This document shows positions 1 to 52,069 of a stretch of 52,069 bases of DNA, in pieces. Below the pieces are notes generated by a model that worked only from the letters and a program-made list of their open reading frames with translations, was not told where the DNA came from and made no database searches. The stretch covers positions 1 through 52,069 of IMG/VR virus record IMGVR_UViG_3300021425_003459. One strand, written 5' to 3'. Numbering within the stretch: the first letter of the stretch is position 1; each line of letters opens with the position of its first letter. A program made the position numbers and the translations under genes. This DNA comes from a virus.

Positions 1-775
1 CACGGAAGCCGATTGGATCGACTGGTGGCAACGAAAAGAAATACAAGATCATTGTGCTAAAATATTTGCACCCGTGGGCGAAGCCGCAAGGAAACACGAT
101 GTTAAAATTTCATTCCATCCAGGACAGTTCTGTGTGCTGGCCAGCACCACTCCTGACATAGTTGAGAGGAGCATATTGGAATTTGAATATCACGTGGACA
201 TGGCACGTTGGATGGGTTATGGGAAGACATGGCACGACGGTTGTAAGATAAACGTGCATATATCCGGCAGGGAAGGTCCAGAAGGCATCATAAAAGTATT
301 GCCCAGACTATCACCGGAAGCAAGGAATTTGATCACCATAGAGAATGACGAGATGGGTCATGGACTGGAAAAGAGCCTGGAACTGGAAAAACACATTGCA
401 CTTGTCATGGACATACATCATCATTGGATCAGGGACGAAGAATACATAGAACCCACTGACGACAGGGTCAAAAGGGTGATAGACTCATGGCGTGGTGTGA
501 GACCCACTATGCACTACTCGTATTCCAGAGACGAGGCTCTGGCTCCTGCTGAGTTGGGGGAAAAAACACATACCGAGATGCATGACATCCGGATGTTGTT
601 GGAACGTGGTTGCAAGAAACAGAAACTGCGGGCACACTCGGACCTATTACCAAATCGTAAGGTAAATGATTGGGCATTGTCATTTTCAGAAAACTTTGAC
701 ATACAGACCGAGGCCAAGGGCAAGAACATGGCCGCTGAACAATTATATAACCAATCAATGGGTATTGAACAATAA
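1..775 (+). CDS. uvdE: UV-damage endonuclease UvdE, 5' truncated by the window
   Basis: The reading frame is open to the window edge (phase from base 2), so the GTG at 74 is not the start. The visible part carries TIM-barrel motifs of the UvdE family: HPGQF near the left end, an NVHISGR strand, a TIENDE strand (metal-binding Glu) and a DIHHHW strand, followed by HYSYSRDE. In this family these residues bind the divalent metals that cut DNA 5' to UV photoproducts. The role would be repair of sunlight damage in phage DNA. The C-terminal tail after about residue 200 is not diagnostic. The family call is firm; substrate range is inferred. Confidence 0.88.
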   Translation, partial: TEADWIDWWQRKEIQDHCAKIFAPVGEAARKHDVKISFHPGQFCVLASTTPDIVERSILEFEYHVDMARWMGYGKTWHDGCKINVHISGREGPEGIIKVLPRLSPEARNLITIENDEMGHGLEKSLELEKHIALVMDIHHHWIRDEEYIEPTDDRVKRVIDSWRGVRPTMHYSYSRDEALAPAELGEKTHTEMHDIRMLLERGCKKQKLRAHSDLLPNRKVNDWALSFSENFDIQTEAKGKNMAAEQLYNQSMGIEQ

Positions 776-778
776 CAT

Positions 779-798
779 ATATTATTGTACAATAATAT
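779..798. repeat. 20-bp perfect palindrome between uvdE and the next gene
   Basis: ATATTATTGT followed by ACAATAATAT is an exact inverted repeat with no spacer. It begins four bases after the uvdE stop and ends just before the ATG at 803. It could be an operator for a dimeric regulator or a weak RNA hairpin. There is no T-run, so it is not a clear terminator. Confidence 0.6.
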
Positions 799-802
799 TG
801 TT

Positions 803-1087
803 ATGAAGAAAAATAAAGGACACTACCTAGGACGTTTCCGATATCATATCTCCATCAATGACAACGGTGTTCCGGGAGAATGCATGAATTGGTGTGAAAA
901 AAATTGCAAGGGCAAATGGGGATGGTTCTTTGAACCCATCAATGTCAAGAATGATGAACACTTTGGCAAAACATTCCATGAATGGAATTACGAAGATCAG
1001 GAAGCATTCATGTCTTTCACACACAAAAGAGATGCCGTGCGTTTTTGGTTTGAAAATATCAAAGTCATGTCCGAACAAAAAGGATAA
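803..1087 (+). CDS. Conserved hypothetical protein, 94 aa
   Basis: The first ATG (803) lies just after the palindrome; an in-frame TTG at 785 is inside the palindrome and is rejected. The protein has a central CMNWCEKNCKGKWGWFF stretch with three cysteines and many aromatics, then a SFTHKRDAVRFWF segment typical of small marine T4-like phage proteins of unknown role. It is followed after 8 bases by the IscA-like gene, so the two are probably co-transcribed. No catalytic motif is visible. Confidence 0.7.
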   Translation: MKKNKGHYLGRFRYHISINDNGVPGECMNWCEKNCKGKWGWFFEPINVKNDEHFGKTFHEWNYEDQEAFMSFTHKRDAVRFWFENIKVMSEQKG

Positions 1088-1095
1088 TTACTAGC

Positions 1096-1431
1096 ATGGA
1101 ACCATTTATTTTAACAGATACCGCGAAGGCACAGATGCAAAAGTTGTTGGACAAAAACCCAGACAAGTATGCTGTGCGACTGAGTGTGATGGGTGGTGGT
1201 TGTGCAGGATTCAAGTACGAATGGGGATTTTTCGACACGGCCGAGGATGTCGATCCCGAAGACCATATCATAACTTGGGAGAACGGAAAGTTCGGTGTTG
1301 ATTCAACCAGTATGATGTATGTGATAGGCACGACCATTGATTGGAAAGAAGAAGTGTTTGGTTCTCAGTTTGAGATCAGCAATCCCAATGCATCAGCCGG
1401 TTGTGGTTGTGGGGAATCATTTGGATTCTAA
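1096..1431 (+). CDS. A-type iron-sulfur carrier protein (IscA/ErpA/HesB family)
   Basis: The 111-aa protein has the family length and its three conserved cysteines: C36 in GGGCAGF, and C103 and C105 in the C-terminal GCGCGESF. These residues hold the Fe-S cluster that A-type carriers deliver to apo-enzymes. Phage copies are known in marine T4-like genomes. Likely clients in this window are not obvious, since no radical-SAM protein is visible here. The stop overlaps the next start as TAATG, which indicates translational coupling. Confidence 0.9.
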   Translation: MEPFILTDTAKAQMQKLLDKNPDKYAVRLSVMGGGCAGFKYEWGFFDTAEDVDPEDHIITWENGKFGVDSTSMMYVIGTTIDWKEEVFGSQFEISNPNASAGCGCGESFGF

Positions 1432-2186
1432 TGGACACAGCATACGTCATAGGCAATGGCGAGAGTAGATTAATATATCCCATCAACAACATAAAAGGCA
1501 AAGGATTCATATATGGTTGCAATGCCATCTATAGGGATCATGCTGATCTGTGTGATAGAATAGTGGCGGTCAATGGACCCATGTATGACGAACTTGTGGA
1601 AGCAAAGAAACAGGGTAAGATATCTTCCAGAACAGAATTGATCGGCATAGATGACATATCAAAATGGGATTATGTCATTGACGACGAACCCATGGACATT
1701 GTACCAAACAAATTAAAAATATACAGATCGTGGACCAACATCGACAAAGACACAGGCAAAGTCAAACACAAGGATTTCTGTGATCACAGGGGCAGTGGAT
1801 GTTCAGCGGTCCTACACGCGGCGGAGAGAGGATTTCGACATGTCGTCATGATAGGATTTGACATATTGGGTGCTAGACAATGGGAGTTATCTGACAACGA
1901 ATTGAGCAACATACAAAACAACGTTTATAAAAACAGTCCAAATTACGATCACAGAAAAAGCATGAAGACATATCTCAAATACGAATGGCTATTTCATCTC
2001 ACACAGATATTTAGGAAATTTCCCAACACCAATTTCTATTACATCAACAGAAAAGAGTACATAGAATCAAACAATCTTCTCAAAGACTATTTTGCCCATG
2101 CTCCCGGCAACATAAAGTTTGGAATTTATGCGGACTTGCAAAGGATCGTGGATGGTCATCTTGATGCTGTTGTCTGGAAAAATTAA
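1431..2186 (+). CDS. Putative DUF115/MptE-like or sialyltransferase-like Rossmann-fold protein
   Basis: The start is the ATG in the TAATG overlap with the iscA-like gene; the longer frame from 1401 runs inside that gene and is rejected. The 251-aa product starts YVIGNGESR, resembling the nucleotide-binding turn of DUF115/MptE-like and GT42-type enzymes. It continues with GCNAIYRD and a later GSGCSAVLHAAERGF segment followed by the strand VVMIGFDI. These families transfer pyrophosphate or sugar from nucleotide donors. The fold assignment is from motif order only, and no substrate can be named. Confidence 0.5.
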   Translation: MDTAYVIGNGESRLIYPINNIKGKGFIYGCNAIYRDHADLCDRIVAVNGPMYDELVEAKKQGKISSRTELIGIDDISKWDYVIDDEPMDIVPNKLKIYRSWTNIDKDTGKVKHKDFCDHRGSGCSAVLHAAERGFRHVVMIGFDILGARQWELSDNELSNIQNNVYKNSPNYDHRKSMKTYLKYEWLFHLTQIFRKFPNTNFYYINRKEYIESNNLLKDYFAHAPGNIKFGIYADLQRIVDGHLDAVVWKN

Positions 2187-2188
2187 CA

Positions 2189-2485
2189 CTATTTGATTGG
2201 TATGTCACCTATCGAGTGCGTTGAACTGGCATCTGTTCTATAGATCTTACGCATTTTGACACCTATTGATTGAGCATATTTCTTTGCATCACAAAAGGAA
2301 CACACGTGTTTGTAATCGTTTGTGGCCCTGATCGGGTCAACTTTTGCCCGGGGTCTCAGAAAAGTGACTCCACAACAATCGCATTTAAAAACGTACACAG
2401 TGTTCTTTCTTTTGAATGTGTGGTATATGCCAAGTTTGCTTTGGCGTTCGTACAAACGTATTGTTTTCAGTGTTTCTAGGAACAT
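2189..2485 (-). CDS. Small zinc-ribbon protein on the minus strand
   Basis: A 98-aa minus-strand frame with two CxxC pairs, CDCC (in FKCDCCGVTF) and CSFC (in HVCSFCDAKKYAQ), about 25 residues apart, as in a treble-clef or zinc-ribbon fold. Basic residues around the pairs suggest nucleic-acid binding. Its stop converges on the end of the upstream plus gene, and its start faces away from the fibre gene at 2526. It is one of only two convincing minus-strand genes in the window. Function unknown. Confidence 0.7.
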   Translation of the reverse strand: MFLETLKTIRLYERQSKLGIYHTFKRKNTVYVFKCDCCGVTFLRPRAKVDPIRATNDYKHVCSFCDAKKYAQSIGVKMRKIYRTDASSTHSIGDIPIK

Positions 2486-2504
2486 AATGGTTCATAGATA
2501 TTTA

Positions 2505-2512
2505 ATAAATAC
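2505..2512 (+). promoter_or_regulatory. T4-type late promoter ATAAATAC
   Basis: ATAAATAC lies 13 bases before the ATG at 2526. T4 geometry puts the transcript start near 2517, giving a leader of about 9 bases. Confidence 0.65.
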
Positions 2513-2525
2513 ATACAAAAATAAT

Positions 2526-2783
2526 ATGGCCAGATTAACGATAGACACAGGAACACAAGGAAATCCAGCAACAGGTGATTCACTGCGAACTGCTTTCACC
2601 AAAGTGAACAGCAATTTTGAGGAACTGTTTGCTAGATCTGTAGCAAAAACACCAGCGGCTGTTGGTGTTGAGGGAGATGTTGCAGGGCAACTTGCATATG
2701 ATTCCACAAACCTTTATGTGTGTACTGCCAACTATGATGGATCAACGGTCATATGGAAAAAATTAGTATTACAATCGATATAA
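2526..2783 (+). CDS. Small fibre-module protein with the TGDSLRTAFTKVNSNFEEL motif
   Basis: An 85-aa protein starting at ATG 2526 behind a late promoter; the longer frame from 2322 runs through the opposite-strand gene and is rejected. Its N-terminal motif (NPATGDSLRTAF then KVNSNFEEL) is the same module that begins the large proteins at 2785 and 7921. This suggests a shared attachment or trimerisation head for virion fibres. The C-terminal half reads like a short beta domain (QLAYDSTNLYVC). It is likely structural and co-transcribed with 2785. Confidence 0.7.
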   Translation: MARLTIDTGTQGNPATGDSLRTAFTKVNSNFEELFARSVAKTPAAVGVEGDVAGQLAYDSTNLYVCTANYDGSTVIWKKLVLQSI

Positions 2784-2784
2784 A

Positions 2785-5700
2785 ATGACAAGAGAAATTA
2801 TCAACATAGGAACTAACGCAAACGACGGCACAGGTGATGATTTACGTCTTGCGATGCAGAAAGTCAACAGTAACTTCCAAGAGTTGTATGCATCTAATGA
2901 ACTAGAAGAAGACACATCACCCAAACTGGCCGGCAACTTAGACGTACAGAATTACACAATAACAACCAACATAACCAATGGTGATATAACACTTTCTCCT
3001 AATGGTACAGGCAGTGTAAATTTAGGTGATATTAGAATAAGAGACAATCACATAGAAGGCACAAGATCAAACGAGGACCTGATAATTAACCCGTCAGGAA
3101 CAGGCAGTTTAAGAATTGAAGGTGCGTTGACGGTCAATGGTGCTGTCACATCGGTTGGAAATTTCACAGCATCCAATCTGATCACAAACACAATTTCATC
3201 AGATGATTCTGGTACTATTCACATAAACGACGGCTTGGAAATTTCTGGAACATTAAACGCAAACACTATAGATACAAATTTCATCTCATCCAGTGATTCC
3301 ACACACATCCAGTTCGGCAACGGTATCAATATCGCGGGCAGGGTGAGTGCAGACACGTTAGATGTTAACACCATTTATTCGGGAGATTCCACTTCGGTAG
3401 TGATAGACGATGGATTGATAGTGAATGGCACAACCAGAATATCAGGATTTACTTTTCCAGGTTCAGATGGTAGTGCAGGACAAGTTATTCAAACAGACGG
3501 AGCAGGCAATTTATCATTTGTGTCGTTGGGTGCAGGTGGCGGATCCGTCACTTTCAGAGACGACACTTCTACGGCGATATCGGTGACCACGAATACGTTT
3601 ACATTTAGTGGAGCTCAAGGTATCACAGCGACAGTTGATAACGATGTTTCTAATCCATCTTTGACAATCACAGGACCTGATTTGACCAATTATCTAAACA
3701 GCACAGATGTCACAGTTTCTGGCAATACGATTTCAACGACCCAATCAAATTCAAATTTAGAACTGTCGGCCAACGGCACGGGCACTGTGAACGTCAATTC
3801 AAAATTAACAGTCACTGACATAGAGACAGCCGATTCATCTGCCGTGAACGTTAACGCTCCATTGAGAGTAGACACACTGGGCGATGAACAAAATGTTATG
3901 TATGTTGGCAGTGACAAAAACATCGCATCATCAAACTTATTGAAAGTTGATGTGGCAAACAACAGGATAGGTATAGGACATTTAAATTCTTCTCCTGAGG
4001 TGAGATTGGACATAGTAGGTTCCGGAGCATCTAACACTGCTCAAATAAGGATGACACAGGCATTCTCTGACACTGACGGTCCGAATATTGGTTTGAGGAA
4101 GACCAGAGGAACATATAACAGTCCTGAAATAGTACAATCCGGAGATGACCTAGGTAAACTTCATTCGTTGGGATATGTTACAGACCCGGATGGAAGTACC
4201 ACAACATATCTTGAAACTGGTCAACTATACTGGACGGCAACATCGTCGACTGGTGACAGTCGATTTAGGATTGATACTGGATCAGCAGGTTCACTAGTCA
4301 ACAGATTTGAAATCGCAGACACCGGTGCTATTACATTCAACCAGGCATACACATTCCCATCCACTGATGGTACAGGCAATCAAGTGCTAGTGACAGACGG
4401 ATCAGGCACATTGGCCTTTGCTGATATCAGCAGTGTGTTTACACCTTCAATAAAATTTGGAGATACTACATCATCAACCATAGAAATCACCAACGGAAAT
4501 GTATTAAACTTGAAAGGCGCGGGTGGTATTACTGCCACGGTAGCGGGTGACACATTGACCATTGACGGTTCTGGCATAAGTTCAACTGCCGACATTGGCG
4601 ATTTAAAAGTTGATGGCACAACTATCACTCCAGCGGCATCGAACGGCAACATACAATTAAATTCAAACGGTACTGGACAATTAAATTTCTTATCCGGCGG
4701 TGACATAACTTTAAATCCTGTAAACGGTGCGTTCAAACTTTTTGAATGGTGGTCAACAGCATACACAGATGCCAACACACAATCAAGATATAACTATGGA
4801 TTATCATCTTTTGATGCGTTGATATTTGATCTTTCAACCAACACACAAAGAATGAACACCAACAGCATTGGAGCCAGAGTTACCCTATCAGGAACTGACC
4901 CAGGAAACGTATCGGAAATTCAATGGAAAGGTTTACGATCAGAACTTATCACAGACACTGCTGGATCATCTGTATCTAGTACCACTTCGGGACTAATGAC
5001 AGGTGGAGGTGGTGCCCTACAGGCGGCACAACTTTTCAGGAATTCCACAGCGGGTGCTTCGACACTGACGGAATCAACATCTGCCAGTGCTATCACGAGA
5101 TTCCTACATACATCTGCACAAGGCAGTATCACAATCACAGATTACAGTGACATGGTGACCAATCTTGATGCTGGTATCGAGGATGGTACCACAACTATAA
5201 CCAATCACTACGGTTTCATCACAGCAGGAAGTAAGAAAACTAATGCCAGTGCCACTGCCACGATCACAAATGAATACTCTTTTTACGCAAAAGATCAAAC
5301 CATAGCAACAAATCCATATGGTGTGTACATTGAAAATACCAATTGGAAAAACTACCTAGGTGGTGTACAATTACATTCAGGTGAAGTTAAAACAATCGAT
5401 TCAAATTTAGATCTAACTCTTTCTGCCAACGGCACAGGAAAAATTAAATTAAATGATTCTGTTGAGATCAACAGTGCATACACACTGCCAACAGCAGATG
5501 GTACAGCAGGACAATTTATAAAAACCGACGGCTCTGGCAACTTATCATTTGCCACAGTAATTTCAGAGATGACATTCGTTGGCGATGACTCAACAGGAAC
5601 CACAGTCAACACAGGAGAAACATTTAAATTTGCTGGTGGCACAAACATTACAACAGCAGTATCAGGTGATACTCTAACTATCACAGGTCCTGATTTGACA

Positions 5701-6285
5701 TCATATGCTACTAAGGCTTATGTGGATGCTCGAGATATTGGCGACCTATCAGTAACAGGATCAACTATTTCATCTCCTTCGAATGCGAATTTAACATTGA
5801 CCAGTTCGGGTGGTTCTGTTGTTATTGAAGGAATCACTGTGGAAGGTTCAACAATATCTTCAACAGATTCATCACAAATATTGATCAACGACGGTGTGAG
5901 AATAACAGGAGAGTTGACAGCACCTAGTCTGGTAACAAACACAATCACAAGTTCAGATTCAACTGAAGTGGTAATAAATGATGGCGTGAGAGTGACTGGC
6001 ACACTGACTGCTGGCACTATCGTGGCATCAACTATCTCACCACCAGATTCAATTTCAGGCAGTTACACGATAACGTCACCAACAACAATAACATTGAGTC
6101 CAACAGAAGAAACATTAAACACTGCACCTATGACATTGTACAGCAGAACAGTATCACAGTTATCATCTTTAACTGCGACAACAGGTGCCATGGTATTCTG
6201 TACAGATGAGTCGGGCGGATCAGTTCCGGCTTTCTTTGATGGAACCAATTGGAGAAGGGTCACCGATAGAGCAGTGGTGTCGTAA
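2785..6285 (+). CDS. Large repeat-built tail-fibre or adhesin protein, 1166 aa
   Basis: The protein opens with NIGTNANDGTGDDLRLAMQK and KVNSNFQELY, then is made mostly of degenerate beta repeats. One recurring unit reads N-x-(D/N)-L-x-L-x-x-NGTG-x-(V/L/I) and appears at least five times (for example LSPNGTGSV, LSANGTGTV, LNSNGTGQL, LSANGTGKI). Another unit resembles FVGDDSTGTTVNTGETFKF. The composition is rich in Thr, Ser, Asn and Gly, as in phage fibre shafts. The C-terminus (AMVFCTDESGGSVPAFFDGT) resembles the short-fibre tip of marine phages. It sits one base after the upstream gene. The virion role is inferred from composition and context. Confidence 0.75.
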   Translation: MTREIINIGTNANDGTGDDLRLAMQKVNSNFQELYASNELEEDTSPKLAGNLDVQNYTITTNITNGDITLSPNGTGSVNLGDIRIRDNHIEGTRSNEDLIINPSGTGSLRIEGALTVNGAVTSVGNFTASNLITNTISSDDSGTIHINDGLEISGTLNANTIDTNFISSSDSTHIQFGNGINIAGRVSADTLDVNTIYSGDSTSVVIDDGLIVNGTTRISGFTFPGSDGSAGQVIQTDGAGNLSFVSLGAGGGSVTFRDDTSTAISVTTNTFTFSGAQGITATVDNDVSNPSLTITGPDLTNYLNSTDVTVSGNTISTTQSNSNLELSANGTGTVNVNSKLTVTDIETADSSAVNVNAPLRVDTLGDEQNVMYVGSDKNIASSNLLKVDVANNRIGIGHLNSSPEVRLDIVGSGASNTAQIRMTQAFSDTDGPNIGLRKTRGTYNSPEIVQSGDDLGKLHSLGYVTDPDGSTTTYLETGQLYWTATSSTGDSRFRIDTGSAGSLVNRFEIADTGAITFNQAYTFPSTDGTGNQVLVTDGSGTLAFADISSVFTPSIKFGDTTSSTIEITNGNVLNLKGAGGITATVAGDTLTIDGSGISSTADIGDLKVDGTTITPAASNGNIQLNSNGTGQLNFLSGGDITLNPVNGAFKLFEWWSTAYTDANTQSRYNYGLSSFDALIFDLSTNTQRMNTNSIGARVTLSGTDPGNVSEIQWKGLRSELITDTAGSSVSSTTSGLMTGGGGALQAAQLFRNSTAGASTLTESTSASAITRFLHTSAQGSITITDYSDMVTNLDAGIEDGTTTITNHYGFITAGSKKTNASATATITNEYSFYAKDQTIATNPYGVYIENTNWKNYLGGVQLHSGEVKTIDSNLDLTLSANGTGKIKLNDSVEINSAYTLPTADGTAGQFIKTDGSGNLSFATVISEMTFVGDDSTGTTVNTGETFKFAGGTNITTAVSGDTLTITGPDLTSYATKAYVDARDIGDLSVTGSTISSPSNANLTLTSSGGSVVIEGITVEGSTISSTDSSQILINDGVRITGELTAPSLVTNTITSSDSTEVVINDGVRVTGTLTAGTIVASTISPPDSISGSYTITSPTTITLSPTEETLNTAPMTLYSRTVSQLSSLTATTGAMVFCTDESGGSVPAFFDGTNWRRVTDRAVVS

Positions 6286-6291
6286 TAAACC

Positions 6292-7881
6292 ATGGCTGAA
6301 TATATCGTTACAGTAAACAAAGGAGTTGATTGGCAACAGTTGCACACTGAATTGACCACAGACACCAGCGGTTCTCCCATCGCAAATATTCCAGATCGAG
6401 CAGTCACAGTGGTCAAACTAAGACCAACCAACAATAGAATAACACACTACGATTTAACTGACCCAGAAGCAGACTCATTAAAAAATGACAGCAGAGTGAT
6501 GTCTGTGGAAAAAGCAGGATTGGGATTCATTACATCAGATAAAATACAGGATGGAAATTTCAGTAAAACTTCCAATGCCGCAGGAGAACAACAGAATTGG
6601 GGTTTGTTGAGACACACTTCTGCTACCAACATTTATTCCACATCACTCAATGATCCCGGAGGAACTTATAACTATGTTCTTGACGGTACGGGAGTTGATG
6701 TTGTGATAATGGATTCAGGCATACAAGCAGATCATCCAGAATTCCAAGATGCGAACGGAGTTTCCAGAGTAAAACAGATCGACTGGTTTGCTGAATCTGG
6801 CGTGTCAGGAACAATGCCTGCTAATCATTATACAGATATTGACGGTCACGGAACACACGTGGCATCTATAATGGCAGGTAAAACATTTGGTTGGGCTAAA
6901 AATGCCGACATCTATGTACAAACTATACTTGACAATGATACAAATGAATTATCTATTGCTGATGCGTTTGATACACTGTTGGGTTGGCATAACGCAAAAA
7001 CAAACGGAAGACCCACAGTGGTCAACATGAGTTGGGGGTATGCATTATACTTGAACACCAACGTGTCTCCGAACACCATTGTTGATAATAATCTTCAAGT
7101 ATATGCCACATTAACTGGTGGTTCATACAGAGGAGACTCTCCTTATAATAATGCTCCTCACACATTGACTGAACGAGCAGATTTAGTTTCAAAAGGAGTC
7201 ACTGGAAGAAATGCCGGTAGCGGTTATTATCAAATACCTATTGTGATGAACAGTGTGGACACATCAGTTGAACAATTAACCGACGCAGGAATAATTGTGT
7301 GCATCGCGGCAGGCAACAATTCAATGAAACAGGATGTGGAAAACGGCGATGACTACAACAATTATGTTTCATATTCAGGACTGTATACCGGAAACGGTTA
7401 TTATCATAGAGGTTCATCACCTCGACTGGGATCCAATCCTGGATTCAATGTTGGTGCAATAGGTAATCAATCTCCTTCCACAACACAGGACGAAAAAGCC
7501 GGTTACAGTGATGGTGGTGCCGCAGTCAATATCTATGCCGCAGGAACAAACATAATAGGTGCTTGTAGCAATACAGCACCAAATTTCACAGGTTCTAGAA
7601 GAGTGTATTATTTGAACAACAGTTTCTGGCAAATGAATATCGATGGAACCAGCATGGCTTCTCCACAAATTGCGGGAATGGTCGCTTTGCTGATGCAGAG
7701 TCATCCTGACTGGACACCTACCCAGGTTGTCAATTGGTTCCAAAACAATGCCACAAACAAGATTTACACAACAGGCAATTCCGACGATTACACAGTGACC
7801 AACTCTTTATGGGGCAGTGAACAGCGATTGGCCTATTTCAAACTGTCGGGTTCAAAACCGTTCCAATATATTGCCAGTTAA
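6292..7881 (+). CDS. Subtilisin-like serine protease (S8) with an I9-like prodomain
   Basis: The 529-aa protein shows the complete subtilase catalytic set in order: Asp141 in VVIMDSGIQ, His186 in DGHGTHVASI, oxyanion Asn342 in AAGNN, and Ser454 in DGTSMASPQ. Residues 1-75 resemble an inhibitor-I9 propeptide (starts YIVTVNKG; ends LKNDSRVMSVEKAG), so autoprocessing is likely. There is no signal peptide. The gene lies between two fibre genes, which points to a virion-associated protease that cuts host surface protein or matures fibres. It is preceded by the fibre stop and a 6-base gap, so it is probably expressed late. Confidence 0.9.
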   Translation: MAEYIVTVNKGVDWQQLHTELTTDTSGSPIANIPDRAVTVVKLRPTNNRITHYDLTDPEADSLKNDSRVMSVEKAGLGFITSDKIQDGNFSKTSNAAGEQQNWGLLRHTSATNIYSTSLNDPGGTYNYVLDGTGVDVVIMDSGIQADHPEFQDANGVSRVKQIDWFAESGVSGTMPANHYTDIDGHGTHVASIMAGKTFGWAKNADIYVQTILDNDTNELSIADAFDTLLGWHNAKTNGRPTVVNMSWGYALYLNTNVSPNTIVDNNLQVYATLTGGSYRGDSPYNNAPHTLTERADLVSKGVTGRNAGSGYYQIPIVMNSVDTSVEQLTDAGIIVCIAAGNNSMKQDVENGDDYNNYVSYSGLYTGNGYYHRGSSPRLGSNPGFNVGAIGNQSPSTTQDEKAGYSDGGAAVNIYAAGTNIIGACSNTAPNFTGSRRVYYLNNSFWQMNIDGTSMASPQIAGMVALLMQSHPDWTPTQVVNWFQNNATNKIYTTGNSDDYTVTNSLWGSEQRLAYFKLSGSKPFQYIAS

Positions 7882-7907
7882 GTCACATTAGGTTTATAAA
7901 AATACAG

Positions 7908-7914
7908 ATAAATA
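7908..7914 (+). promoter_or_regulatory. T4-type late promoter ATAAATA
   Basis: GATAAATAA sits 6 bases before ATG 7921. T4 spacing puts the start of transcription at about 7920, so the mRNA would be essentially leaderless. Confidence 0.65.
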
Positions 7915-7920
7915 ATTGCG

Positions 7921-9339
7921 ATGGCAAAACAAACGATCAACATAGGAACAACAGCAAATGACGGAACAGGTGATCCGTTAAGAACTGCCTTTACGAAAAT
8001 CAACGAAAATTTCACAGAACTGTATGGTGCTGACAACGAAGCCAACACACTGCAAACTGAAACAACACCAAAATTGGGTGGTGATTTAGATCTTAATGGA
8101 CAAAAAATAGTCACAACAAGATCAAATGAGAGTATCATACTGGATCCTGCAGGATCAGGTATTATTGATCTTAATTCCAACACCGAGGTCACAGGCAGTT
8201 TCACTGTGTCGGGTGCGGCAACATTATCAGGATTGACCACATTATCATCATTGAAATTTTCAACAGGATCCACTGTCACAACAATACTGGATGAAGACAC
8301 ATTGTCATCCAATTCAGACAGTGCTCTTGCCACACAACAGTCTATCAAAGCATACATAGATGCACAAAATTTATCACAGGCCATAACATTCGTTGGTGAC
8401 GATTCCACAGGCACAGCAGTCAATTCAGGAGAGACTTTCCAGATAGCAGGTAGCACAGGATTGACATCAGCAGTTTCTGGTGACACAATGACGTTGGCAA
8501 TAGATTCCACAGTGGCAACACTGACAGGGTCTCAAACACTCACAAACAAAGTATTAACAGCACCAACTATCAATGGTGCCACAATGACAGGCAATGTCAC
8601 TGTTGATAACTTGATATTCAATGACAATATCATATCAACCAGTTCCAATGCTGATCTAAATTTAACACCGGGTGGAACAGGTATAATCAAACCCAATGCT
8701 GAGATACAGGGTGGATCACAAACCATATCAGGCACAGCATTTGACATCAATGGCGGTAACATAGACAACACACCAATCGGTGTTGCTGTGAGAAATGCAG
8801 GTAACTGCACAACAGTGAATGCAAACACTTCGATCACAGCAGATGGAATAATTTTAAAAGACAACGTGATAACAACAGCAGATTCAAATGCGGATCTAAG
8901 ATTGTCTGCCGCTGGCACAGGCAGTGTTCACTTCGATGCTCCAGTGGTGTTCAATGATCCATCAGGATTGACTGTTGGAAACATCAACACAGCAGGTAAC
9001 ACGATCACGGCAACCAATTCAAATGGTGGTATCACACTCACACCAAACGGCACAGGATTCGTGACCACACAAGGCACACACCAAGCAGATGTATTTTCAG
9101 CCAACAAACTAGAACTGAATGAAATAGAAATTTCAGGAAATAGAATAGAAACAGTTAATTCAAATGCGGATTTACAATTAGGCACAGCAGGTACAGGTGT
9201 TATCGATTTTGAAACTTCTACACAGACCACAACAGGTGCGGCGGGTGGTGCTAATGCCCTTCCGGCAACTCCGTCGGGCTATTTAAACGTTAAAATTAAC
9301 GGCACTGAATTCGTAATTCCTTATTACGCAAAATCTTAA
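7921..9339 (+). CDS. Repeat-built fibre protein, 472 aa, related to 2785
   Basis: It opens with NIGTTANDGTGDPLRTAFTK and INENFTELYG, the same head as the 2526 and 2785 genes. The body repeats N-A-D-L-x-L-x-x-x-GTG-x-(I/V) units (for example LTPGGTGII, LSAAGTGSV, LTPNGTGFV, LGTAGTGVI). It also contains a TFVGDDSTGTAVNSGETF segment nearly identical to one in 2785. The C-terminal end (GYLNVKINGTEFVIPYYAK) is a short hydrophobic beta end typical of marine phage fibres. It is likely a second fibre or a partner of the first, made late from its own promoter. Confidence 0.75.
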   Translation: MAKQTINIGTTANDGTGDPLRTAFTKINENFTELYGADNEANTLQTETTPKLGGDLDLNGQKIVTTRSNESIILDPAGSGIIDLNSNTEVTGSFTVSGAATLSGLTTLSSLKFSTGSTVTTILDEDTLSSNSDSALATQQSIKAYIDAQNLSQAITFVGDDSTGTAVNSGETFQIAGSTGLTSAVSGDTMTLAIDSTVATLTGSQTLTNKVLTAPTINGATMTGNVTVDNLIFNDNIISTSSNADLNLTPGGTGIIKPNAEIQGGSQTISGTAFDINGGNIDNTPIGVAVRNAGNCTTVNANTSITADGIILKDNVITTADSNADLRLSAAGTGSVHFDAPVVFNDPSGLTVGNINTAGNTITATNSNGGITLTPNGTGFVTTQGTHQADVFSANKLELNEIEISGNRIETVNSNADLQLGTAGTGVIDFETSTQTTTGAAGGANALPATPSGYLNVKINGTEFVIPYYAKS

Positions 9340-9352
9340 TAACTGATTTTCC

Positions 9353-9360
9353 ATAAATAC
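9353..9360 (+). promoter_or_regulatory. T4-type late promoter ATAAATAC
   Basis: ATAAATAC lies 21 bases before ATG 9382. Between them is TAGGAGT, a Shine-Dalgarno site, so this transcript should have a leader of about 17 bases, unlike most late genes here. Confidence 0.7.
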
Positions 9361-9381
9361 CTATAGGAGTAAGTTAAACAC

Positions 9382-11958
9382 ATGGCCAATGTCACATGGA
9401 CAACGCCAGCAGGATCGCTAGGCATTATAAACGAGCGTGATTTGTATTCCAGTCAACTGGAAGCGAATTCGGCCGATTCTGCCAGTTTGACCTATTCTAA
9501 GATCGCAGGAACCCTACCTCCCGGTATACAACTTACTTCAACTGGTTTACTGCAAGGAGTACCATTTGAAGTTGCGACCAGAAGTGAATACACTTTTGTG
9601 ATTCGTGCTTCAGATGGTACCAACGTTGCTGACAGAACATTTGGTCTGCAGATACAGGGTGCCGATCTTCCAGTTTTTACGACAGCATCTGGACAATTGG
9701 ATCTTTCAGATTCCACTAGGGTTGGCAACAAATGGGTGCTGGACGGTTCTTATGTTGAGTTTCAACTAAATGCCACAGACACGGATACAGCCGCTGGGCA
9801 AAAACTCGTATATGATGTGATCGATGGATCACTGCCACCCGGAGTCACGATGAGTGCGTCTGGATTAATTTCGGGTGTTGTGAGACTCACAGACAATGAA
9901 AAATATGGACCAGTTGGCGGGTTTGACAATCCACCACCGGGCGATGGTGTCCCATACGATCCCACAACTTTTTCCGTTTCCAAGTCAATGAACTACGAGT
10001 TCACGGTCAGGGTATCAGATGGAACCAGTTATGCATCTCAGGTGAACAGCATATTTGTATACACGGCAGACTATTTTAGAGTAGATAACAACACCATTAA
10101 TGTGTCTTCTACCACAATAAACGGTTTTCCTTTGGTGATGAGTTTGAGTGCCAACAGGAGACCTGTGTTCAAAACACAGAGCAACTTGGGTACCTACAGA
10201 CACGATAACCAATGTGTGATAAGAATCGACGTGGAAGATTTTGATCCTCTACAAGCAGATTTGACCTATAGCATATCCTCTGGAACATTGCCTTCGGGAT
10301 TGAACATCGATCCAGAATCAGGTGAAATATACGGATTGCTACCAGTACAATCAGCGGTGGTATCGGAATACAAATTCACTATCAGAGCATCCAGATCGCC
10401 TTTCAATGACGGCCTAGGAAACAGTGTAACGGTGTATGGTGAAAAAGAATTCGTCCTGACAATCATTGGTGACATAGATATTGGAATAGTTTTTTCTACC
10501 CCGACCAACGTTGGTTCACTTGTTGCGGGACTTCCGAGTTTATTGAATATACAGGCAGTGACAGATCAACCAAACAGGGTATTAAATTATAAATTGGCCG
10601 GGGGATCGTTGCCCAACGGAATATCCCTAACTTCTCAAGGTAACATAATTGGTAAATTTGATGTCAACGACTTTACAGTGCTGGATGGTCATGCTATTAC
10701 TTTCGATTCTGACAACACAACATTTGACCGACAGTATACCTTTACTGCAACTGCAAGTGATCAATATCAATCCGCGGCGACCACAAAAGAATTCACGATC
10801 AATGTATCTCTGCCTTATAGCAAACAATATGGAAATTTATATGTTAGAGGTCTTTTAGACAACAGAAATAACGGCCAATCCGATGTAGACCTGTTTGTGC
10901 GAATGGCACAAGATCCCAACATCAATAACAATGACAATATTTTCAGGCTCGATGATCCGGCATTTGGATTGAGAAAAAATATAGAGATGTTGATGGTTGC
11001 TGGATTGGAAGACAAAACACTGTCAACCCTACAGACAGCGATGGAATTAAATCACGAACCAAAAACTTTGTATTTCGGTGATTTAAAAACTGCCGTGGCA
11101 AAAGAAAATAATTCAGTCAAGTACGAAGTGATATATCTTGAAGTGATTGACAATTTGATCAACAACAATGGAAAATCAGTTTCCTCGTCGATGGATCTAC
11201 GATCCGACATAGCAAAACCCATGATTGGTCCTAGAGCAGATTTAGATACTTTTCATACCGACAGAGAAACTTACACTGTTACAACCGATGGTGGTTTGAG
11301 TTTTAGTATTTCAGGAAGTAAAATAAGATATGCGAACGAACTAACGGCAGATATTGGCTACTTTGAAAAATTATATCCCAATGCCACAGATCATATGAGA
11401 AGCAATATGAAAAATCTAGGACAAAGAGAATATGTACATTTACCATTATGGATGAGAACCACTCAAGATGGTTCTGGAGTTCCGTTGGGATATACCAGAG
11501 CTGTCGTTCTTGCTTATTGTAAACCTGGAAAATCAGCATTGGTCAAAAAAAGATTGCTGGATAAGAACATCGATTTCAAAAAAATATTCTTTAAAACTGA
11601 TCGATATATTGTGGACTCTTCGACTGTTGATTACAGTGTCATCACACCAGACGGAAGCACAAAAAATTTCGAATTAAATGAAATAGTAAATGAGGAAGAA
11701 ATAAAAATCAGATCAAATTCAACAGTGTTAAATTATGGTAATCAAGTCACCGCAGATGATTACGTTTCTTTAAAGTACTTGAGTGCTGACACACAACTGC
11801 GATCTGCAGATTTTGAGCCGGATTTTTCATTATTACACGACGGAACAAACAAAAAAACCACAATTAAATTTACCAATCCTCCTTCTCCCGCTACTAAAAT
11901 AAGAGTCGAGAGAAACGGAGATAAATATCTAGCATTTAAAAGAAAAATAAAGGAATAA
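9382..11958 (+). CDS. Virion structural protein with putative-Ig (He_PIG/cadherin-like) repeats, 858 aa
   Basis: The N-terminal half holds four repeats with the putative-Ig signature L-P-x-G-(I/L/V)-x-(L/M)-x-x-x-G-x-(I/L)-x-G: LPPGIQL, LPPGVTM, LPSGLNI and LPNGISL, each ending in a YxFTxRAxD-like strand. Such domains form extracellular beta-sandwich stalks that bind surfaces. The C-terminal half (from about residue 480) lacks repeats and is more charged, with KYEVIYLEVIDNL and REYVHLPLWMR. It likely anchors to the baseplate or neck. A Shine-Dalgarno site supports the start. Placement beside fibre genes supports a late virion role. The exact position in the particle is unknown. Confidence 0.75.
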   Translation: MANVTWTTPAGSLGIINERDLYSSQLEANSADSASLTYSKIAGTLPPGIQLTSTGLLQGVPFEVATRSEYTFVIRASDGTNVADRTFGLQIQGADLPVFTTASGQLDLSDSTRVGNKWVLDGSYVEFQLNATDTDTAAGQKLVYDVIDGSLPPGVTMSASGLISGVVRLTDNEKYGPVGGFDNPPPGDGVPYDPTTFSVSKSMNYEFTVRVSDGTSYASQVNSIFVYTADYFRVDNNTINVSSTTINGFPLVMSLSANRRPVFKTQSNLGTYRHDNQCVIRIDVEDFDPLQADLTYSISSGTLPSGLNIDPESGEIYGLLPVQSAVVSEYKFTIRASRSPFNDGLGNSVTVYGEKEFVLTIIGDIDIGIVFSTPTNVGSLVAGLPSLLNIQAVTDQPNRVLNYKLAGGSLPNGISLTSQGNIIGKFDVNDFTVLDGHAITFDSDNTTFDRQYTFTATASDQYQSAATTKEFTINVSLPYSKQYGNLYVRGLLDNRNNGQSDVDLFVRMAQDPNINNNDNIFRLDDPAFGLRKNIEMLMVAGLEDKTLSTLQTAMELNHEPKTLYFGDLKTAVAKENNSVKYEVIYLEVIDNLINNNGKSVSSSMDLRSDIAKPMIGPRADLDTFHTDRETYTVTTDGGLSFSISGSKIRYANELTADIGYFEKLYPNATDHMRSNMKNLGQREYVHLPLWMRTTQDGSGVPLGYTRAVVLAYCKPGKSALVKKRLLDKNIDFKKIFFKTDRYIVDSSTVDYSVITPDGSTKNFELNEIVNEEEIKIRSNSTVLNYGNQVTADDYVSLKYLSADTQLRSADFEPDFSLLHDGTNKKTTIKFTNPPSPATKIRVERNGDKYLAFKRKIKE

Positions 11959-11959
11959 C

Positions 11960-12538
11960 ATGACAAGTGCAATAGTACCAGGTAACATAGACGGCGCATT
12001 TCCAGTAGCAGGTCAGGACAACTCATCACAGGGTTTCCGAGACAATTTCACTGCTATCGTTAATAATTTTACAACTGCCTCTTCAGAAATTACATCATTA
12101 CAAAACAATAAAGCATCAACCAATGCCGCAACTGATTTCAATGGCAACACAGTAAGCAATGTGAACTTACAGAATACTAAATTCACTGTGGTCAATCATG
12201 GACAGATAACATCTGGTGCCACTGTTACCCTTAACTATCCGAGCGGTCATTATCAACAAATCACAGGCACACTTGGTGATGTGACTTTGGCATTTACTAA
12301 TATGCCAGGCACTGGTGCTGGAAGAATGATTTTAGACATGACTTACACAGCAAACTCACATTTGTTGTATCTAACATCCTCGATGTTGGTTGCTGACAAT
12401 GTCACAGGTTTCAATGCTTCGACTAATGCAATCACAGTTACCACAGCAGGAAGATATCTTTATGAGTTTATATCAATAGATAATTCCAATGCGATACTGA
12501 TGCATCAACTTGGTAAATTATATACCACAACACCTTAA
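11960..12538 (+). CDS. Virion protein with FPVAGQDNSSQGFRDNF head motif
   Basis: The 192-aa protein starts with AFPVAGQDNSSQGFRDNF and an AIVNNFTTASSEI segment, a head pattern seen in marine T4-like phage structural proteins and similar in layout to the LRTAFxKVNxNFxEL heads of the fibre genes. The rest is Thr/Ser/Asn-rich beta sequence without cysteines. It follows the Ig-repeat gene after one base, with AAAGGAAT as a ribosome binding site. It is likely a small fibre or tail-decoration protein. Confidence 0.7.
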   Translation: MTSAIVPGNIDGAFPVAGQDNSSQGFRDNFTAIVNNFTTASSEITSLQNNKASTNAATDFNGNTVSNVNLQNTKFTVVNHGQITSGATVTLNYPSGHYQQITGTLGDVTLAFTNMPGTGAGRMILDMTYTANSHLLYLTSSMLVADNVTGFNASTNAITVTTAGRYLYEFISIDNSNAILMHQLGKLYTTTP

Positions 12539-12558
12539 TTAAATTAGAAAGGAGTTAA

Positions 12559-12813
12559 ATGTATTTTCATCCTTTGCAAGAAGAAGTTGGTAATTTATCT
12601 GAAGAAGAAATTTCAAAAAGAATTCAAGAGCTCACTAAAAAATCTGTGAGTGCCAGACGATTCAGTCGTAATCCTGATCTATTAAATCAAATCAATTTTG
12701 CTTTGGAAAGTTATAGGACCGAATTGAGAAATAGAAGAATAAAAAATCTTCAAGACAATTTTAAAAAATCCAGAAACGAACCAGATCTAGGAGAACTGAT
12801 CAACATCGAATAG
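12559..12813 (+). CDS. Small helical conserved phage protein, 84 aa
   Basis: A strong ribosome site (AAAGGAG) precedes ATG 12559. The protein is almost wholly charged and predicted helical (LSEEEISKRIQELTKK, then FALESYRTELRNRRIKNL), with no membrane segment or cysteine. It ends the structural block and precedes a gene with its own promoter-like element. Similar short helical proteins occur in cyanophages. Role unknown. Confidence 0.65.
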   Translation: MYFHPLQEEVGNLSEEEISKRIQELTKKSVSARRFSRNPDLLNQINFALESYRTELRNRRIKNLQDNFKKSRNEPDLGELINIE

Positions 12814-12819
12814 TAAGTA
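12813..12819 (+). promoter_or_regulatory. Late-promoter variant GTAAGTA
   Basis: With T4 spacing the predicted start is at 12825, one base before ATG 12826. This agreement favours ATG 12826 over the upstream GTG at 12820. The sequence departs from ATAAATA, so the call is tentative. Confidence 0.4.
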
Positions 12820-12825
12820 GTGTTG

Positions 12826-13470
12826 ATGAGAAAAAAATCTTTTAGTTGGTCGACAACTTTCAAATCGATACTTATTGTTGACAATGAATTATTCCATAAC
12901 ACCTATGATGTCAAATTGTCCATAGAACCCATTACCAAAGACCTTGCAGAACAGAGCAGTTATTTTGAAAGACTGAAATATTTGTACACATATATTTTTG
13001 CCAATACTGTGGTCACCTACAGGGAAGAAAACCTATACAGAATATTGGAAACCACCACATCAAATAGATTTATTGAATTACCAAGACCTCCCTATGATCA
13101 AGTGATGAGTGCTGTGTGTTTTAAAAAATCCAACGCAATATTAGATGGTAAAATTATCGTCAAGAGTGTTGAATTATCCAGTTATCAAGGAGATGGTATC
13201 AGTTATACTGTTGAGGAGGATTCACCAGAATTGGAACTTTTAAATGTTGACAATTGGTTTTCAAACAAGTATAATAAGTTTAATCCATGGTGGTTGAGAG
13301 GAGATACTGCAACATATGACAAAGAACTTGGTAAGGGAATATACACAGGTCATTTCCAATGGGACATCGACACAGTCACCGAAAAGAAACATGAAGATAA
13401 CACAGACCATGCCAAAATTTTTAAGTTTAATCCTAGGATCATAGATGGCGGAAAGAATAAAAATAAATGA
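12826..13470 (+). CDS. Conserved phage protein, 214 aa, function unknown
   Basis: The protein starts MRKKSFSW and contains many aromatic and acidic residues, with a distinctive FNPWWLRGDTATYD segment near residue 150 and a basic tail. No transmembrane segment or catalytic motif is visible. The start ATG is chosen because a late-promoter variant would place +1 one base upstream; GTG 12820 is an alternative. It overlaps the following gene by 26 bases, so they are coupled. It was compared in mind with T4 gp53 and does not match. Confidence 0.65.
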   Translation: MRKKSFSWSTTFKSILIVDNELFHNTYDVKLSIEPITKDLAEQSSYFERLKYLYTYIFANTVVTYREENLYRILETTTSNRFIELPRPPYDQVMSAVCFKKSNAILDGKIIVKSVELSSYQGDGISYTVEEDSPELELLNVDNWFSNKYNKFNPWWLRGDTATYDKELGKGIYTGHFQWDIDTVTEKKHEDNTDHAKIFKFNPRIIDGGKNKNK

Positions 13471-13969
13471 GTATGGTGATTGTATCTACAGCGAAGAAGA
13501 GATCATCGAACAACTCTACAGCAATCCCCAATTAAATTTTGATAATCTTTTCATAGAAACAGCCAAGCAATACAACGAATCCCTACAAAAAGTCGGAATC
13601 AATTTACCATTTTTAAGCGAAGGACCTTCGCATTCAGAGACAGCCACAGAGTTTGATCAAAGAATGCAGAAAAATTGGTTCATGCCTCAAGAATATCATG
13701 ACATAGATACGTTGGAATACTTGTTGAACAAATGTCAAAACGAGGAAGAAAAAAACAGAGTGAGGATGGAACACGAATTGTTTGAAAAGAAAAACTTCAT
13801 AAAAGTCCTACAATTTTTGATATACTTTATAGATACCCTGAGAAAAAATAACATAGTGTGGGGAGTGGGCAGGGGGTCCAGTGTGGCCAGTTTCTGTTTG
13901 TTCCTGATAGGAGTACACAAGATCAATCCCCTGCTGTACAATTTGGATCACCGTGAATTCCTGCGATGA
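13445..13969 (+). CDS. C-family DNA polymerase (DnaE/PolC) fragment-like protein, 174 aa
   Basis: Residues about 115-174 match the region of bacterial DnaE just before the catalytic palm: NFIKVLQFLIYFIDTLRKN corresponds to the GYFLIVxxFIxWxKxNG helix, GVGRGSSVASF to GPGRGSGAGSL, and INPLLYNLDHREFL to the LDPLxFxLLFERFL helix. The frame stops directly after this, before the catalytic Asp-x-Asp. It also lacks a PHP domain, so it cannot polymerise alone. The first 110 residues are unlike DnaE. Because it is short, late-linked and conserved in layout, it may bind nucleotide or DNA, or mimic the host polymerase. Confidence 0.65.
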   Translation: MAERIKINEYGDCIYSEEEIIEQLYSNPQLNFDNLFIETAKQYNESLQKVGINLPFLSEGPSHSETATEFDQRMQKNWFMPQEYHDIDTLEYLLNKCQNEEEKNRVRMEHELFEKKNFIKVLQFLIYFIDTLRKNNIVWGVGRGSSVASFCLFLIGVHKINPLLYNLDHREFLR

Positions 13970-13975
13970 TAAGTA
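13969..13975 (+). promoter_or_regulatory. Late-promoter variant ATAAGTA
   Basis: ATAAGTA starts inside the preceding stop codon. T4 spacing gives +1 at 13981, two bases before ATG 13983. The same variant recurs at 15215 and 31439. Confidence 0.45.
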
Positions 13976-13982
13976 GTTTAGT

Positions 13983-14330
13983 ATGACACAGATGTCTTGG
14001 GAAAAAATTAAAAATCAAGACGGTGGTAGGTACACTGTCAAACATCATACATTACCAAAAAATGTAAGTTTGTTTCAAACTACTCCTGAAGGTCTTCCAT
14101 TACAAGAAAAAATGGACACCTATAAAAATAGAAAAGTAGTAGAGCACACGTATACTAGAAATGTTATTAATGATAATACTATAGAAATTATTGTTGAGGC
14201 TTTTTGGAAGAATAAAGATGATTATAATGAATTTGAACAGTGGTATAAATCTAACTTTAGAGATATAGTTGATGAATATAATAAAAAAAATAATATTATA
14301 CATCAATATAAAGTAGAGATAATTAAATAG
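13983..14330 (+). CDS. Small protein paralogous to the N-terminal domain of the 15256 gene
   Basis: The 115-aa protein shares a clear pattern with residues about 20-130 of the 394-aa protein at 15256: GGRYTV against GYRWTT, TPEGLPL against TPEGIEI, WKNKDDYNEFEQWY against WKNKDSYNEFEAWY, and YNKKNNIIHQYKVE against YEKKHNIIHEYNVE. The ferredoxin-like or ABM-type fold suggested by this spacing is a guess. Codon use is more AT-rich than its neighbours. The pair looks like a tandem duplication in which one copy is fused to a nitroreductase-like domain. Confidence 0.7.
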   Translation: MTQMSWEKIKNQDGGRYTVKHHTLPKNVSLFQTTPEGLPLQEKMDTYKNRKVVEHTYTRNVINDNTIEIIVEAFWKNKDDYNEFEQWYKSNFRDIVDEYNKKNNIIHQYKVEIIK

Positions 14331-14340
14331 GAGATAACAT

Positions 14341-14772
14341 ATGGCAAGACAAATACAAAAAAGAATGTATAGAACCATGCAAGGTCGTTTGGTCGACATC
14401 GAAAAATTGAGAATGTCAAACGAATCAGTTCAGGCAGTTGGTAATATGAATGTCAATGCTCGTGGGGATATAATAGGAGCAGGTGGTAAAATAGTTACTA
14501 CAAAAGAACAGATAATGAAACAATATTATGAAACTCCCAAGGGAAGAGCCAGCGAAGAAACAACAGCATCTGTGCAAAACGATAAATCATTAAAAAAATT
14601 ACAAACACAAAATATTGTTATCGAGCAGGCACCGGAAGCAGTTGAAACTCCAGCACCTAAAACAAAAACTATCAGCACATTCAAACCAAAAGTCAAACAA
14701 GAAGAGAAAAAGATAGAAACTGATAGCCAAGAAAAAACAGGTATAGACGCGGCACTTGACGGAATAGAATAA
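14341..14772 (+). CDS. Conserved T4-like marine phage protein with NMNVNARGD motif, 143 aa
   Basis: The ribosome site AGGAG precedes ATG 14341. The N-terminal half carries MYRTMQGRLVDIEKLR and AVGNMNVNARGDIIGAGGK, a block conserved in marine T4-like phages. The C-terminal half is low-complexity Lys/Glu/Pro/Thr and probably disordered. A sigma70-like promoter for the next gene lies within its last codons. Its role is unknown; a structural or assembly function is the best guess from layout. Confidence 0.65.
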   Translation: MARQIQKRMYRTMQGRLVDIEKLRMSNESVQAVGNMNVNARGDIIGAGGKIVTTKEQIMKQYYETPKGRASEETTASVQNDKSLKKLQTQNIVIEQAPEAVETPAPKTKTISTFKPKVKQEEKKIETDSQEKTGIDAALDGIE

Positions 14773-14784
14773 TTACTCTATAAT
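14756..14784 (+). promoter_or_regulatory. Sigma70-like promoter TTGACG-17-TATAAT
   Basis: The -35 TTGACG (14756-14761) and -10 TATAAT (14779-14784) have a 17-base spacer. The expected start, 7-8 bases after the -10, falls at the ATG of the GroES-like gene (14792), predicting a leaderless mRNA. Confidence 0.7.
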
Positions 14785-14791
14785 AAGTCAT

Positions 14792-15199
14792 ATGGATATA
14801 AGTTCAGCACAATCAAAAGGTTTTGGTTCACATGGTGGTTCCAAATATACTTTAAAAGACAGAGATATACAACCCCTTCATAAAAGAGTGCTTGTTTCAG
14901 ATATGTTCTTTGGAGAAAAGAAAACCAAAGGTGGTATCATACTGATGGACGACGACGGCACAGAATCCGGAATCCATCCCAGATGGTGTAAAGTATATGC
15001 TGTGGGTCCTAAACAGGATGACGTCAAGGTCGGTCAATGGTTGCTCGTGGCCCATGGTAGATGGAGCAGAGCATTGAAAATTGTCAAGAACGAGCAAGAG
15101 CTCGATGTGAGAATGATTGACGAAAATGATATACTTTTAGTTTCCGATGAACAACCAAGCAACGACGGCGTGGATCTGAGGGCCGGATACAGCAAATAA
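14792..15199 (+). CDS. GroES/gp31-like co-chaperonin candidate
   Basis: The 135-aa protein has a GroES-type beta-barrel pattern. DIQPLHKRVLV corresponds to the first strand (PLxDRVLV), EKKTKGGIIL to the mobile-loop and post-loop region (TxGGIIL), then HPRWCKVYAVGP (G-x-V-x-AVGxG) and VKVGQWLLVAHGRWSRAL, and a terminal ENDILLV (EDDILAV). GroES caps GroEL, and T4 gp31 replaces it for folding of the major capsid protein. A 20-residue N-terminal extension and about 15 C-terminal residues are extra. It has its own early-type promoter. The match is by strand pattern; sequence identity to GroES is low. Confidence 0.75.
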   Translation: MDISSAQSKGFGSHGGSKYTLKDRDIQPLHKRVLVSDMFFGEKKTKGGIILMDDDGTESGIHPRWCKVYAVGPKQDDVKVGQWLLVAHGRWSRALKIVKNEQELDVRMIDENDILLVSDEQPSNDGVDLRAGYSK

Positions 15200-15214
15200 A
15201 ACTTACATCACGAG

Positions 15215-15221
15215 ATAAGTA
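15215..15221 (+). promoter_or_regulatory. Late-promoter variant ATAAGTA
   Basis: It lies 34 bases before ATG 15256. A TAAGGA ribosome site sits between, so this would give a leadered transcript. The match is to the variant, not the consensus. Confidence 0.35.
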
Positions 15222-15255
15222 ATATACATATATATTAAAATAAGGATTAAAAATC

Positions 15256-16440
15256 ATGCCATGGACAGACGATGAACCAAAAACAATAAATTTAAATCAT
15301 ATTGTAATTTCCGATCATGACGGTTATAGATGGACAACCAAAAAATTCACAAGACCTCGAGGAACACCGGTGTACGCATTGACCCCGGAAGGAATAGAGA
15401 TCTATAATCATATTGAACGTTACAAGGCATTGGGTCATTTGGAATCCCATGTTGAAATTCGTTCTTTACCCGAAAACAGAGAACAATTTGTTTTAAAAAA
15501 TACCTGGAAAAATAAAGATTCGTATAATGAATTTGAAGCATGGTACATGGCACCCGATCCAGAAACAGGTTTGTCTATGCAAGATAAAACCAAAGAATAC
15601 GAAAAAAAACATAATATAATACATGAATACAATGTTGAAGCATTGAATTCTTCTTCCACTGTCGAGGAACATTTACAAAAAAGTTTTATTGAAAAAATGG
15701 CTTTTAGAAGAAACATACATGTTTTTGATCAGAAAAAAAATCCTGAAAAAACAGTAATTGAAAAAATTTTAAAAGATTCATTTCATTATGTTCCGATATT
15801 ACAATGTGTGTATCCTTTTCGTGTCAAAATATGGGGACCTGAATATCATGAAATGAAGAAGCAATTAGTGATTAGAAGTGTTTGCGGACCCAACCAAGAG
15901 AATTTCCGTCATGGTGGAAAGCACCAAGGGGATTGGAAACTGGCCGAAGAAATATATGATAAATGGATCAATCAATGGATAGATACCGGCGAAGAACAGT
16001 ACTATGACGGTTACTATTTCAATCAACAAATAATGGCTCCCTATTTGATTTCATGGCATCCGGTGCCTGATCTGCCTACACAAACACAATTGGACAAGGG
16101 TTATGTTGAATCAAGAACTAGCGGACACATGAAAAAGGCCGGTGGTCTACAACACATACAACAGATGACAATTGGCGTGTCCATGCATGGTTTTGGAATG
16201 AGTTTACTGGCGGCAAATTATGGACTTCATGCTTCTTTTACGAGAAACATAATTGTTGATTTTGATACTCCCGAAACATTACCAGAAATGGTGAAACCAA
16301 TGTTTACATCTCCGGATTCTGATTATCATAAAGTTCCTTTCGTAATGGGTATTGGGTATAGAGATCCAAGGTTTACTTATTTTGGTGATTCTAATATGGG
16401 TAAAAAACCAACATTTGACGAAATCAATCTTTGGCAATAA
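15256..16440 (+). CDS. Two-domain protein: duplicated N-terminal domain fused to a nitroreductase-like domain
   Basis: Residues 20-130 are paralogous to the protein at 13983. From about 145 the sequence follows a nitroreductase fold: RRNIHVFDQK (151-160) matches the RRSxRxF FMN-phosphate motif, ILKDSFHYVPILQCVYPFRV the helix and strand after it, GVSMHGFGMSLLAANYGLHA (307-326) the IAxQNLLLAAxxLGLG helix, and VMGIGYRDP (363-371) the final lALGYP strand. Such enzymes use FMN and NAD(P)H to reduce nitro, quinone or flavin substrates or to dehalogenate. An insertion at 205-300 is larger than usual. FMN binding and substrate are inferred. Confidence 0.6.
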   Translation: MPWTDDEPKTINLNHIVISDHDGYRWTTKKFTRPRGTPVYALTPEGIEIYNHIERYKALGHLESHVEIRSLPENREQFVLKNTWKNKDSYNEFEAWYMAPDPETGLSMQDKTKEYEKKHNIIHEYNVEALNSSSTVEEHLQKSFIEKMAFRRNIHVFDQKKNPEKTVIEKILKDSFHYVPILQCVYPFRVKIWGPEYHEMKKQLVIRSVCGPNQENFRHGGKHQGDWKLAEEIYDKWINQWIDTGEEQYYDGYYFNQQIMAPYLISWHPVPDLPTQTQLDKGYVESRTSGHMKKAGGLQHIQQMTIGVSMHGFGMSLLAANYGLHASFTRNIIVDFDTPETLPEMVKPMFTSPDSDYHKVPFVMGIGYRDPRFTYFGDSNMGKKPTFDEINLWQ

Positions 16441-16452
16441 CAAATATTTTTC

Positions 16453-16481
16453 TTTACTTTTATTATTTTAATCTATATAAT
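16453..16481 (+). promoter_or_regulatory. Sigma70-like promoter TTTACT-17-TATAAT for gene 44
   Basis: TTTACT (16453-16458) and TATAAT (16476-16481) are 17 bases apart in the only sizeable gap here. The 16-mer TAATCTATATAATAGT (16469-16484) is repeated exactly in the gene 45 promoter at 42843-42858. Confidence 0.75.
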
Positions 16482-16491
16482 AGTATAGATA

Positions 16492-17418
16492 ATGAAAGAA
16501 CTTTGGACCGAAAAATATAGACCTAAACAACTAAAAGAATATGTTGTCAGAGATGAAAATCAAAGAGAACAAATTCAAAGTTGGATCAAAGACGGAGCCA
16601 TTCCTCATTTGTTGTTCTCAGGTGCTCCGGGTACGGGCAAGACCACATTGGCCAAGGTGTTGTTCCAGGAACTAAATGTAGATCCATATGACATACTGGA
16701 AATCAACGCATCTAGAGAAAATTCAGTAGATACCGTCAGAGATAAAATTATAAACTTTGTACAGATCATGCCATTCGGAGCATACAAGTATGTGTTACTC
16801 GATGAGGCAGACTATATTACTCCCAACGGTCAAGCGGCATTGCGTGGCGTGATGGAGATGTATCATACATCGGCAAGATTTGTTTTGACCTGCAACTATC
16901 CCAACAGGGTGATCCCGGCACTACATTCAAGATGCCAAGGATTCCATATAGAGACATTAGACAAAAATGAGTTTACTGCTAGAATAGCCGAGATACTGAT
17001 CGCAGAAAAAATTGAACCAAACATTGATTTGATAGACACATATGTCAAGGCCACATATCCCGATATGAGAAAATGTATCAATCTTGTGCAGATGAACTCA
17101 CGTAATGGTGTTTTACACGCACCAGATAAATCTGATAAAGGACAGGCTGATTATCGTTTACAAATGGTTGAATTATTTAAACAAGGAAAAATACTAGAAG
17201 CACGAAAACTAGTTTGCTCTCAGGCAAGACCCGAGGAAGTGGAAGAAATATTTAGATGGCTGTATGACAATCTCGACTTGATTTCAAAAGAAGATGATGG
17301 ACAAGACAAAGCAATATTGGCTATAAAACAAGGTCTCGTGGATCATTCGTTTGTTGCAGATCCAGAAATCAATTTAGCCGCAACAATGATAAAACTAGCG
17401 AGGATATCAAATGGGTAG
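16492..17418 (+). CDS. 44: Sliding-clamp loader ATPase gp44
   Basis: The 308-aa AAA+ protein is close to T4 gp44 in length. It shows EKYRPKQLKEYV at the N-terminus, Walker A GAPGTGKT (44-51), Walker B VLLDEAD (101-107), the sensor-1 strand FVLTCNYP and the SRC arginine-finger motif (146-148). With gp62 it opens gp45 and loads it at primer ends. No gp62 is recognisable next to it, although T4 places it there. The following gene overlaps by 8 bases. An early-type promoter drives it. Confidence 0.95.
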   Translation: MKELWTEKYRPKQLKEYVVRDENQREQIQSWIKDGAIPHLLFSGAPGTGKTTLAKVLFQELNVDPYDILEINASRENSVDTVRDKIINFVQIMPFGAYKYVLLDEADYITPNGQAALRGVMEMYHTSARFVLTCNYPNRVIPALHSRCQGFHIETLDKNEFTARIAEILIAEKIEPNIDLIDTYVKATYPDMRKCINLVQMNSRNGVLHAPDKSDKGQADYRLQMVELFKQGKILEARKLVCSQARPEEVEEIFRWLYDNLDLISKEDDGQDKAILAIKQGLVDHSFVADPEINLAATMIKLARISNG

Positions 17419-17674
17419 TAAAGGAAATAAAAAACGGTTTTTCATTGTAAACTATGTAGAAAAACCGGACGGAAAGTTTGATGAATATGTGGAACTGTCA
17501 AAAAAAAACTTAGGCTCGGGAAAAATAGCACAGTCTAGAGTGATCCTCGATTTGATCAATCAAGAAGTTGTCAAAGTGGATTTACCTAACGTACCCAAAG
17601 ATTTTCCATTTGATGCACTTTATCAGCACTATAGAAAATGGTATGCTGACGTCATGGACGAATTTGTAAAATAA
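17411..17674 (+). CDS. Hypothetical protein downstream of gene 44, 87 aa
   Basis: It overlaps the end of gene 44, in the slot where T4 carries gene 62, but neither its length nor its sequence resembles gp62 or RegA. The protein is compact and mixed alpha/beta (KRFFIVNYVEKPDGKF, then RVILDLINQEVVKVDLP and an aromatic C-terminal helix HYRKWYADVMDEF). Its stop abuts the convergent end of phoH. It may be a replication accessory protein; this rests only on position. Confidence 0.6.
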   Translation: MGSKGNKKRFFIVNYVEKPDGKFDEYVELSKKNLGSGKIAQSRVILDLINQEVVKVDLPNVPKDFPFDALYQHYRKWYADVMDEFVK

Positions 17675-18388
17675 TTACTCTCCGTATATTCCTAACACTT
17701 CAGAAACTGCCGGATGTCTTTGTATGTCCATTTTGCCTAACTCGACGAATTTAACATATTCCGGATTGAAATATCTTTCATAATGGCTTTTAAAATCAAC
17801 TAATCCGTTTCCTATCATCCTGTCCGACTGACGAGTATCTCCAGTTATCACCATTTGTGATCCTCTGCCTAATCTTGTCATTAACATTTTCATTTGTGAT
17901 GGTGTAGAATTCTGCATCTCATCACCTATAATAAATGCATCTTTAAATGTTCTACCCCTCATGAAGGCCAATGGAGCAATTTCTATTGTTCCTCGTTGCA
18001 CCATATCTTCAACAGTGTTGGGCATGAAATGATTTTCAAAAACATCTAAAATAGGTTTCATCCATGGTTCCATTTTTCTATTGATATCACCCGGTAAAAA
18101 TCCTATTTCCTCATCCACAGACGATGCTGGTCTTGTAACTATAACTTTGTCAATTTCGCCTTTTTGTAGACGTTCTATAGCACGTTCTGTTGCCAACATT
18201 GTTTTTCCTGTACCTGCAGGACCTAATGCTACAATAATCTTGTTTTGGTAATCGTTTAATATGTTCAAGTAGTTCTGCTGACCCGGTGTTTTAGCGGTAG
18301 GTCTAGCCGCAAGTCTTTTTTCTGCGAGATAGTTCATAAAATTAATTGTGTTTGATTGATGTTTTTGTCTTCGATTTTTTCTTGACAT
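17675..18388 (-). CDS. phoH: PhoH-like P-loop ATPase
   Basis: The 237-aa protein from ATG 18388 has Walker A GPAGTGKT (56-63), the RPASS segment, Walker B FIIGDEMQN (152-160) and the ITGDTRQSD sensor, all in PhoH order. PhoH proteins are P-loop ATPases with a predicted RNA-helicase-like role and are widespread in marine phages. The minus-strand frame extends upstream to 18520, with another ATG at 18409. A minus-strand GTAAATAC at 18405-18398 would start transcription about 5 bases before 18388, favouring that start. It is one of two minus-strand genes. Confidence 0.93.
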   Translation of the reverse strand: MSRKNRRQKHQSNTINFMNYLAEKRLAARPTAKTPGQQNYLNILNDYQNKIIVALGPAGTGKTMLATERAIERLQKGEIDKVIVTRPASSVDEEIGFLPGDINRKMEPWMKPILDVFENHFMPNTVEDMVQRGTIEIAPLAFMRGRTFKDAFIIGDEMQNSTPSQMKMLMTRLGRGSQMVITGDTRQSDRMIGNGLVDFKSHYERYFNPEYVKFVELGKMDIQRHPAVSEVLGIYGE

Positions 18389-18397
18389 TGTGTAAAA

Positions 18398-18405
18398 GTA
18401 TTTAC
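18398..18405 (-). promoter_or_regulatory. Minus-strand late promoter GTAAATAC for phoH
   Basis: The minus strand reads GTAAATAC 9 bases before the ATG at 18388. T4 spacing puts +1 at about 18393. Confidence 0.5.
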
Positions 18406-18459
18406 TCATCACACCAAAGTTTGATATATACGTATAAATCTGCCAACTGCTTTTAAGGC

Positions 18460-18466
18460 TAAATAT
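18460..18466 (+). promoter_or_regulatory. Late promoter TAAATAT in the divergent phoH/18472 region
   Basis: CTAAATATAC ends 5 bases before ATG 18472; T4 spacing gives +1 at about 18471. The 83-base divergent region also holds the palindrome TATACGTATA (18427-18436), running into TATAAAT. Confidence 0.5.
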
Positions 18467-18471
18467 ACAAT

Positions 18472-18942
18472 ATGCATGACGTTTTAGACATAGTACGTAA
18501 TATACAGAATCTTTACGCATTATCTCCTAGTCTGGGTATACTGAAAGATTTCGAAAGAGTGATCGACGAATTAGATGTGTACGTGTTCAAGAATTGGGAG
18601 GATGGCGAATTGTTATCAGGACCCAACGACTCAAGACATTTCGTGACCTGTTCGTTCATGTGGCCAGCAGATAAGATGCCAGACCCATCGGGTGGTAAGA
18701 GACTGTTAGACCACGGCTGTAAAGTCACATTCAAAAAAGACATATTATTCAAACCCAGAGTGATAAAAAAACCTGAGGATTACAGACCAGGAACACAAAA
18801 AGGCAAAATAGACGGACATGACATATGGGTGGTTGAAATCAAAATGCCAAAAGAACTGATTGGAAATTTTAAACACGGACAAGATTTAGAAACCACACCA
18901 TTAGATAACCTAGAAGACAAAAATAACGATGCAACAATTTAA
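18472..18942 (+). CDS. Conserved marine phage protein, 156 aa, function unknown
   Basis: The protein has a beta-rich core with conserved-looking segments SGPNDSRHFVTCSFMWP, GGKRLLDHGCKVTF and IDGHDIWVVEIKMP, preceded by a helical N-terminus. It is soluble and has no recognisable active site. It overlaps the next gene by 14 bases, and both lie between phoH and the endolysin. Similar proteins occur in marine T4-like phages in the same order. Confidence 0.7.
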   Translation: MHDVLDIVRNIQNLYALSPSLGILKDFERVIDELDVYVFKNWEDGELLSGPNDSRHFVTCSFMWPADKMPDPSGGKRLLDHGCKVTFKKDILFKPRVIKKPEDYRPGTQKGKIDGHDIWVVEIKMPKELIGNFKHGQDLETTPLDNLEDKNNDATI

Positions 18943-19672
18943 CGAAGGATTGAAGGCCGGAGATTTGGACGGAATAATCGCTGATACTTTTTCAGTGGAT
19001 AGATATAAATCCAAGATGGGCGAAGACAGAAATATATGTGTACTCGCTTTTGTTTGCTCGGGAGCCGCTGGTGCAAAAGATCTAGAAAGATTTGCAGAAA
19101 AAGGTTATAAGAAAGTTTTAGATGCGGATGCCACTCCAGGCACAATGTCCGATGGAAAATATAGAGTTTTTATAGAACTTGCTAGGGAAGAAAAATTAGA
19201 TCAATACATAAGCGAGTTTCTAGACGATCTTAAAAAATTAACTAACATAGATGTTTTTAAATTCACATATCACAAACACGACAAGGTGTTTGTTGCCGAT
19301 AGGAAGAATTTGGCCGACGTGTTGCCTAGAACTCCTATAGCCTACACACAAAAACTACAAATGCTACAATTGGGAGAAGTAAAAAACTTCTTCGACAAAT
19401 TCAACATGATGGAATTTAAAATGGATAATAACATAATATCCATTAAAAAAAATAACACACAACAGGAATTAAAATTTGTACTAGAAAGTTATGGCAAAAC
19501 AAATCTAGTACTGAACGAAGTCAAGGCTTTTTTAGTGGATGAAAAATCCATGGCTGAATGTATATTTCTTACCAAATACTTCGGACCATATCATATTACC
19601 AAAACAATGGAAAATAAATTCATATTTTCTAAGGGTGGAGAATCTGCTGTGGTAAGTAAGTACAAATGGTAA
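18929..19672 (+). CDS. Conserved marine phage protein, 247 aa, function unknown
   Basis: The N-terminal half carries KSKMGEDRNICVLAFVCSG, DLERFAEKGYKKVLDADATPG and SDGKYRVFIEL, a block conserved among marine T4-like phages. The second half is Lys/Asn-rich with alternating strands. No enzyme motif is visible. The gene is translationally coupled to both neighbours by overlaps and precedes the endolysin, so a late role is likely. Confidence 0.7.
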   Translation: MQQFNEGLKAGDLDGIIADTFSVDRYKSKMGEDRNICVLAFVCSGAAGAKDLERFAEKGYKKVLDADATPGTMSDGKYRVFIELAREEKLDQYISEFLDDLKKLTNIDVFKFTYHKHDKVFVADRKNLADVLPRTPIAYTQKLQMLQLGEVKNFFDKFNMMEFKMDNNIISIKKNNTQQELKFVLESYGKTNLVLNEVKAFLVDEKSMAECIFLTKYFGPYHITKTMENKFIFSKGGESAVVSKYKW

Positions 19673-20130
19673 GATTATCAACAAATTTCACACTACAAGA
19701 ATTTACAAAGAGCCAAACTGCTCTGAGACAGGGTATAGACAACACACCCGGAGAAGAACATCTGGCAAATGCAAAACAACTTTTTGAAAATGTTGTACAA
19801 AAGGTCAGAGATAATTTTGGAGTCACTGTTATTAATTCAGGTTACAGAGGACCAGCATTGAACGAAGCAGTTGGGGGATCAAGCAACTCACAACACTGCA
19901 AAGGTGAAGCGGTGGACATAGAATGTCCGGGCACACCCAACTACGATGTGGCCAAGTGGATTGAGGACAATCTAGACTTCGACCAATTGATATTGGAATT
20001 CTACACACCGGGCATACCAGATTCGGGTTGGGTACACGTATCGTATAAATCAGAAGGCAATAGAAAACAAAGCCTTACTGCCATGAAAGAAAATGGCAAA
20101 ACTGTATATAAGCCTGGTCTAATACAATAA
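19666..20130 (+). CDS. Endolysin-like M15 peptidase (D-Ala-D-Ala carboxypeptidase fold)
   Basis: The 154-aa protein matches the M15_3 pattern: NSGYRGPALNEAVGG, SQHCKGEAVD with zinc ligands His77 and Asp84, LILEFY with the likely catalytic Glu111, and GWVHVSY with ligand His124. Such enzymes cut peptide cross-links in the cell wall. It has no signal peptide, so release would need a holin. Several small membrane proteins follow within 2 kb, supporting a lysis group. The ATG overlaps the upstream stop by 7 bases. Confidence 0.9.
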   Translation: MVRLSTNFTLQEFTKSQTALRQGIDNTPGEEHLANAKQLFENVVQKVRDNFGVTVINSGYRGPALNEAVGGSSNSQHCKGEAVDIECPGTPNYDVAKWIEDNLDFDQLILEFYTPGIPDSGWVHVSYKSEGNRKQSLTAMKENGKTVYKPGLIQ

Positions 20131-20134
20131 ATAC
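20127..20134 (+). promoter_or_regulatory. T4-type late promoter ATAAATAC
   Basis: ATAAATAC overlaps the endolysin stop codon and lies 7 bases before ATG 20142. T4 spacing gives +1 at about 20139, a 3-base leader. Confidence 0.65.
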
Positions 20135-20141
20135 ATACATT

Positions 20142-20618
20142 ATGTTTTCAAGCATTAAAATGGCAATCGCAATACTTCTGATAACCGGCGTAGCGGGTGC
20201 AGGAGTGTACGTGATGAAATTAAGAGCTGACAATGCCACATTGAAGGCCAACCAGATTGTGTTGGAACAAAGTGTTGAGTCACAAAAGAAAGTGTTGGAA
20301 CAACAGAAAAAAGACTTCCAAGATATTCTCAAGGCCAACAAAGAGCTGACAGGTTTGATTAACAATCTCAAAAAAGATTTGGAAGATTTGGACAAAAGAT
20401 TCACAAAGAAAGATAGAGACATCGGCAAACTGGCCATTGAAAGAACAGGAGCCATTGAAAGAATCATCAACAACGCCACAGACAAAGCGGCAAGATGTAT
20501 AGAGATAGCCTCAGGTGCTCCTCTCACAGAACAGGAAATTAAAGCCACATTGAAGAGCGAGATAAACACTGAATGCCCTTCGATAGCAAACCCCAACTAT
20601 GTACCACACAATGAATAA
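20142..20618 (+). CDS. Membrane-anchored coiled-coil protein, inner-spanin-like
   Basis: The 158-aa protein has one N-terminal membrane segment (about residues 5-25, MAIAILLITGVAGAGVYVM) and then a long charged coiled coil (about 28-110, rich in Lys, Glu, Gln and Leu). This is the N-in, periplasm-out layout of Rz-type inner spanins. Two cysteines near the C-terminus could cross-link it. Immediately downstream are a short protein and a lipoprotein, matching a two-component spanin. The assignment is by topology and position only. Confidence 0.6.
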   Translation: MFSSIKMAIAILLITGVAGAGVYVMKLRADNATLKANQIVLEQSVESQKKVLEQQKKDFQDILKANKELTGLINNLKKDLEDLDKRFTKKDRDIGKLAIERTGAIERIINNATDKAARCIEIASGAPLTEQEIKATLKSEINTECPSIANPNYVPHNE

Positions 20619-20760
20619 ACCAGAAGGATACAACGCAGGCAACTTCCAGGAGTACACTTACGAGTGTGAATGGTTGGAGTGTGACTGGAAAATAGTATAT
20701 GGTACTTTCAACCTAGTGACAGCGTTTTGGTATCCATGGATAAGGATCAATTATGAATAA
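20611..20760 (+). CDS. Short aromatic protein, 49 aa, in the lysis-like group
   Basis: The frame starts at ATG 20611 (an in-frame ATG at 20599 is possible) and overlaps both neighbours. It contains YECEWLECDW and a hydrophobic end (VYGTFNLVTAFWYPWIRI) rich in Trp and Tyr, which may associate with membrane. It fills the 134-base gap between the coiled-coil gene and the lipoprotein gene. Function unknown. Confidence 0.55.
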   Translation: MNKPEGYNAGNFQEYTYECEWLECDWKIVYGTFNLVTAFWYPWIRINYE

Positions 20761-21121
20761 AATTATCACAGTACTATTGATAGGTTTATTGCTGACTGGT
20801 TGTTCTATAGGTGAAAAACGTTTGAAAGTGTTCACATTGGAAGAGCCCAGAGCCAAACTAAATCTTGAAGCACCAACTCCACTCACCATGGAAAAGATTC
20901 GTTGGATCATCATCACATCTGAAAATGCTCAAGAAGTGTTTGCCAAACTGGAAGCAGAAGGCATAGATCCTGTGCTGTTTGGTTTAACAGACAAAGACTA
21001 CCAAGTGATAGCAAGAAACTTTGCCCAAATACGAGCAAAACTAAAAGAATCAAACGCAATCCTAGAGAAATACAAAGAGTATTACGAACAAGATACCAAG
21101 GATCTCACTCCAGAAAAATAA
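20753..21121 (+). CDS. Lipoprotein, possible outer-spanin partner
   Basis: The 122-aa protein starts with a basic-hydrophobic signal and the lipobox LLTGC (Cys17), so it should be lipidated and anchored in a membrane. The mature part has a strand-rich segment (VFTLEEPRAKLNLEAPTPLTM) followed by helices. Outer spanins are lipoproteins encoded beside the inner spanin, as here, but this one is longer than most. A different envelope role remains possible. It overlaps the short gene upstream by 8 bases. Confidence 0.7.
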   Translation: MNKIITVLLIGLLLTGCSIGEKRLKVFTLEEPRAKLNLEAPTPLTMEKIRWIIITSENAQEVFAKLEAEGIDPVLFGLTDKDYQVIARNFAQIRAKLKESNAILEKYKEYYEQDTKDLTPEK

Positions 21122-21133
21122 CAGTAGATTTGG

Positions 21134-21140
21134 TAAATAC
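21134..21140 (+). promoter_or_regulatory. Late promoter TAAATAC
   Basis: GGTAAATAC lies 24 bases before ATG 21164. A TTAAGGAG ribosome site follows, so this transcript should carry a leader of about 19 bases. Confidence 0.55.
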
Positions 21141-21163
21141 ACATACTAAATTTAAGGAGATCT

Positions 21164-21754
21164 ATGGAATTTATTATCGCATTAGCAATGAAATTTTGGC
21201 AATGGACTGTGCTTGTCGCAGTTGTGATTGTTGCCGCTATCATCAATAAAATTGATAAAAAAGCAAAAACAAAATTAGAATTTTCATACAAAGAATTACC
21301 GCACCTACAACCTTTGAGAATACCGACCAAGGACAAAGGGTTTTGGGGAGCAATCATCATGTGGTTGTTGTCAACACGTAATTGGGAGATCACAAAAGAC
21401 TGGCACTATACAATAGACGGTAAAGATTATGTGATCCCAGCAGGATTCACATTTGACGGAGCCAGCATACCAAAATTCATGAGAACATTTTTCTCACCAG
21501 TGGGCGTACTACTAGTGGGAGGATTGGTACACGACTACGCATACAAGTACAAGACACTTTTAGAAAAAGATAAAAAAACCACAATGGGCGAACTAACACA
21601 GAAGAGAGCGGACGAGATCTTCAGAGATATCAACTGTAATGTGAATGGCTTTTATACCATGAACTATCTTGCTTATTGGTCATTGAGATTAGGCGGTTTT
21701 GTTGCGTGGAACGGCCATAGAAAAAGAAACGCAAAAATAGAAGGAGTAAATTAA
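21164..21754 (+). CDS. DUF1353-family protein with N-terminal membrane segment
   Basis: The 196-aa protein has a hydrophobic N-terminus (about 5-28). Its DUF1353 signature is IPAGFTFDGASIPKFMRTFF followed by GGLVHDYAYKY and a ADEIFRDI helix. DUF1353 proteins are common in tailed phages, often near lysis or tail genes, with no proven activity. The conserved His-Asp pair suggests a catalytic or metal site. A good Shine-Dalgarno site fixes the start. Confidence 0.8.
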   Translation: MEFIIALAMKFWQWTVLVAVVIVAAIINKIDKKAKTKLEFSYKELPHLQPLRIPTKDKGFWGAIIMWLLSTRNWEITKDWHYTIDGKDYVIPAGFTFDGASIPKFMRTFFSPVGVLLVGGLVHDYAYKYKTLLEKDKKTTMGELTQKRADEIFRDINCNVNGFYTMNYLAYWSLRLGGFVAWNGHRKRNAKIEGVN

Positions 21755-21755
21755 T

Positions 21756-21866
21756 ATGTTTTTAACAATAGGATTTATAGTTGGCTTCATCGCAGGATGG
21801 TGGGTCAATGAGAAAGTGGAAAATTTAGGTGAAAAACTTAATCCCATGAAATGGTTTAAAAAATAA
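21756..21866 (+). CDS. 36-aa single-span membrane peptide
   Basis: The frame runs from ATG 21756, one base after the DUF1353 stop, to TAA 21866. It encodes a hydrophobic helix (FLTIGFIVGFIAGWWV) followed by a charged tail ending MKWFKK. GGAG lies 10 bases upstream of the ATG. Such peptides often assist holins or membrane remodelling. Function unknown. Confidence 0.6.
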   Translation: MFLTIGFIVGFIAGWWVNEKVENLGEKLNPMKWFKK

Positions 21867-21868
21867 TC

Positions 21869-22204
21869 ATGGAAGACAAAAAAATAGACAAAATAGTTGT
21901 ACCTGCTGACAAAGACACAGCAACAAAAAAAGTTTCTGTGGAATTGGAAGTGGATACATCAGTTAAAGATCTAGGACCAAATCCTTTTGCCTGGGTCATT
22001 CATTTGGCAAGAGCCGTTGATGCTTGGAGAATTTTTCCAAGAATATTCATTACAACTTACATTTATTTGTTGTACAAAGTGGTAGTTTGGTACATGGAAT
22101 TACCAAATCCTACCATGGAACAATCGGGTTTGGTCAGTATCGTTGTAGGTGCTGGTGCGGCTTGGTTTGGTTTATATACCGGTTCTAGAGCAAAAGGCAA
22201 ATAA
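21869..22204 (+). CDS. Holin-like membrane protein, 111 aa
   Basis: The protein has a charged 40-residue N-terminus and two predicted membrane helices: about 53-77 (RIFPRIFITTYIYLLYKVVV) and about 86-104 (GLVSIVVGAGAAWFGLY), and ends TGSRAKGK. Two short helices with a basic tail fit class II holin topology. Position two bases after the 36-aa membrane peptide and about 1.7 kb from the endolysin supports this. No direct family motif is recognised. Confidence 0.6.
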   Translation: MEDKKIDKIVVPADKDTATKKVSVELEVDTSVKDLGPNPFAWVIHLARAVDAWRIFPRIFITTYIYLLYKVVVWYMELPNPTMEQSGLVSIVVGAGAAWFGLYTGSRAKGK

Positions 22205-22215
22205 TTACCACTGCG

Positions 22216-22243
22216 TTGACAAACGCAAGATCTAGTATAAAAT
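22216..22243 (+). promoter_or_regulatory. Sigma70-like promoter TTGACA-16-TAAAAT with overlapping dyad
   Basis: TTGACA (22216-22221) and TAAAAT (22238-22243) have a 16-base spacer. The dyad GCGTT-GACA-AACGC (22213-22226) covers the -35. The expected start coincides with the dnaJ ATG at 22251, predicting a leaderless mRNA. Confidence 0.65.
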
Positions 22244-22250
22244 AATAGTA

Positions 22251-23108
22251 ATGAAGAATTATTACGACACCTTAGGTGTGAATGAAACAGCATCTGACAA
22301 CGAAATCAAACAGGCATTTAGAAAACTTGCCGCAAAATATCATCCAGACAAAGGTGGCGATGAAACAAAATTTAAAGAAATCAACGAAGCCTACGATACA
22401 TTAAAAAATACTCAAAAACGTCAAGAATATGATGCTTTGAGAAAATATGGGCAACGATCTTTTGGTTCTGGAGAAGGTTTTAATTTCAATATAAACGATA
22501 TGTTTGACGAAAACATATTCCAGGAATTTTTTTCAGGATTTGGAATGAACCCAGGAAGGCACAGAAGTAGTACCAGAGTTTATAGGAATCAACCTAGACA
22601 AAATAAAAATGTCAATATAAGATTAACTCTCAGTATCAAAGAGGTGTTCCGAGCAACAGATAAAACAATCAGCGTAAGATTACCATCGGGTAGAGACGAG
22701 ATCATAAACATAAAAATACCTGCAGGTTGCCAAAATGGAGTGACTTTTAAATACAGAGGAATGGGCGATGACACAGATAAACATCTTCCACGGGGCGATC
22801 TGTTGGTCACTGTATCTATTTTAGATTCAGATGGATTCACACGTGAAGGAAATGATTTATGGACAGATAAAAATATAGGAGCATTTGACGCCATACGAGG
22901 TTGTGATTTTAACATACGTTTACTAGACGACTCTATTAAAAGAGTCAAAGTTCCGGCCGGAACACAACCAGGGTCTGTATTACAATTAAAAGGTCTTGGA
23001 ATGCCGGTGCATGAAGGATTAAATATAAAGGGTAATGTTTATATCAGAATCAGTATAACAATACCAAAATTGTCAAAAGAAGAATTGAAAAAAATAGAGA
23101 ATTTATAA
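22251..23108 (+). CDS. J-domain co-chaperone (type II DnaJ/CbpA-like)
   Basis: The 285-aa protein has a complete J domain with HPD at 31-33 inside KYHPDKGGDE, then a Gly/Phe-rich linker (about 70-100). Two C-terminal substrate-binding domains follow (KNVNIRLTLSIKEVF and the later GDLLVTVSI and GNVYIRISI strands). It lacks the four CxxCxGxG zinc repeats, so it is type II. J proteins stimulate DnaK, and the phage has no visible DnaK, so it would redirect the host Hsp70. It heads an operon with deformylase and the ClpA-like gene. Confidence 0.93.
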   Translation: MKNYYDTLGVNETASDNEIKQAFRKLAAKYHPDKGGDETKFKEINEAYDTLKNTQKRQEYDALRKYGQRSFGSGEGFNFNINDMFDENIFQEFFSGFGMNPGRHRSSTRVYRNQPRQNKNVNIRLTLSIKEVFRATDKTISVRLPSGRDEIINIKIPAGCQNGVTFKYRGMGDDTDKHLPRGDLLVTVSILDSDGFTREGNDLWTDKNIGAFDAIRGCDFNIRLLDDSIKRVKVPAGTQPGSVLQLKGLGMPVHEGLNIKGNVYIRISITIPKLSKEELKKIENL

Positions 23109-23109
23109 A

Positions 23110-23589
23110 ATGAATATACAAGTCTATACAAATCCATATCCAACATTATACCAAATGAGTTCATCTGTGAACTTCTTCATGCCACCCATGGGATATAACG
23201 ATTGGTCGCAATTTGAAAAGGACTACTTAAATATTATGGTAAGATCAAATGGAATTGGGTTAGCGGCAAATCAAGTGGGAGTGACTCAAAGATTTTTTGG
23301 AATGGGACATTCATCATTTGACGAATTTAAAAAACCTGCTATACTGTATAATGCAAGGCTTATAAAAGCGTCCGAAGAAGTAGAAATAGGTGAAGAAGGA
23401 TGTTTAAGTTTTCCGGGTGTGTATTATAATGTATACAGACCAAAACAAATTGAAGTGGAATGGCAAAATATGAAAGGTGAGATGCAAGGGGCAGAATTGT
23501 CAGGGTTAGAGGCCAGATGTTTTCAACACGAGTTAGATCATCTTAACGGAATTACATTTAACCAAGTAGCAGAGGAGAATAATACATAA
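23110..23589 (+). CDS. def: Peptide deformylase
   Basis: The 159-aa protein shows all three deformylase motifs: GIGLAANQVG (48-57), EEGCLSFPG with metal ligand Cys98, and QHELDHLNG with ligands His140 and His144 and catalytic Glu141. It removes the formyl group from new proteins. Marine phages often carry short copies like this, and in cyanophages they can act on host photosystem proteins. It overlaps the next gene as TAATG, which couples it to the ClpA-like gene. The intact active site indicates a working enzyme. Confidence 0.95.
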   Translation: MNIQVYTNPYPTLYQMSSSVNFFMPPMGYNDWSQFEKDYLNIMVRSNGIGLAANQVGVTQRFFGMGHSSFDEFKKPAILYNARLIKASEEVEIGEEGCLSFPGVYYNVYRPKQIEVEWQNMKGEMQGAELSGLEARCFQHELDHLNGITFNQVAEENNT

Positions 23590-25904
23590 TGTTAGACGCA
23601 AACGATTCGCTAGAAGATATATTTGAACGTTCAGTGGCAGAAGCAGAAAAAAGAAAACACGAGTACGTTACTATAGAACACTTATTATTGGCATTGGTAA
23701 CTGACAAAGAAGTTGGTACAGTACTATACGATTTCAAAATAAATGTTGCTGGTTTGATTAGAGATATAGAAAATTATCTCGATACCAAATGTAATGATAT
23801 CATAACAAAATCTCCAACTCCCGTACAACCTAGAAAAACTGCATCACTTGAGAGACTAATGAACAGAGCATTCACACAGGCTTTATTCCAAGGAAGACAA
23901 ACAGTTACTTCTATAGATGTATTATTGAGTATTTTTTCGGAGAAAAAAAGTTATGGTGCGTATTTTCTAAAAACTCACAAAGTCAACAAAGAAGATCTTG
24001 CTGACTTGATTTCTGCAGAAAATATATTAGACGAGTCATCCATAGGATCGGGTGGGCCAGAACAAAGATTGAGACCAAATCAAGCAGATAAGGTTTTAAA
24101 AAACTATTGTGAGAATCTAAACCAAAAATACTTTGAGAAAAAAATAGATCCTGTTATCGGCAGAGAAGAAGAATTAGAATCACTAAAACAGATACTTGCA
24201 AGAAGGAATAAAAACAATGTGCTTATAGTGGGCGATCCAGGAGTGGGTAAGACTGCCATCGTGGAAGGTTTGGCTAGAAGAATCGCAAAGAACAAAGCAG
24301 ATGTGCCAGAATATCTAAAAGATCATATTGTGTTCAGTTTGGATGTGTCTTCAATGTTGGCGGGTTCTAAGTTCCGAGGTGATTTTGAAGAAAGACTTAA
24401 ACTGGTATTAAATGCACTTGATCAAAAAGGCAAAACAATCTTATTCGTTGATGAAGCACACATGATGGTGGGTGCCGGCACAACAGGACAAGGAGGAATG
24501 GATCTAGCAAACATGATGAAACCTGTTCTTACCAAAGGCAACATTAAAGTGATTGCTTCTACCACTTGGGAAGAATATAGAAAATTCTTCGAAAAGGATA
24601 GAGCATTGATGAGAAGGTTCCAACGGATCCAAGTTGGAGAACCCACAAATGAAACTTGCGTTAAGATTTTAAAAGGCATCAAAACATATTACGAACAGTA
24701 TCACGGATGCATTATCACAGATGAGGCCTGTGAGGATGCTGTGGAATACACACAAAAATTTGTTGCCGATAAAAAATTGCCAGACAAGGCAATAGATATA
24801 ATAGATTCTGCCTGTGCTAGATTGAGACTAAATGGAATAAAAGATGGCAAGATCGATCATGATGAAATTATACACGAAATTAGTAAACAAACTGGTATCA
24901 GCATCGAACAACTATCGCAAAAACAAGCGGTTAACTTGAAAACACTCGAAGAAAAAATGAAATTACAAGTGTTTGGGCAAGACGATGCATTGAACACGGT
25001 GATAGATAAAATATTAGTATCAAGGGCAGGTTTAAAATCTTTGAACAAACCTGTTGGTTCTTTTTTATTCTTAGGTCCCACAGGATGTGGTAAAACAGAG
25101 ACCGCGAGACAACTGGCAAAAACACTTGGTACCGAATTGATTAGATTCGACATGTCGGAATATCAAGAGAAACATTCTATATCTAAATTGATTGGTTCTC
25201 CTCCTGGATATGTGGGTTACGAAGACTCTAATATGGGTGGAGGAATACTGATCAATGAGATTGAAAAAAATCCACACGCAGTGGTACTGTTTGATGAAGT
25301 AGAAAAAGCACATAGAGATGTATCAAATATGTTGTTACAAGTCATGGATTACGGTACTGTTACAGGATCCAACGGTAAGAAAGCAGATGCTAGAAACATT
25401 ATACTAATACTGACCTCAAACCTTGGTGCTGAAGAAATGGAAAAAGCAAGTATAGGTTTTGGCGAAGTTGAAAAAACTGCCGACGAAGACGAAACTAAAA
25501 AATTCTTTGCTCCTGAATTTAGAAATAGATTAGATGCTATTGTTAAATTTAAAAAACTTCCAAAAGAAGTGATGACCAAAATTGTCAACAAGTTCTTGTT
25601 GGAATTGAACAGTATGACTGTTGAAAAGAATGTGGAAGTAAATGCCACACCGGAAGCAATAGAATACCTAATTAAAAAAGGGTTTAATGACAAGTTGGGG
25701 GCGAGACCTTTACAGAGAATCATCGACAATGAGATTAAAAAACCTTTGTCTAAAATGATATTGTTTGGAGATTTATCGAAGGGTGGTAGAGTTGAAGTGA
25801 CACTTTCTGAAGACATGATTCCAAAACTTGAAATAAATTTCAAAGCAGTAGAAGTGTTATCGCAATTTAAACCTAAAACTGAAGATGCGAAAACATCCAA
25901 ATAA
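23589..25904 (+). CDS. clpA: ClpA-like AAA+ unfoldase
   Basis: The 771-aa protein has a Clp-N domain (about 1-145) and two AAA+ modules: Walker A GDPGVGKT (215-222) with Walker B ILFVDEAH (284-291), and Walker A GPTGCGKT (496-503) with Walker B VVLFDEVE (565-572). Pore-loop segments KFRGDFEERL and PPGYVGYE are present. No ClpB-type middle coiled coil separates D1 and D2, so it is ClpA-like. It has IGF (622-624) where ClpA has the IGL loop that docks on ClpP. No ClpP is encoded in this window. It probably feeds the host ClpP. Confidence 0.93.
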   Translation: MLDANDSLEDIFERSVAEAEKRKHEYVTIEHLLLALVTDKEVGTVLYDFKINVAGLIRDIENYLDTKCNDIITKSPTPVQPRKTASLERLMNRAFTQALFQGRQTVTSIDVLLSIFSEKKSYGAYFLKTHKVNKEDLADLISAENILDESSIGSGGPEQRLRPNQADKVLKNYCENLNQKYFEKKIDPVIGREEELESLKQILARRNKNNVLIVGDPGVGKTAIVEGLARRIAKNKADVPEYLKDHIVFSLDVSSMLAGSKFRGDFEERLKLVLNALDQKGKTILFVDEAHMMVGAGTTGQGGMDLANMMKPVLTKGNIKVIASTTWEEYRKFFEKDRALMRRFQRIQVGEPTNETCVKILKGIKTYYEQYHGCIITDEACEDAVEYTQKFVADKKLPDKAIDIIDSACARLRLNGIKDGKIDHDEIIHEISKQTGISIEQLSQKQAVNLKTLEEKMKLQVFGQDDALNTVIDKILVSRAGLKSLNKPVGSFLFLGPTGCGKTETARQLAKTLGTELIRFDMSEYQEKHSISKLIGSPPGYVGYEDSNMGGGILINEIEKNPHAVVLFDEVEKAHRDVSNMLLQVMDYGTVTGSNGKKADARNIILILTSNLGAEEMEKASIGFGEVEKTADEDETKKFFAPEFRNRLDAIVKFKKLPKEVMTKIVNKFLLELNSMTVEKNVEVNATPEAIEYLIKKGFNDKLGARPLQRIIDNEIKKPLSKMILFGDLSKGGRVEVTLSEDMIPKLEINFKAVEVLSQFKPKTEDAKTSK

Positions 25905-26580
25905 ATTATTTTTCAACAAGTATACTCACAAAGCGTCGTTTAAAACACCGTTCGCCGGATGGATGTATCCTACCACAGACGAACATCTAAGAAAAATTGT
26001 TACGGATCCTTTTGTTTTTTCTGAAAAAAGTTATCTATACAGGAACATCATGATAGATAAAAAACAAAAAGAACATTTGCGTAGATTGGCAAGTTTTATT
26101 CTCACAAATAGGAACAATATTAAATTTAGACTACAAACATCTGTGTCTTATTTCTATGGTTCTTCGTCTGTTATTAGAGATCTAATATTAGAATTTTGGG
26201 ATCATTGGTTCGATATAAAATCCGTAGATAAAAAATATCTCGATCAAGTAGATAAAAATACTATACTGTGTACTAGATTACCACATAAAAAATATCAATA
26301 TCAAGTTCATTTAAAAAAATTTGCTCATCTCAATATGAGTAAAACAAAAAGAGAACAACTGGCATCTTATCTTTTTAGAAGCAAAGACAACACGTATGTT
26401 TCCGGTAAACATCTCAAAATGTGGTTAATGGGCGACAGTGATTATTCCGAAGGATATTTTTATGTCAAGGATGAAAAATGTTTGACTCCGGTATACATGA
26501 TTGCACAAGAATCAATTGACAAAATAATAAAGTTTGTTACTATTAATAGAAATGACAGAAATAATACAAAAACTAATTGA
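25885..26580 (+). CDS. Hypothetical protein, 231 aa, after the ClpA-like gene
   Basis: The ATG overlaps the ClpA-like stop by 20 bases. The protein is basic and aromatic-rich. It has an FAGWMYPTTDEHLRK segment near the N-terminus, a long helix (KKQKEHLRRLASFILTNR), an internal SVSYFYGSSSVIRDLI stretch and many Tyr and Lys. No cysteine pair or nucleotide motif is apparent. It could be a ClpA adaptor given the overlap, but sequence gives no support beyond position. Confidence 0.6.
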   Translation: MRKHPNKLFFNKYTHKASFKTPFAGWMYPTTDEHLRKIVTDPFVFSEKSYLYRNIMIDKKQKEHLRRLASFILTNRNNIKFRLQTSVSYFYGSSSVIRDLILEFWDHWFDIKSVDKKYLDQVDKNTILCTRLPHKKYQYQVHLKKFAHLNMSKTKREQLASYLFRSKDNTYVSGKHLKMWLMGDSDYSEGYFYVKDEKCLTPVYMIAQESIDKIIKFVTINRNDRNNTKTN

Positions 26581-26860
26581 TCGTAAAATATTTAAAGAAG
26601 GAACAATGATCGATGCTCCTATATCTAAGATGCAATTTGCTTCTCCGATTGTTTTAAATAAAACTTTAAGAATAAAAGAACTAAAAAAAGATTATTGTAT
26701 CGCAGACGAGGAGTTTGAGATTGAAGCAGAAGTTCCTTACAGAAAAATTTATTATAAAAATATTACAAAAGTAGACGGTATGGATCCAGAAGAACTGGCC
26801 GCGGTGTATGGTCTTGTTCCCAAGACACCAAGATTCAAAAGAAAAGATCTCGATAAATAA
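26552..26860 (+). CDS. Hypothetical conserved phage protein, 102 aa
   Basis: The ATG at 26552 is preferred over a TTG at 26534 inside the upstream gene. The protein has a repeat-free alpha/beta pattern with EVPYRKIYYKNITKVDGMDP near residue 70, a block resembling a cyanophage protein of unknown role. It overlaps the upstream gene by 29 bases. A late promoter for the next gene lies across its stop. Confidence 0.6.
   Translation: MTEIIQKLIDRKIFKEGTMIDAPISKMQFASPIVLNKTLRIKELKKDYCIADEEFEIEAEVPYRKIYYKNITKVDGMDPEELAAVYGLVPKTPRFKRKDLDK
26853..26859 (+). promoter_or_regulatory. T4-type late promoter ATAAATA
   Basis: GATAAATAA spans the stop of the upstream gene. T4 spacing gives +1 at 26865, one base before ATG 26866. 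Confidence 0.65.
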
Positions 26861-26865
26861 TCGTA

Positions 26866-27441
26866 ATGGCACATACAAGTACAACTATATCACCACAAAA
26901 AACTTTTGTATCGGCGATCACTGTTACCGAAGGTTGTAGATTCACGGCCGCAGACAAAAGAATAAGTGCCGCAACAACAAACTTATCAACTTTATCTGTG
27001 AGAGATTTAATCACAATTTCAGGAACAAGCAACAACAATGGTAACTTCACAGTTGCTAGTGTCAATTCAGACGGAACTTATATCACAGTTGAAGAAACAG
27101 TTGTTGATGAACTATCAGATGGTTCAACAGATACCGTGATAACATACACAGGGTTTGTCACAGACAAATACAAAGGTGATGGTTACTATTCAAAATCCGA
27201 TGGTGTACACACAGCAACATATCACGTACATACATCCTTGTATGGAAAAATTATCATGCAGGGTTCTCTAGCCACAACACCAACCGAAAATGATTGGTTC
27301 AATATTGACTCTACAGCATTCACGGCAGACCAAAGTACAGCAACAGTGGCAAATACATTTACAGGCAATTTTGTCTGGATAAGAGCCAGAGTATATGACG
27401 TGACAGCCGGTGATATTACCAAAATATTATATAACAATTAA
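26866..27441 (+). CDS. Likely virion structural protein, 191 aa
   Basis: The protein is Thr/Ser/Asn-rich, lacks charged helices, and reads as successive beta strands (SVRDLITISGTSNNNGNFTV, then YITVEETVVDELSDG and a ATYHVHTSLYGKIIMQG segment). It has one cysteine and no membrane helix. Immediate late-promoter control and this composition support a particle protein, perhaps a decoration or fibre domain. The exact location is unknown. Confidence 0.65.
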   Translation: MAHTSTTISPQKTFVSAITVTEGCRFTAADKRISAATTNLSTLSVRDLITISGTSNNNGNFTVASVNSDGTYITVEETVVDELSDGSTDTVITYTGFVTDKYKGDGYYSKSDGVHTATYHVHTSLYGKIIMQGSLATTPTENDWFNIDSTAFTADQSTATVANTFTGNFVWIRARVYDVTAGDITKILYNN

Positions 27442-27448
27442 GCCACGG

Positions 27449-27476
27449 TTGACAAAACATTAATATCTTATATACT
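27449..27476 (+). promoter_or_regulatory. Sigma70-like promoter TTGACA-16-TATACT
   Basis: TTGACA (27449-27454) and TATACT (27471-27476) lie just after the structural gene. The expected start, 7 bases downstream, is exactly ATG 27483. Confidence 0.65.
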
Positions 27477-27482
27477 GTAAGT

Positions 27483-27656
27483 ATGAATGATAATAATTTA
27501 GAATACGAGTATGTGCGTGTAACCCCAGAATCAATGGATGCTCACGTGCAATGTTTAAAAGAAAACGGTTATAACATCAACAAAACATTTACCCTTTTTT
27601 CAAAATATATTTTTGCGTTTTTACTGGGTGGATATTTAATTAAATTAATCAGTTAA
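27483..27656 (+). CDS. 57-aa protein with C-terminal membrane anchor
   Basis: The frame runs from ATG 27483, directly at a predicted promoter start, to the TAATG overlap with the next gene. The first 35 residues are polar (LEYEYVRVTPESMDAHVQCL); the last 20 form a hydrophobic helix (YIFAFLLGGYLIKLI). It would be a tail-anchored inner-membrane protein made early, a layout seen in host-takeover peptides. Function unknown. Confidence 0.6.
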   Translation: MNDNNLEYEYVRVTPESMDAHVQCLKENGYNINKTFTLFSKYIFAFLLGGYLIKLIS

Positions 27657-27850
27657 TGGACACAGTTGAAATACTTTGTTTGAACAACGACAAAAGCAAA
27701 CCAGCAGAGGTTTTGTCCAAGTCGGACAAATACATGAAAGTCGTTTTACAAGGTACTCAGATAACAATAGAACTTTCTAGAACGGACTTAAATAAACCAT
27801 ACGTAGGAAGAACAGCAGGATTGGAGTTTTCATACAATGAGCAAAGATAA
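27656..27850 (+). CDS. Small hypothetical protein, 64 aa
   Basis: It is coupled to the membrane peptide by TAATG and overlaps the next gene by 14 bases. The sequence suggests a small beta barrel (VEILCLNNDKSKPAEVLS, then MKVVLQGTQITIELSRTD), the size of an SH3-like or Sm-like fold. No signature residues can be named. Expression is from the early-type promoter at 27449. Confidence 0.55.
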   Translation: MDTVEILCLNNDKSKPAEVLSKSDKYMKVVLQGTQITIELSRTDLNKPYVGRTAGLEFSYNEQR

Positions 27851-28307
27851 TATAAAATTTTTAGTCACTTTAAATTCAGAATATTGGGATCAACCACCGT
27901 CAGCAGAATTTCGTATCAATGGTAAAACAGTTTGGGGACCTCAAGAAATTAAAGAAAAAACTGTTGCAGAGTTTGATGTTGATTTTGAAGACGAAAACGA
28001 GTATGTTTTTGAAATGATCAGATCAGGTAAAACTGACAAACAGGTAAAGATAGAGAACAATCAGATAGTCAAAGATCAATTGCTTTCAATTGAGAATCTG
28101 AACATTGATAATGTTGACTTAGGAAACCTTATATATGAGATAGATTTTTATCCGGAGTATCCAGAAATATGGTATAATCAACAGAAAGAAGAGGGGAATA
28201 CACCTCGGTCTCCGTTGCGAAATATAACATCGTTTGGTTGGAACGGCACCTGGAAAATAAAATTAACTTCACCCTTCTACCTATGGCTGTTAGAGAACTT
28301 GTATTAG
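27837..28307 (+). CDS. Hypothetical beta-rich protein, 156 aa
   Basis: The protein opens with a strand pattern like a beta sandwich (IKFLVTLNSEYWDQPPSAEF) and contains LSIENLNIDNVDLGNLIYEI. It ends with WNGTWKIKLTSPFYLWLLEN, an aromatic end shared by several phage proteins of unknown role. Carbohydrate-binding-module-like topology is possible but unproven. It ends the early three-gene run from 27483. Confidence 0.55.
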   Translation: MSKDNIKFLVTLNSEYWDQPPSAEFRINGKTVWGPQEIKEKTVAEFDVDFEDENEYVFEMIRSGKTDKQVKIENNQIVKDQLLSIENLNIDNVDLGNLIYEIDFYPEYPEIWYNQQKEEGNTPRSPLRNITSFGWNGTWKIKLTSPFYLWLLENLY

Positions 28308-28308
28308 C

Positions 28309-28316
28309 ATAAATAC
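28309..28316 (+). promoter_or_regulatory. T4-type late promoter ATAAATAC
   Basis: T4 spacing puts +1 at 28321, exactly the A of the ATG, so the mRNA would be truly leaderless. Confidence 0.7.
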
Positions 28317-28320
28317 AGGT

Positions 28321-28680
28321 ATGCGAGCAAACCAGTTCATAAAAGAAGAGCATATAGACTCAAATGCAGTTCGAGAATTAGAATTATTCATAATGAATAA
28401 TGAGGATCTTTATCGTAGAAGATTCATGCCTATCATACACAACCTAAAAAAGAAGATCTCAAAAAACATATATGACCATGAAAAAGCCAAAACATTATGG
28501 ATGTATTTGATCAATGATGCGGCCAAAGAATATGTAAAAGAATACGGTAACCCCGACGAGGATGTAAAAGATCTTTTCCCCAAAGAAGTCAGAAGTCGTA
28601 TTGCAGAAATCATAGCAGATAGAGAATTAGAAAACATTAAACAAGGCGAATACGATGCTACTCAAGGAAATATTTCTTAA
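28321..28680 (+). CDS. Late helical protein with candidate capsid-targeting N-terminus, 119 aa
   Basis: It starts MRANQFIKEEH, where I7-K8-E9 fits the (I/L)-x-E cleavage site of the T4 prohead protease. The rest is helical (DLYRRRFMPIIHNLKKKI, then AKTLWMYLINDAAKEYVKEY) and resembles a conserved marine T4-like phage protein. It overlaps the nucleotidyltransferase fusion by 26 bases, so the two would be made together late. An internal head protein is the favoured reading; no enzyme motif is seen. Confidence 0.65.
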   Translation: MRANQFIKEEHIDSNAVRELELFIMNNEDLYRRRFMPIIHNLKKKISKNIYDHEKAKTLWMYLINDAAKEYVKEYGNPDEDVKDLFPKEVRSRIAEIIADRELENIKQGEYDATQGNIS

Positions 28681-29848
28681 GGAAGACGATCAATCAAGTG
28701 CCGTATTTGCATTTGGTCGATTCAATCCTCCCACAAAAGGTCACGAAAAATTAATACAAAAGGTTAGATCTGTTGCACAGAAAATGGATGCAAAACCATA
28801 TCTTTTCGTAACACATTCAGTAGATAAAAAAAATCCTCTTTCACATCAAGAAAAAGTTACTTACATGAAAAGCACAGGACGATTTGATGACATAGAAATA
28901 GGATTCAATGATGTTAAAACCATTGTCCAAGCATTACAAAAGTTAATGAACGAAGGTCGTACTAGAGTTGTCATAGTAGCGGGTTCCGATAGAGTAGATT
29001 ATTTCAAAAACTTCCTTAACCAATATAATAAGAAAAACGATAAAGCAGGCAATCTTGTTTTTGATTTTGATTACGTTGATGCTGTGAGCTCAGGAGAAAG
29101 AGATCCCGATGCTGAAGGAGTTACTGGATTTAGTGCATCACAGGCTCGTGAATATGCGGCCAATAACGATTTTGAAAACTTTATAAAAGTTGCAATGGAC
29201 AATGACAATAACACTATTAGAAAACTTTTTACCAAAGTTCAAAGCAAGGTTGGAAAGACGGTTGCAATAAACAACGAAAAGTTGTATAATGAAGACGATA
29301 TGCCAAAATCAAAACCAATAATATATCTGGATATGGACGGTGTGATTGCAGACTTCTTCGGTGGAGTTGAAAAAATGTTTGGAGTAAATCACTGGAAAGA
29401 GCTCACGAGCAAACTGTCTGGTGGAGAGTTAAAACAAGAAGTGATCGATAAAATTACCGGATCGGATTTTTTTGCTACACTACCAAAATTTCCAACTGCC
29501 GACTCGTTAATTCAACTGATTAAAAGTGCTACAGATGGAAAATTTTCCATACTCACATCACCATTGATAGGTGATCATGAAAACTCGGCTACTCAGAAAA
29601 AAATTTGGATTAGTAAAAACATAGAAAAGCCTGAAGAAGTGATTGTGTCCGGAAGAAAAGAAAAATGGGCAAAACAAAAAGATGGCACGCCAAATATACT
29701 GATCGACGACAGACCAGTCAATATCGAAAGATGGAAAGCAAAAGGCGGCTTTGGAATATTGTATCAAGCAAACAGAGACAGCATAATTAAAGTACAACAA
29801 GAAATCAACAGATATGGAGAAGAAAATGAAGCATCAAGGAATCAATAG
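28655..29848 (+). CDS. Fusion of nucleotidyltransferase and HAD-type 5'-nucleotidase domains
   Basis: Residues 1-10 (MLLKEIFLKE) look like a capsid-targeting peptide. The first domain has the GRFNPPTKGH motif (21-30) of NadM/NadR-like cytidylyltransferase-fold enzymes and SASQAR (160-165) in place of the ISSTxxR loop. The second has YLDMDGVIADFF (224-235) with the nucleophile Asp226, TSP (301-303), a Lys in GRKEKW, and LIDDR (349-353), as in NT5C-type deoxyribonucleotidases. One domain joins and the other hydrolyses nucleotides, pointing to NAD or nucleotide metabolism. Substrates are inferred. Confidence 0.8.
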   Translation: MLLKEIFLKEDDQSSAVFAFGRFNPPTKGHEKLIQKVRSVAQKMDAKPYLFVTHSVDKKNPLSHQEKVTYMKSTGRFDDIEIGFNDVKTIVQALQKLMNEGRTRVVIVAGSDRVDYFKNFLNQYNKKNDKAGNLVFDFDYVDAVSSGERDPDAEGVTGFSASQAREYAANNDFENFIKVAMDNDNNTIRKLFTKVQSKVGKTVAINNEKLYNEDDMPKSKPIIYLDMDGVIADFFGGVEKMFGVNHWKELTSKLSGGELKQEVIDKITGSDFFATLPKFPTADSLIQLIKSATDGKFSILTSPLIGDHENSATQKKIWISKNIEKPEEVIVSGRKEKWAKQKDGTPNILIDDRPVNIERWKAKGGFGILYQANRDSIIKVQQEINRYGEENEASRNQ

Positions 29849-30002
29849 GAATTATTCTGCCGATTACACAGAAAAAACACCACAAGAAAAACAAAGAGAG
29901 TTGGACGAGTTAATGAAAAAATTTTTAGAAAAAGGCGGTAAAGTAGAAAAAGTCAAAGCACACAATCCAACCAAGCAACAATTAAAAGACTGGACCATCT
30001 AA
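29826..30002 (+). CDS. Small basic protein, 58 aa
   Basis: The ATG at 29826 has GGAG at a good distance; ATG 29814 is an alternative. It contains a helical segment (TPQEKQRELDELMKKFLEKGG) followed by KVEKVKAHNPTKQQL, strongly basic. It overlaps the fusion gene's 3' end. It may bind nucleic acid or be a core peptide. Function unknown. Confidence 0.6.
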   Translation: MKHQGINRNYSADYTEKTPQEKQRELDELMKKFLEKGGKVEKVKAHNPTKQQLKDWTI

Positions 30003-30007
30003 TACTC

Positions 30008-30214
30008 ATGAATATAGACGAACTAAAAAAATTAGCAGGAATTGATAATTCGTCTAATGATAATTCAATGGGTGAAAATCTATCATACGTGGGAACGGCC
30101 AAAGCACAATACCAAAGAAAACACAATATAAAACCCGGTACTCCGGAATGGTTTAAATTATGGTTTGCACAACCAAGATTAACGGGTGAAAACCCAATGC
30201 CAAAAAATAAATAG
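30008..30214 (+). CDS. Small late protein with DELKKLAGI head, 68 aa
   Basis: It starts NIDELKKLAGI, a head motif common in marine T4-like prohead or core proteins (compare LADIAKLAGI in the 35193 gene). It ends GTPEWFKLWFAQPRLTGENP, another recurring block. It lies 5 bases after the previous gene. The Dps-like gene follows behind a late promoter that overlaps this stop. It is likely a small head component. Confidence 0.6.
   Translation: MNIDELKKLAGIDNSSNDNSMGENLSYVGTAKAQYQRKHNIKPGTPEWFKLWFAQPRLTGENPMPKNK
30207..30214 (+). promoter_or_regulatory. T4-type late promoter ATAAATAG
   Basis: It overlaps the stop of the 30008 gene. T4 spacing gives +1 at 30219, 3 bases before the Dps-like ATG at 30222. 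Confidence 0.65.
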
Positions 30215-30221
30215 TTCTACA

Positions 30222-30659
30222 ATGAATTCAGAAATTAGATTAAAAGCCAAACAGGCATTTGCGGACAGTTTCCTATTCTATCTAAAAGCACATTATTTCC
30301 ATTGGAATGTGGAAGGTAGACATTTTTCACAAGACCACGAATTACTTGGTAAAATTTATGAAGAAGTGTATGGAGCATTAGACAAATTCGCAGAAGAAAT
30401 AAGAACACTTGATACGTATGCTCCTGGAATATTCAATCGATTCATGAATCTTTCAAACATAGAACAAAAAGGACAGATACCGTCTGCAGAAGAAATGTAT
30501 TCAGAATTGATGCAAGACAATCAAAAAGTTATTTCTAATCTCACTCTTTTATTCGATATGTTGGAAGATTTAAAACTTTATGGGTTTGCAGATTTTATCG
30601 GTGAAAGAATAGACGCACACAATAAACATCAGTGGATGCTTAGAAGCACACTAAAATAA
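30222..30659 (+). CDS. dps: Dps-like mini-ferritin
   Basis: The start ATG 30222 follows a late promoter; the longer frame from 30186 overlaps the upstream gene. In the 145-aa product the E. coli Dps ferroxidase residues His51, His63, Asp78 and Glu82 find matches at His27, His39, Asp54 and Glu58 with identical spacing (12, 15, 4), and Trp28 matches Trp52. Dps binds DNA and stores iron while consuming peroxide. There is no Lys-rich N-tail, so DNA binding is unproven. Being late, it could protect packaged DNA or scavenge iron. Confidence 0.88.
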   Translation: MNSEIRLKAKQAFADSFLFYLKAHYFHWNVEGRHFSQDHELLGKIYEEVYGALDKFAEEIRTLDTYAPGIFNRFMNLSNIEQKGQIPSAEEMYSELMQDNQKVISNLTLLFDMLEDLKLYGFADFIGERIDAHNKHQWMLRSTLK

Positions 30660-30663
30660 TTCA

Positions 30664-30671
30664 ATAAATAC
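30664..30671 (+). promoter_or_regulatory. T4-type late promoter ATAAATAC
   Basis: It lies 7 bases before ATG 30679. T4 spacing gives +1 at about 30676, a 3-base leader. Confidence 0.65.
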
Positions 30672-30678
30672 TGCTAAT

Positions 30679-30909
30679 ATGAGAATACACGAGATACTAG
30701 CCACGAATTACGTACACCCAGATGTTGAGAAACAGTTAAAGAAAATCGAAAAACGTGCAACAGGAAAACCAAGGATGGGTTATCATTCCATGATGGCATA
30801 TCCTTTCAGGGTAAAAGAAGCATGGTCTGACAAATATAAAAAATCAATCAATTGCAACAATCCAAAAGGATTTTCTCAAAAAGCTCATTGTGCCGGAAGA
30901 AAAAAATGA
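30679..30909 (+). CDS. Small late protein with Cys/Lys-rich C-terminus, 76 aa
   Basis: It opens MRIHEILATNY and ends SINCNNPKGFSQKAHCAGRK, a C-terminal block that recurs in marine T4-like head proteins. The middle is basic and aromatic. The stop overlaps the next start as ATGA. An internal-head or core protein with a metal-binding or DNA-binding tail is plausible. Function unproven. Confidence 0.65.
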   Translation: MRIHEILATNYVHPDVEKQLKKIEKRATGKPRMGYHSMMAYPFRVKEAWSDKYKKSINCNNPKGFSQKAHCAGRKK

Positions 30910-31439
30910 AAATAAAAGAACTTTTTAAAGATTGGATAATCATGCCCCAAAGTATCAAACCATTAGGACTGATACATAAACCCGGCATCGGTCCCAATAA
31001 CAGATTTGATTTTAAAAACAAAGGCAACAACAAAGCCAATGAGGAAGCACCTCCGGGCAGAGAGAAGCAGGTCAAAGCACTCAAGGGCAAAGTGGACAAT
31101 CCATACGCAGTCGCTTGGGCTAGTTACAACAAGAGTAAGAAGAACGAAGATGCCGCAGGTGTGGGTATCATCACGAAACAGAACACCACCAAGGACGTCA
31201 AGCCCGGGGACGAATACAAGAATGTCAAGAAACTGCATCTTGAATGGCAAGAGTTTTCTGAAAATTTTGCAGATAAAAAAATCAAAGGCAAGAGCAGACC
31301 GGGTAGAGTTAAAAAAGCAGGTGCCAGTTGTGCTGGTTCTGTGACATCATTGAGATCCAAAGCCAAGAAGTACGGCGGTGAAAAGGGTAAGATGTATCAC
31401 TGGTGTGCCAACATGAAGTCAGGTCGTAAAAAGAAATAA
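30906..31439 (+). CDS. Late core-type protein with Cys/Lys-rich C-terminus, 177 aa
   Basis: The ATG at 30906 overlaps the upstream stop; the longer frame starts within that gene. It opens MKIKELFKDW, contains KVDNPYAVAWASYNKSKK (a recurring phage block), and ends with RPGRVKKAGASCAGS and YHWCANMKSGRKKK, two blocks seen together in marine T4-like proteins. Cys and Lys clusters suggest a metal-stabilised, DNA-contacting tail. The Lys content (nearly 20 percent) fits an internal head protein. It belongs to the same late set as 30679, 36425 and 37221. Confidence 0.65.
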   Translation: MKIKELFKDWIIMPQSIKPLGLIHKPGIGPNNRFDFKNKGNNKANEEAPPGREKQVKALKGKVDNPYAVAWASYNKSKKNEDAAGVGIITKQNTTKDVKPGDEYKNVKKLHLEWQEFSENFADKKIKGKSRPGRVKKAGASCAGSVTSLRSKAKKYGGEKGKMYHWCANMKSGRKKK

Positions 31440-31445
31440 TAAGTA
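31439..31445 (+). promoter_or_regulatory. Late-promoter variant ATAAGTA
   Basis: T4 spacing puts +1 at 31451, exactly the speD-like ATG. It overlaps the stop of the upstream gene. Confidence 0.45.
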
Positions 31446-31450
31446 TCTGT

Positions 31451-31834
31451 ATGGTTAAGCAGATCACAACTAAAAACAAACAATCTTGGGGTTATCACTA
31501 CATGGTCGATTGTTCAGGTTGTAATGACAACATATCAGATAAAAAACAAATTTCAATTTTTGTAAAAGAATTAATTAAAAAAATAAAAATGAAAGCTCAT
31601 GGTAAACCCACTATAGAATATCTTTTACCAGGCCATAAGAATGAGGGTTATAGTATGTTGCAGTTGATACACACCTCAAATCTAGCGGCACATTTTATGA
31701 GCAAAAGCAAAACTGCTTATTTCGACGTTTTCAGTTGCAAAAATTTTGATACAAAAATCGTTGATTTAACTGTAAAAAAATATTTTGCTCCAAAAAAAAC
31801 CAAATCAAAATTTTTAACTCGACAAGCACCATGA
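31451..31834 (+). CDS. speD: S-adenosylmethionine decarboxylase family protein (SpeD-like)
   Basis: The 127-aa protein fits prokaryotic class 1 SpeD. HYMVDCSGC matches the N-terminal HxxxDxxGC, and Ser76, His81 and Cys96 match T. maritima Ser63 (pyruvoyl precursor), His68 and Cys83 with exact spacing (5, then 15). The residue after the cleavage serine is Asn77 instead of the usual His64. Homologues decarboxylate SAM for spermidine synthesis, and some have changed to ornithine or arginine. The variant site means the substrate is open. It overlaps the next gene as ATGA. Confidence 0.85.
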   Translation: MVKQITTKNKQSWGYHYMVDCSGCNDNISDKKQISIFVKELIKKIKMKAHGKPTIEYLLPGHKNEGYSMLQLIHTSNLAAHFMSKSKTAYFDVFSCKNFDTKIVDLTVKKYFAPKKTKSKFLTRQAP

Positions 31835-32478
31835 AGTACGTTTTAATTTTATCATTCAGAGCACAAATTTACAGGTACGAACCCAGAGTTAGAGTATACT
31901 TCAGAGACTCTATGATAGATGAATTTCGTGTGTCTGAACATAAATTTGATGATCCAAAAAAACCAAAAATACTTTCGTACATCGTTGAAGTACCCAAAGA
32001 TCTCCAAGAAACGGAAATAAAATTAAAAATTTTAAATCATGACAACAACTGGACCAATGGATTCATGACCAAAGATACCAATATCTGGTTGGAAGATATA
32101 CATTTTTTTCCCGAACCCCAAATGAACAACCTCTATCAATTCCATTGGTTTGCCAATAACGGAGATGGCATTCATGAAAGATTTGAAACTTTGAGAGTTA
32201 ATTTAAGAGGTCATAATAATTCCGATGACAAAAACGGACTGTTTAATTTGATTGAATATGTGTCGTTTCATCGTATAGAAGGATTGCATAAGGGTGAAGA
32301 AGTTAAAGAAATAAGACATCTTAAATTTGGAGGTAGCGGCTATTATTCTGTCAAATTATATAAAAAATATGGAATGTTGATACCTAAAAATATGAAATAT
32401 CCTCGAAAATTCTGGATTAGAAAGCCCGCATTCATACAAAAAGTGTATGAAGGTTACAAAAACTTATTCGATATCTAA
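31831..32478 (+). CDS. Hypothetical beta-rich protein, 215 aa
   Basis: It overlaps the speD-like stop by 4 bases. The protein starts with alternating strands (YVLILSFRAQIYRYEPRVRV) and has DTNIWLEDIHFFPEPQMN and a LKFGGSGYYSVKLYKKYGM segment, with many aromatics and basic residues. The layout loosely resembles the 27837 protein (NLNIDNVDLGN against TNIWLEDIHFF), so a common carbohydrate-binding-like sandwich is possible. No active site is apparent. Function unknown. Confidence 0.55.
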   Translation: MKYVLILSFRAQIYRYEPRVRVYFRDSMIDEFRVSEHKFDDPKKPKILSYIVEVPKDLQETEIKLKILNHDNNWTNGFMTKDTNIWLEDIHFFPEPQMNNLYQFHWFANNGDGIHERFETLRVNLRGHNNSDDKNGLFNLIEYVSFHRIEGLHKGEEVKEIRHLKFGGSGYYSVKLYKKYGMLIPKNMKYPRKFWIRKPAFIQKVYEGYKNLFDI

Positions 32479-32486
32479 ATAAATAC
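32479..32486 (+). promoter_or_regulatory. T4-type late promoter ATAAATAC
   Basis: It lies 8 bases before ATG 32495; T4 spacing gives a leader of about 4 bases. Confidence 0.65.
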
Positions 32487-32494
32487 TACTAATC

Positions 32495-32749
32495 ATGAGA
32501 ATCAAAGAAGTTTTAATAAAAGAAACAGCAACAGCAGGTGCAACATCATCTGGTAATATTGCTTCTGTTGTATCTCCACATATAGCGATCGGACCCGATA
32601 GATTTAAAAAATCATACACAGGAACACCGGGAGTTTCGGGAACCAAGGCACCCAACCTTCCAAAAATCAAGAAACAAACTCCCAAAGATAATGCACTGGA
32701 CATGACCGGTACATCCTTGTTTGGAGGACCAGGAGTGGTGAGAAGATAA
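32495..32749 (+). CDS. Small late head-type protein with capsid-targeting-like N-terminus, 84 aa
   Basis: It begins MRIKEVLIKETA, where I8-K9-E10 fits a T4 prohead-protease site at the same distance as in T4 internal proteins. The rest is Gly/Pro/Thr/Ser-rich and disordered-looking (SGNIASVVSPHIAIGPDR, then SYTGTPGVSGTKAPN). This block recurs in marine T4-like genomes. It is coupled to the next gene by TAATG. Confidence 0.65.
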   Translation: MRIKEVLIKETATAGATSSGNIASVVSPHIAIGPDRFKKSYTGTPGVSGTKAPNLPKIKKQTPKDNALDMTGTSLFGGPGVVRR

Positions 32750-32913
32750 TGAGTGATATTTTATTGTTAAAAAAAGAATGGATATTGACTTGTCAAAATT
32801 GCGGACATGACTGTCATTGTGGAGGATCTTGTATGCAAGACTTACACGACGGAGACATGAAACCGGTCACTATCGAATGCTGTAAACACTGTAGGCACAA
32901 AGATGAAAATTAA
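32749..32913 (+). CDS. 54-aa Cys-rich zinc-finger-like protein
   Basis: The frame runs from ATG 32749 (in the TAATG overlap) to TAA 32913. It has eight cysteines and several histidines in TCQNCGHDCHCGGSC and ECCKHCRHK, enough for two zinc sites. It overlaps the following gene by 11 bases. Small zinc proteins of this sort often bind nucleic acid or act as inhibitors. No family is recognised. Confidence 0.6.
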   Translation: MSDILLLKKEWILTCQNCGHDCHCGGSCMQDLHDGDMKPVTIECCKHCRHKDEN

Positions 32914-33334
32914 TGAAGTCATAAACGAAGGCGCTTCCATGATGCCTTACTACAAAGATCCAAAAGACAAAGAACAGAGAATTTGGACTTTTCCAGATAA
33001 ATGGCAGAATGATGAGGAGTTAGACACTCCTTATATGAGCAATGCCAGTATGAGAATTTTTTTGAACACGTTGGGATATGATCCAGATTTTGAAGACATG
33101 CCTCCTGTTCCAGCAAAAGAATTTATTGCCAGAACAACACAATGGCTTCAAAAGAATATTGGCAAACCATCACAAGAAGAGCCAACAACAGTTGACCAAA
33201 ATCCAGGAGGTCCTACAATGTACAGTGGCGGTAGGCCGGAAGGATACATGAATCAACAAGTGAAGTACCATAACGAGTTGGCAAGAAAAATAATTCAAAA
33301 ATATCCAGAGGTGACACACTTTGGATTCAACTAA
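32903..33334 (+). CDS. Conserved late protein with capsid-targeting-like N-terminus, 143 aa
   Basis: It begins MKINEVINEG, where I7-N8-E9 fits the (I/L)-x-E prohead site. The body contains YMSNASMRIFLNTLGYDPDF, VPAKEFIARTTQWLQKNIGK and GGPTMYSGGRPEGYMNQQV, all conserved in marine T4-like phages. It ends VTHFGFN. There is no transmembrane segment. The promoter for the next gene overlaps its stop. Confidence 0.65.
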   Translation: MKINEVINEGASMMPYYKDPKDKEQRIWTFPDKWQNDEELDTPYMSNASMRIFLNTLGYDPDFEDMPPVPAKEFIARTTQWLQKNIGKPSQEEPTTVDQNPGGPTMYSGGRPEGYMNQQVKYHNELARKIIQKYPEVTHFGFN

Positions 33335-33341
33335 TAAATAT
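33334..33341 (+). promoter_or_regulatory. T4-type late promoter ATAAATAT
   Basis: T4 spacing puts +1 at 33346, exactly the A of the ATG. Confidence 0.65.
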
Positions 33342-33345
33342 TGAT

Positions 33346-35148
33346 ATGAAAATAAACGAATTGAACACTCCTGTACTGCCTGACACATACGAAGCAAGTA
33401 TGTTCTTGAACCAAACTATCAGGGCAGGAAAGTATGCCATAAAAATTCATAACATGATCGACAACGACCAGGAGATGGAAAGTTGGGTGGCAAAAAAATT
33501 AGATCTAGCCAGTTCATACATATCATCCGTAGGACACTATCTAGAAGGTCAGGAAATGTCCGAAGATGCCGGCGAAGGACACATGGCCAAGAGCCAAATG
33601 TACAAGATTGCAAAATATTGTTTAAAAATTTCAACTTTAGTTAAACCGGGTGATGACATAGAGGCATGGGTACAAACCAAAATGAATCGTGCTGTGGATA
33701 TGTTGGATGCTGTTTACCACTATGAGGATTACCAAAGGTTGAATCCTTACAGAGAGCAATTGGAACAAAATGTATTACAAAAGCATTCACAAGTGATTCA
33801 AAAAAACATCGATGAAATCTTATCAAAAGAAACTCCAGCCGATGATATAGAGACCAAACCTGGTATGTTAAACATCTTAAAGAAAAGAGTACAAGAAGTT
33901 GAAAAGAAAATGTGTCGAGAAAAAACAGAAGCAATCAGCAAAGAAGGAATACAACAAGGTTTTGCTGTGAGATATGAACGTGATGGAAAAAGATTAGCAC
34001 AGGCATACAAAAATAAAGATGATGCTAAAAAGAGAGCATCGGAATTAAAAAACACAACCGGCGTGAAAGACATCTCAATCACACAGCATACGTTTGCTTT
34101 CAAAGAAGATGAGATCAATGAAGATCCAAGAGCAGTAGGCAAAGCATTGGCCAATATCAAATACGGCAAAGAAATTGCTGATGCTATTCTAAAAGGCACA
34201 GACATTGGCATATTAAAAGTAAAAGCAAATGCCTACTTGAGTTCAATTGATGACACATTAGAACTATTGAATCAAATGTATCCATCTCAGTATAATAAAA
34301 ATGAATCTGCTCTAGCAGAAAGAATGCCAGCACAGATCATCAAAAACAAGCAAAAACTTGCTTATATGTCAGACAGAGAATTAGCAAATCATTTAAAAGA
34401 CAAAGATGAAACCACTCTGAGACAGATGGCTTGGAGACACGGTTACGGTAAGATGAGTTCACACTATTGGGACAGAGTTCAAAGAGGACTGGCAGATACT
34501 CACGATGACGATGTGTTAGACACAGAGTTTGATGCTCAACCCAGATACCGAGGACAAAGATTAGATATAGGCGACAGCATTGAAGAAGGATTGGGAGATT
34601 GGATGAAAAAATTAGCGGCCGCTGGAATAATTGTTGGTGCTGTTGCGGGCATGGGATCAATTAACAATGCGATTGATAACAGTGTACCCGCGATCCAGGC
34701 CATGAACACAGCATACGAAATGGCAGTCGACGCTGGCAACGATGAATTGGCAAAAATGATCAAAACAGATATATCAGATGCCAAAGTTAGATTGAGCTCG
34801 GGCAAGGACTTGAATCACATAAAATACCTACAAGACAAGTATTCAAAATTCATGAGTACAGAATCGGTAAATGAATATTCCATGGCAAAAAATAACATTG
34901 ATTTAATAAAACAAAAACAAGACAAAGAAGCATATCAAGATAAAGTACAAACGTTACAACAAATACAAAATGATCCAAATACAAATAAAGACGAATTATT
35001 AAAAAAGATGTTGATGAAAAGAAAAGAGAAATTAGCAACCACAGGTGAATCAAAAACAGTGCTTTATACCAATAGATTAGTGGATATGATGGGTAAAAAA
35101 CTAGGAGAAACCTGGACATTTGCTTTCAAAAACAGTCTAAAATCATAA
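33346..35148 (+). CDS. Large late internal or core protein with internal repeat, 600 aa
   Basis: It begins MKINEL. Residues about 24-68 and 87-128 are two copies of one helical unit (AGKYAIKIHNMIDNDQEMES and AKYCLKISTLVKPGDDIEAW). A SPOR-like segment (GFAVRYERDGKRLAQAYKNK) follows, then a HGYGKMSSHYWDRVQRGLAD block, one hydrophobic Gly/Ala stretch (LAAAGIIVGAVAGMG) and a charged coiled end. Composition and late control suit an internal head protein, possibly membrane-active on ejection. A helix-rich capsid-core scaffold is an alternative. Confidence 0.65.
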   Translation: MKINELNTPVLPDTYEASMFLNQTIRAGKYAIKIHNMIDNDQEMESWVAKKLDLASSYISSVGHYLEGQEMSEDAGEGHMAKSQMYKIAKYCLKISTLVKPGDDIEAWVQTKMNRAVDMLDAVYHYEDYQRLNPYREQLEQNVLQKHSQVIQKNIDEILSKETPADDIETKPGMLNILKKRVQEVEKKMCREKTEAISKEGIQQGFAVRYERDGKRLAQAYKNKDDAKKRASELKNTTGVKDISITQHTFAFKEDEINEDPRAVGKALANIKYGKEIADAILKGTDIGILKVKANAYLSSIDDTLELLNQMYPSQYNKNESALAERMPAQIIKNKQKLAYMSDRELANHLKDKDETTLRQMAWRHGYGKMSSHYWDRVQRGLADTHDDDVLDTEFDAQPRYRGQRLDIGDSIEEGLGDWMKKLAAAGIIVGAVAGMGSINNAIDNSVPAIQAMNTAYEMAVDAGNDELAKMIKTDISDAKVRLSSGKDLNHIKYLQDKYSKFMSTESVNEYSMAKNNIDLIKQKQDKEAYQDKVQTLQQIQNDPNTNKDELLKKMLMKRKEKLATTGESKTVLYTNRLVDMMGKKLGETWTFAFKNSLKS

Positions 35149-35156
35149 AACAATAA

Positions 35157-35164
35157 TATAAATA
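35157..35164 (+). promoter_or_regulatory. Consensus late promoter TATAAATA, distal of a tandem pair
   Basis: An exact TATAAATA, 22 bases upstream of a second one, in the 44-base gap before 35193. It may give a longer transcript or be a second start. Confidence 0.6.
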
Positions 35165-35178
35165 ATAGCATAACCCAA

Positions 35179-35186
35179 TATAAATA
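35179..35186 (+). promoter_or_regulatory. Consensus late promoter TATAAATA, proximal
   Basis: An exact TATAAATA, 6 bases before ATG 35193; T4 spacing gives a leader of one base. Confidence 0.7.
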
Positions 35187-35192
35187 GTTCAT

Positions 35193-36221
35193 ATGGCAAA
35201 AAAACATCACAGTGATTGGTTAGATATAGTTGAAAGACTTAAGGAATTGAGCAACATATCTCCCGAACAAGAACGACAACAACTGTTGGAAGCGGCAAAG
35301 CAAGAACCAAGAATATTAGATGACAAAGATGTGAGTTTGGCCGACATTGCTAAATTGGCCGGGATCAAGGAATACACAGAACCAAAAGTTTCCAAAAAAG
35401 CAGAAAAATTAATAGAGTCGATTGTTAACGATCAACCGACTAAAGAATCTATAATAACAAAAGCAATAAAAGAATCAGACACCGATACTTCTATTTCAAC
35501 CAAGATTAAAAAAGAAGTTACAGAAGATTCAAAGAGACTTGACAAGATTGCTGAGTTGGAGGCACAACTGGCAGAACTAAAAGCAGAACAAAAAAATGAG
35601 CAAACTCATGATGCTGAATCTTTCAAAAAAATTATTTCTGCAGAAATTAAAGAATATATTAAAAATGCCGACGAAAATCAATTGTCAGAACTATACAACA
35701 GCATTTCCGACAATGAAGCAGTTTACAACGAAGAACAAAAAACTATTCTAATCAAGACTGCTGAAACTAAAGAAATTATAGCAGACGCTGAGAAAAACGA
35801 AGAAAAAGTTGTACAAGAAATCGATAACGATAAAGAGATAGAAGAGATGGAAGCAGAACCGGCAAAATGCACACACTGTGACGGAACAGGTAAACACGGA
35901 GAAGATGACTGTGAAGTGTGTGGCGGTTCAGGAATAATAAGAGAAGCAGGTTACGAAGGACAAAGTGACCCACACGCACACGAAATTACTTTAGCAGGTG
36001 ATTACAATCAAGAAAATGCTGTAAGTGACGAAGACGCTATGAGAATTCAATCAATGTTAAAAAAAGCAGGTATTGATGCTGAAGTACATCCAAGCGAACA
36101 AGCACATAATAAAATTCATGTTCATACCATGGCAAGTAAAGACGCTGTATTAGACGTGTTAGGTGATGGCATTGACGAGCAGGTGAGTTACAAAGACGAG
36201 TTGTCCGAAAACAAAAAATAA
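35193..36221 (+). CDS. Late acidic helical protein with a DnaJ-type half zinc finger, 342 aa
   Basis: The N-terminal third has LADIAKLAGI and short helices. The middle (about 105-230) is acidic and coiled-coil-like. Residues about 233-250 read CTHCDGTGKHGEDDCEVCGG, two CxxCxGxG units, which form one of the two zinc sites of a DnaJ zinc domain. The C-terminal 80 residues have HIEHV-type alternation (AHEITLAGD, DAEVHPSEQAHNKIHVHTM). It is driven by tandem exact TATAAATA boxes, so it is abundant and late. A scaffold or head-core role is likely. Confidence 0.65.
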   Translation: MAKKHHSDWLDIVERLKELSNISPEQERQQLLEAAKQEPRILDDKDVSLADIAKLAGIKEYTEPKVSKKAEKLIESIVNDQPTKESIITKAIKESDTDTSISTKIKKEVTEDSKRLDKIAELEAQLAELKAEQKNEQTHDAESFKKIISAEIKEYIKNADENQLSELYNSISDNEAVYNEEQKTILIKTAETKEIIADAEKNEEKVVQEIDNDKEIEEMEAEPAKCTHCDGTGKHGEDDCEVCGGSGIIREAGYEGQSDPHAHEITLAGDYNQENAVSDEDAMRIQSMLKKAGIDAEVHPSEQAHNKIHVHTMASKDAVLDVLGDGIDEQVSYKDELSENKK

Positions 36222-36240
36222 AACTTTCTTCTTTTTTCAT

Positions 36241-36246
36241 CAAATA
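36241..36246 (+). promoter_or_regulatory. Late-promoter-like CAAATA
   Basis: CAAATAT departs from consensus, but T4 spacing would put +1 exactly at ATG 36252. Upstream is a run of T and C. Confidence 0.35.
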
Positions 36247-36251
36247 TTAGA

Positions 36252-36410
36252 ATGAAAAAAAGAAACAAAAAAACACACAATAAAAATTATAAAGAACAAA
36301 CCACATTCGACCCTAAAATACATATAAGAACGGGTAGCGGATACCACATGAAGCACAATGCTCCTGCTGGTAACATGAGTGGTTCTCAGTTGAAGCATAT
36401 ACTGAAATAG
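36252..36410 (+). CDS. 52-aa basic late peptide
   Basis: The frame runs from ATG 36252 to TAG 36410. It begins KKRNKKTHNKNYKEQ and ends AGNMSGSQLKHILK, strongly basic with no hydrophobic helix. It precedes the 36425 gene by 14 bases, with a late promoter overlapping its stop. A DNA-condensing internal peptide is one possibility. Confidence 0.5.
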   Translation: MKKRNKKTHNKNYKEQTTFDPKIHIRTGSGYHMKHNAPAGNMSGSQLKHILK

Positions 36411-36418
36411 ATAAATAT
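36411..36418 (+). promoter_or_regulatory. T4-type late promoter ATAAATAT
   Basis: GATAAATAT lies 6 bases before ATG 36425; T4 spacing gives a 2-base leader. Confidence 0.65.
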
Positions 36419-36424
36419 CAGTAT

Positions 36425-37219
36425 ATGAGTAATATACCAATATTTTCTTACAAACAATATCTAGACGACATGAGTCGTATGACTCAGACAGGCACCGTTG
36501 ATGCTGGACAACAAGCAGAAGCACCTGTGTCCGCAGGCTCTAGAGGATTAAAAAAAACAAAAGAATTTATAAAAGATCCAACACAAATGAAGATGGGAGA
36601 ATCGATCACCATGGAAGACATGAAAAGTTTAATAAACAGAATAGATGGGTTGAACGTGCCAACAAACGAGATCAACGAACTGGCGGATGACGACAAGATT
36701 GAATTCACAAAGGTTATGCTGGACATATCGCAGATCAAGGACAGGGTTGAAGCACTGTCAGTGGACGAGGAAGCCAAGAAATCTGCCATACAGTCACTGA
36801 CCAACGCAGAGGAGGCCCTAGTGGCCCTGGACGAAAGTGAATACGATCCATTCCCAGAAGAGGACGAGATGACGTTCGAGGACGATGATGCGTTCTTTGA
36901 AGCATTCGGTTACCTAGGCTTTCCAGAAGACGAAACGGAACTGTTCGACGCAGAATACAGAGGCAGAAAAGTACCACTGAACAAACCTATGCGTGGTGAT
37001 ATTAAAAAATTCAAAGTTTATGTGAAAGATCCCAAATCTGGAAACGTGAAGAAAGTTAATTTCGGACATGGTGGAAGTTCAGCGAGGAAAGCCGGACAGA
37101 AAACCATGAAGATTAGAAAGTCTAATCCAAAGGCGAGAAAAAGTTTTAGGGCGAGACACAACTGTGCTAACCCAGGACCGAAAACCAAAGCAAGATATTG
37201 GTCATGTAGGAAGTGGTAA
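36425..37219 (+). CDS. Late acidic-then-basic head protein with Cys/Trp-rich C-terminus, 264 aa
   Basis: The N-terminal two thirds are acidic and helical (EDEMTFEDDDAFFEAFGYLG). The C-terminal third switches to basic blocks (RGRKVPLNKPMRGDIKKFKV, then NFGHGGSSARKAGQK) and ends ARKSFRARHNCANPG and RYWSCRKW. This terminal region recurs at the ends of marine T4-like proteins of unknown role. The acidic-basic split resembles core proteins that bridge capsid and DNA. Base composition rises in GC at about 36.7-36.9 kb. Confidence 0.7.
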   Translation: MSNIPIFSYKQYLDDMSRMTQTGTVDAGQQAEAPVSAGSRGLKKTKEFIKDPTQMKMGESITMEDMKSLINRIDGLNVPTNEINELADDDKIEFTKVMLDISQIKDRVEALSVDEEAKKSAIQSLTNAEEALVALDESEYDPFPEEDEMTFEDDDAFFEAFGYLGFPEDETELFDAEYRGRKVPLNKPMRGDIKKFKVYVKDPKSGNVKKVNFGHGGSSARKAGQKTMKIRKSNPKARKSFRARHNCANPGPKTKARYWSCRKW

Positions 37220-37220
37220 T

Positions 37221-37373
37221 ATGAGAATATACGAAGTTACAGAAAAACACCTACCAGAAGAGAAACAAAAAGGCGTTGACGGCAAGGCTTGTTGGAAAGG
37301 CTACAAGAGAATGGGCACAAAGAAAAAAGGTGGCAAGACTGTAGACAACTGCGTTCCAATTAAGAAAAAATAA
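37221..37373 (+). CDS. 50-aa late peptide ending in the Cys/Lys module
   Basis: The ATG at 37221 follows the upstream stop; the longer frame starts inside that gene and is rejected. It opens MRIYEVTEKHL and ends ACWKGYKRMGTKKKGGKTVD then NCVPIKKK, a tail common in marine T4-like proteins. It overlaps the next gene as TAATG. Confidence 0.6.
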   Translation: MRIYEVTEKHLPEEKQKGVDGKACWKGYKRMGTKKKGGKTVDNCVPIKKK

Positions 37374-37975
37374 TGAAATTTATTATTATAAACGGAACAC
37401 TTAAACCAAGTACAGAATCAAACACTTCAGTTGTTTGTGAAATGGTCAAAGTAGGTTTTGAAAAGTTAGGCCACGAGTGTGAAATCGTTAACATGGCAGA
37501 GTTAAACTATAAAAATACCACAGAAGATCACGACGACGACTTACGTCCGATAATCCACAAAATGATACAACCTGAAATGAGTGGAATTATTATTGCCACA
37601 CCTATTTGGTGGGGTATGTTCAGTAGTCATACACAGGCATTGATAGAAAGATTAGACTATATTGATACGTGGAGTTTGGATAACAACCATTATAAACCCA
37701 TGATGGGCAAAGTGTTTGGCAGTATTGTTTCGGGAGGAGTTGATGGTTGGCAACATATCACAGGTACCTTATACAGTTTTGCATCAAACTTATCTTTGAC
37801 TACACCACCTTTGTGTAATATAGAATCAGAAGCACAGGGTAGAAATAACATACTGAAGGATTCCGAAACTATCGGTATGGTCAAAAGTTTGGTCAACAAC
37901 ATGATAGTCTGGGCAGAAGCCATGCAAAAAGGCGAAACTGCCAAAAAAGGTCGTCACAAAGGAAACGTAGAGTAA
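37373..37975 (+). CDS. Flavodoxin-fold NAD(P)H:FMN reductase-like protein
   Basis: The 200-aa protein starts KFIIINGTLKPSTESNTS, the phosphate-binding loop after the first strand of the flavodoxin-like FMN reductase fold. It also has GIIIATPIWWGMFSSHTQAL, the flavin-contacting loop and helix, and SIVSGGVDGWQHITGTL, the last strand and loop. Such proteins reduce FMN or quinones with NAD(P)H. The redox link with the TrxB and peroxiredoxin genes is only thematic. It is translated by coupling from the late 37221 gene. Confidence 0.8.
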   Translation: MKFIIINGTLKPSTESNTSVVCEMVKVGFEKLGHECEIVNMAELNYKNTTEDHDDDLRPIIHKMIQPEMSGIIIATPIWWGMFSSHTQALIERLDYIDTWSLDNNHYKPMMGKVFGSIVSGGVDGWQHITGTLYSFASNLSLTTPPLCNIESEAQGRNNILKDSETIGMVKSLVNNMIVWAEAMQKGETAKKGRHKGNVE

Positions 37976-38043
37976 TGTATAAATTAATTTTCTGGATGTT
38001 AATTATATCAACAGCGGTATATTGTGGTATCTACATTTGGTAA
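37975..38043 (+). CDS. 22-aa membrane peptide
   Basis: The frame runs from ATG 37975 in the TAATG overlap to TAA 38043. It encodes one hydrophobic helix with aromatic ends (KLIFWMLIISTAVYCGIYIW). The size is at the limit of detection, so support is the overlap and the lack of other coding in this gap. Confidence 0.35.
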   Translation: MYKLIFWMLIISTAVYCGIYIW

Positions 38044-38051
38044 TATGAAAT

Positions 38052-38711
38052 ATGCAAACTCTAAAACTCATAGAAAATAGATCTCCTTACTTTATCAAAT
38101 TTGAGTTGCCAAATCTCGAAGACATTAAGAAACTTGTAATGCAAATAAAAACAGCGACTATGAAAAAAGACGACGGTAACTTGTCTAAAACATACAGTCA
38201 CGTTAATCTAGATCCTATAGACGGACAGAAAATAATAGATATGTTTCCATTATCTAAACTGTATAACTTTGATGCCGACAGAGTGGCGCTGTTCATAACT
38301 CCTGCTTACGGAGGAGGAGGAGTACACAAAGATGGTCCCGTCCTAGAAAAAGGCACAACGGGTCCACATAATATAAGTTTCAACATACCTATCAAGATAT
38401 CTGATGATAAATGTGTTACAAAATGGTACGATGATCAAACCTTTGAAAAAGAAAAAATACAGCACAGTAGATATTCTCGTAATGTATTTTTAGATTTTAC
38501 CAATACTGATAAATTTGAGGCAAAGGCACAAACCATAATGGATGCCAATAATGTTCTTTTCGTGAACACTGAACAATGGCATAGTTTTTATAACAATAGT
38601 AGACACACAAGGATAGTTTTAACACTTAGATTGGCTAAACAAGAAAGAAAGAATCATTCTTTTGTTTCGATGGCGAATAACTTAATAGATAACAACTACC
38701 TGGTAAATTAA
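38052..38711 (+). CDS. Putative Fe(II)/2-oxoglutarate-dependent oxygenase
   Basis: The 219-aa protein shows a cupin-like order: His92-x-Asp94 in GGVHKDGP, ISFNIPI, a late His177 in NTEQWHSFYN and Arg187 in HTRIVLTLRL. This fits the HxD...H...R pattern of 2OG-Fe(II) enzymes. These hydroxylate nucleic acids, proteins or small molecules, and marine phages carry several types. Substrate is unknown. It lies just before the DsbA-like gene, with only a short gap. Confidence 0.65.
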   Translation: MQTLKLIENRSPYFIKFELPNLEDIKKLVMQIKTATMKKDDGNLSKTYSHVNLDPIDGQKIIDMFPLSKLYNFDADRVALFITPAYGGGGVHKDGPVLEKGTTGPHNISFNIPIKISDDKCVTKWYDDQTFEKEKIQHSRYSRNVFLDFTNTDKFEAKAQTIMDANNVLFVNTEQWHSFYNNSRHTRIVLTLRLAKQERKNHSFVSMANNLIDNNYLVN

Positions 38712-38730
38712 TACAACCGATTATAATCAG

Positions 38731-38759
38731 TTGATCTATTTAAAAATCTAATGTATAAT
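38731..38759 (+). promoter_or_regulatory. Sigma70-like promoter TTGATC-17-TATAAT with leader and ribosome site
   Basis: TTGATC (38731-38736) and TATAAT (38754-38759) are 17 bases apart. A start near 38766 gives an 18-base leader containing AAAGGAG before ATG 38784. The palindrome GATTATAATC lies just upstream at 38720. Confidence 0.7.
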
Positions 38760-38783
38760 AAACGATTAACAAAGGAGACATAT

Positions 38784-39041
38784 ATGTCAGGTAAAAATTT
38801 TAATGACGCAGAAAAACAAAAAATAATACAAATCATAAGAGAAGGTTCTCAGGTGCTGGGAGAGATTGATGATCTCAAAGGCGGATTGAGAGACACAGTC
38901 AAGGCCATAGCAGAAGAATTAGAAATCAAACCAGGATTAATCAATAAGGCAATTACCATTGCACACAAAGATTCTTACAAAACTGTGACAGATGATATGG
39001 ACATGGTTGATTCTATATTAGCGGCCGCTGGAAAAATCTAG
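38784..39041 (+). CDS. dsbA: DsbA-like small DNA-binding protein
   Basis: The true start is ATG 38784, which has AAAGGAG; the frame from 38751 starts in the promoter. The 85-aa protein follows T4 DsbA in length and pattern: an N-terminal helix, IREGSQVLGEIDDLKG, an AIAEELEIKPGLINKAI helix-turn-helix-like stretch, HKDSYK, and an acidic end. T4 DsbA binds dsDNA at late promoters. It is expressed from an early-type promoter just ahead of the polymerase. The match is of moderate strength. Confidence 0.6.
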   Translation: MSGKNFNDAEKQKIIQIIREGSQVLGEIDDLKGGLRDTVKAIAEELEIKPGLINKAITIAHKDSYKTVTDDMDMVDSILAAAGKI

Positions 39042-39325
39042 TGTATGGTGATATCAAAAAATTCTGGATAAAAAGTTATCAATCAGATAATGTAGCCTTT
39101 TACTTTGAATTAATAAGTTTTATTTTCACTGTTGGAGCAAGTTTAACTTTGGCAATAACAGCCGACAATCCTGATCTGACCGTCATATATCCTGCATTTT
39201 TTGTTGGTGCCACAACTCAATGTTATGCCGCTTACAGAAGAGGAGCCGCATTCGTAATGGTGCTCACAGGATATTTTTCGATCATAAACATATATGGGTT
39301 TGGTGTTGCAAGTTATTGGTGGTAA
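39041..39325 (+). CDS. Three-helix membrane protein, 94 aa
   Basis: It starts at GTG 39041, overlapping the dsbA-like TAG. Three hydrophobic segments are seen: about 19-40 (FYFELISFIFTVGASLTLAI), 47-64 (LTVIYPAFFVGATTQCYA) and 68-90 (GAAFVMVLTGYFSIINIYGF). A basic YRRGAA turn separates helices two and three. Similar small membrane proteins precede gene 43 in cyanophages. Function unknown. Confidence 0.7.
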   Translation: MYGDIKKFWIKSYQSDNVAFYFELISFIFTVGASLTLAITADNPDLTVIYPAFFVGATTQCYAAYRRGAAFVMVLTGYFSIINIYGFGVASYWW

Positions 39326-39328
39326 AAA

Positions 39329-41989
39329 ATGAGTTATATTGATGCATATTACAAGAGAGATCAAGACAAAGTTTTTGTTGTCGAAAGAAACAAAAATGGA
39401 GAAAGAAAATTTGTAGAATATGATGCCAGATACGTATTTTATTATCCCGATAACAAAGGAAAACACAGAAGCATATTTGGTGAACCTTTACAAAAAGTTC
39501 AATCCAACACATATAGCAATTTCATAAAAGAACAACGTATAAGATCAAATAAAAAACTTTATGAGCAGGATATTAATCCTGTGTTCCGTTGTCTCGAAGA
39601 GAACTATTTGGGCAAGGATGCTCCCAAACTGAATGTGGTATTTTTTGATATTGAGGTAGACTTTGATCCTGAACGAGGATATTCTACCACGGATGATCCA
39701 TTTATGCCCATAACAGCAATTACTTGTTATTTGAATTGGACCGATCAATTAGTCACTTTTGCTGTACCACCTAAAAAATTGGGTTTTGAAAATGCCAAAT
39801 TACAAGTAGAACGTTTCAGCAACGTGATGTTGTTTGAAAAAGAAAAAGATATGCTTGATGCTTTTTTAACATTGATCGAAGAAGCAGATATATTATCAGG
39901 ATGGAACTCGGAGGGATACGATATACCCTATACCGTGGGCAGAATACAAAAAGTGTTAAGTTCCGATGACACAAGGCGTTTATGTTTTTGGGGTGAGAAA
40001 CCCAGAAAAAGAACCTTTGAAAAATATGGCAGAGAACAGATCAGTTACGACTTAATTGGGAGAGTACATTTAGATTTACTTGAACTATATAGAAAATACA
40101 CTTATGAGGAAAGACATTCGTATAGATTAGATGCCATAGGCGAGCATGAACTAGGAGAAAGAAAAACTGTGTACGAAGGATCACTAGATACTCTGTATAA
40201 TAACGATTTTGGATTGTTCATAGAATATAATAGACAAGACACGGCACTGCTGGCCAAACTTGAGAAGAAATTGAAGTTCATAGAACTGGCGAATGAGATC
40301 GCACACCAAAACACTGTTTTACTTCAAACAACAATGGGTGCAGTGGCGGTCACAGAACAGGCTATTGTGAATGAAGCACATCGAAGAGGAATGATTGTTC
40401 CGGGTAGAGTCAAAAGACAAGAAGGAGAGTCGACCCAGGCCGCAGGAGCATATGTGGCAACACCTAAAAAAGGATTGCATGATTGGATAGGAAGTTGTGA
40501 TATAAACAGTCTATATCCTAGCGTGATTCGTGCATTGAACATGGGACCTGAATCTATTGTGGGACAAATACGTCCAATTATAACATCAGCAGAAATTAAC
40601 AGAGCAATACATCAGAAGAAATCATTCGCATCGGCATGGGATAATCAATTTGGTTCATGGGAGTATCAAGCAGTGATGAAACAAGATCGTGGTGTAGAAA
40701 TTACAGTGGACTGGGAAGACGACACATCAGTCAAAATGTCCGCGGCACAATTATACGAAATAATTTTTAATAGTAATAATCAATGGATGCTGTCTGCCAA
40801 TGGTACGATTTTTACATACGAGTTTGAAGCCATCATTCCAGGACTATTGAAACGTTGGTATGCTGAAAGAAAAGAGATGCAACGCAAAATGCACGATGCC
40901 GGAGACAACGATATTGAACGAGAATTTTGGGACAAAAGACAACTGGTTAAAAAAATTAACTTGAACAGTTTGTATGGTGCAATCTTAAATCCAGGTTGCA
41001 GGTTCTTTGACATACGTATCGGACAATCTGTGACACTGACAGGCAGATGTATCACAAAACACATGGCGGCAAAAACTAATGAAATTATAACGGGCGAGTA
41101 TGATCACAAAGGAGATTCTATCATATATGGTGATACAGATTCTGTGTATTTTTCTGCTTATAAGCCATTACAGAAAGAAATAACAGCAGGACAAATCCCA
41201 TGGGAAAAAGAAAACGTTATTGCTTTATATGATAAAATATCATCTGAGGTGAATTCATCTTTTGCTGGATTCATGACCAAAGCATTTCATTGTCCAAAAA
41301 GCAGAGGAGAAGTCATAGCGGCAGGACGAGAACTTGTTGCGAGCAAAGGACTTTTTATCACAAAGAAAAGATATGCAGTTCTATATTTTGATAAAGAAGG
41401 ACAAAGAACAGATACCGAAGGTAGCATGGGTAAAATGAAGGCAATGGGTCTTGATCTAAAAAGATCAGACACACCTGTATTTGTACAAGATTTTTTGAGT
41501 GAATTGTTGATGATGGTATTAACAAATAAAACCGAAGAAGATGTTCTCAAAAGAATATCAGAATTTAGGGCTGAATTCAAATCAAGACCCGGTTGGGAGA
41601 AGGGTTCTCCAAAAAGAGCCAATAAGATAACAGAATATCTCGGAAAAGAAAACAAACAAGGTCGTGCCAATATGCCAGGTCATGTTCGTGCCAGCATCAA
41701 CTGGAATAAATGTAGAGAACTATACGGAGACAAATATTCTATGCCTATCACGGATGGTGCAAAAGTAATTGTATGTAAATTAAAAAACAATCCATTAGAT
41801 TATACTTCCATAGCATATCCAGTGGACGAGTTACGTATTCCAAAATGGTTCCAAGAATTACCATTTGATTCTGAAGCGATGGAATCTACCATCGTTGATC
41901 AAAAAATAGATAATCTAATAGGAGTATTAAATTGGGACGTACAATCGACAGAAACAACCAATACGTTTAACAAACTTTTTGAATTTTAG
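39329..41989 (+). CDS. 43: Family B DNA polymerase gp43
   Basis: The 886-aa protein is about the length of T4 gp43 (898). It shows the exonuclease FFDIEVDF (Asp107, Glu109), GWNSEGYDIPY, and the polymerase motifs DINSLYPSVIRALN (near 391), KKINLNSLYGAILN, and YGDTDSVYF (near 600) with its two catalytic Asp. The gene is uninterrupted, with no intron or split as found in some T4-like relatives. Late Exo and Pol motifs are all intact, so it is a proofreading replicase. It works with gp45 and gp44 in this window. Confidence 0.97.
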   Translation: MSYIDAYYKRDQDKVFVVERNKNGERKFVEYDARYVFYYPDNKGKHRSIFGEPLQKVQSNTYSNFIKEQRIRSNKKLYEQDINPVFRCLEENYLGKDAPKLNVVFFDIEVDFDPERGYSTTDDPFMPITAITCYLNWTDQLVTFAVPPKKLGFENAKLQVERFSNVMLFEKEKDMLDAFLTLIEEADILSGWNSEGYDIPYTVGRIQKVLSSDDTRRLCFWGEKPRKRTFEKYGREQISYDLIGRVHLDLLELYRKYTYEERHSYRLDAIGEHELGERKTVYEGSLDTLYNNDFGLFIEYNRQDTALLAKLEKKLKFIELANEIAHQNTVLLQTTMGAVAVTEQAIVNEAHRRGMIVPGRVKRQEGESTQAAGAYVATPKKGLHDWIGSCDINSLYPSVIRALNMGPESIVGQIRPIITSAEINRAIHQKKSFASAWDNQFGSWEYQAVMKQDRGVEITVDWEDDTSVKMSAAQLYEIIFNSNNQWMLSANGTIFTYEFEAIIPGLLKRWYAERKEMQRKMHDAGDNDIEREFWDKRQLVKKINLNSLYGAILNPGCRFFDIRIGQSVTLTGRCITKHMAAKTNEIITGEYDHKGDSIIYGDTDSVYFSAYKPLQKEITAGQIPWEKENVIALYDKISSEVNSSFAGFMTKAFHCPKSRGEVIAAGRELVASKGLFITKKRYAVLYFDKEGQRTDTEGSMGKMKAMGLDLKRSDTPVFVQDFLSELLMMVLTNKTEEDVLKRISEFRAEFKSRPGWEKGSPKRANKITEYLGKENKQGRANMPGHVRASINWNKCRELYGDKYSMPITDGAKVIVCKLKNNPLDYTSIAYPVDELRIPKWFQELPFDSEAMESTIVDQKIDNLIGVLNWDVQSTETTNTFNKLFEF

Positions 41990-41995
41990 TAAATA
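41990..41995 (+). promoter_or_regulatory. Late-promoter-like TAAATA
   Basis: GTAAATAAC starts within the gene 43 stop. T4 spacing gives +1 at 42001, one base before ATG 42002. Confidence 0.4.
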
Positions 41996-42001
41996 ACATA
42001 T

Positions 42002-42817
42002 ATGTTAAGCATCGAAGAAATTAAATTACTCATAGAAAAACTTAAAAAAATAAAAGGTACAGATTTCCAAAAAATACTTGATGATAATTTATCAATATTG
42101 GAAAACCTGGCCGAATCTGTCGACATCAATAATCAACAGGAAATAAATCGACTAGACAAAACCAAAGAATGGTATGCTAAAGATTTAGATTTCACATATG
42201 AAAGAAAAGATCAGTTTGATGAAATGTTAACTAAAAAAGTCGAAGATAAGATCAAGATGTTTGCAAAAACTGGTGCTCAATCTATTCTTTATAATAGTTT
42301 AGAAATAGGCCCGGGATATGGAAGATTCAGTAGATTTTTCTTACCATGGAGATTAAATTATTATCTAGATCTGCTACCGCATTGTCAAGAAAAAATAAAA
42401 GCACTTTTTAAACCACAACAACACAAACTGATAAAATTTTATACAACCAACAGAACCAGTTGTCCAGAAATTGACGACAACGCAGTAAATTTTGTCTTCA
42501 GTTGGAACACATTTACTTTTTTTACTCAAGAACATATAAAAGAATATCTAACAGACATCAATAGAGTATTGTTACCAGGCGGATATGGATTTATACACTA
42601 TGCAGATTGTCATTACGATTTCGATCTTCATGAAGCAAAACGTGGATACTGGAATTATAATACCAAAACATCAATGAAAGAGATCACAGAAAGTTGTGGA
42701 TATGAAGTAATTGAAATGGATCAATTTCGTCCTGGTGCCAACTATATAATTTTCAAAAAACCTGGTAATAAAAATCCAGTATTATATAGTGCTTTAGAAT
42801 TACCTGTAGAAAAATAA
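42002..42817 (+). CDS. Class I SAM-dependent methyltransferase-like protein
   Basis: The 271-aa protein has an N-terminal helical extension (about 1-90) and then motif I LEIGPGYGRFSRFF (100-113), a motif near NFVFSWNTFTFF, and INRVLLPGGYGFIHYADCH with the family's late strand. These fit the Rossmann methyltransferase fold. It lies between the polymerase and the clamp genes, and the target could be DNA, RNA, protein or lipid. No DPPY-type DNA amino-MTase motif is visible. Confidence 0.75.
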   Translation: MLSIEEIKLLIEKLKKIKGTDFQKILDDNLSILENLAESVDINNQQEINRLDKTKEWYAKDLDFTYERKDQFDEMLTKKVEDKIKMFAKTGAQSILYNSLEIGPGYGRFSRFFLPWRLNYYLDLLPHCQEKIKALFKPQQHKLIKFYTTNRTSCPEIDDNAVNFVFSWNTFTFFTQEHIKEYLTDINRVLLPGGYGFIHYADCHYDFDLHEAKRGYWNYNTKTSMKEITESCGYEVIEMDQFRPGANYIIFKKPGNKNPVLYSALELPVEK

Positions 42818-42826
42818 ATTAAACAT

Positions 42827-42855
42827 TTGACTTTAATCTAAATAATCTATATAAT
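42827..42855 (+). promoter_or_regulatory. Sigma70-like promoter TTGACT-17-TATAAT for gene 45
   Basis: TTGACT (42827-42832) and TATAAT (42850-42855) are 17 bases apart in the 47-base gap. Its TAATCTATATAATAGT (42843-42858) is identical to the gene 44 promoter. The expected start is near 42862-42865. Confidence 0.8.
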
Positions 42856-42864
42856 AGTTTTATT

Positions 42865-43602
42865 ATGATAGATATCTTAAAAGACATAGTCAAACACACA
42901 CACGGTTTAGGCTTTCTAGACCTTGTTAAAATTACAGGCAACGAATCTGAAACAACAATAGATTCCATGGCTGAAGACAGATCAGTGATCTTGCAAGGAT
43001 CTTTTCACAAACCACAAGCAGAAATGACGGGTACTTTTGGTATGCCCCAGTTGAACAAACTGGACATACACTTGAAGTGTCCTGAGTATAAAGACAAAGC
43101 AAACATCACTGTAATCACAGGTACTAGAAATGGTGCAGAAACTCCTACAGGTATTCATTTTGAAAATGAAAAAGGAGATTTTAAAAACGATTACAGATTT
43201 ATGAATGCTGAAATTATCAACGAAAAACTTAAAACTGTAAAATTTAAAGGTGTTAAGTGGAATGTTGAAATTGAGCCTACTGTGGCCAGTGTACAAAGAT
43301 TTAACTTCCAGGCAACTGCAAATACGGAACACAATACATTTGTTGTGAGAACCGAAGATGGAAAACTTATTTTCACTTTTGGTGATCAAGCATCACACGG
43401 TGGAGAATTTGTATTCGCTGATAATGTATCAGGTAGTCTTAACAAAGGGTGGAGTTGGCCGGTAGCACAGGTATTACAGATATTGAAATTATCAGATTCG
43501 GCAAAAGTCACTTTACACTTCTCTAATGAGGGTGCGATGCAGGTCACTGTTGACTCTGGACTTGGAAAATATCAATATATCATACCAGCACAGGCACAAT
43601 AA
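42865..43602 (+). CDS. 45: DNA sliding clamp gp45
   Basis: The 245-aa protein is slightly longer than T4 gp45 (228). It follows the clamp pattern: an N-terminal helix (IDILKDIVKHTHGLGF), the paired-domain strands, VKWNVEIEPT, FADNVSGSLNKGWSWPV, and a terminal ring-strand segment KVTLHFSNEGAMQVTVDSG. It holds the polymerase on DNA, and in T4 it also activates late transcription. Its own early-type promoter precedes it. It overlaps the DpdA-like gene as TAATG. Confidence 0.93.
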   Translation: MIDILKDIVKHTHGLGFLDLVKITGNESETTIDSMAEDRSVILQGSFHKPQAEMTGTFGMPQLNKLDIHLKCPEYKDKANITVITGTRNGAETPTGIHFENEKGDFKNDYRFMNAEIINEKLKTVKFKGVKWNVEIEPTVASVQRFNFQATANTEHNTFVVRTEDGKLIFTFGDQASHGGEFVFADNVSGSLNKGWSWPVAQVLQILKLSDSAKVTLHFSNEGAMQVTVDSGLGKYQYIIPAQAQ

Positions 43603-45050
43603 TGACTGAACAAAATAACAGGCAGGAACATTTAGGGGAATTGAGTCGAGACTTCGCAGTGTTCTTGCCTGCTATATCAAATTTTTATAATACCTTTATT
43701 AGCAAACAAAGAGTCACAGAAGGTACACATATTCCCAAAGAAAGAATACCTGTTGGATTTGAAAATGGTGTGGAAGGACTAAACTTTATAAATCCAGAAA
43801 AAGGTATGTTCACTTATCCTACAGCATTATACTCGGCGGGTCATGCTTGTCTAGACATGGACAAAGTGGGAGATCGAGATCATATGTTTGTAAACAGGGA
43901 TCGTAAATTCAGCACCATAGTGGGAGATTCGGGTGGATATCAAATTGGTCGAGGCGTGATACAATTTGATTGGAAAGATTTTGAAGGTAACAAGGCCAAC
44001 AAAGTTAGAAGTGATATATTAAATTGGTTAGAACTCACATCAGACTGGGCAATGACTTTGGATGTTCCAACTTGGGCGGCAGATGATTTAAATTCACCTA
44101 AAACAGGATTAAAAAGTTTTCGAGATACACTAGACGGAACAATCTATAATAACAATTTTTTTCAAAAGAACAGATTGGGTCAAACTAAATTTTTAAATGT
44201 ACTACAAGGCGACGACTGGGAAACAGCACAAACTTGGTACGATGCCGTAAAAGATTTTGAATTCGAAGGATGGGCAATGGGCGGTATCAATATGTGTGAT
44301 ATGGAAGTCATGTTGAAGCGTTTGATCATAATGAGAGATGAGAAAAAACTGGACGGTAAAGACTGGATGCACGTACTGGGTACATCGCAACTGGATTGGG
44401 CTTGTTATCTAACACAAATACAAAGACAAGTTAGAAAATATATTAATCCTAATTTTACAATAAGTTTTGATTCAGCATCCGCTTTCTTATCAACAGCGAA
44501 TGGATTAGTTTACACTCATAATGTGTTCACACCATCTAGATGGTCATTTATAATGGACAAGGCACCGGATGATAAAAGATTAAAGAATTCAAAAATACCT
44601 TTTCCTTTCCAAAGTGCTATTGGTAATAGACTTACCATGGGAGATGTCTGTTGGTACGGAGAGGGAGATCTAAATAAAAACAACAAAGAAGGTAAAACTT
44701 CGTGGGACTCTTTTTCATATGTATTAATGATGGCTCACAATGTGTATAATCAAATTAGAGCAGTACAGGTTGCCAACGACATGAACGATATAGAAAGTGT
44801 CGTGCATAGACCAGAAGTAAAACACTGGCGTAAAACCAAAGCATCAGATACCACAGACGAGCATAGTGTTTATGTTCCTAGAAATATATTATATTTCAAT
44901 ACATTTGTTGAAGAAGTGTTCACCAGCGAAAAACCAATGGAATTAATAGAAAATGCGAGAAGTTATCTTGCAGATATAAGAGGAACAAGATGGGCAAGAG
45001 CCACAGGTGGTGGTAAAGGTAAAAACAATTTTAGTTCATTATTTGAATAG
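43602..45050 (+). CDS. dpdA: DpdA-like DNA 7-deazaguanine transglycosylase
   Basis: The 482-aa protein belongs to the tRNA-guanine transglycosylase superfamily: GDSGGYQIGRG (Asp109), LDVPTW (153-158), NVLQG (199-203), AMGGI and LGTSQLDWA, then SFDSASAF. The tRNA enzyme's CxCxxC...H zinc site is absent, as in phage-type paralogues, and the protein is longer than bacterial Tgt. DpdA puts a 7-deazaguanine base into DNA, which shields it from restriction. Coupling to the clamp gene by TAATG suggests modification near the fork. The base incorporated is unknown. Confidence 0.85.
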   Translation: MTEQNNRQEHLGELSRDFAVFLPAISNFYNTFISKQRVTEGTHIPKERIPVGFENGVEGLNFINPEKGMFTYPTALYSAGHACLDMDKVGDRDHMFVNRDRKFSTIVGDSGGYQIGRGVIQFDWKDFEGNKANKVRSDILNWLELTSDWAMTLDVPTWAADDLNSPKTGLKSFRDTLDGTIYNNNFFQKNRLGQTKFLNVLQGDDWETAQTWYDAVKDFEFEGWAMGGINMCDMEVMLKRLIIMRDEKKLDGKDWMHVLGTSQLDWACYLTQIQRQVRKYINPNFTISFDSASAFLSTANGLVYTHNVFTPSRWSFIMDKAPDDKRLKNSKIPFPFQSAIGNRLTMGDVCWYGEGDLNKNNKEGKTSWDSFSYVLMMAHNVYNQIRAVQVANDMNDIESVVHRPEVKHWRKTKASDTTDEHSVYVPRNILYFNTFVEEVFTSEKPMELIENARSYLADIRGTRWARATGGGKGKNNFSSLFE

Positions 45051-45058
45051 GAGGAAAC

Positions 45059-45253
45059 ATGGCAAAAAAAAGTAAAAAAATAAAAAAACTTCAAGATCAT
45101 CATTCTTATCTAGATCGAAAGGTAAAAGAACTTACCGAAGAAAGAAAAAAAGATCGTAGTGATGAAAGCAAAACATTATTAATGAGATTAAAAAAAACCA
45201 AACTTGCTTTAAAAGATGCCATCACGAGGGCCTCAAAAGCATTGACAAATTAG
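45059..45253 (+). CDS. DUF465 (YdcH)-like coiled-coil protein
   Basis: The 64-aa protein has GGAGG before ATG 45059. It matches DUF465: LQDHHSYLDRKVKELTEE (family K-x-x-H-x-x-L-x-x-x-I) and LKKTKLALKDAITRA (family L-K-K-x-K-L-x-L-K-D-x-I). These are short helical hairpins of unknown role, usually cellular and rare in phages. It follows the DpdA-like gene and may be a partner or regulator. Confidence 0.7.
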   Translation: MAKKSKKIKKLQDHHSYLDRKVKELTEERKKDRSDESKTLLMRLKKTKLALKDAITRASKALTN

Positions 45254-45270
45254 TCATACAGTAATATAAT
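45242..45270 (+). promoter_or_regulatory. Sigma70 consensus promoter TTGACA-17-TATAAT
   Basis: Both boxes are exact (TTGACA 45242-45247, TATAAT 45265-45270) with a 17-base spacer. The expected start, 7 bases after the -10, is exactly ATG 45277. Confidence 0.8.
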
Positions 45271-45276
45271 ATAAAG

Positions 45277-45828
45277 ATGCAAAGAGATTATAAAAATGGA
45301 CAAAGTGAGAGTGTAGGTATTTTTTCAGGTATCGAAATAGAACACACACAGGCCTATGGTTTACAAACATTATTTTTAGCACGTAATGATCTTTCATACG
45401 ACGAGATCAAGACATACGCAGAAAAAGTAAATGCCAAAGCAATTTACTATGGAGCAAATAGAACATATATGCACAATCATGGAATGCAACTAGCACAGAT
45501 GAAACGATTAATCGATGACGGTTATTTTGTGACAGTTGATTATCCTCATGATATCCACAAAGAAGTAAAAGAAAAATTTAAGATATTGTGGAACAACGAA
45601 AAGTTTATTCCTTTTTGTTCAATAATATTTCCAAATTCCGAAGATGATGATCAACTTTGCATCAAAGTCGATGATGTTGACTTTAATAAGACCAATCCTG
45701 GAGTCTGGAGCATGAGCATGAATCATTTTAAACAGACCGCAGGATTTACGTCATGGAACGAATACAAACAAGATGAACCAATAGAGGAGAACAAATGGAT
45801 ACTGAGCAACAACATGATCAAGCACTAA
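45277..45828 (+). CDS. Conserved partner of the T-fold protein, 183 aa, function unknown
   Basis: The protein carries FSGIEIEHTQAYGLQTLFLA, a CxxxCxxC-free pattern, then KAIYYGANRTYMHNHGMQ, RLIDDGYFVTVDYP, FIPFCSIIFP and IKVDDVDFNKTNPGVWSM. It is shared, with close spacing, with a cyanophage protein that sits beside the same T-fold neighbour. There are no radical-SAM cysteines, so it is not QueE. It has the strongest early promoter in the window. It overlaps the next gene by 34 bases. A TIM-barrel-like half fold is a guess. Confidence 0.7.
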   Translation: MQRDYKNGQSESVGIFSGIEIEHTQAYGLQTLFLARNDLSYDEIKTYAEKVNAKAIYYGANRTYMHNHGMQLAQMKRLIDDGYFVTVDYPHDIHKEVKEKFKILWNNEKFIPFCSIIFPNSEDDDQLCIKVDDVDFNKTNPGVWSMSMNHFKQTAGFTSWNEYKQDEPIEENKWILSNNMIKH

Positions 45829-46217
45829 AAGAACAGGCCAACAAGGCTAGTAAAATGATATGGGTAACCTTTCAAAAAGAAGGTATGCACAAATACCCAG
45901 CGGCACTTACTGATCCCAAATTAGCAACAGGTGACGAATATGATGTCAGTTTTCTAGGACATCCACATAGACACATATTTCATTTCAAAGTAGCCATAGA
46001 GGTGTTCCATGATGACAGGGATATAGAATTCATACAGTTCAAGAGATGGTTGTTGAACCTGTACAAGGAAGGCACATTACAGAACGACTTTAAGAGTTGT
46101 GAGATGATGAGCGATGATTTATATGTAGAAATAGCAAAGAAATATCCAGGAAGACGTATCGAAATAGACGTGTCAGAAGATGGAGAAAATGGATCACACG
46201 CAGTCTATGACAAGTAA
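45795..46217 (+). CDS. T-fold (QueD/PTPS-like) protein, 140 aa
   Basis: The 140-aa protein resembles 6-pyruvoyl-tetrahydropterin-synthase-type T-fold enzymes: HPHRHIFHFKVAIEV (zinc-type HxH and strand), DIEFIQFKRWL (the DFxxLK helix), SCEMMSDDLYVEI (the PTxEN helix) and IEIDVSEDGENG (the ET strand). QueD makes a pterin for 7-deazaguanine synthesis, and FolE, encoded at 50704, makes its substrate. Its cysteine lies in SCEM, unlike canonical QueD, so activity is a prediction. It overlaps both neighbours. Confidence 0.6.
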   Translation: MDTEQQHDQALKEQANKASKMIWVTFQKEGMHKYPAALTDPKLATGDEYDVSFLGHPHRHIFHFKVAIEVFHDDRDIEFIQFKRWLLNLYKEGTLQNDFKSCEMMSDDLYVEIAKKYPGRRIEIDVSEDGENGSHAVYDK

Positions 46218-47148
46218 GCACACAAAAGTTTTGATTATAGGTTCTGGTCCTGCAGGATACACTGCGGCAATATATGCCTCTAGAGCAATGTTAAAACCAA
46301 TTTTAGTACAAGGCACTCAACCCGGTGGACAATTGACTATAACCACAGATGTTGAAAACTATCCGGGTTTCGGAGACGTTATACAAGGACCATGGTTAAT
46401 GGAACAAATGGAAAAACAAGCACGTGCAGTTGGAACAGATATTATTTTCGATATGATCAATAAGGTAGATTTCAGTAAAAAACCTTTCGAAGCAGTGGGA
46501 GATAGTGGAACAATTTATACGGCAGATTCTGTGATCATATCAACAGGTGCTCAAGCGAGATGGTTGGGTTTAGAAAAAGAAAAAAAATTTTCGGGTTTTG
46601 GTGTAAGTGCCTGTGCCACGTGTGATGGATTCTTTTTCAAGAATAAAGAAGTTGCTGTTGTTGGTGGAGGAAATAGTGCAGTTGAAGAAGCATTGTACCT
46701 ATCACACATAGCCAGCAAGGTGCATCTGATACATCGAAGAGATAGCCTAAGAGCAGAAAAAATAGCACAAGATAGATTGTTTGCAAATGAAAAAATTAAT
46801 GTGGTATGGAACTCTAGAGTTAAGGACATCATAGGAACGGATGATCCTATAAATGTCACGGGAATAAAACTCGAGAACACAAAAGATGGCACAGAGTCCA
46901 CAATGAACATCGACGGTTTATTTGTGGCCATAGGACATGATCCAGCAACAAAACTTTTTAAAGAACAAATTAACATGGATGATGAGGGTTATATCATAAC
47001 CAAACCTGATTCAACTGCTACTAACATACCGGGAATTTATGCGGCGGGCGATGTCAAGGACAAAACATACAGACAGGCAGTCACAGCGGCGGGCATGGGT
47101 TGTATGGCGGCCTTGGAAGCAGAAAAATTTGTGGCAGGAAATTCATGA
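46207..47148 (+). CDS. trxB: Thioredoxin reductase
   Basis: The protein (313 aa from ATG 46207; ATG 46180 is also in frame) is full-length TrxB. It has the FAD site IIGSGPAGYTA (10-20), the redox pair CATC (136-139) in SACATCDGF, the NADPH site VVGGGNSAVEEALYL and the final GIYAAGDVKD motif. It uses NADPH to reduce thioredoxin, which feeds ribonucleotide reductase and peroxiredoxins. A peroxiredoxin gene follows 320 bases later. A small unknown gene lies between. Confidence 0.95.
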   Translation: MTSKHTKVLIIGSGPAGYTAAIYASRAMLKPILVQGTQPGGQLTITTDVENYPGFGDVIQGPWLMEQMEKQARAVGTDIIFDMINKVDFSKKPFEAVGDSGTIYTADSVIISTGAQARWLGLEKEKKFSGFGVSACATCDGFFFKNKEVAVVGGGNSAVEEALYLSHIASKVHLIHRRDSLRAEKIAQDRLFANEKINVVWNSRVKDIIGTDDPINVTGIKLENTKDGTESTMNIDGLFVAIGHDPATKLFKEQINMDDEGYIITKPDSTATNIPGIYAAGDVKDKTYRQAVTAAGMGCMAALEAEKFVAGNS

Positions 47149-47465
47149 AAGAAATCAGCATAAAAGAAAAGAGAGGAACAACAAGACAAGAAAATCTACC
47201 CATAGAGGGTGGTGGCTTGAATGCTTCATACACGACAGTGGACGCAGTGGCTAATATATGTGCCACCGCTGGAAACCTAGGCATGAAGTACGGCAAAGAC
47301 TTCATCTGGTCACATACCGATTACGATGACGACATGGACGAGTGTATCACTCTGTTGGTAAAGGAAGACAAATACGAGTCATTCCTGCACCTGGCCCTAC
47401 AGAATGAACACAGAATCAAACACACATTTACGGGTCAAATAAAACTTACAAAGGAGAGAAAATAA
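47145..47465 (+). CDS. Hypothetical protein between trxB and peroxiredoxin, 106 aa
   Basis: The ATG at 47145 overlaps the trxB stop as ATGA; longer frames (47100) are within trxB. The protein has ANICATAGNLGMKYGKDF, ITLLVKEDKYESFLHLAL and a basic end, with two internal cysteines. Its size and alpha/beta pattern suggest a small soluble protein. The redox neighbours suggest a link, without motif support. Confidence 0.6.
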   Translation: MKEISIKEKRGTTRQENLPIEGGGLNASYTTVDAVANICATAGNLGMKYGKDFIWSHTDYDDDMDECITLLVKEDKYESFLHLALQNEHRIKHTFTGQIKLTKERK

Positions 47466-47466
47466 A

Positions 47467-48012
47467 ATGAAAGGTTTAAAAATACCTAAAGTAACATTCA
47501 GAGTCAGAGAAGGTGATTCTGTTTTAGAAGAAGGCTGTTCGTTTGACGAAGGAAAATGGATAGACAAAACAACTGATGACTATTTCAAAGGAAAAAGAGT
47601 GGTATTGTTCAGTTTACCTGGTGCATTTACACCCACTTGTACATCAACACAACTTCCGGGATTCGAAGAGAACTATGATAAAATCAAAGGTTTAGGAATC
47701 GATGAAGTGTATTGCTGTTCAGTCAATGATACATTTGTAATGAATGCATGGGCAGAAGTGCTTAAAATTAAAAATGTAAAAGTTATTCCAGATGGATCTG
47801 GTAACTTTACAAGATTTATGGGTATGCTTATTGGTAAAAATCATTTAGGTTTTGGAAGCAGAAGTTGGAGATACATGGCAGTAATCAATGATGGCACAGT
47901 TGAGGCATGGTGGCAAGAACCAGGAATCAACAACGACGGTTCGGATAATGATCCATATGTTGAGTCCACACCTGAAAATATGTTAAAGTATCTAGAACAA
48001 AACAATGGCTAA
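47467..48012 (+). CDS. Peroxiredoxin (Prx5/AhpC-like)
   Basis: The 181-aa protein has RVVLFSLPGAFTPTCTSTQL, the PxxxTxxC active site with the peroxidatic Cys58. It also has KVIPDGSGNFTRFMGM, a Prx5-type segment, and RSWRYMAVINDGTVEAWW with conserved Arg. It reduces peroxides at the cost of thioredoxin or glutathione. Extra Cys83 and Cys84 may resolve. With TrxB two genes upstream it could form a NADPH-TrxB-thioredoxin-Prx chain, using a host or phage thioredoxin. Confidence 0.93.
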   Translation: MKGLKIPKVTFRVREGDSVLEEGCSFDEGKWIDKTTDDYFKGKRVVLFSLPGAFTPTCTSTQLPGFEENYDKIKGLGIDEVYCCSVNDTFVMNAWAEVLKIKNVKVIPDGSGNFTRFMGMLIGKNHLGFGSRSWRYMAVINDGTVEAWWQEPGINNDGSDNDPYVESTPENMLKYLEQNNG

Positions 48013-48193
48013 TTGGGACGGTAAATCTAGACCAACCAATGAATCATACCGTAAGAATTACGATGACATTTTTAAAAAGAAATCTTGTCCTTGCGGTAGA
48101 TCACCAACTGGTAAATGTATCGGCTGGCACGGATTGACAGAAAGCGAGTATCAAGTTAAACTACAAGAGTGGAATAATAAAAATGAATATTAG
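48005..48193 (+). CDS. CDGSH-like small metal-binding protein, 62 aa
   Basis: The core reads SCPCGRSPTGKCIGWHGL. This follows the CDGSH pattern C-x-C-x2-S-x3-(x)-C-x-G-x-H with one residue missing before the third cysteine and Trp for the usual Ser. Three Cys and one His are the 2Fe-2S ligands in CDGSH proteins. An iron-sulfur or zinc site is therefore possible. It overlaps the peroxiredoxin gene by 8 bases, which suggests a redox role. Confidence 0.55.
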   Translation: MANWDGKSRPTNESYRKNYDDIFKKKSCPCGRSPTGKCIGWHGLTESEYQVKLQEWNNKNEY

Positions 48194-48536
48194 ATTAATG
48201 TTTGAACCTGAACCAAAAGTAAAATGCAACGTGGATTCTATGTTCCGATGTTATGCTGAAAATTATCTAAGTGATTATCCAGAATTCCAATGGGGTGGTT
48301 ACATTGTGATGAATGTGTTTGAAATGAAATACAACGATAATGCGGCGGGCGAACCTCTATATCAATTTGTAGCAACGAATGTGAACGAAGAATTTCTTAA
48401 AAACATACAAGAATATATTCAAAACAATCCAATGCATGGTTATTATACACACATACACTATTCTTCAAAAGGAGAAAACGAACAAGCATTAATTTATCAA
48501 GAAGGTACACCTTACACTAGGGGAGAAGGGATATAA
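48183..48536 (+). CDS. Hypothetical protein, 117 aa
   Basis: A soluble alpha/beta protein with VDSMFRCYAENYLSDYPEF, EFQWGGYIVMNVFEMKY and YYTHIHYSSKGENEQALI. It overlaps the upstream gene by 11 bases and joins the glycosyltransferase gene by TAATG. No active site is recognised. Confidence 0.55.
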   Translation: MNIRLMFEPEPKVKCNVDSMFRCYAENYLSDYPEFQWGGYIVMNVFEMKYNDNAAGEPLYQFVATNVNEEFLKNIQEYIQNNPMHGYYTHIHYSSKGENEQALIYQEGTPYTRGEGI

Positions 48537-49705
48537 TGAAAATATTTTACATGGGGTTAGAGCCATACGAAGGTAGATACACACTTCAACTAACAGACTG
48601 GACTGAAAGAGTTTATAAAAAAAGAGGTATAGACTATGTAATCGTTCCAGGAACAACAATAGATAATTCCAAAGCGATCGTTACAGGCCAAGTTCTTGAT
48701 GCACACGGTAGAAGTTATTTTGGGATGAGTCAAATGATGAATCTAGTTCGGATGATGAAGTCCGGAGAAATCACATCAAACGATGCTATCTTTTTTGAAG
48801 ATATGTTTCAACCAGGAATGGAATCACTTCCTTATATTATACAGCAGTCACCAGAACAGTATCGTCCAAAAATATTTTTAAGATGCCTAGCACAGGCCAT
48901 TGATCCAGATGATTTTGTACACGTTTGGGGCATGAGCAAATGGATGAGTCTTTATGAAGAAATGTGCAACGAAATTCCTAATGTTCACATATTGGCCACC
49001 AACGAAGAAATGGTGGCACATATGCGTATAGCAAATTGGCGAGCACCCATCTATAACATATCGGGTTTGAGTTTTGGCAAACAAGAAGTTCTATCAAGAG
49101 TAAAATCTATAAAACCTTTTGATCAAAGAACCAAACGAGTTTGTTTCGCGGCCAGATTCGATCAAGAGAAACAACCAGATTTTTATATGGATTTAATACA
49201 ACGAGTACGACGACAGGATAACTCAATAGAATTTGCTGTATTTTCCGGAGGACCTTTGAGAAGTAATAACGAAAAGTATCTGACAAGAGCAAGAGAAATG
49301 GAGTCCAAGGGAGATTTAAAAATTTATGAAAATTTAAAAAAAGATCAATACTACGAACTGTTAGCAGATTCGAGAGTGTTGTTTAACTGTGCTTTACAAG
49401 ACTGGGTTTCAAACACAGTATCTGAGGCAGATACTTTGGGTTGTAATGTTTTATTTCCGGCATACAGATCTTTTCCAGAAACATTTGCAAATGATAGGGA
49501 TCGGTTATATATTCCATGGAGTCAGGAAGATGCATACCAAAAATTGAATATACTATTAATGAGACCACACGCCAATATTGGTAAATTATCCGATTGGACC
49601 GACGGAACAATTGATAGAATGATTGATATAATGACTGGCAAAGGTGAACAATGGAGAAGAGATGGAAAACATTATAGAGACTGGGTCTCCGAATCTAAAT
49701 ATTAA
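48536..49705 (+). CDS. Glycosyltransferase-like protein (GT-B, GT4-type)
   Basis: The 389-aa protein has a GT-B layout: an N-terminal Rossmann half, then RVCFAARFDQEKQPDFYMDL (the linker and strand of the nucleotide-sugar half), KIYENLKKDQYYELLADSRV and LFNCALQDWVSNTVSEADTL (the E-x7-E-type donor site). Known phage members glucosylate modified DNA bases or virion proteins. GalE follows by a 44-base overlap, so the sugar is likely UDP-linked glucose or galactose. Acceptor unknown. Confidence 0.7.
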   Translation: MKIFYMGLEPYEGRYTLQLTDWTERVYKKRGIDYVIVPGTTIDNSKAIVTGQVLDAHGRSYFGMSQMMNLVRMMKSGEITSNDAIFFEDMFQPGMESLPYIIQQSPEQYRPKIFLRCLAQAIDPDDFVHVWGMSKWMSLYEEMCNEIPNVHILATNEEMVAHMRIANWRAPIYNISGLSFGKQEVLSRVKSIKPFDQRTKRVCFAARFDQEKQPDFYMDLIQRVRRQDNSIEFAVFSGGPLRSNNEKYLTRAREMESKGDLKIYENLKKDQYYELLADSRVLFNCALQDWVSNTVSEADTLGCNVLFPAYRSFPETFANDRDRLYIPWSQEDAYQKLNILLMRPHANIGKLSDWTDGTIDRMIDIMTGKGEQWRRDGKHYRDWVSESKY

Positions 49706-50702
49706 AGGAACAAACAAATCTGTACTAGTTGTAGGTGGTGCTGGTTATATCGGTTCACATACTTCTAAAGAATTAAAAAAACACGGATTCACTCCGGTTG
49801 TGGTAGATAGAGATATCACATCCAAACCATGGGCCACACAATACGGACCTGCATACGAATTAAATCTTCCGCAGAATATAGAAACCATTGATGAAATTGT
49901 CAAAAGACATAATATCGATAGTTGTATACATTTTGCGGCATACACAAAAGTTGGGGAAAGTGTGTCCGATCCATCTAAATATTATATTAATAACGTGTTA
50001 ATGACTTTTAGATTGATAGAAAAATTAAGATCGTTGGATGTAAAAACGTTTGTATTCAGTTCGAGTGCCGCTGTGTATGGAATACCCGAGAATGGAACTG
50101 CATATGACACTGACGAAAAATTATTACCTATAAATCCATATGGTCGAAGTAAATTGTTTATCGAGCAGATATTGAAAGACTATCATATCGCATACGGATT
50201 TAATAGTGTTAGTCTACGGTATTTCAACGCCGCTGGTGCTGATGCCGAATCCGAAATAGGAGAATTAAGAGAAGATGAATCACATATCATACCACTTGCC
50301 ATCGAAGCAGGAAAAAATGTAAAAGAATTTAGATTATTTGGAACAGATTTTGATACACCCGACGGAACCTGCGTCAGGGATTATGTACACGTAACCGATC
50401 TTGCTCACGGACACGTGCTGGCTTTACAAAAAGCCCATAAAGAAAAAATATGTGCAAGTTATAATTTAGGATCTGGTATTCCAACCAGCAACAGAGAACT
50501 TCTAAATACTGTACAAAAATTTACAGGTGCTATGAAAATAAAAGAAGAAAATAGAAGACCGGGTGATCCTCCTGTGCTGGTGGCAGATATTTCTAGAACT
50601 ACCAAAGAATTAAATTGGAAACCTACCCAAAGTTCTATTGACAACATAGTAGGAACTGCTGTAAAATGGTACAATAAGATAAATCAAAAAAAGATAAATT
50701 AA
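49662..50702 (+). CDS. galE: UDP-glucose 4-epimerase (GalE-like)
   Basis: The 346-aa protein (ATG 49662; an upstream GTG at 49644 is in frame) has the Rossmann motif GGAGYIGS (25-32), the active-site VFSSSAAVYG and the Tyr160-x3-Lys164 pair in NPYGRSK. It also shows RYFNAAGAD and VRDYVHVTDLA, as in GalE. It interconverts UDP-glucose and UDP-galactose. It starts inside the glycosyltransferase gene, so the two are made together. The 16-residue N-terminal extension before the Rossmann strand is unusual. Confidence 0.9.
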   Translation: MENIIETGSPNLNIKGTNKSVLVVGGAGYIGSHTSKELKKHGFTPVVVDRDITSKPWATQYGPAYELNLPQNIETIDEIVKRHNIDSCIHFAAYTKVGESVSDPSKYYINNVLMTFRLIEKLRSLDVKTFVFSSSAAVYGIPENGTAYDTDEKLLPINPYGRSKLFIEQILKDYHIAYGFNSVSLRYFNAAGADAESEIGELREDESHIIPLAIEAGKNVKEFRLFGTDFDTPDGTCVRDYVHVTDLAHGHVLALQKAHKEKICASYNLGSGIPTSNRELLNTVQKFTGAMKIKEENRRPGDPPVLVADISRTTKELNWKPTQSSIDNIVGTAVKWYNKINQKKIN

Positions 50703-50703
50703 A

Positions 50704-51432
50704 ATGGATGAAAATATATTAAAAGATAGTTGGTTACCACCAAAACCCGTTAGCGAAGAAATCAAAGAAAGAATCAAAAAGGCCGGAAAAAGATTTTATG
50801 CGGCTGATAATATTAGCGAATTTATTGAATCGGGTGAAAAAGAAAAATTAATTGACGAGTTGCAACAAAAATTTGAATCTGTTTTGGACAGTTTAATCAT
50901 TGACAGGGAAAACGATCCCAACAGCAACGGTACAGGTAGAAGACTTGCTAAAATGTATGTTAATGAGATAATGTCTGGTAGATATTATCCAAAACCAGAT
51001 GTGACAGCATTTCCAAACGAGGACGGAAGATATGATCAATTAATTGTGGTAAGAGCAGATATTAAAAGTATGTGTTCTCATCATCACCAACCGGTAACGG
51101 GAGTTTGTTATATCGGTTGTTTACCTGGCAAAAAACTGATAGGATTAAGCAAATACACAAGGATAGCACAGCATTTAGGACATAGAGGTCATTTACAAGA
51201 AGAATTAACGGAAATGATTGCCTATGAAATCACGAAACTAACCGACAGTCCGGCTGTGGGAGTTTATATACGAGCAAGACACGGCTGTTGTGAAAATAGA
51301 GGAATCAGAAGTGCTAACTCAAGCACACAGACCACAGTGTTAAAAGGATTATTGAAAAATGATCCAGCACTGAAAAACGAATTTATGCACAATATACAAT
51401 TACAAGAAACACAGTGTGGACCAATTGGGTAA
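50704..51432 (+). CDS. folE: GTP cyclohydrolase I
   Basis: The 242-aa protein has FolE motifs. CSHHHQPVTG contains Cys124 and His126-His127 (E. coli Cys110, His112-His113). GLSKYTRI and AVGVYIRARHGCCENRGIR follow, with Cys195 in the place of Cys181. It converts GTP to dihydroneopterin triphosphate, the first step to both folate and 7-deazaguanines. With the DpdA-like and T-fold genes in the same block it suggests base synthesis for DNA. It starts two bases after the galE stop. Confidence 0.95.
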   Translation: MDENILKDSWLPPKPVSEEIKERIKKAGKRFYAADNISEFIESGEKEKLIDELQQKFESVLDSLIIDRENDPNSNGTGRRLAKMYVNEIMSGRYYPKPDVTAFPNEDGRYDQLIVVRADIKSMCSHHHQPVTGVCYIGCLPGKKLIGLSKYTRIAQHLGHRGHLQEELTEMIAYEITKLTDSPAVGVYIRARHGCCENRGIRSANSSTQTTVLKGLLKNDPALKNEFMHNIQLQETQCGPIG

Positions 51433-51682
51433 AAAAAAGAAAACAAAAGAAAAACTAACATCAGACGGAATATGGTCTTATTCTGGAGATTATGGAGATC
51501 TTAATGTAGGAACATTATCCGAGTCAATGTCTGTTGATTTTGGTGATTTACACACACAACTGAATCTAGATTTTGATGATGAAAAATTAAAAAACAAATA
51601 TCCTGCATTAAAAGATGCATGGGAACACTATAATAATGTATTAGATATGTGTAGAGCAAAGGAAAAAGAAGATGAGAATTGA
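51416..51682 (+). CDS. Hypothetical acidic protein, 88 aa
   Basis: The start is GTG 51416 (TTG 51425 is also possible); the first residues are Lys-rich. The protein has GIWSYSGDYGDLNVG and a helical end (ALKDAWEHYNNVLDMCRAKE). It overlaps folE by 17 bases and the last gene by 11. Context suggests co-expression with FolE; no function is apparent. Confidence 0.55.
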   Translation: MDQLGKKKKTKEKLTSDGIWSYSGDYGDLNVGTLSESMSVDFGDLHTQLNLDFDDEKLKNKYPALKDAWEHYNNVLDMCRAKEKEDEN

Positions 51683-52069
51683 TTATAACATACATTTAGA
51701 TTATTCGGATGTGTTATTACAACCAAAAAGATCTACGTTGAGTTCAAGACGTGATGTGGATATATTGAGAGAATTTAAATTTAGAAATAGTGGCAAGACA
51801 CTTTCATATGTGCCCATCATGGCATCAAACATGGATGGTGTTGGCACGTTTTCTATGGCAAGAGTGCTACAAGAATTTAAAATGTTGACTGTGATCAGGA
51901 AACACTATACCCTGGATGATTGGAAACAAGCCGCAGGCACAGGACTTAAATTCAAATATGTATCTGCCTGTGTTGGAACAGGTGCCATATGGGACGAGAA
52001 CGCACAGGACTATCAAACACTCAAACAGGTAATGAGTGCATTTCCAGACATACCTTGTATCACAATTGA
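51672..52069 (+). CDS. GMP reductase/IMP dehydrogenase family protein, 3' truncated
   Basis: The frame starts at ATG 51672 and is still open at the window end (132 codons and two bases). It shows SDVLLQPKRSTLSSRRDVD, the N-terminal signature of GuaB/GuaC, then PIMASNMDGVGTFSMA and TVIRKHYTLDDW, and the last residues run into the CITI(D) strand. The RKHYT segment is closer to GMP reductase than to IMPDH, which has a CBS domain. The enzyme shifts guanine nucleotide pools, next to a GTP-consuming FolE. The active-site Cys loop lies beyond the window. Confidence 0.85.
   Translation, partial: MRIDYNIHLDYSDVLLQPKRSTLSSRRDVDILREFKFRNSGKTLSYVPIMASNMDGVGTFSMARVLQEFKMLTVIRKHYTLDDWKQAAGTGLKFKYVSACVGTGAIWDENAQDYQTLKQVMSAFPDIPCITI

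Follow-up and report, generated by a model that had tools for sequence, protein, structure and literature searches.

A marine T4-like phage appears to place a short cleavable tag, probably directing proteins into the head, on several unrelated proteins including a two-domain enzyme

Results

A gene island encoding similar N-terminal peptides

In the window, i.e., the complete stretch of 52,069 nucleotides analyzed here (IMG/VR virus record IMGVR_UViG_3300021425_003459), the following genes and candidate capsid-targeting peptides (CTS) can be deduced between 28.3 and 37.4 kb (slashes in peptides mark predicted cuts or cleavage-like sites).

28321..28347, plus strand: candidate CTS MRANQFIKE, predicted cut after E9
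28321..28680, plus strand: 119-aa late protein with this candidate CTS, function unknown
28655..28684, plus strand: candidate CTS MLLKEIFLKE, predicted cut after E10
28655..29848, plus strand: 397-aa nucleotidyltransferase-deoxyribonucleotidase fusion (Pfam, PHROG, Foldseek)
30679..30909, plus strand: 76-aa protein starting with MRIHEILATN, no clean site, basic Cys module at the C-terminus
30906..31439, plus strand: 177-aa protein, opening MKIKELFKDW without clean site
32495..32524, plus strand: candidate CTS MRIKEVLIKE, predicted cut after E10
32495..32749, plus strand: 84-aa putative capsid-arm mimic with this candidate CTS
32903..32929, plus strand: candidate CTS MKINEVINE, predicted cut after E9
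32903..33334, plus strand: 143-aa protein with this candidate CTS, function unknown
33346..35148, plus strand: 600-aa protein, opening MKINELNTPV, no Glu at P1
37221..37244, plus strand: fifth candidate CTS MRIYEVTE, predicted cut after E8
37221..37373, plus strand: 50-aa basic Cys protein, opening MRIYEVTEKH

An earlier note on this DNA, made without database searches, had described the peptides at 28321, 28655, 32495 and 32903, and all four were found at these coordinates; an enzyme is indeed among the four proteins, as the 28655 product shows CTP_transf_like and NT5C domains. The related openings that the same note reported for 30679, 30906, 33346 and 37221 are likewise present, but the absence of a clean site holds only for the first three, VTE/K in the 37221 product being a clean site. 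Hence, an L/I-x-E ending before the predicted cut is present in five window proteins (with V at P3 in 37221), the cut itself being unobserved.

Of the 76 genes in the window, 5 show the start motif, and these are confined to a stretch of 9 kb; the number expected after shuffling residues 2–15 is 0.034, and none of 20,000 shuffles reached five motif genes. Inside 28.0–37.4 kb, 5 of 18 genes carry it versus 0 of 58 outside (p = 0.0005), and an M-[KR]-[IA]-x-[EQ] opening is similarly confined (7/18 versus 0/58, p = 1.5e-5). As the motif was defined only after inspection of the window, the weight falls on independent counts in other genomes. HTVC008M, Syn9 and Melnitz, three complete genomes of marine T4-like phages with 616 genes in total, do not contain a single gene with the window-type start motif, and the remainder of the near-identical 83.6-kb contig G001 does not encode a start-motif gene either. 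The absence from the three phages at first seemed to be contrary evidence; Syn9 (MKKFSAFLSEA) and Melnitz (MKKFSEIIEA and MQGFKTFLSEA), however, have a T4-like form of the start instead.

Conservation of the predicted junction

In the 32903 family, Glu at P1 and I, V or L at P3 are found in 23/23 sequences, and in the 32495 family P1 is Glu in 43/43 and P3 hydrophobic in 40/43, despite differing peptide lengths. The 32903 peptide is replaced in relatives by MRAQEFIRE, MKASEFITE, MRFKEFNIKE or MRFHELLE, while the 28321 peptide appears as MRANQFIRE, MRAHQFIRE or MRASEFLNE and its type also precedes other protein bodies; overall, about 30 body clusters bear window-type tags in related loci. Bodies of the 32903 and 32495 families that are fused behind another protein keep the Glu (EIEE/GAEM, SVSE/GAEM, VVEE/GAEM and NISE/TATAG). 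Judging from these sequences, the tag is modular, with a constant Glu junction and a preceding peptide that is exchanged, lengthened or replaced by a whole protein, and the conserved junction is the L/I-x-E rule of the protease gp21. Homologues of the 28321, 32495 and 32903 products were not found in named phages.

Among the openings without a clean site, such a site was not seen in examined relatives of 30679, 30906 and 33346 except for the 33346 homologue of the relative G009 (MKIKEFHE/P). The C-terminal module of the 30906 product (GASCAGSV...MYHWCANMKSGRKKK) sits in L132 directly after the CTS-like start MKLRDIIVKE/NFADG.... Relatives of the 37221 product show clean sites (MKIYEITE/GTRCWKGY and MRITDVITE/KCWKGY), and its CWKGY..NC module recurs within a nucleotidyltransferase polyprotein of Melnitz; the G007 homologue of 33346 has a C-terminal CWKGY..VPNC module.

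The nucleotidyltransferase-deoxyribonucleotidase

The enzyme encoded at 28655 comprises, behind its peptide, the following parts.

28697..29254, plus strand: nucleotidyltransferase domain with GRFNPPTxGH and SASxxR motifs
29258..29293, plus strand: inter-domain linker with conserved KLYNE/D, low pLDDT at residues 202–213
29306..29797, plus strand: NT5C-type HAD deoxyribonucleotidase domain with YLDMDGVIADF and ILIDDRPVNI

Both Pfam domains, CTP_transf_like (PF01467) and NT5C (PF06941), score above cut-off, and the product matches PHROGs 3041, 395 and 2643. Foldseek retrieved the deoxyribonucleotidase 3bwv as best PDB match besides PPAT, FAD synthetase and NadD; the matches to the nucleotidyltransferase fold thus span three substrate classes, and the substrate of the enzyme is not shown. 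The HAD motifs DxDGV and DD are met, YLDMDGV and ILIDDRPVN being conserved, and the (H/T)xGH and SxSxxR-like motifs of the nucleotidyltransferase are near-invariant in relatives. The same is true for the peptide MLLKEIFLKE, which in the AlphaFold model is located outside the predicted fold, with pLDDT below 50 at residues 1–10 and the fold beginning at residue 15. The linker motif [KRQ]LYNE is found in 10 of 11 rows and might represent a second cleavage site, albeit only as a weak candidate with Tyr at P3 and loss in L044.

Across the nucleotidyltransferase family, hydrophobic-x-Glu stands just before the fold in 59 of 70 distinct N-termini versus 18% of control windows, and in-frame fusions retain the site (EEFLPE/AKSVAFT, EEVIQE/AKSVAFA). 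Enzymes of the HTVC008M type have a helix-like start without Glu (MKTLKELLRKK), and a few homologues are without any peptide. As a control without tag, T4 NrdC.11, annotated as nucleotidyltransferase, was considered; the GRFNPPT motif is missing from its first 120 residues, however, and it is therefore not a proper one.

Homologues in cyanophage virions

Published virion mass spectrometry detects homologous nucleotidyltransferases (NMNAT/cytidylyltransferase) in four T4-like cyanophages, i.e., S-CREM2 (ORF154), S-SCSM1 (ORF91), S-SZBM1 (S-SZBM1_140) and S-SM1 (T4-GC190). Like the window enzyme, they possess the nucleotidyltransferase domain and, in 3 of 3 examined (S-CREM2, S-SCSM1 and S-SZBM1), a T4-CTS-like N-terminus, whereas these three are devoid of the deoxyribonucleotidase domain. 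The same kind of tag is borne by other enzymes detected in S-CREM2 virions, namely a SAM hydrolase, a kinase and a Cas9-like protein. In two of the four S-CREM2 genome segments, covering about two thirds of the ORFs, the T4-derived motif is present in 3 of 15 non-structural virion proteins versus 0 of 126 undetected ones (p = 0.001), and a wider version in 5 of 15 versus 2 of 126 (p = 0.0001). A test with a loose hydrophobic-x-E near the N-terminus was discarded as too weak (p = 0.02), with a background of 30/126 undetected proteins. As the bare hydrophobic-x-E is so frequent near N-termini, a cut-like site alone is no evidence.

The studies consulted here on the nucleotidyltransferase in cyanophage virions do not propose a targeting mechanism. 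Contaminants in CsCl-purified virions are regarded as possible by the authors of the S-CREM2 and S-SCSM1 studies, and contamination is not excluded in either. Loose motifs, moreover, match roughly one in four of the undetected S-CREM2 proteins. Both points could suggest that the resemblance is due to chance and that the enzyme has an auxiliary role in the cytosol and is merely carried over into virion preparations. Such an explanation is hardly credible, considering the outcome of the shuffle test, the invariant junctions and the fact that four independent virion preparations all yielded this enzyme. The alternative of an amphipathic membrane anchor was set aside, packaging being in better agreement with the Glu junction and the virion data. 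In the literature, neither proteomics for this phage or close relatives nor N-terminal mapping for any homologue was found.

Late-promoter-like elements

The window contains 14 copies of ATAAATA in forward and none in reverse orientation, and 12 of the 14 are located not more than 30 nt upstream of a plus-strand gene. Several island genes are immediately preceded by the element, an assignment for which no transcript data are available; two examples are as follows.

28309..28315, plus strand: ATAAATA, T4-late-promoter-like -10 element, 5 nt before the 28321 start codon
32479..32485, plus strand: late-promoter-like ATAAATA, 9 nt ahead of the 32495 start, retained in most relatives

The position of ATAAATA 5–9 nt ahead of many tagged starts and the clearly exchangeable 5' ends would also be compatible with the shared start being an expression cassette, consisting of a late promoter and favourable first codons, that is swapped by recombination and has no role in packaging. 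This is very improbable, as it leaves unexplained why Glu and P3 are retained in bodies fused in frame behind other proteins and why the tag is associated with virion detection in S-CREM2; besides, the genes at 26866, 35193 and 36425 bear the promoter-like element without the tag.

Capsid protease, major capsid protein and a putative arm mimic

In the 52-kb window and in short relatives, gp21 and gp23 were not found, in a search in which the control remained silent as well. A search run with positive controls and longer relatives revealed that the 196-kb relative G009, possessing the same gene island, encodes a T4-type protease gp21 (E = 4e-27) and gp23 (E = 2e-82). The G009 gp23 shows a cleavage-like site, YLSE/QATAGATSAGN, and the same junction is present in the 32495 homologue.

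Unexpectedly, ORF 32495 copies the N-terminal arm that the major capsid protein of its lineage has in the mature form, and in the window lineage this copy directly follows the predicted protease site.

32525..32578, plus strand: TATAGATSSGNIASV..., copy of the N-terminal arm of mature gp23 in this lineage

The G009 gp23 sequence matching the 32495 family is YLSE/QATAGATSAGNVATLN, and gp23-arm scores are 73 for the G009 homologue and 60 for the window protein, with a median of 23 (s.d. 6.3) for other proteins. It is tentatively suggested, at somewhat less than even odds, that the late head proteins of marine T4-like phages include small ones that mimic the mature N-terminal arm of the phage's own major capsid protein and change with it between lineages, and that these mimics bind gp23-arm sites, providing a second, capsid-derived route for seating cargo beside CTS-tagged injected enzymes.

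The copied arm also bears on the possibility that the peptides are true gp21 substrates on proteins that are not injected to work in the host but act during assembly as components of the head or its core, such as DNA-binding internal proteins or scaffold helpers. Several of the cargos are small, basic and Cys-rich, resembling T4 internal proteins, and T4 IPIII affects head assembly. On the other hand, active-site motifs are retained in the enzymes, and the tagged SAM hydrolase, kinase and Cas9-like protein of S-CREM2 are implausible as structural parts. A purely structural role is consequently regarded as rather unlikely, albeit not to be dismissed.

Discussion

The island at 28.3–37.4 kb is best interpreted as a late gene set whose products would carry N-terminal capsid-targeting peptides of the T4 kind. 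This reading, already put forward in the earlier note, is supported by the evolution of the junction, by gp21 and gp23 in a relative and by published virion mass spectrometry of homologues, and is well supported by inference, while cleavage, packaging and injection are not shown for this phage. Like the gp21-processed T4 proteins IPI, IPII, IPIII and Alt, the window proteins have a short N-terminal propeptide ending in hydrophobic-x-Glu on unrelated bodies (T4 IPII/IPIII start, MKTYQEFIAE/A), and, as in T4, the window phage group possesses gp21, a gp22-like neighbour and gp23. According to experiments with the T4 CTS, targeting depends mainly on residues 4 and 7 and processing on residues 8 and 10. 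These key residues are the ones retained by the cyanophage enzymes, and MKNFSSFLTE, MKRFDAFLTE and MKKFSAFLSE fit all four. Aromatic residues at positions 4 and 7 are present in the cyanophage homologues; unlike T4, however, MKINEVINE, MRANQFIKE, MRIKEVLIKE and MLLKEIFLKE are devoid of most of the aromatic targeting residues and mostly show other hydrophobic ones, some shifted by one residue. Targeting, but not the cut site, must therefore have diverged. Also in contrast to T4, the cargo of the window group includes a nucleotidyltransferase-nucleotidase fusion, a putative capsid-arm mimic and multi-module in-frame fusions with conserved internal junctions.

In giant phages of the phiKZ/SPN3US type, the prohead protease strips propeptides from head and ejected proteins. 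The likeness consists in this propeptide removal by a prohead protease and is not backed by a sequence comparison.

In the proposed mechanism, late transcription would start from the ATAAATA elements, and the 8–10-residue peptide would bind the prohead core, so that the protein is incorporated into the prohead ahead of DNA packaging. There, gp21 might cut after (I/L/V)-x-E and release the mature protein within the head, from where it could be ejected together with the DNA. Packaging plus cleavage of the tagged proteins is assigned a probability of roughly 85%. Of the two steps that the earlier note considered possible for the enzyme, packaging is supported and injection still inferred; ejection and action in the host, including a host role of the enzyme, are considered only slightly favored. 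With the nucleotidyltransferase-deoxyribonucleotidase as cargo, a nucleotide- or cofactor-processing enzyme would thus reach the host just as infection begins.

Metabolic and defence-related enzymes recur in cyanophage virion proteomes, where the authors have left undecided between cargo and contamination. A sequence tag marking virion enzymes would offer a mechanism and, at the same time, would allow injected proteins to be predicted by rule with nothing more than genomic or metagenomic sequence. Marine T4-like phages would join the T4 model in delivering enzymes at infection, and the tag would reveal functions delivered before phage gene expression, i.e., nucleotide and cofactor chemistry, SAM removal, kinases and a Cas9-like nuclease.

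Tags at protein N-termini and their junctions

The 52,069-base virus record is a fragment of a T4-like phage, with a clamp loader and other T4-like genes, and indeed carries the four N-terminal peptides likened in the earlier note to the capsid-targeting sequence (CTS) of T4, i.e., MRANQFIKE (28321), MLLKEIFLKE (28655), MRIKEVLIKE (32495) and MKINEVINE (32903). ORF 37221, for which that note saw no clean site, does have one, reading MRIYEVTE↓K (arrow, predicted cut after Glu), and thus bears a fifth tag. Starts of this window type are found in 5 of 76 genes (0.034 expected from shuffling), all among the 18 genes of 28.0–37.4 kb. As the motif was derived from the window itself, it was also looked for elsewhere, with no occurrence in 616 genes of three complete marine T4-like genomes (HTVC008M, Syn9 and Melnitz) and no additional one in a near-identical 83.6-kb contig. 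These counts rely on a simple ORF caller without curated annotation.

In related loci, window-type tags precede about 30 body clusters, among them a stand-alone NT5C (MRASDLNLPE↓GMEVYLDMDGVLADF). The GASM/GAEM body of 32903 sits in relatives behind MKINEVIQE, MRAQEFIRE, MKASEFITE, MRFKEFNIKE, MRFHELLE or MRLHEFKQINE; several contigs have it as the downstream part of an in-frame fusion with another protein. At its distinct junctions, Glu directly precedes the body (23/23) and I, V or L stands two before this Glu (23/23); for the 32495 body, the values are 43/43 for Glu and 40/43 for the hydrophobic residue. A hydrophobic-x-Glu site lies just ahead of the nucleotidyltransferase fold in 59 of 70 distinct N-termini versus 18% of control windows and is retained in large fusions (EEFLPE↓AKSVAFT, EEVIQE↓AKSVAFA), while some homologues of the enzyme lack a cleavage-like site. 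The cleavage rule of the T4 prohead protease gp21 is L/I-x-E, cut after Glu (PMC9026906). Judged from sequence, a junction that stays constant while the parts on either side are swapped is the expected trace of a protease site.

In the window, ATAAATA occurs in 14 forward and no reverse copies, 12 of them not more than 30 nt upstream of a gene start, mostly 5–9 nt. The forward number by itself equals the Markov expectation; strand bias and position are notable. With the end of the element only 5–9 nt upstream of many start codons, the leader of late transcripts may be very short or absent.

Late-promoter-like ATAAATA, examples
28309, 30664, 32479, 33334, 36411

Two-domain enzyme and virion homologues

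As had been claimed, a nucleotidyltransferase-phosphatase fusion is among the tagged proteins, ORF 28655 combining CTP_transf_like and NT5C domains behind MLLKEIFLKE. In the AlphaFold model, residues 1–10 are outside the fold (pLDDT below 50), which starts at residue 15; the relative placement of the domains is not reliable because overall pTM is only 0.49. Solved-structure matches of the C-terminal half are deoxyribonucleotidases, and those of the N-terminal half spread over PPAT, NadD and FAD synthetase, leaving the substrate undecided. The NMNAT label on homologues suggests a putative NAD-related chemistry, without activity data.

Homologues, described as cytidylyltransferase or NMNAT-like, have been reported by others from purified virions of the cyanophages S-SM1 (PMC3037559), S-SCSM1 (PMC9602691), S-SZBM1 (PMC9146016) and S-CREM2 (PMC10665884). 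The genomes give the enzyme N-termini MKNFSSFLTE↓A (S-CREM2), MKSFLQFLKE↓A (S-SCSM1) and MRFRQFIIE↓A (S-SZBM1). Mutations of the T4 CTS have established residues 4 and 7 as important for targeting, 8 and 10 for processing, and the three peptides agree at these residues, although that of S-SZBM1 is shorter by one. In S-CREM2, the T4-derived motif is present in 3 of 15 non-structural virion proteins (SAM hydrolase, kinase, cytidylyltransferase) versus 0 of 126 undetected ones (p = 0.001); under a wider form of the motif, gp13 and gp136 also qualify (5/15 versus 2/126). Only two of four genome segments, hence part of the genome, were covered. A Cas9-like virion protein has the same motif farther from its start. 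The S-CREM2 authors consider contamination possible and, in the passages covered, do not discuss targeting (PMC10665884).

S-CREM2 (OR473000) gp12
7704–10313, minus strand: Cas9-like, reported in purified virions; T4-CTS-like RFASFMAEA near N-terminus

Protease, capsid and a copy of the capsid arm

Neither gp21 nor the major capsid protein gp23 is encoded in the 52,069-base fragment; both are present in G009, a 196-kb relative sharing the island. Its gp23 reads KKYLSE↓QATAGATSAGNVATLNRVILPVIRRVMPT at a cut-like site, which we take to be the position of T4 gp23 processing, with the conserved RRxxP region as the reference point. The G009 homologue of 32495, RINNE↓QATAGATAAGNIAALN, is identical to this arm at 14 of 18 aligned residues, scoring about 8 standard deviations over other proteins. 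S-CREM2 gp160 has 19 of 24 residues in common with its own gp23, the arm sequence differing from that of G009, and S-SCSM1 gp97 and Syn9 gp190 likewise resemble their own arms. The mimics of G009, S-CREM2 and Syn9 score highest against their own phage's arm; S-SCSM1 gp97 scores slightly lower with its own (83) than with the S-CREM2 arm (88). Both gp97 and gp160 (the latter in PMC10665884) have been detected as virion proteins.

A small late protein copies the mature N-terminal arm of its own major capsid protein, with arms unrelated between two phage groups. A small literature check found no earlier description of such mimicry.

Capsid-arm copy
Window 32525–32578
G009 61327–62499 and 160775–161059
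S-CREM2 gp145/gp160

Other modules of the island

A motif of about [LI]-x-x-[LI]-x-[KR]-L-A-G-[IL] recurs at the beginning, middle or end of late proteins of the lineage and forms the extreme C-terminus of the G009 protein between gp21 and gp23; possibly it binds the core. Small basic Cys-containing modules (CWKGY..VPNC, KWVRFGPDGKIKGPC, RARHNCANPGPKTKARYWSC, CYHKVKSRYKVWPSAYASG) are shuffled, standing in some cases in tagged proteins of their own and in others at the tails of larger proteins. In a 94-aa ORF of a related locus (L123), MKISEIISE↓LNRRDFLKKVGKGAAATAAFGAGAL, a candidate targeting peptide is immediately followed by an apparent twin-arginine signal. The dismutase-like and ferritin/Dps-like proteins are possible oxidative-stress cargo.

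[LI]-x-x-[LI]-x-[KR]-L-A-G-[IL] motif
Window 30008–30214, 35193–36221
G009 62525–63589: scaffold-like, C-terminus DAELTNIRKLAGI
Basic Cys modules
Window 30679–31439, 36425–37373 and relatives
Melnitz 14914–16866
Possible cargo
G009 164376–164948, minus strand (locus L253): Cu/Zn superoxide dismutase-like after a KLTE↓A junction, assigned by eye
Window 30222–30659: ferritin/Dps-like, same island

Proposed route

The sequences show the tags, their modularity, the junctions and the protease and capsid genes of a relative, and others have detected homologues in virions. Packaging as a reading is limited by the lack of proteomics of this phage group, by diverged targeting residues and by siteless enzyme homologues. 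By inference, a tagged protein would attach to the prohead core, lose its tag to gp21, be ejected and then work inside the host.
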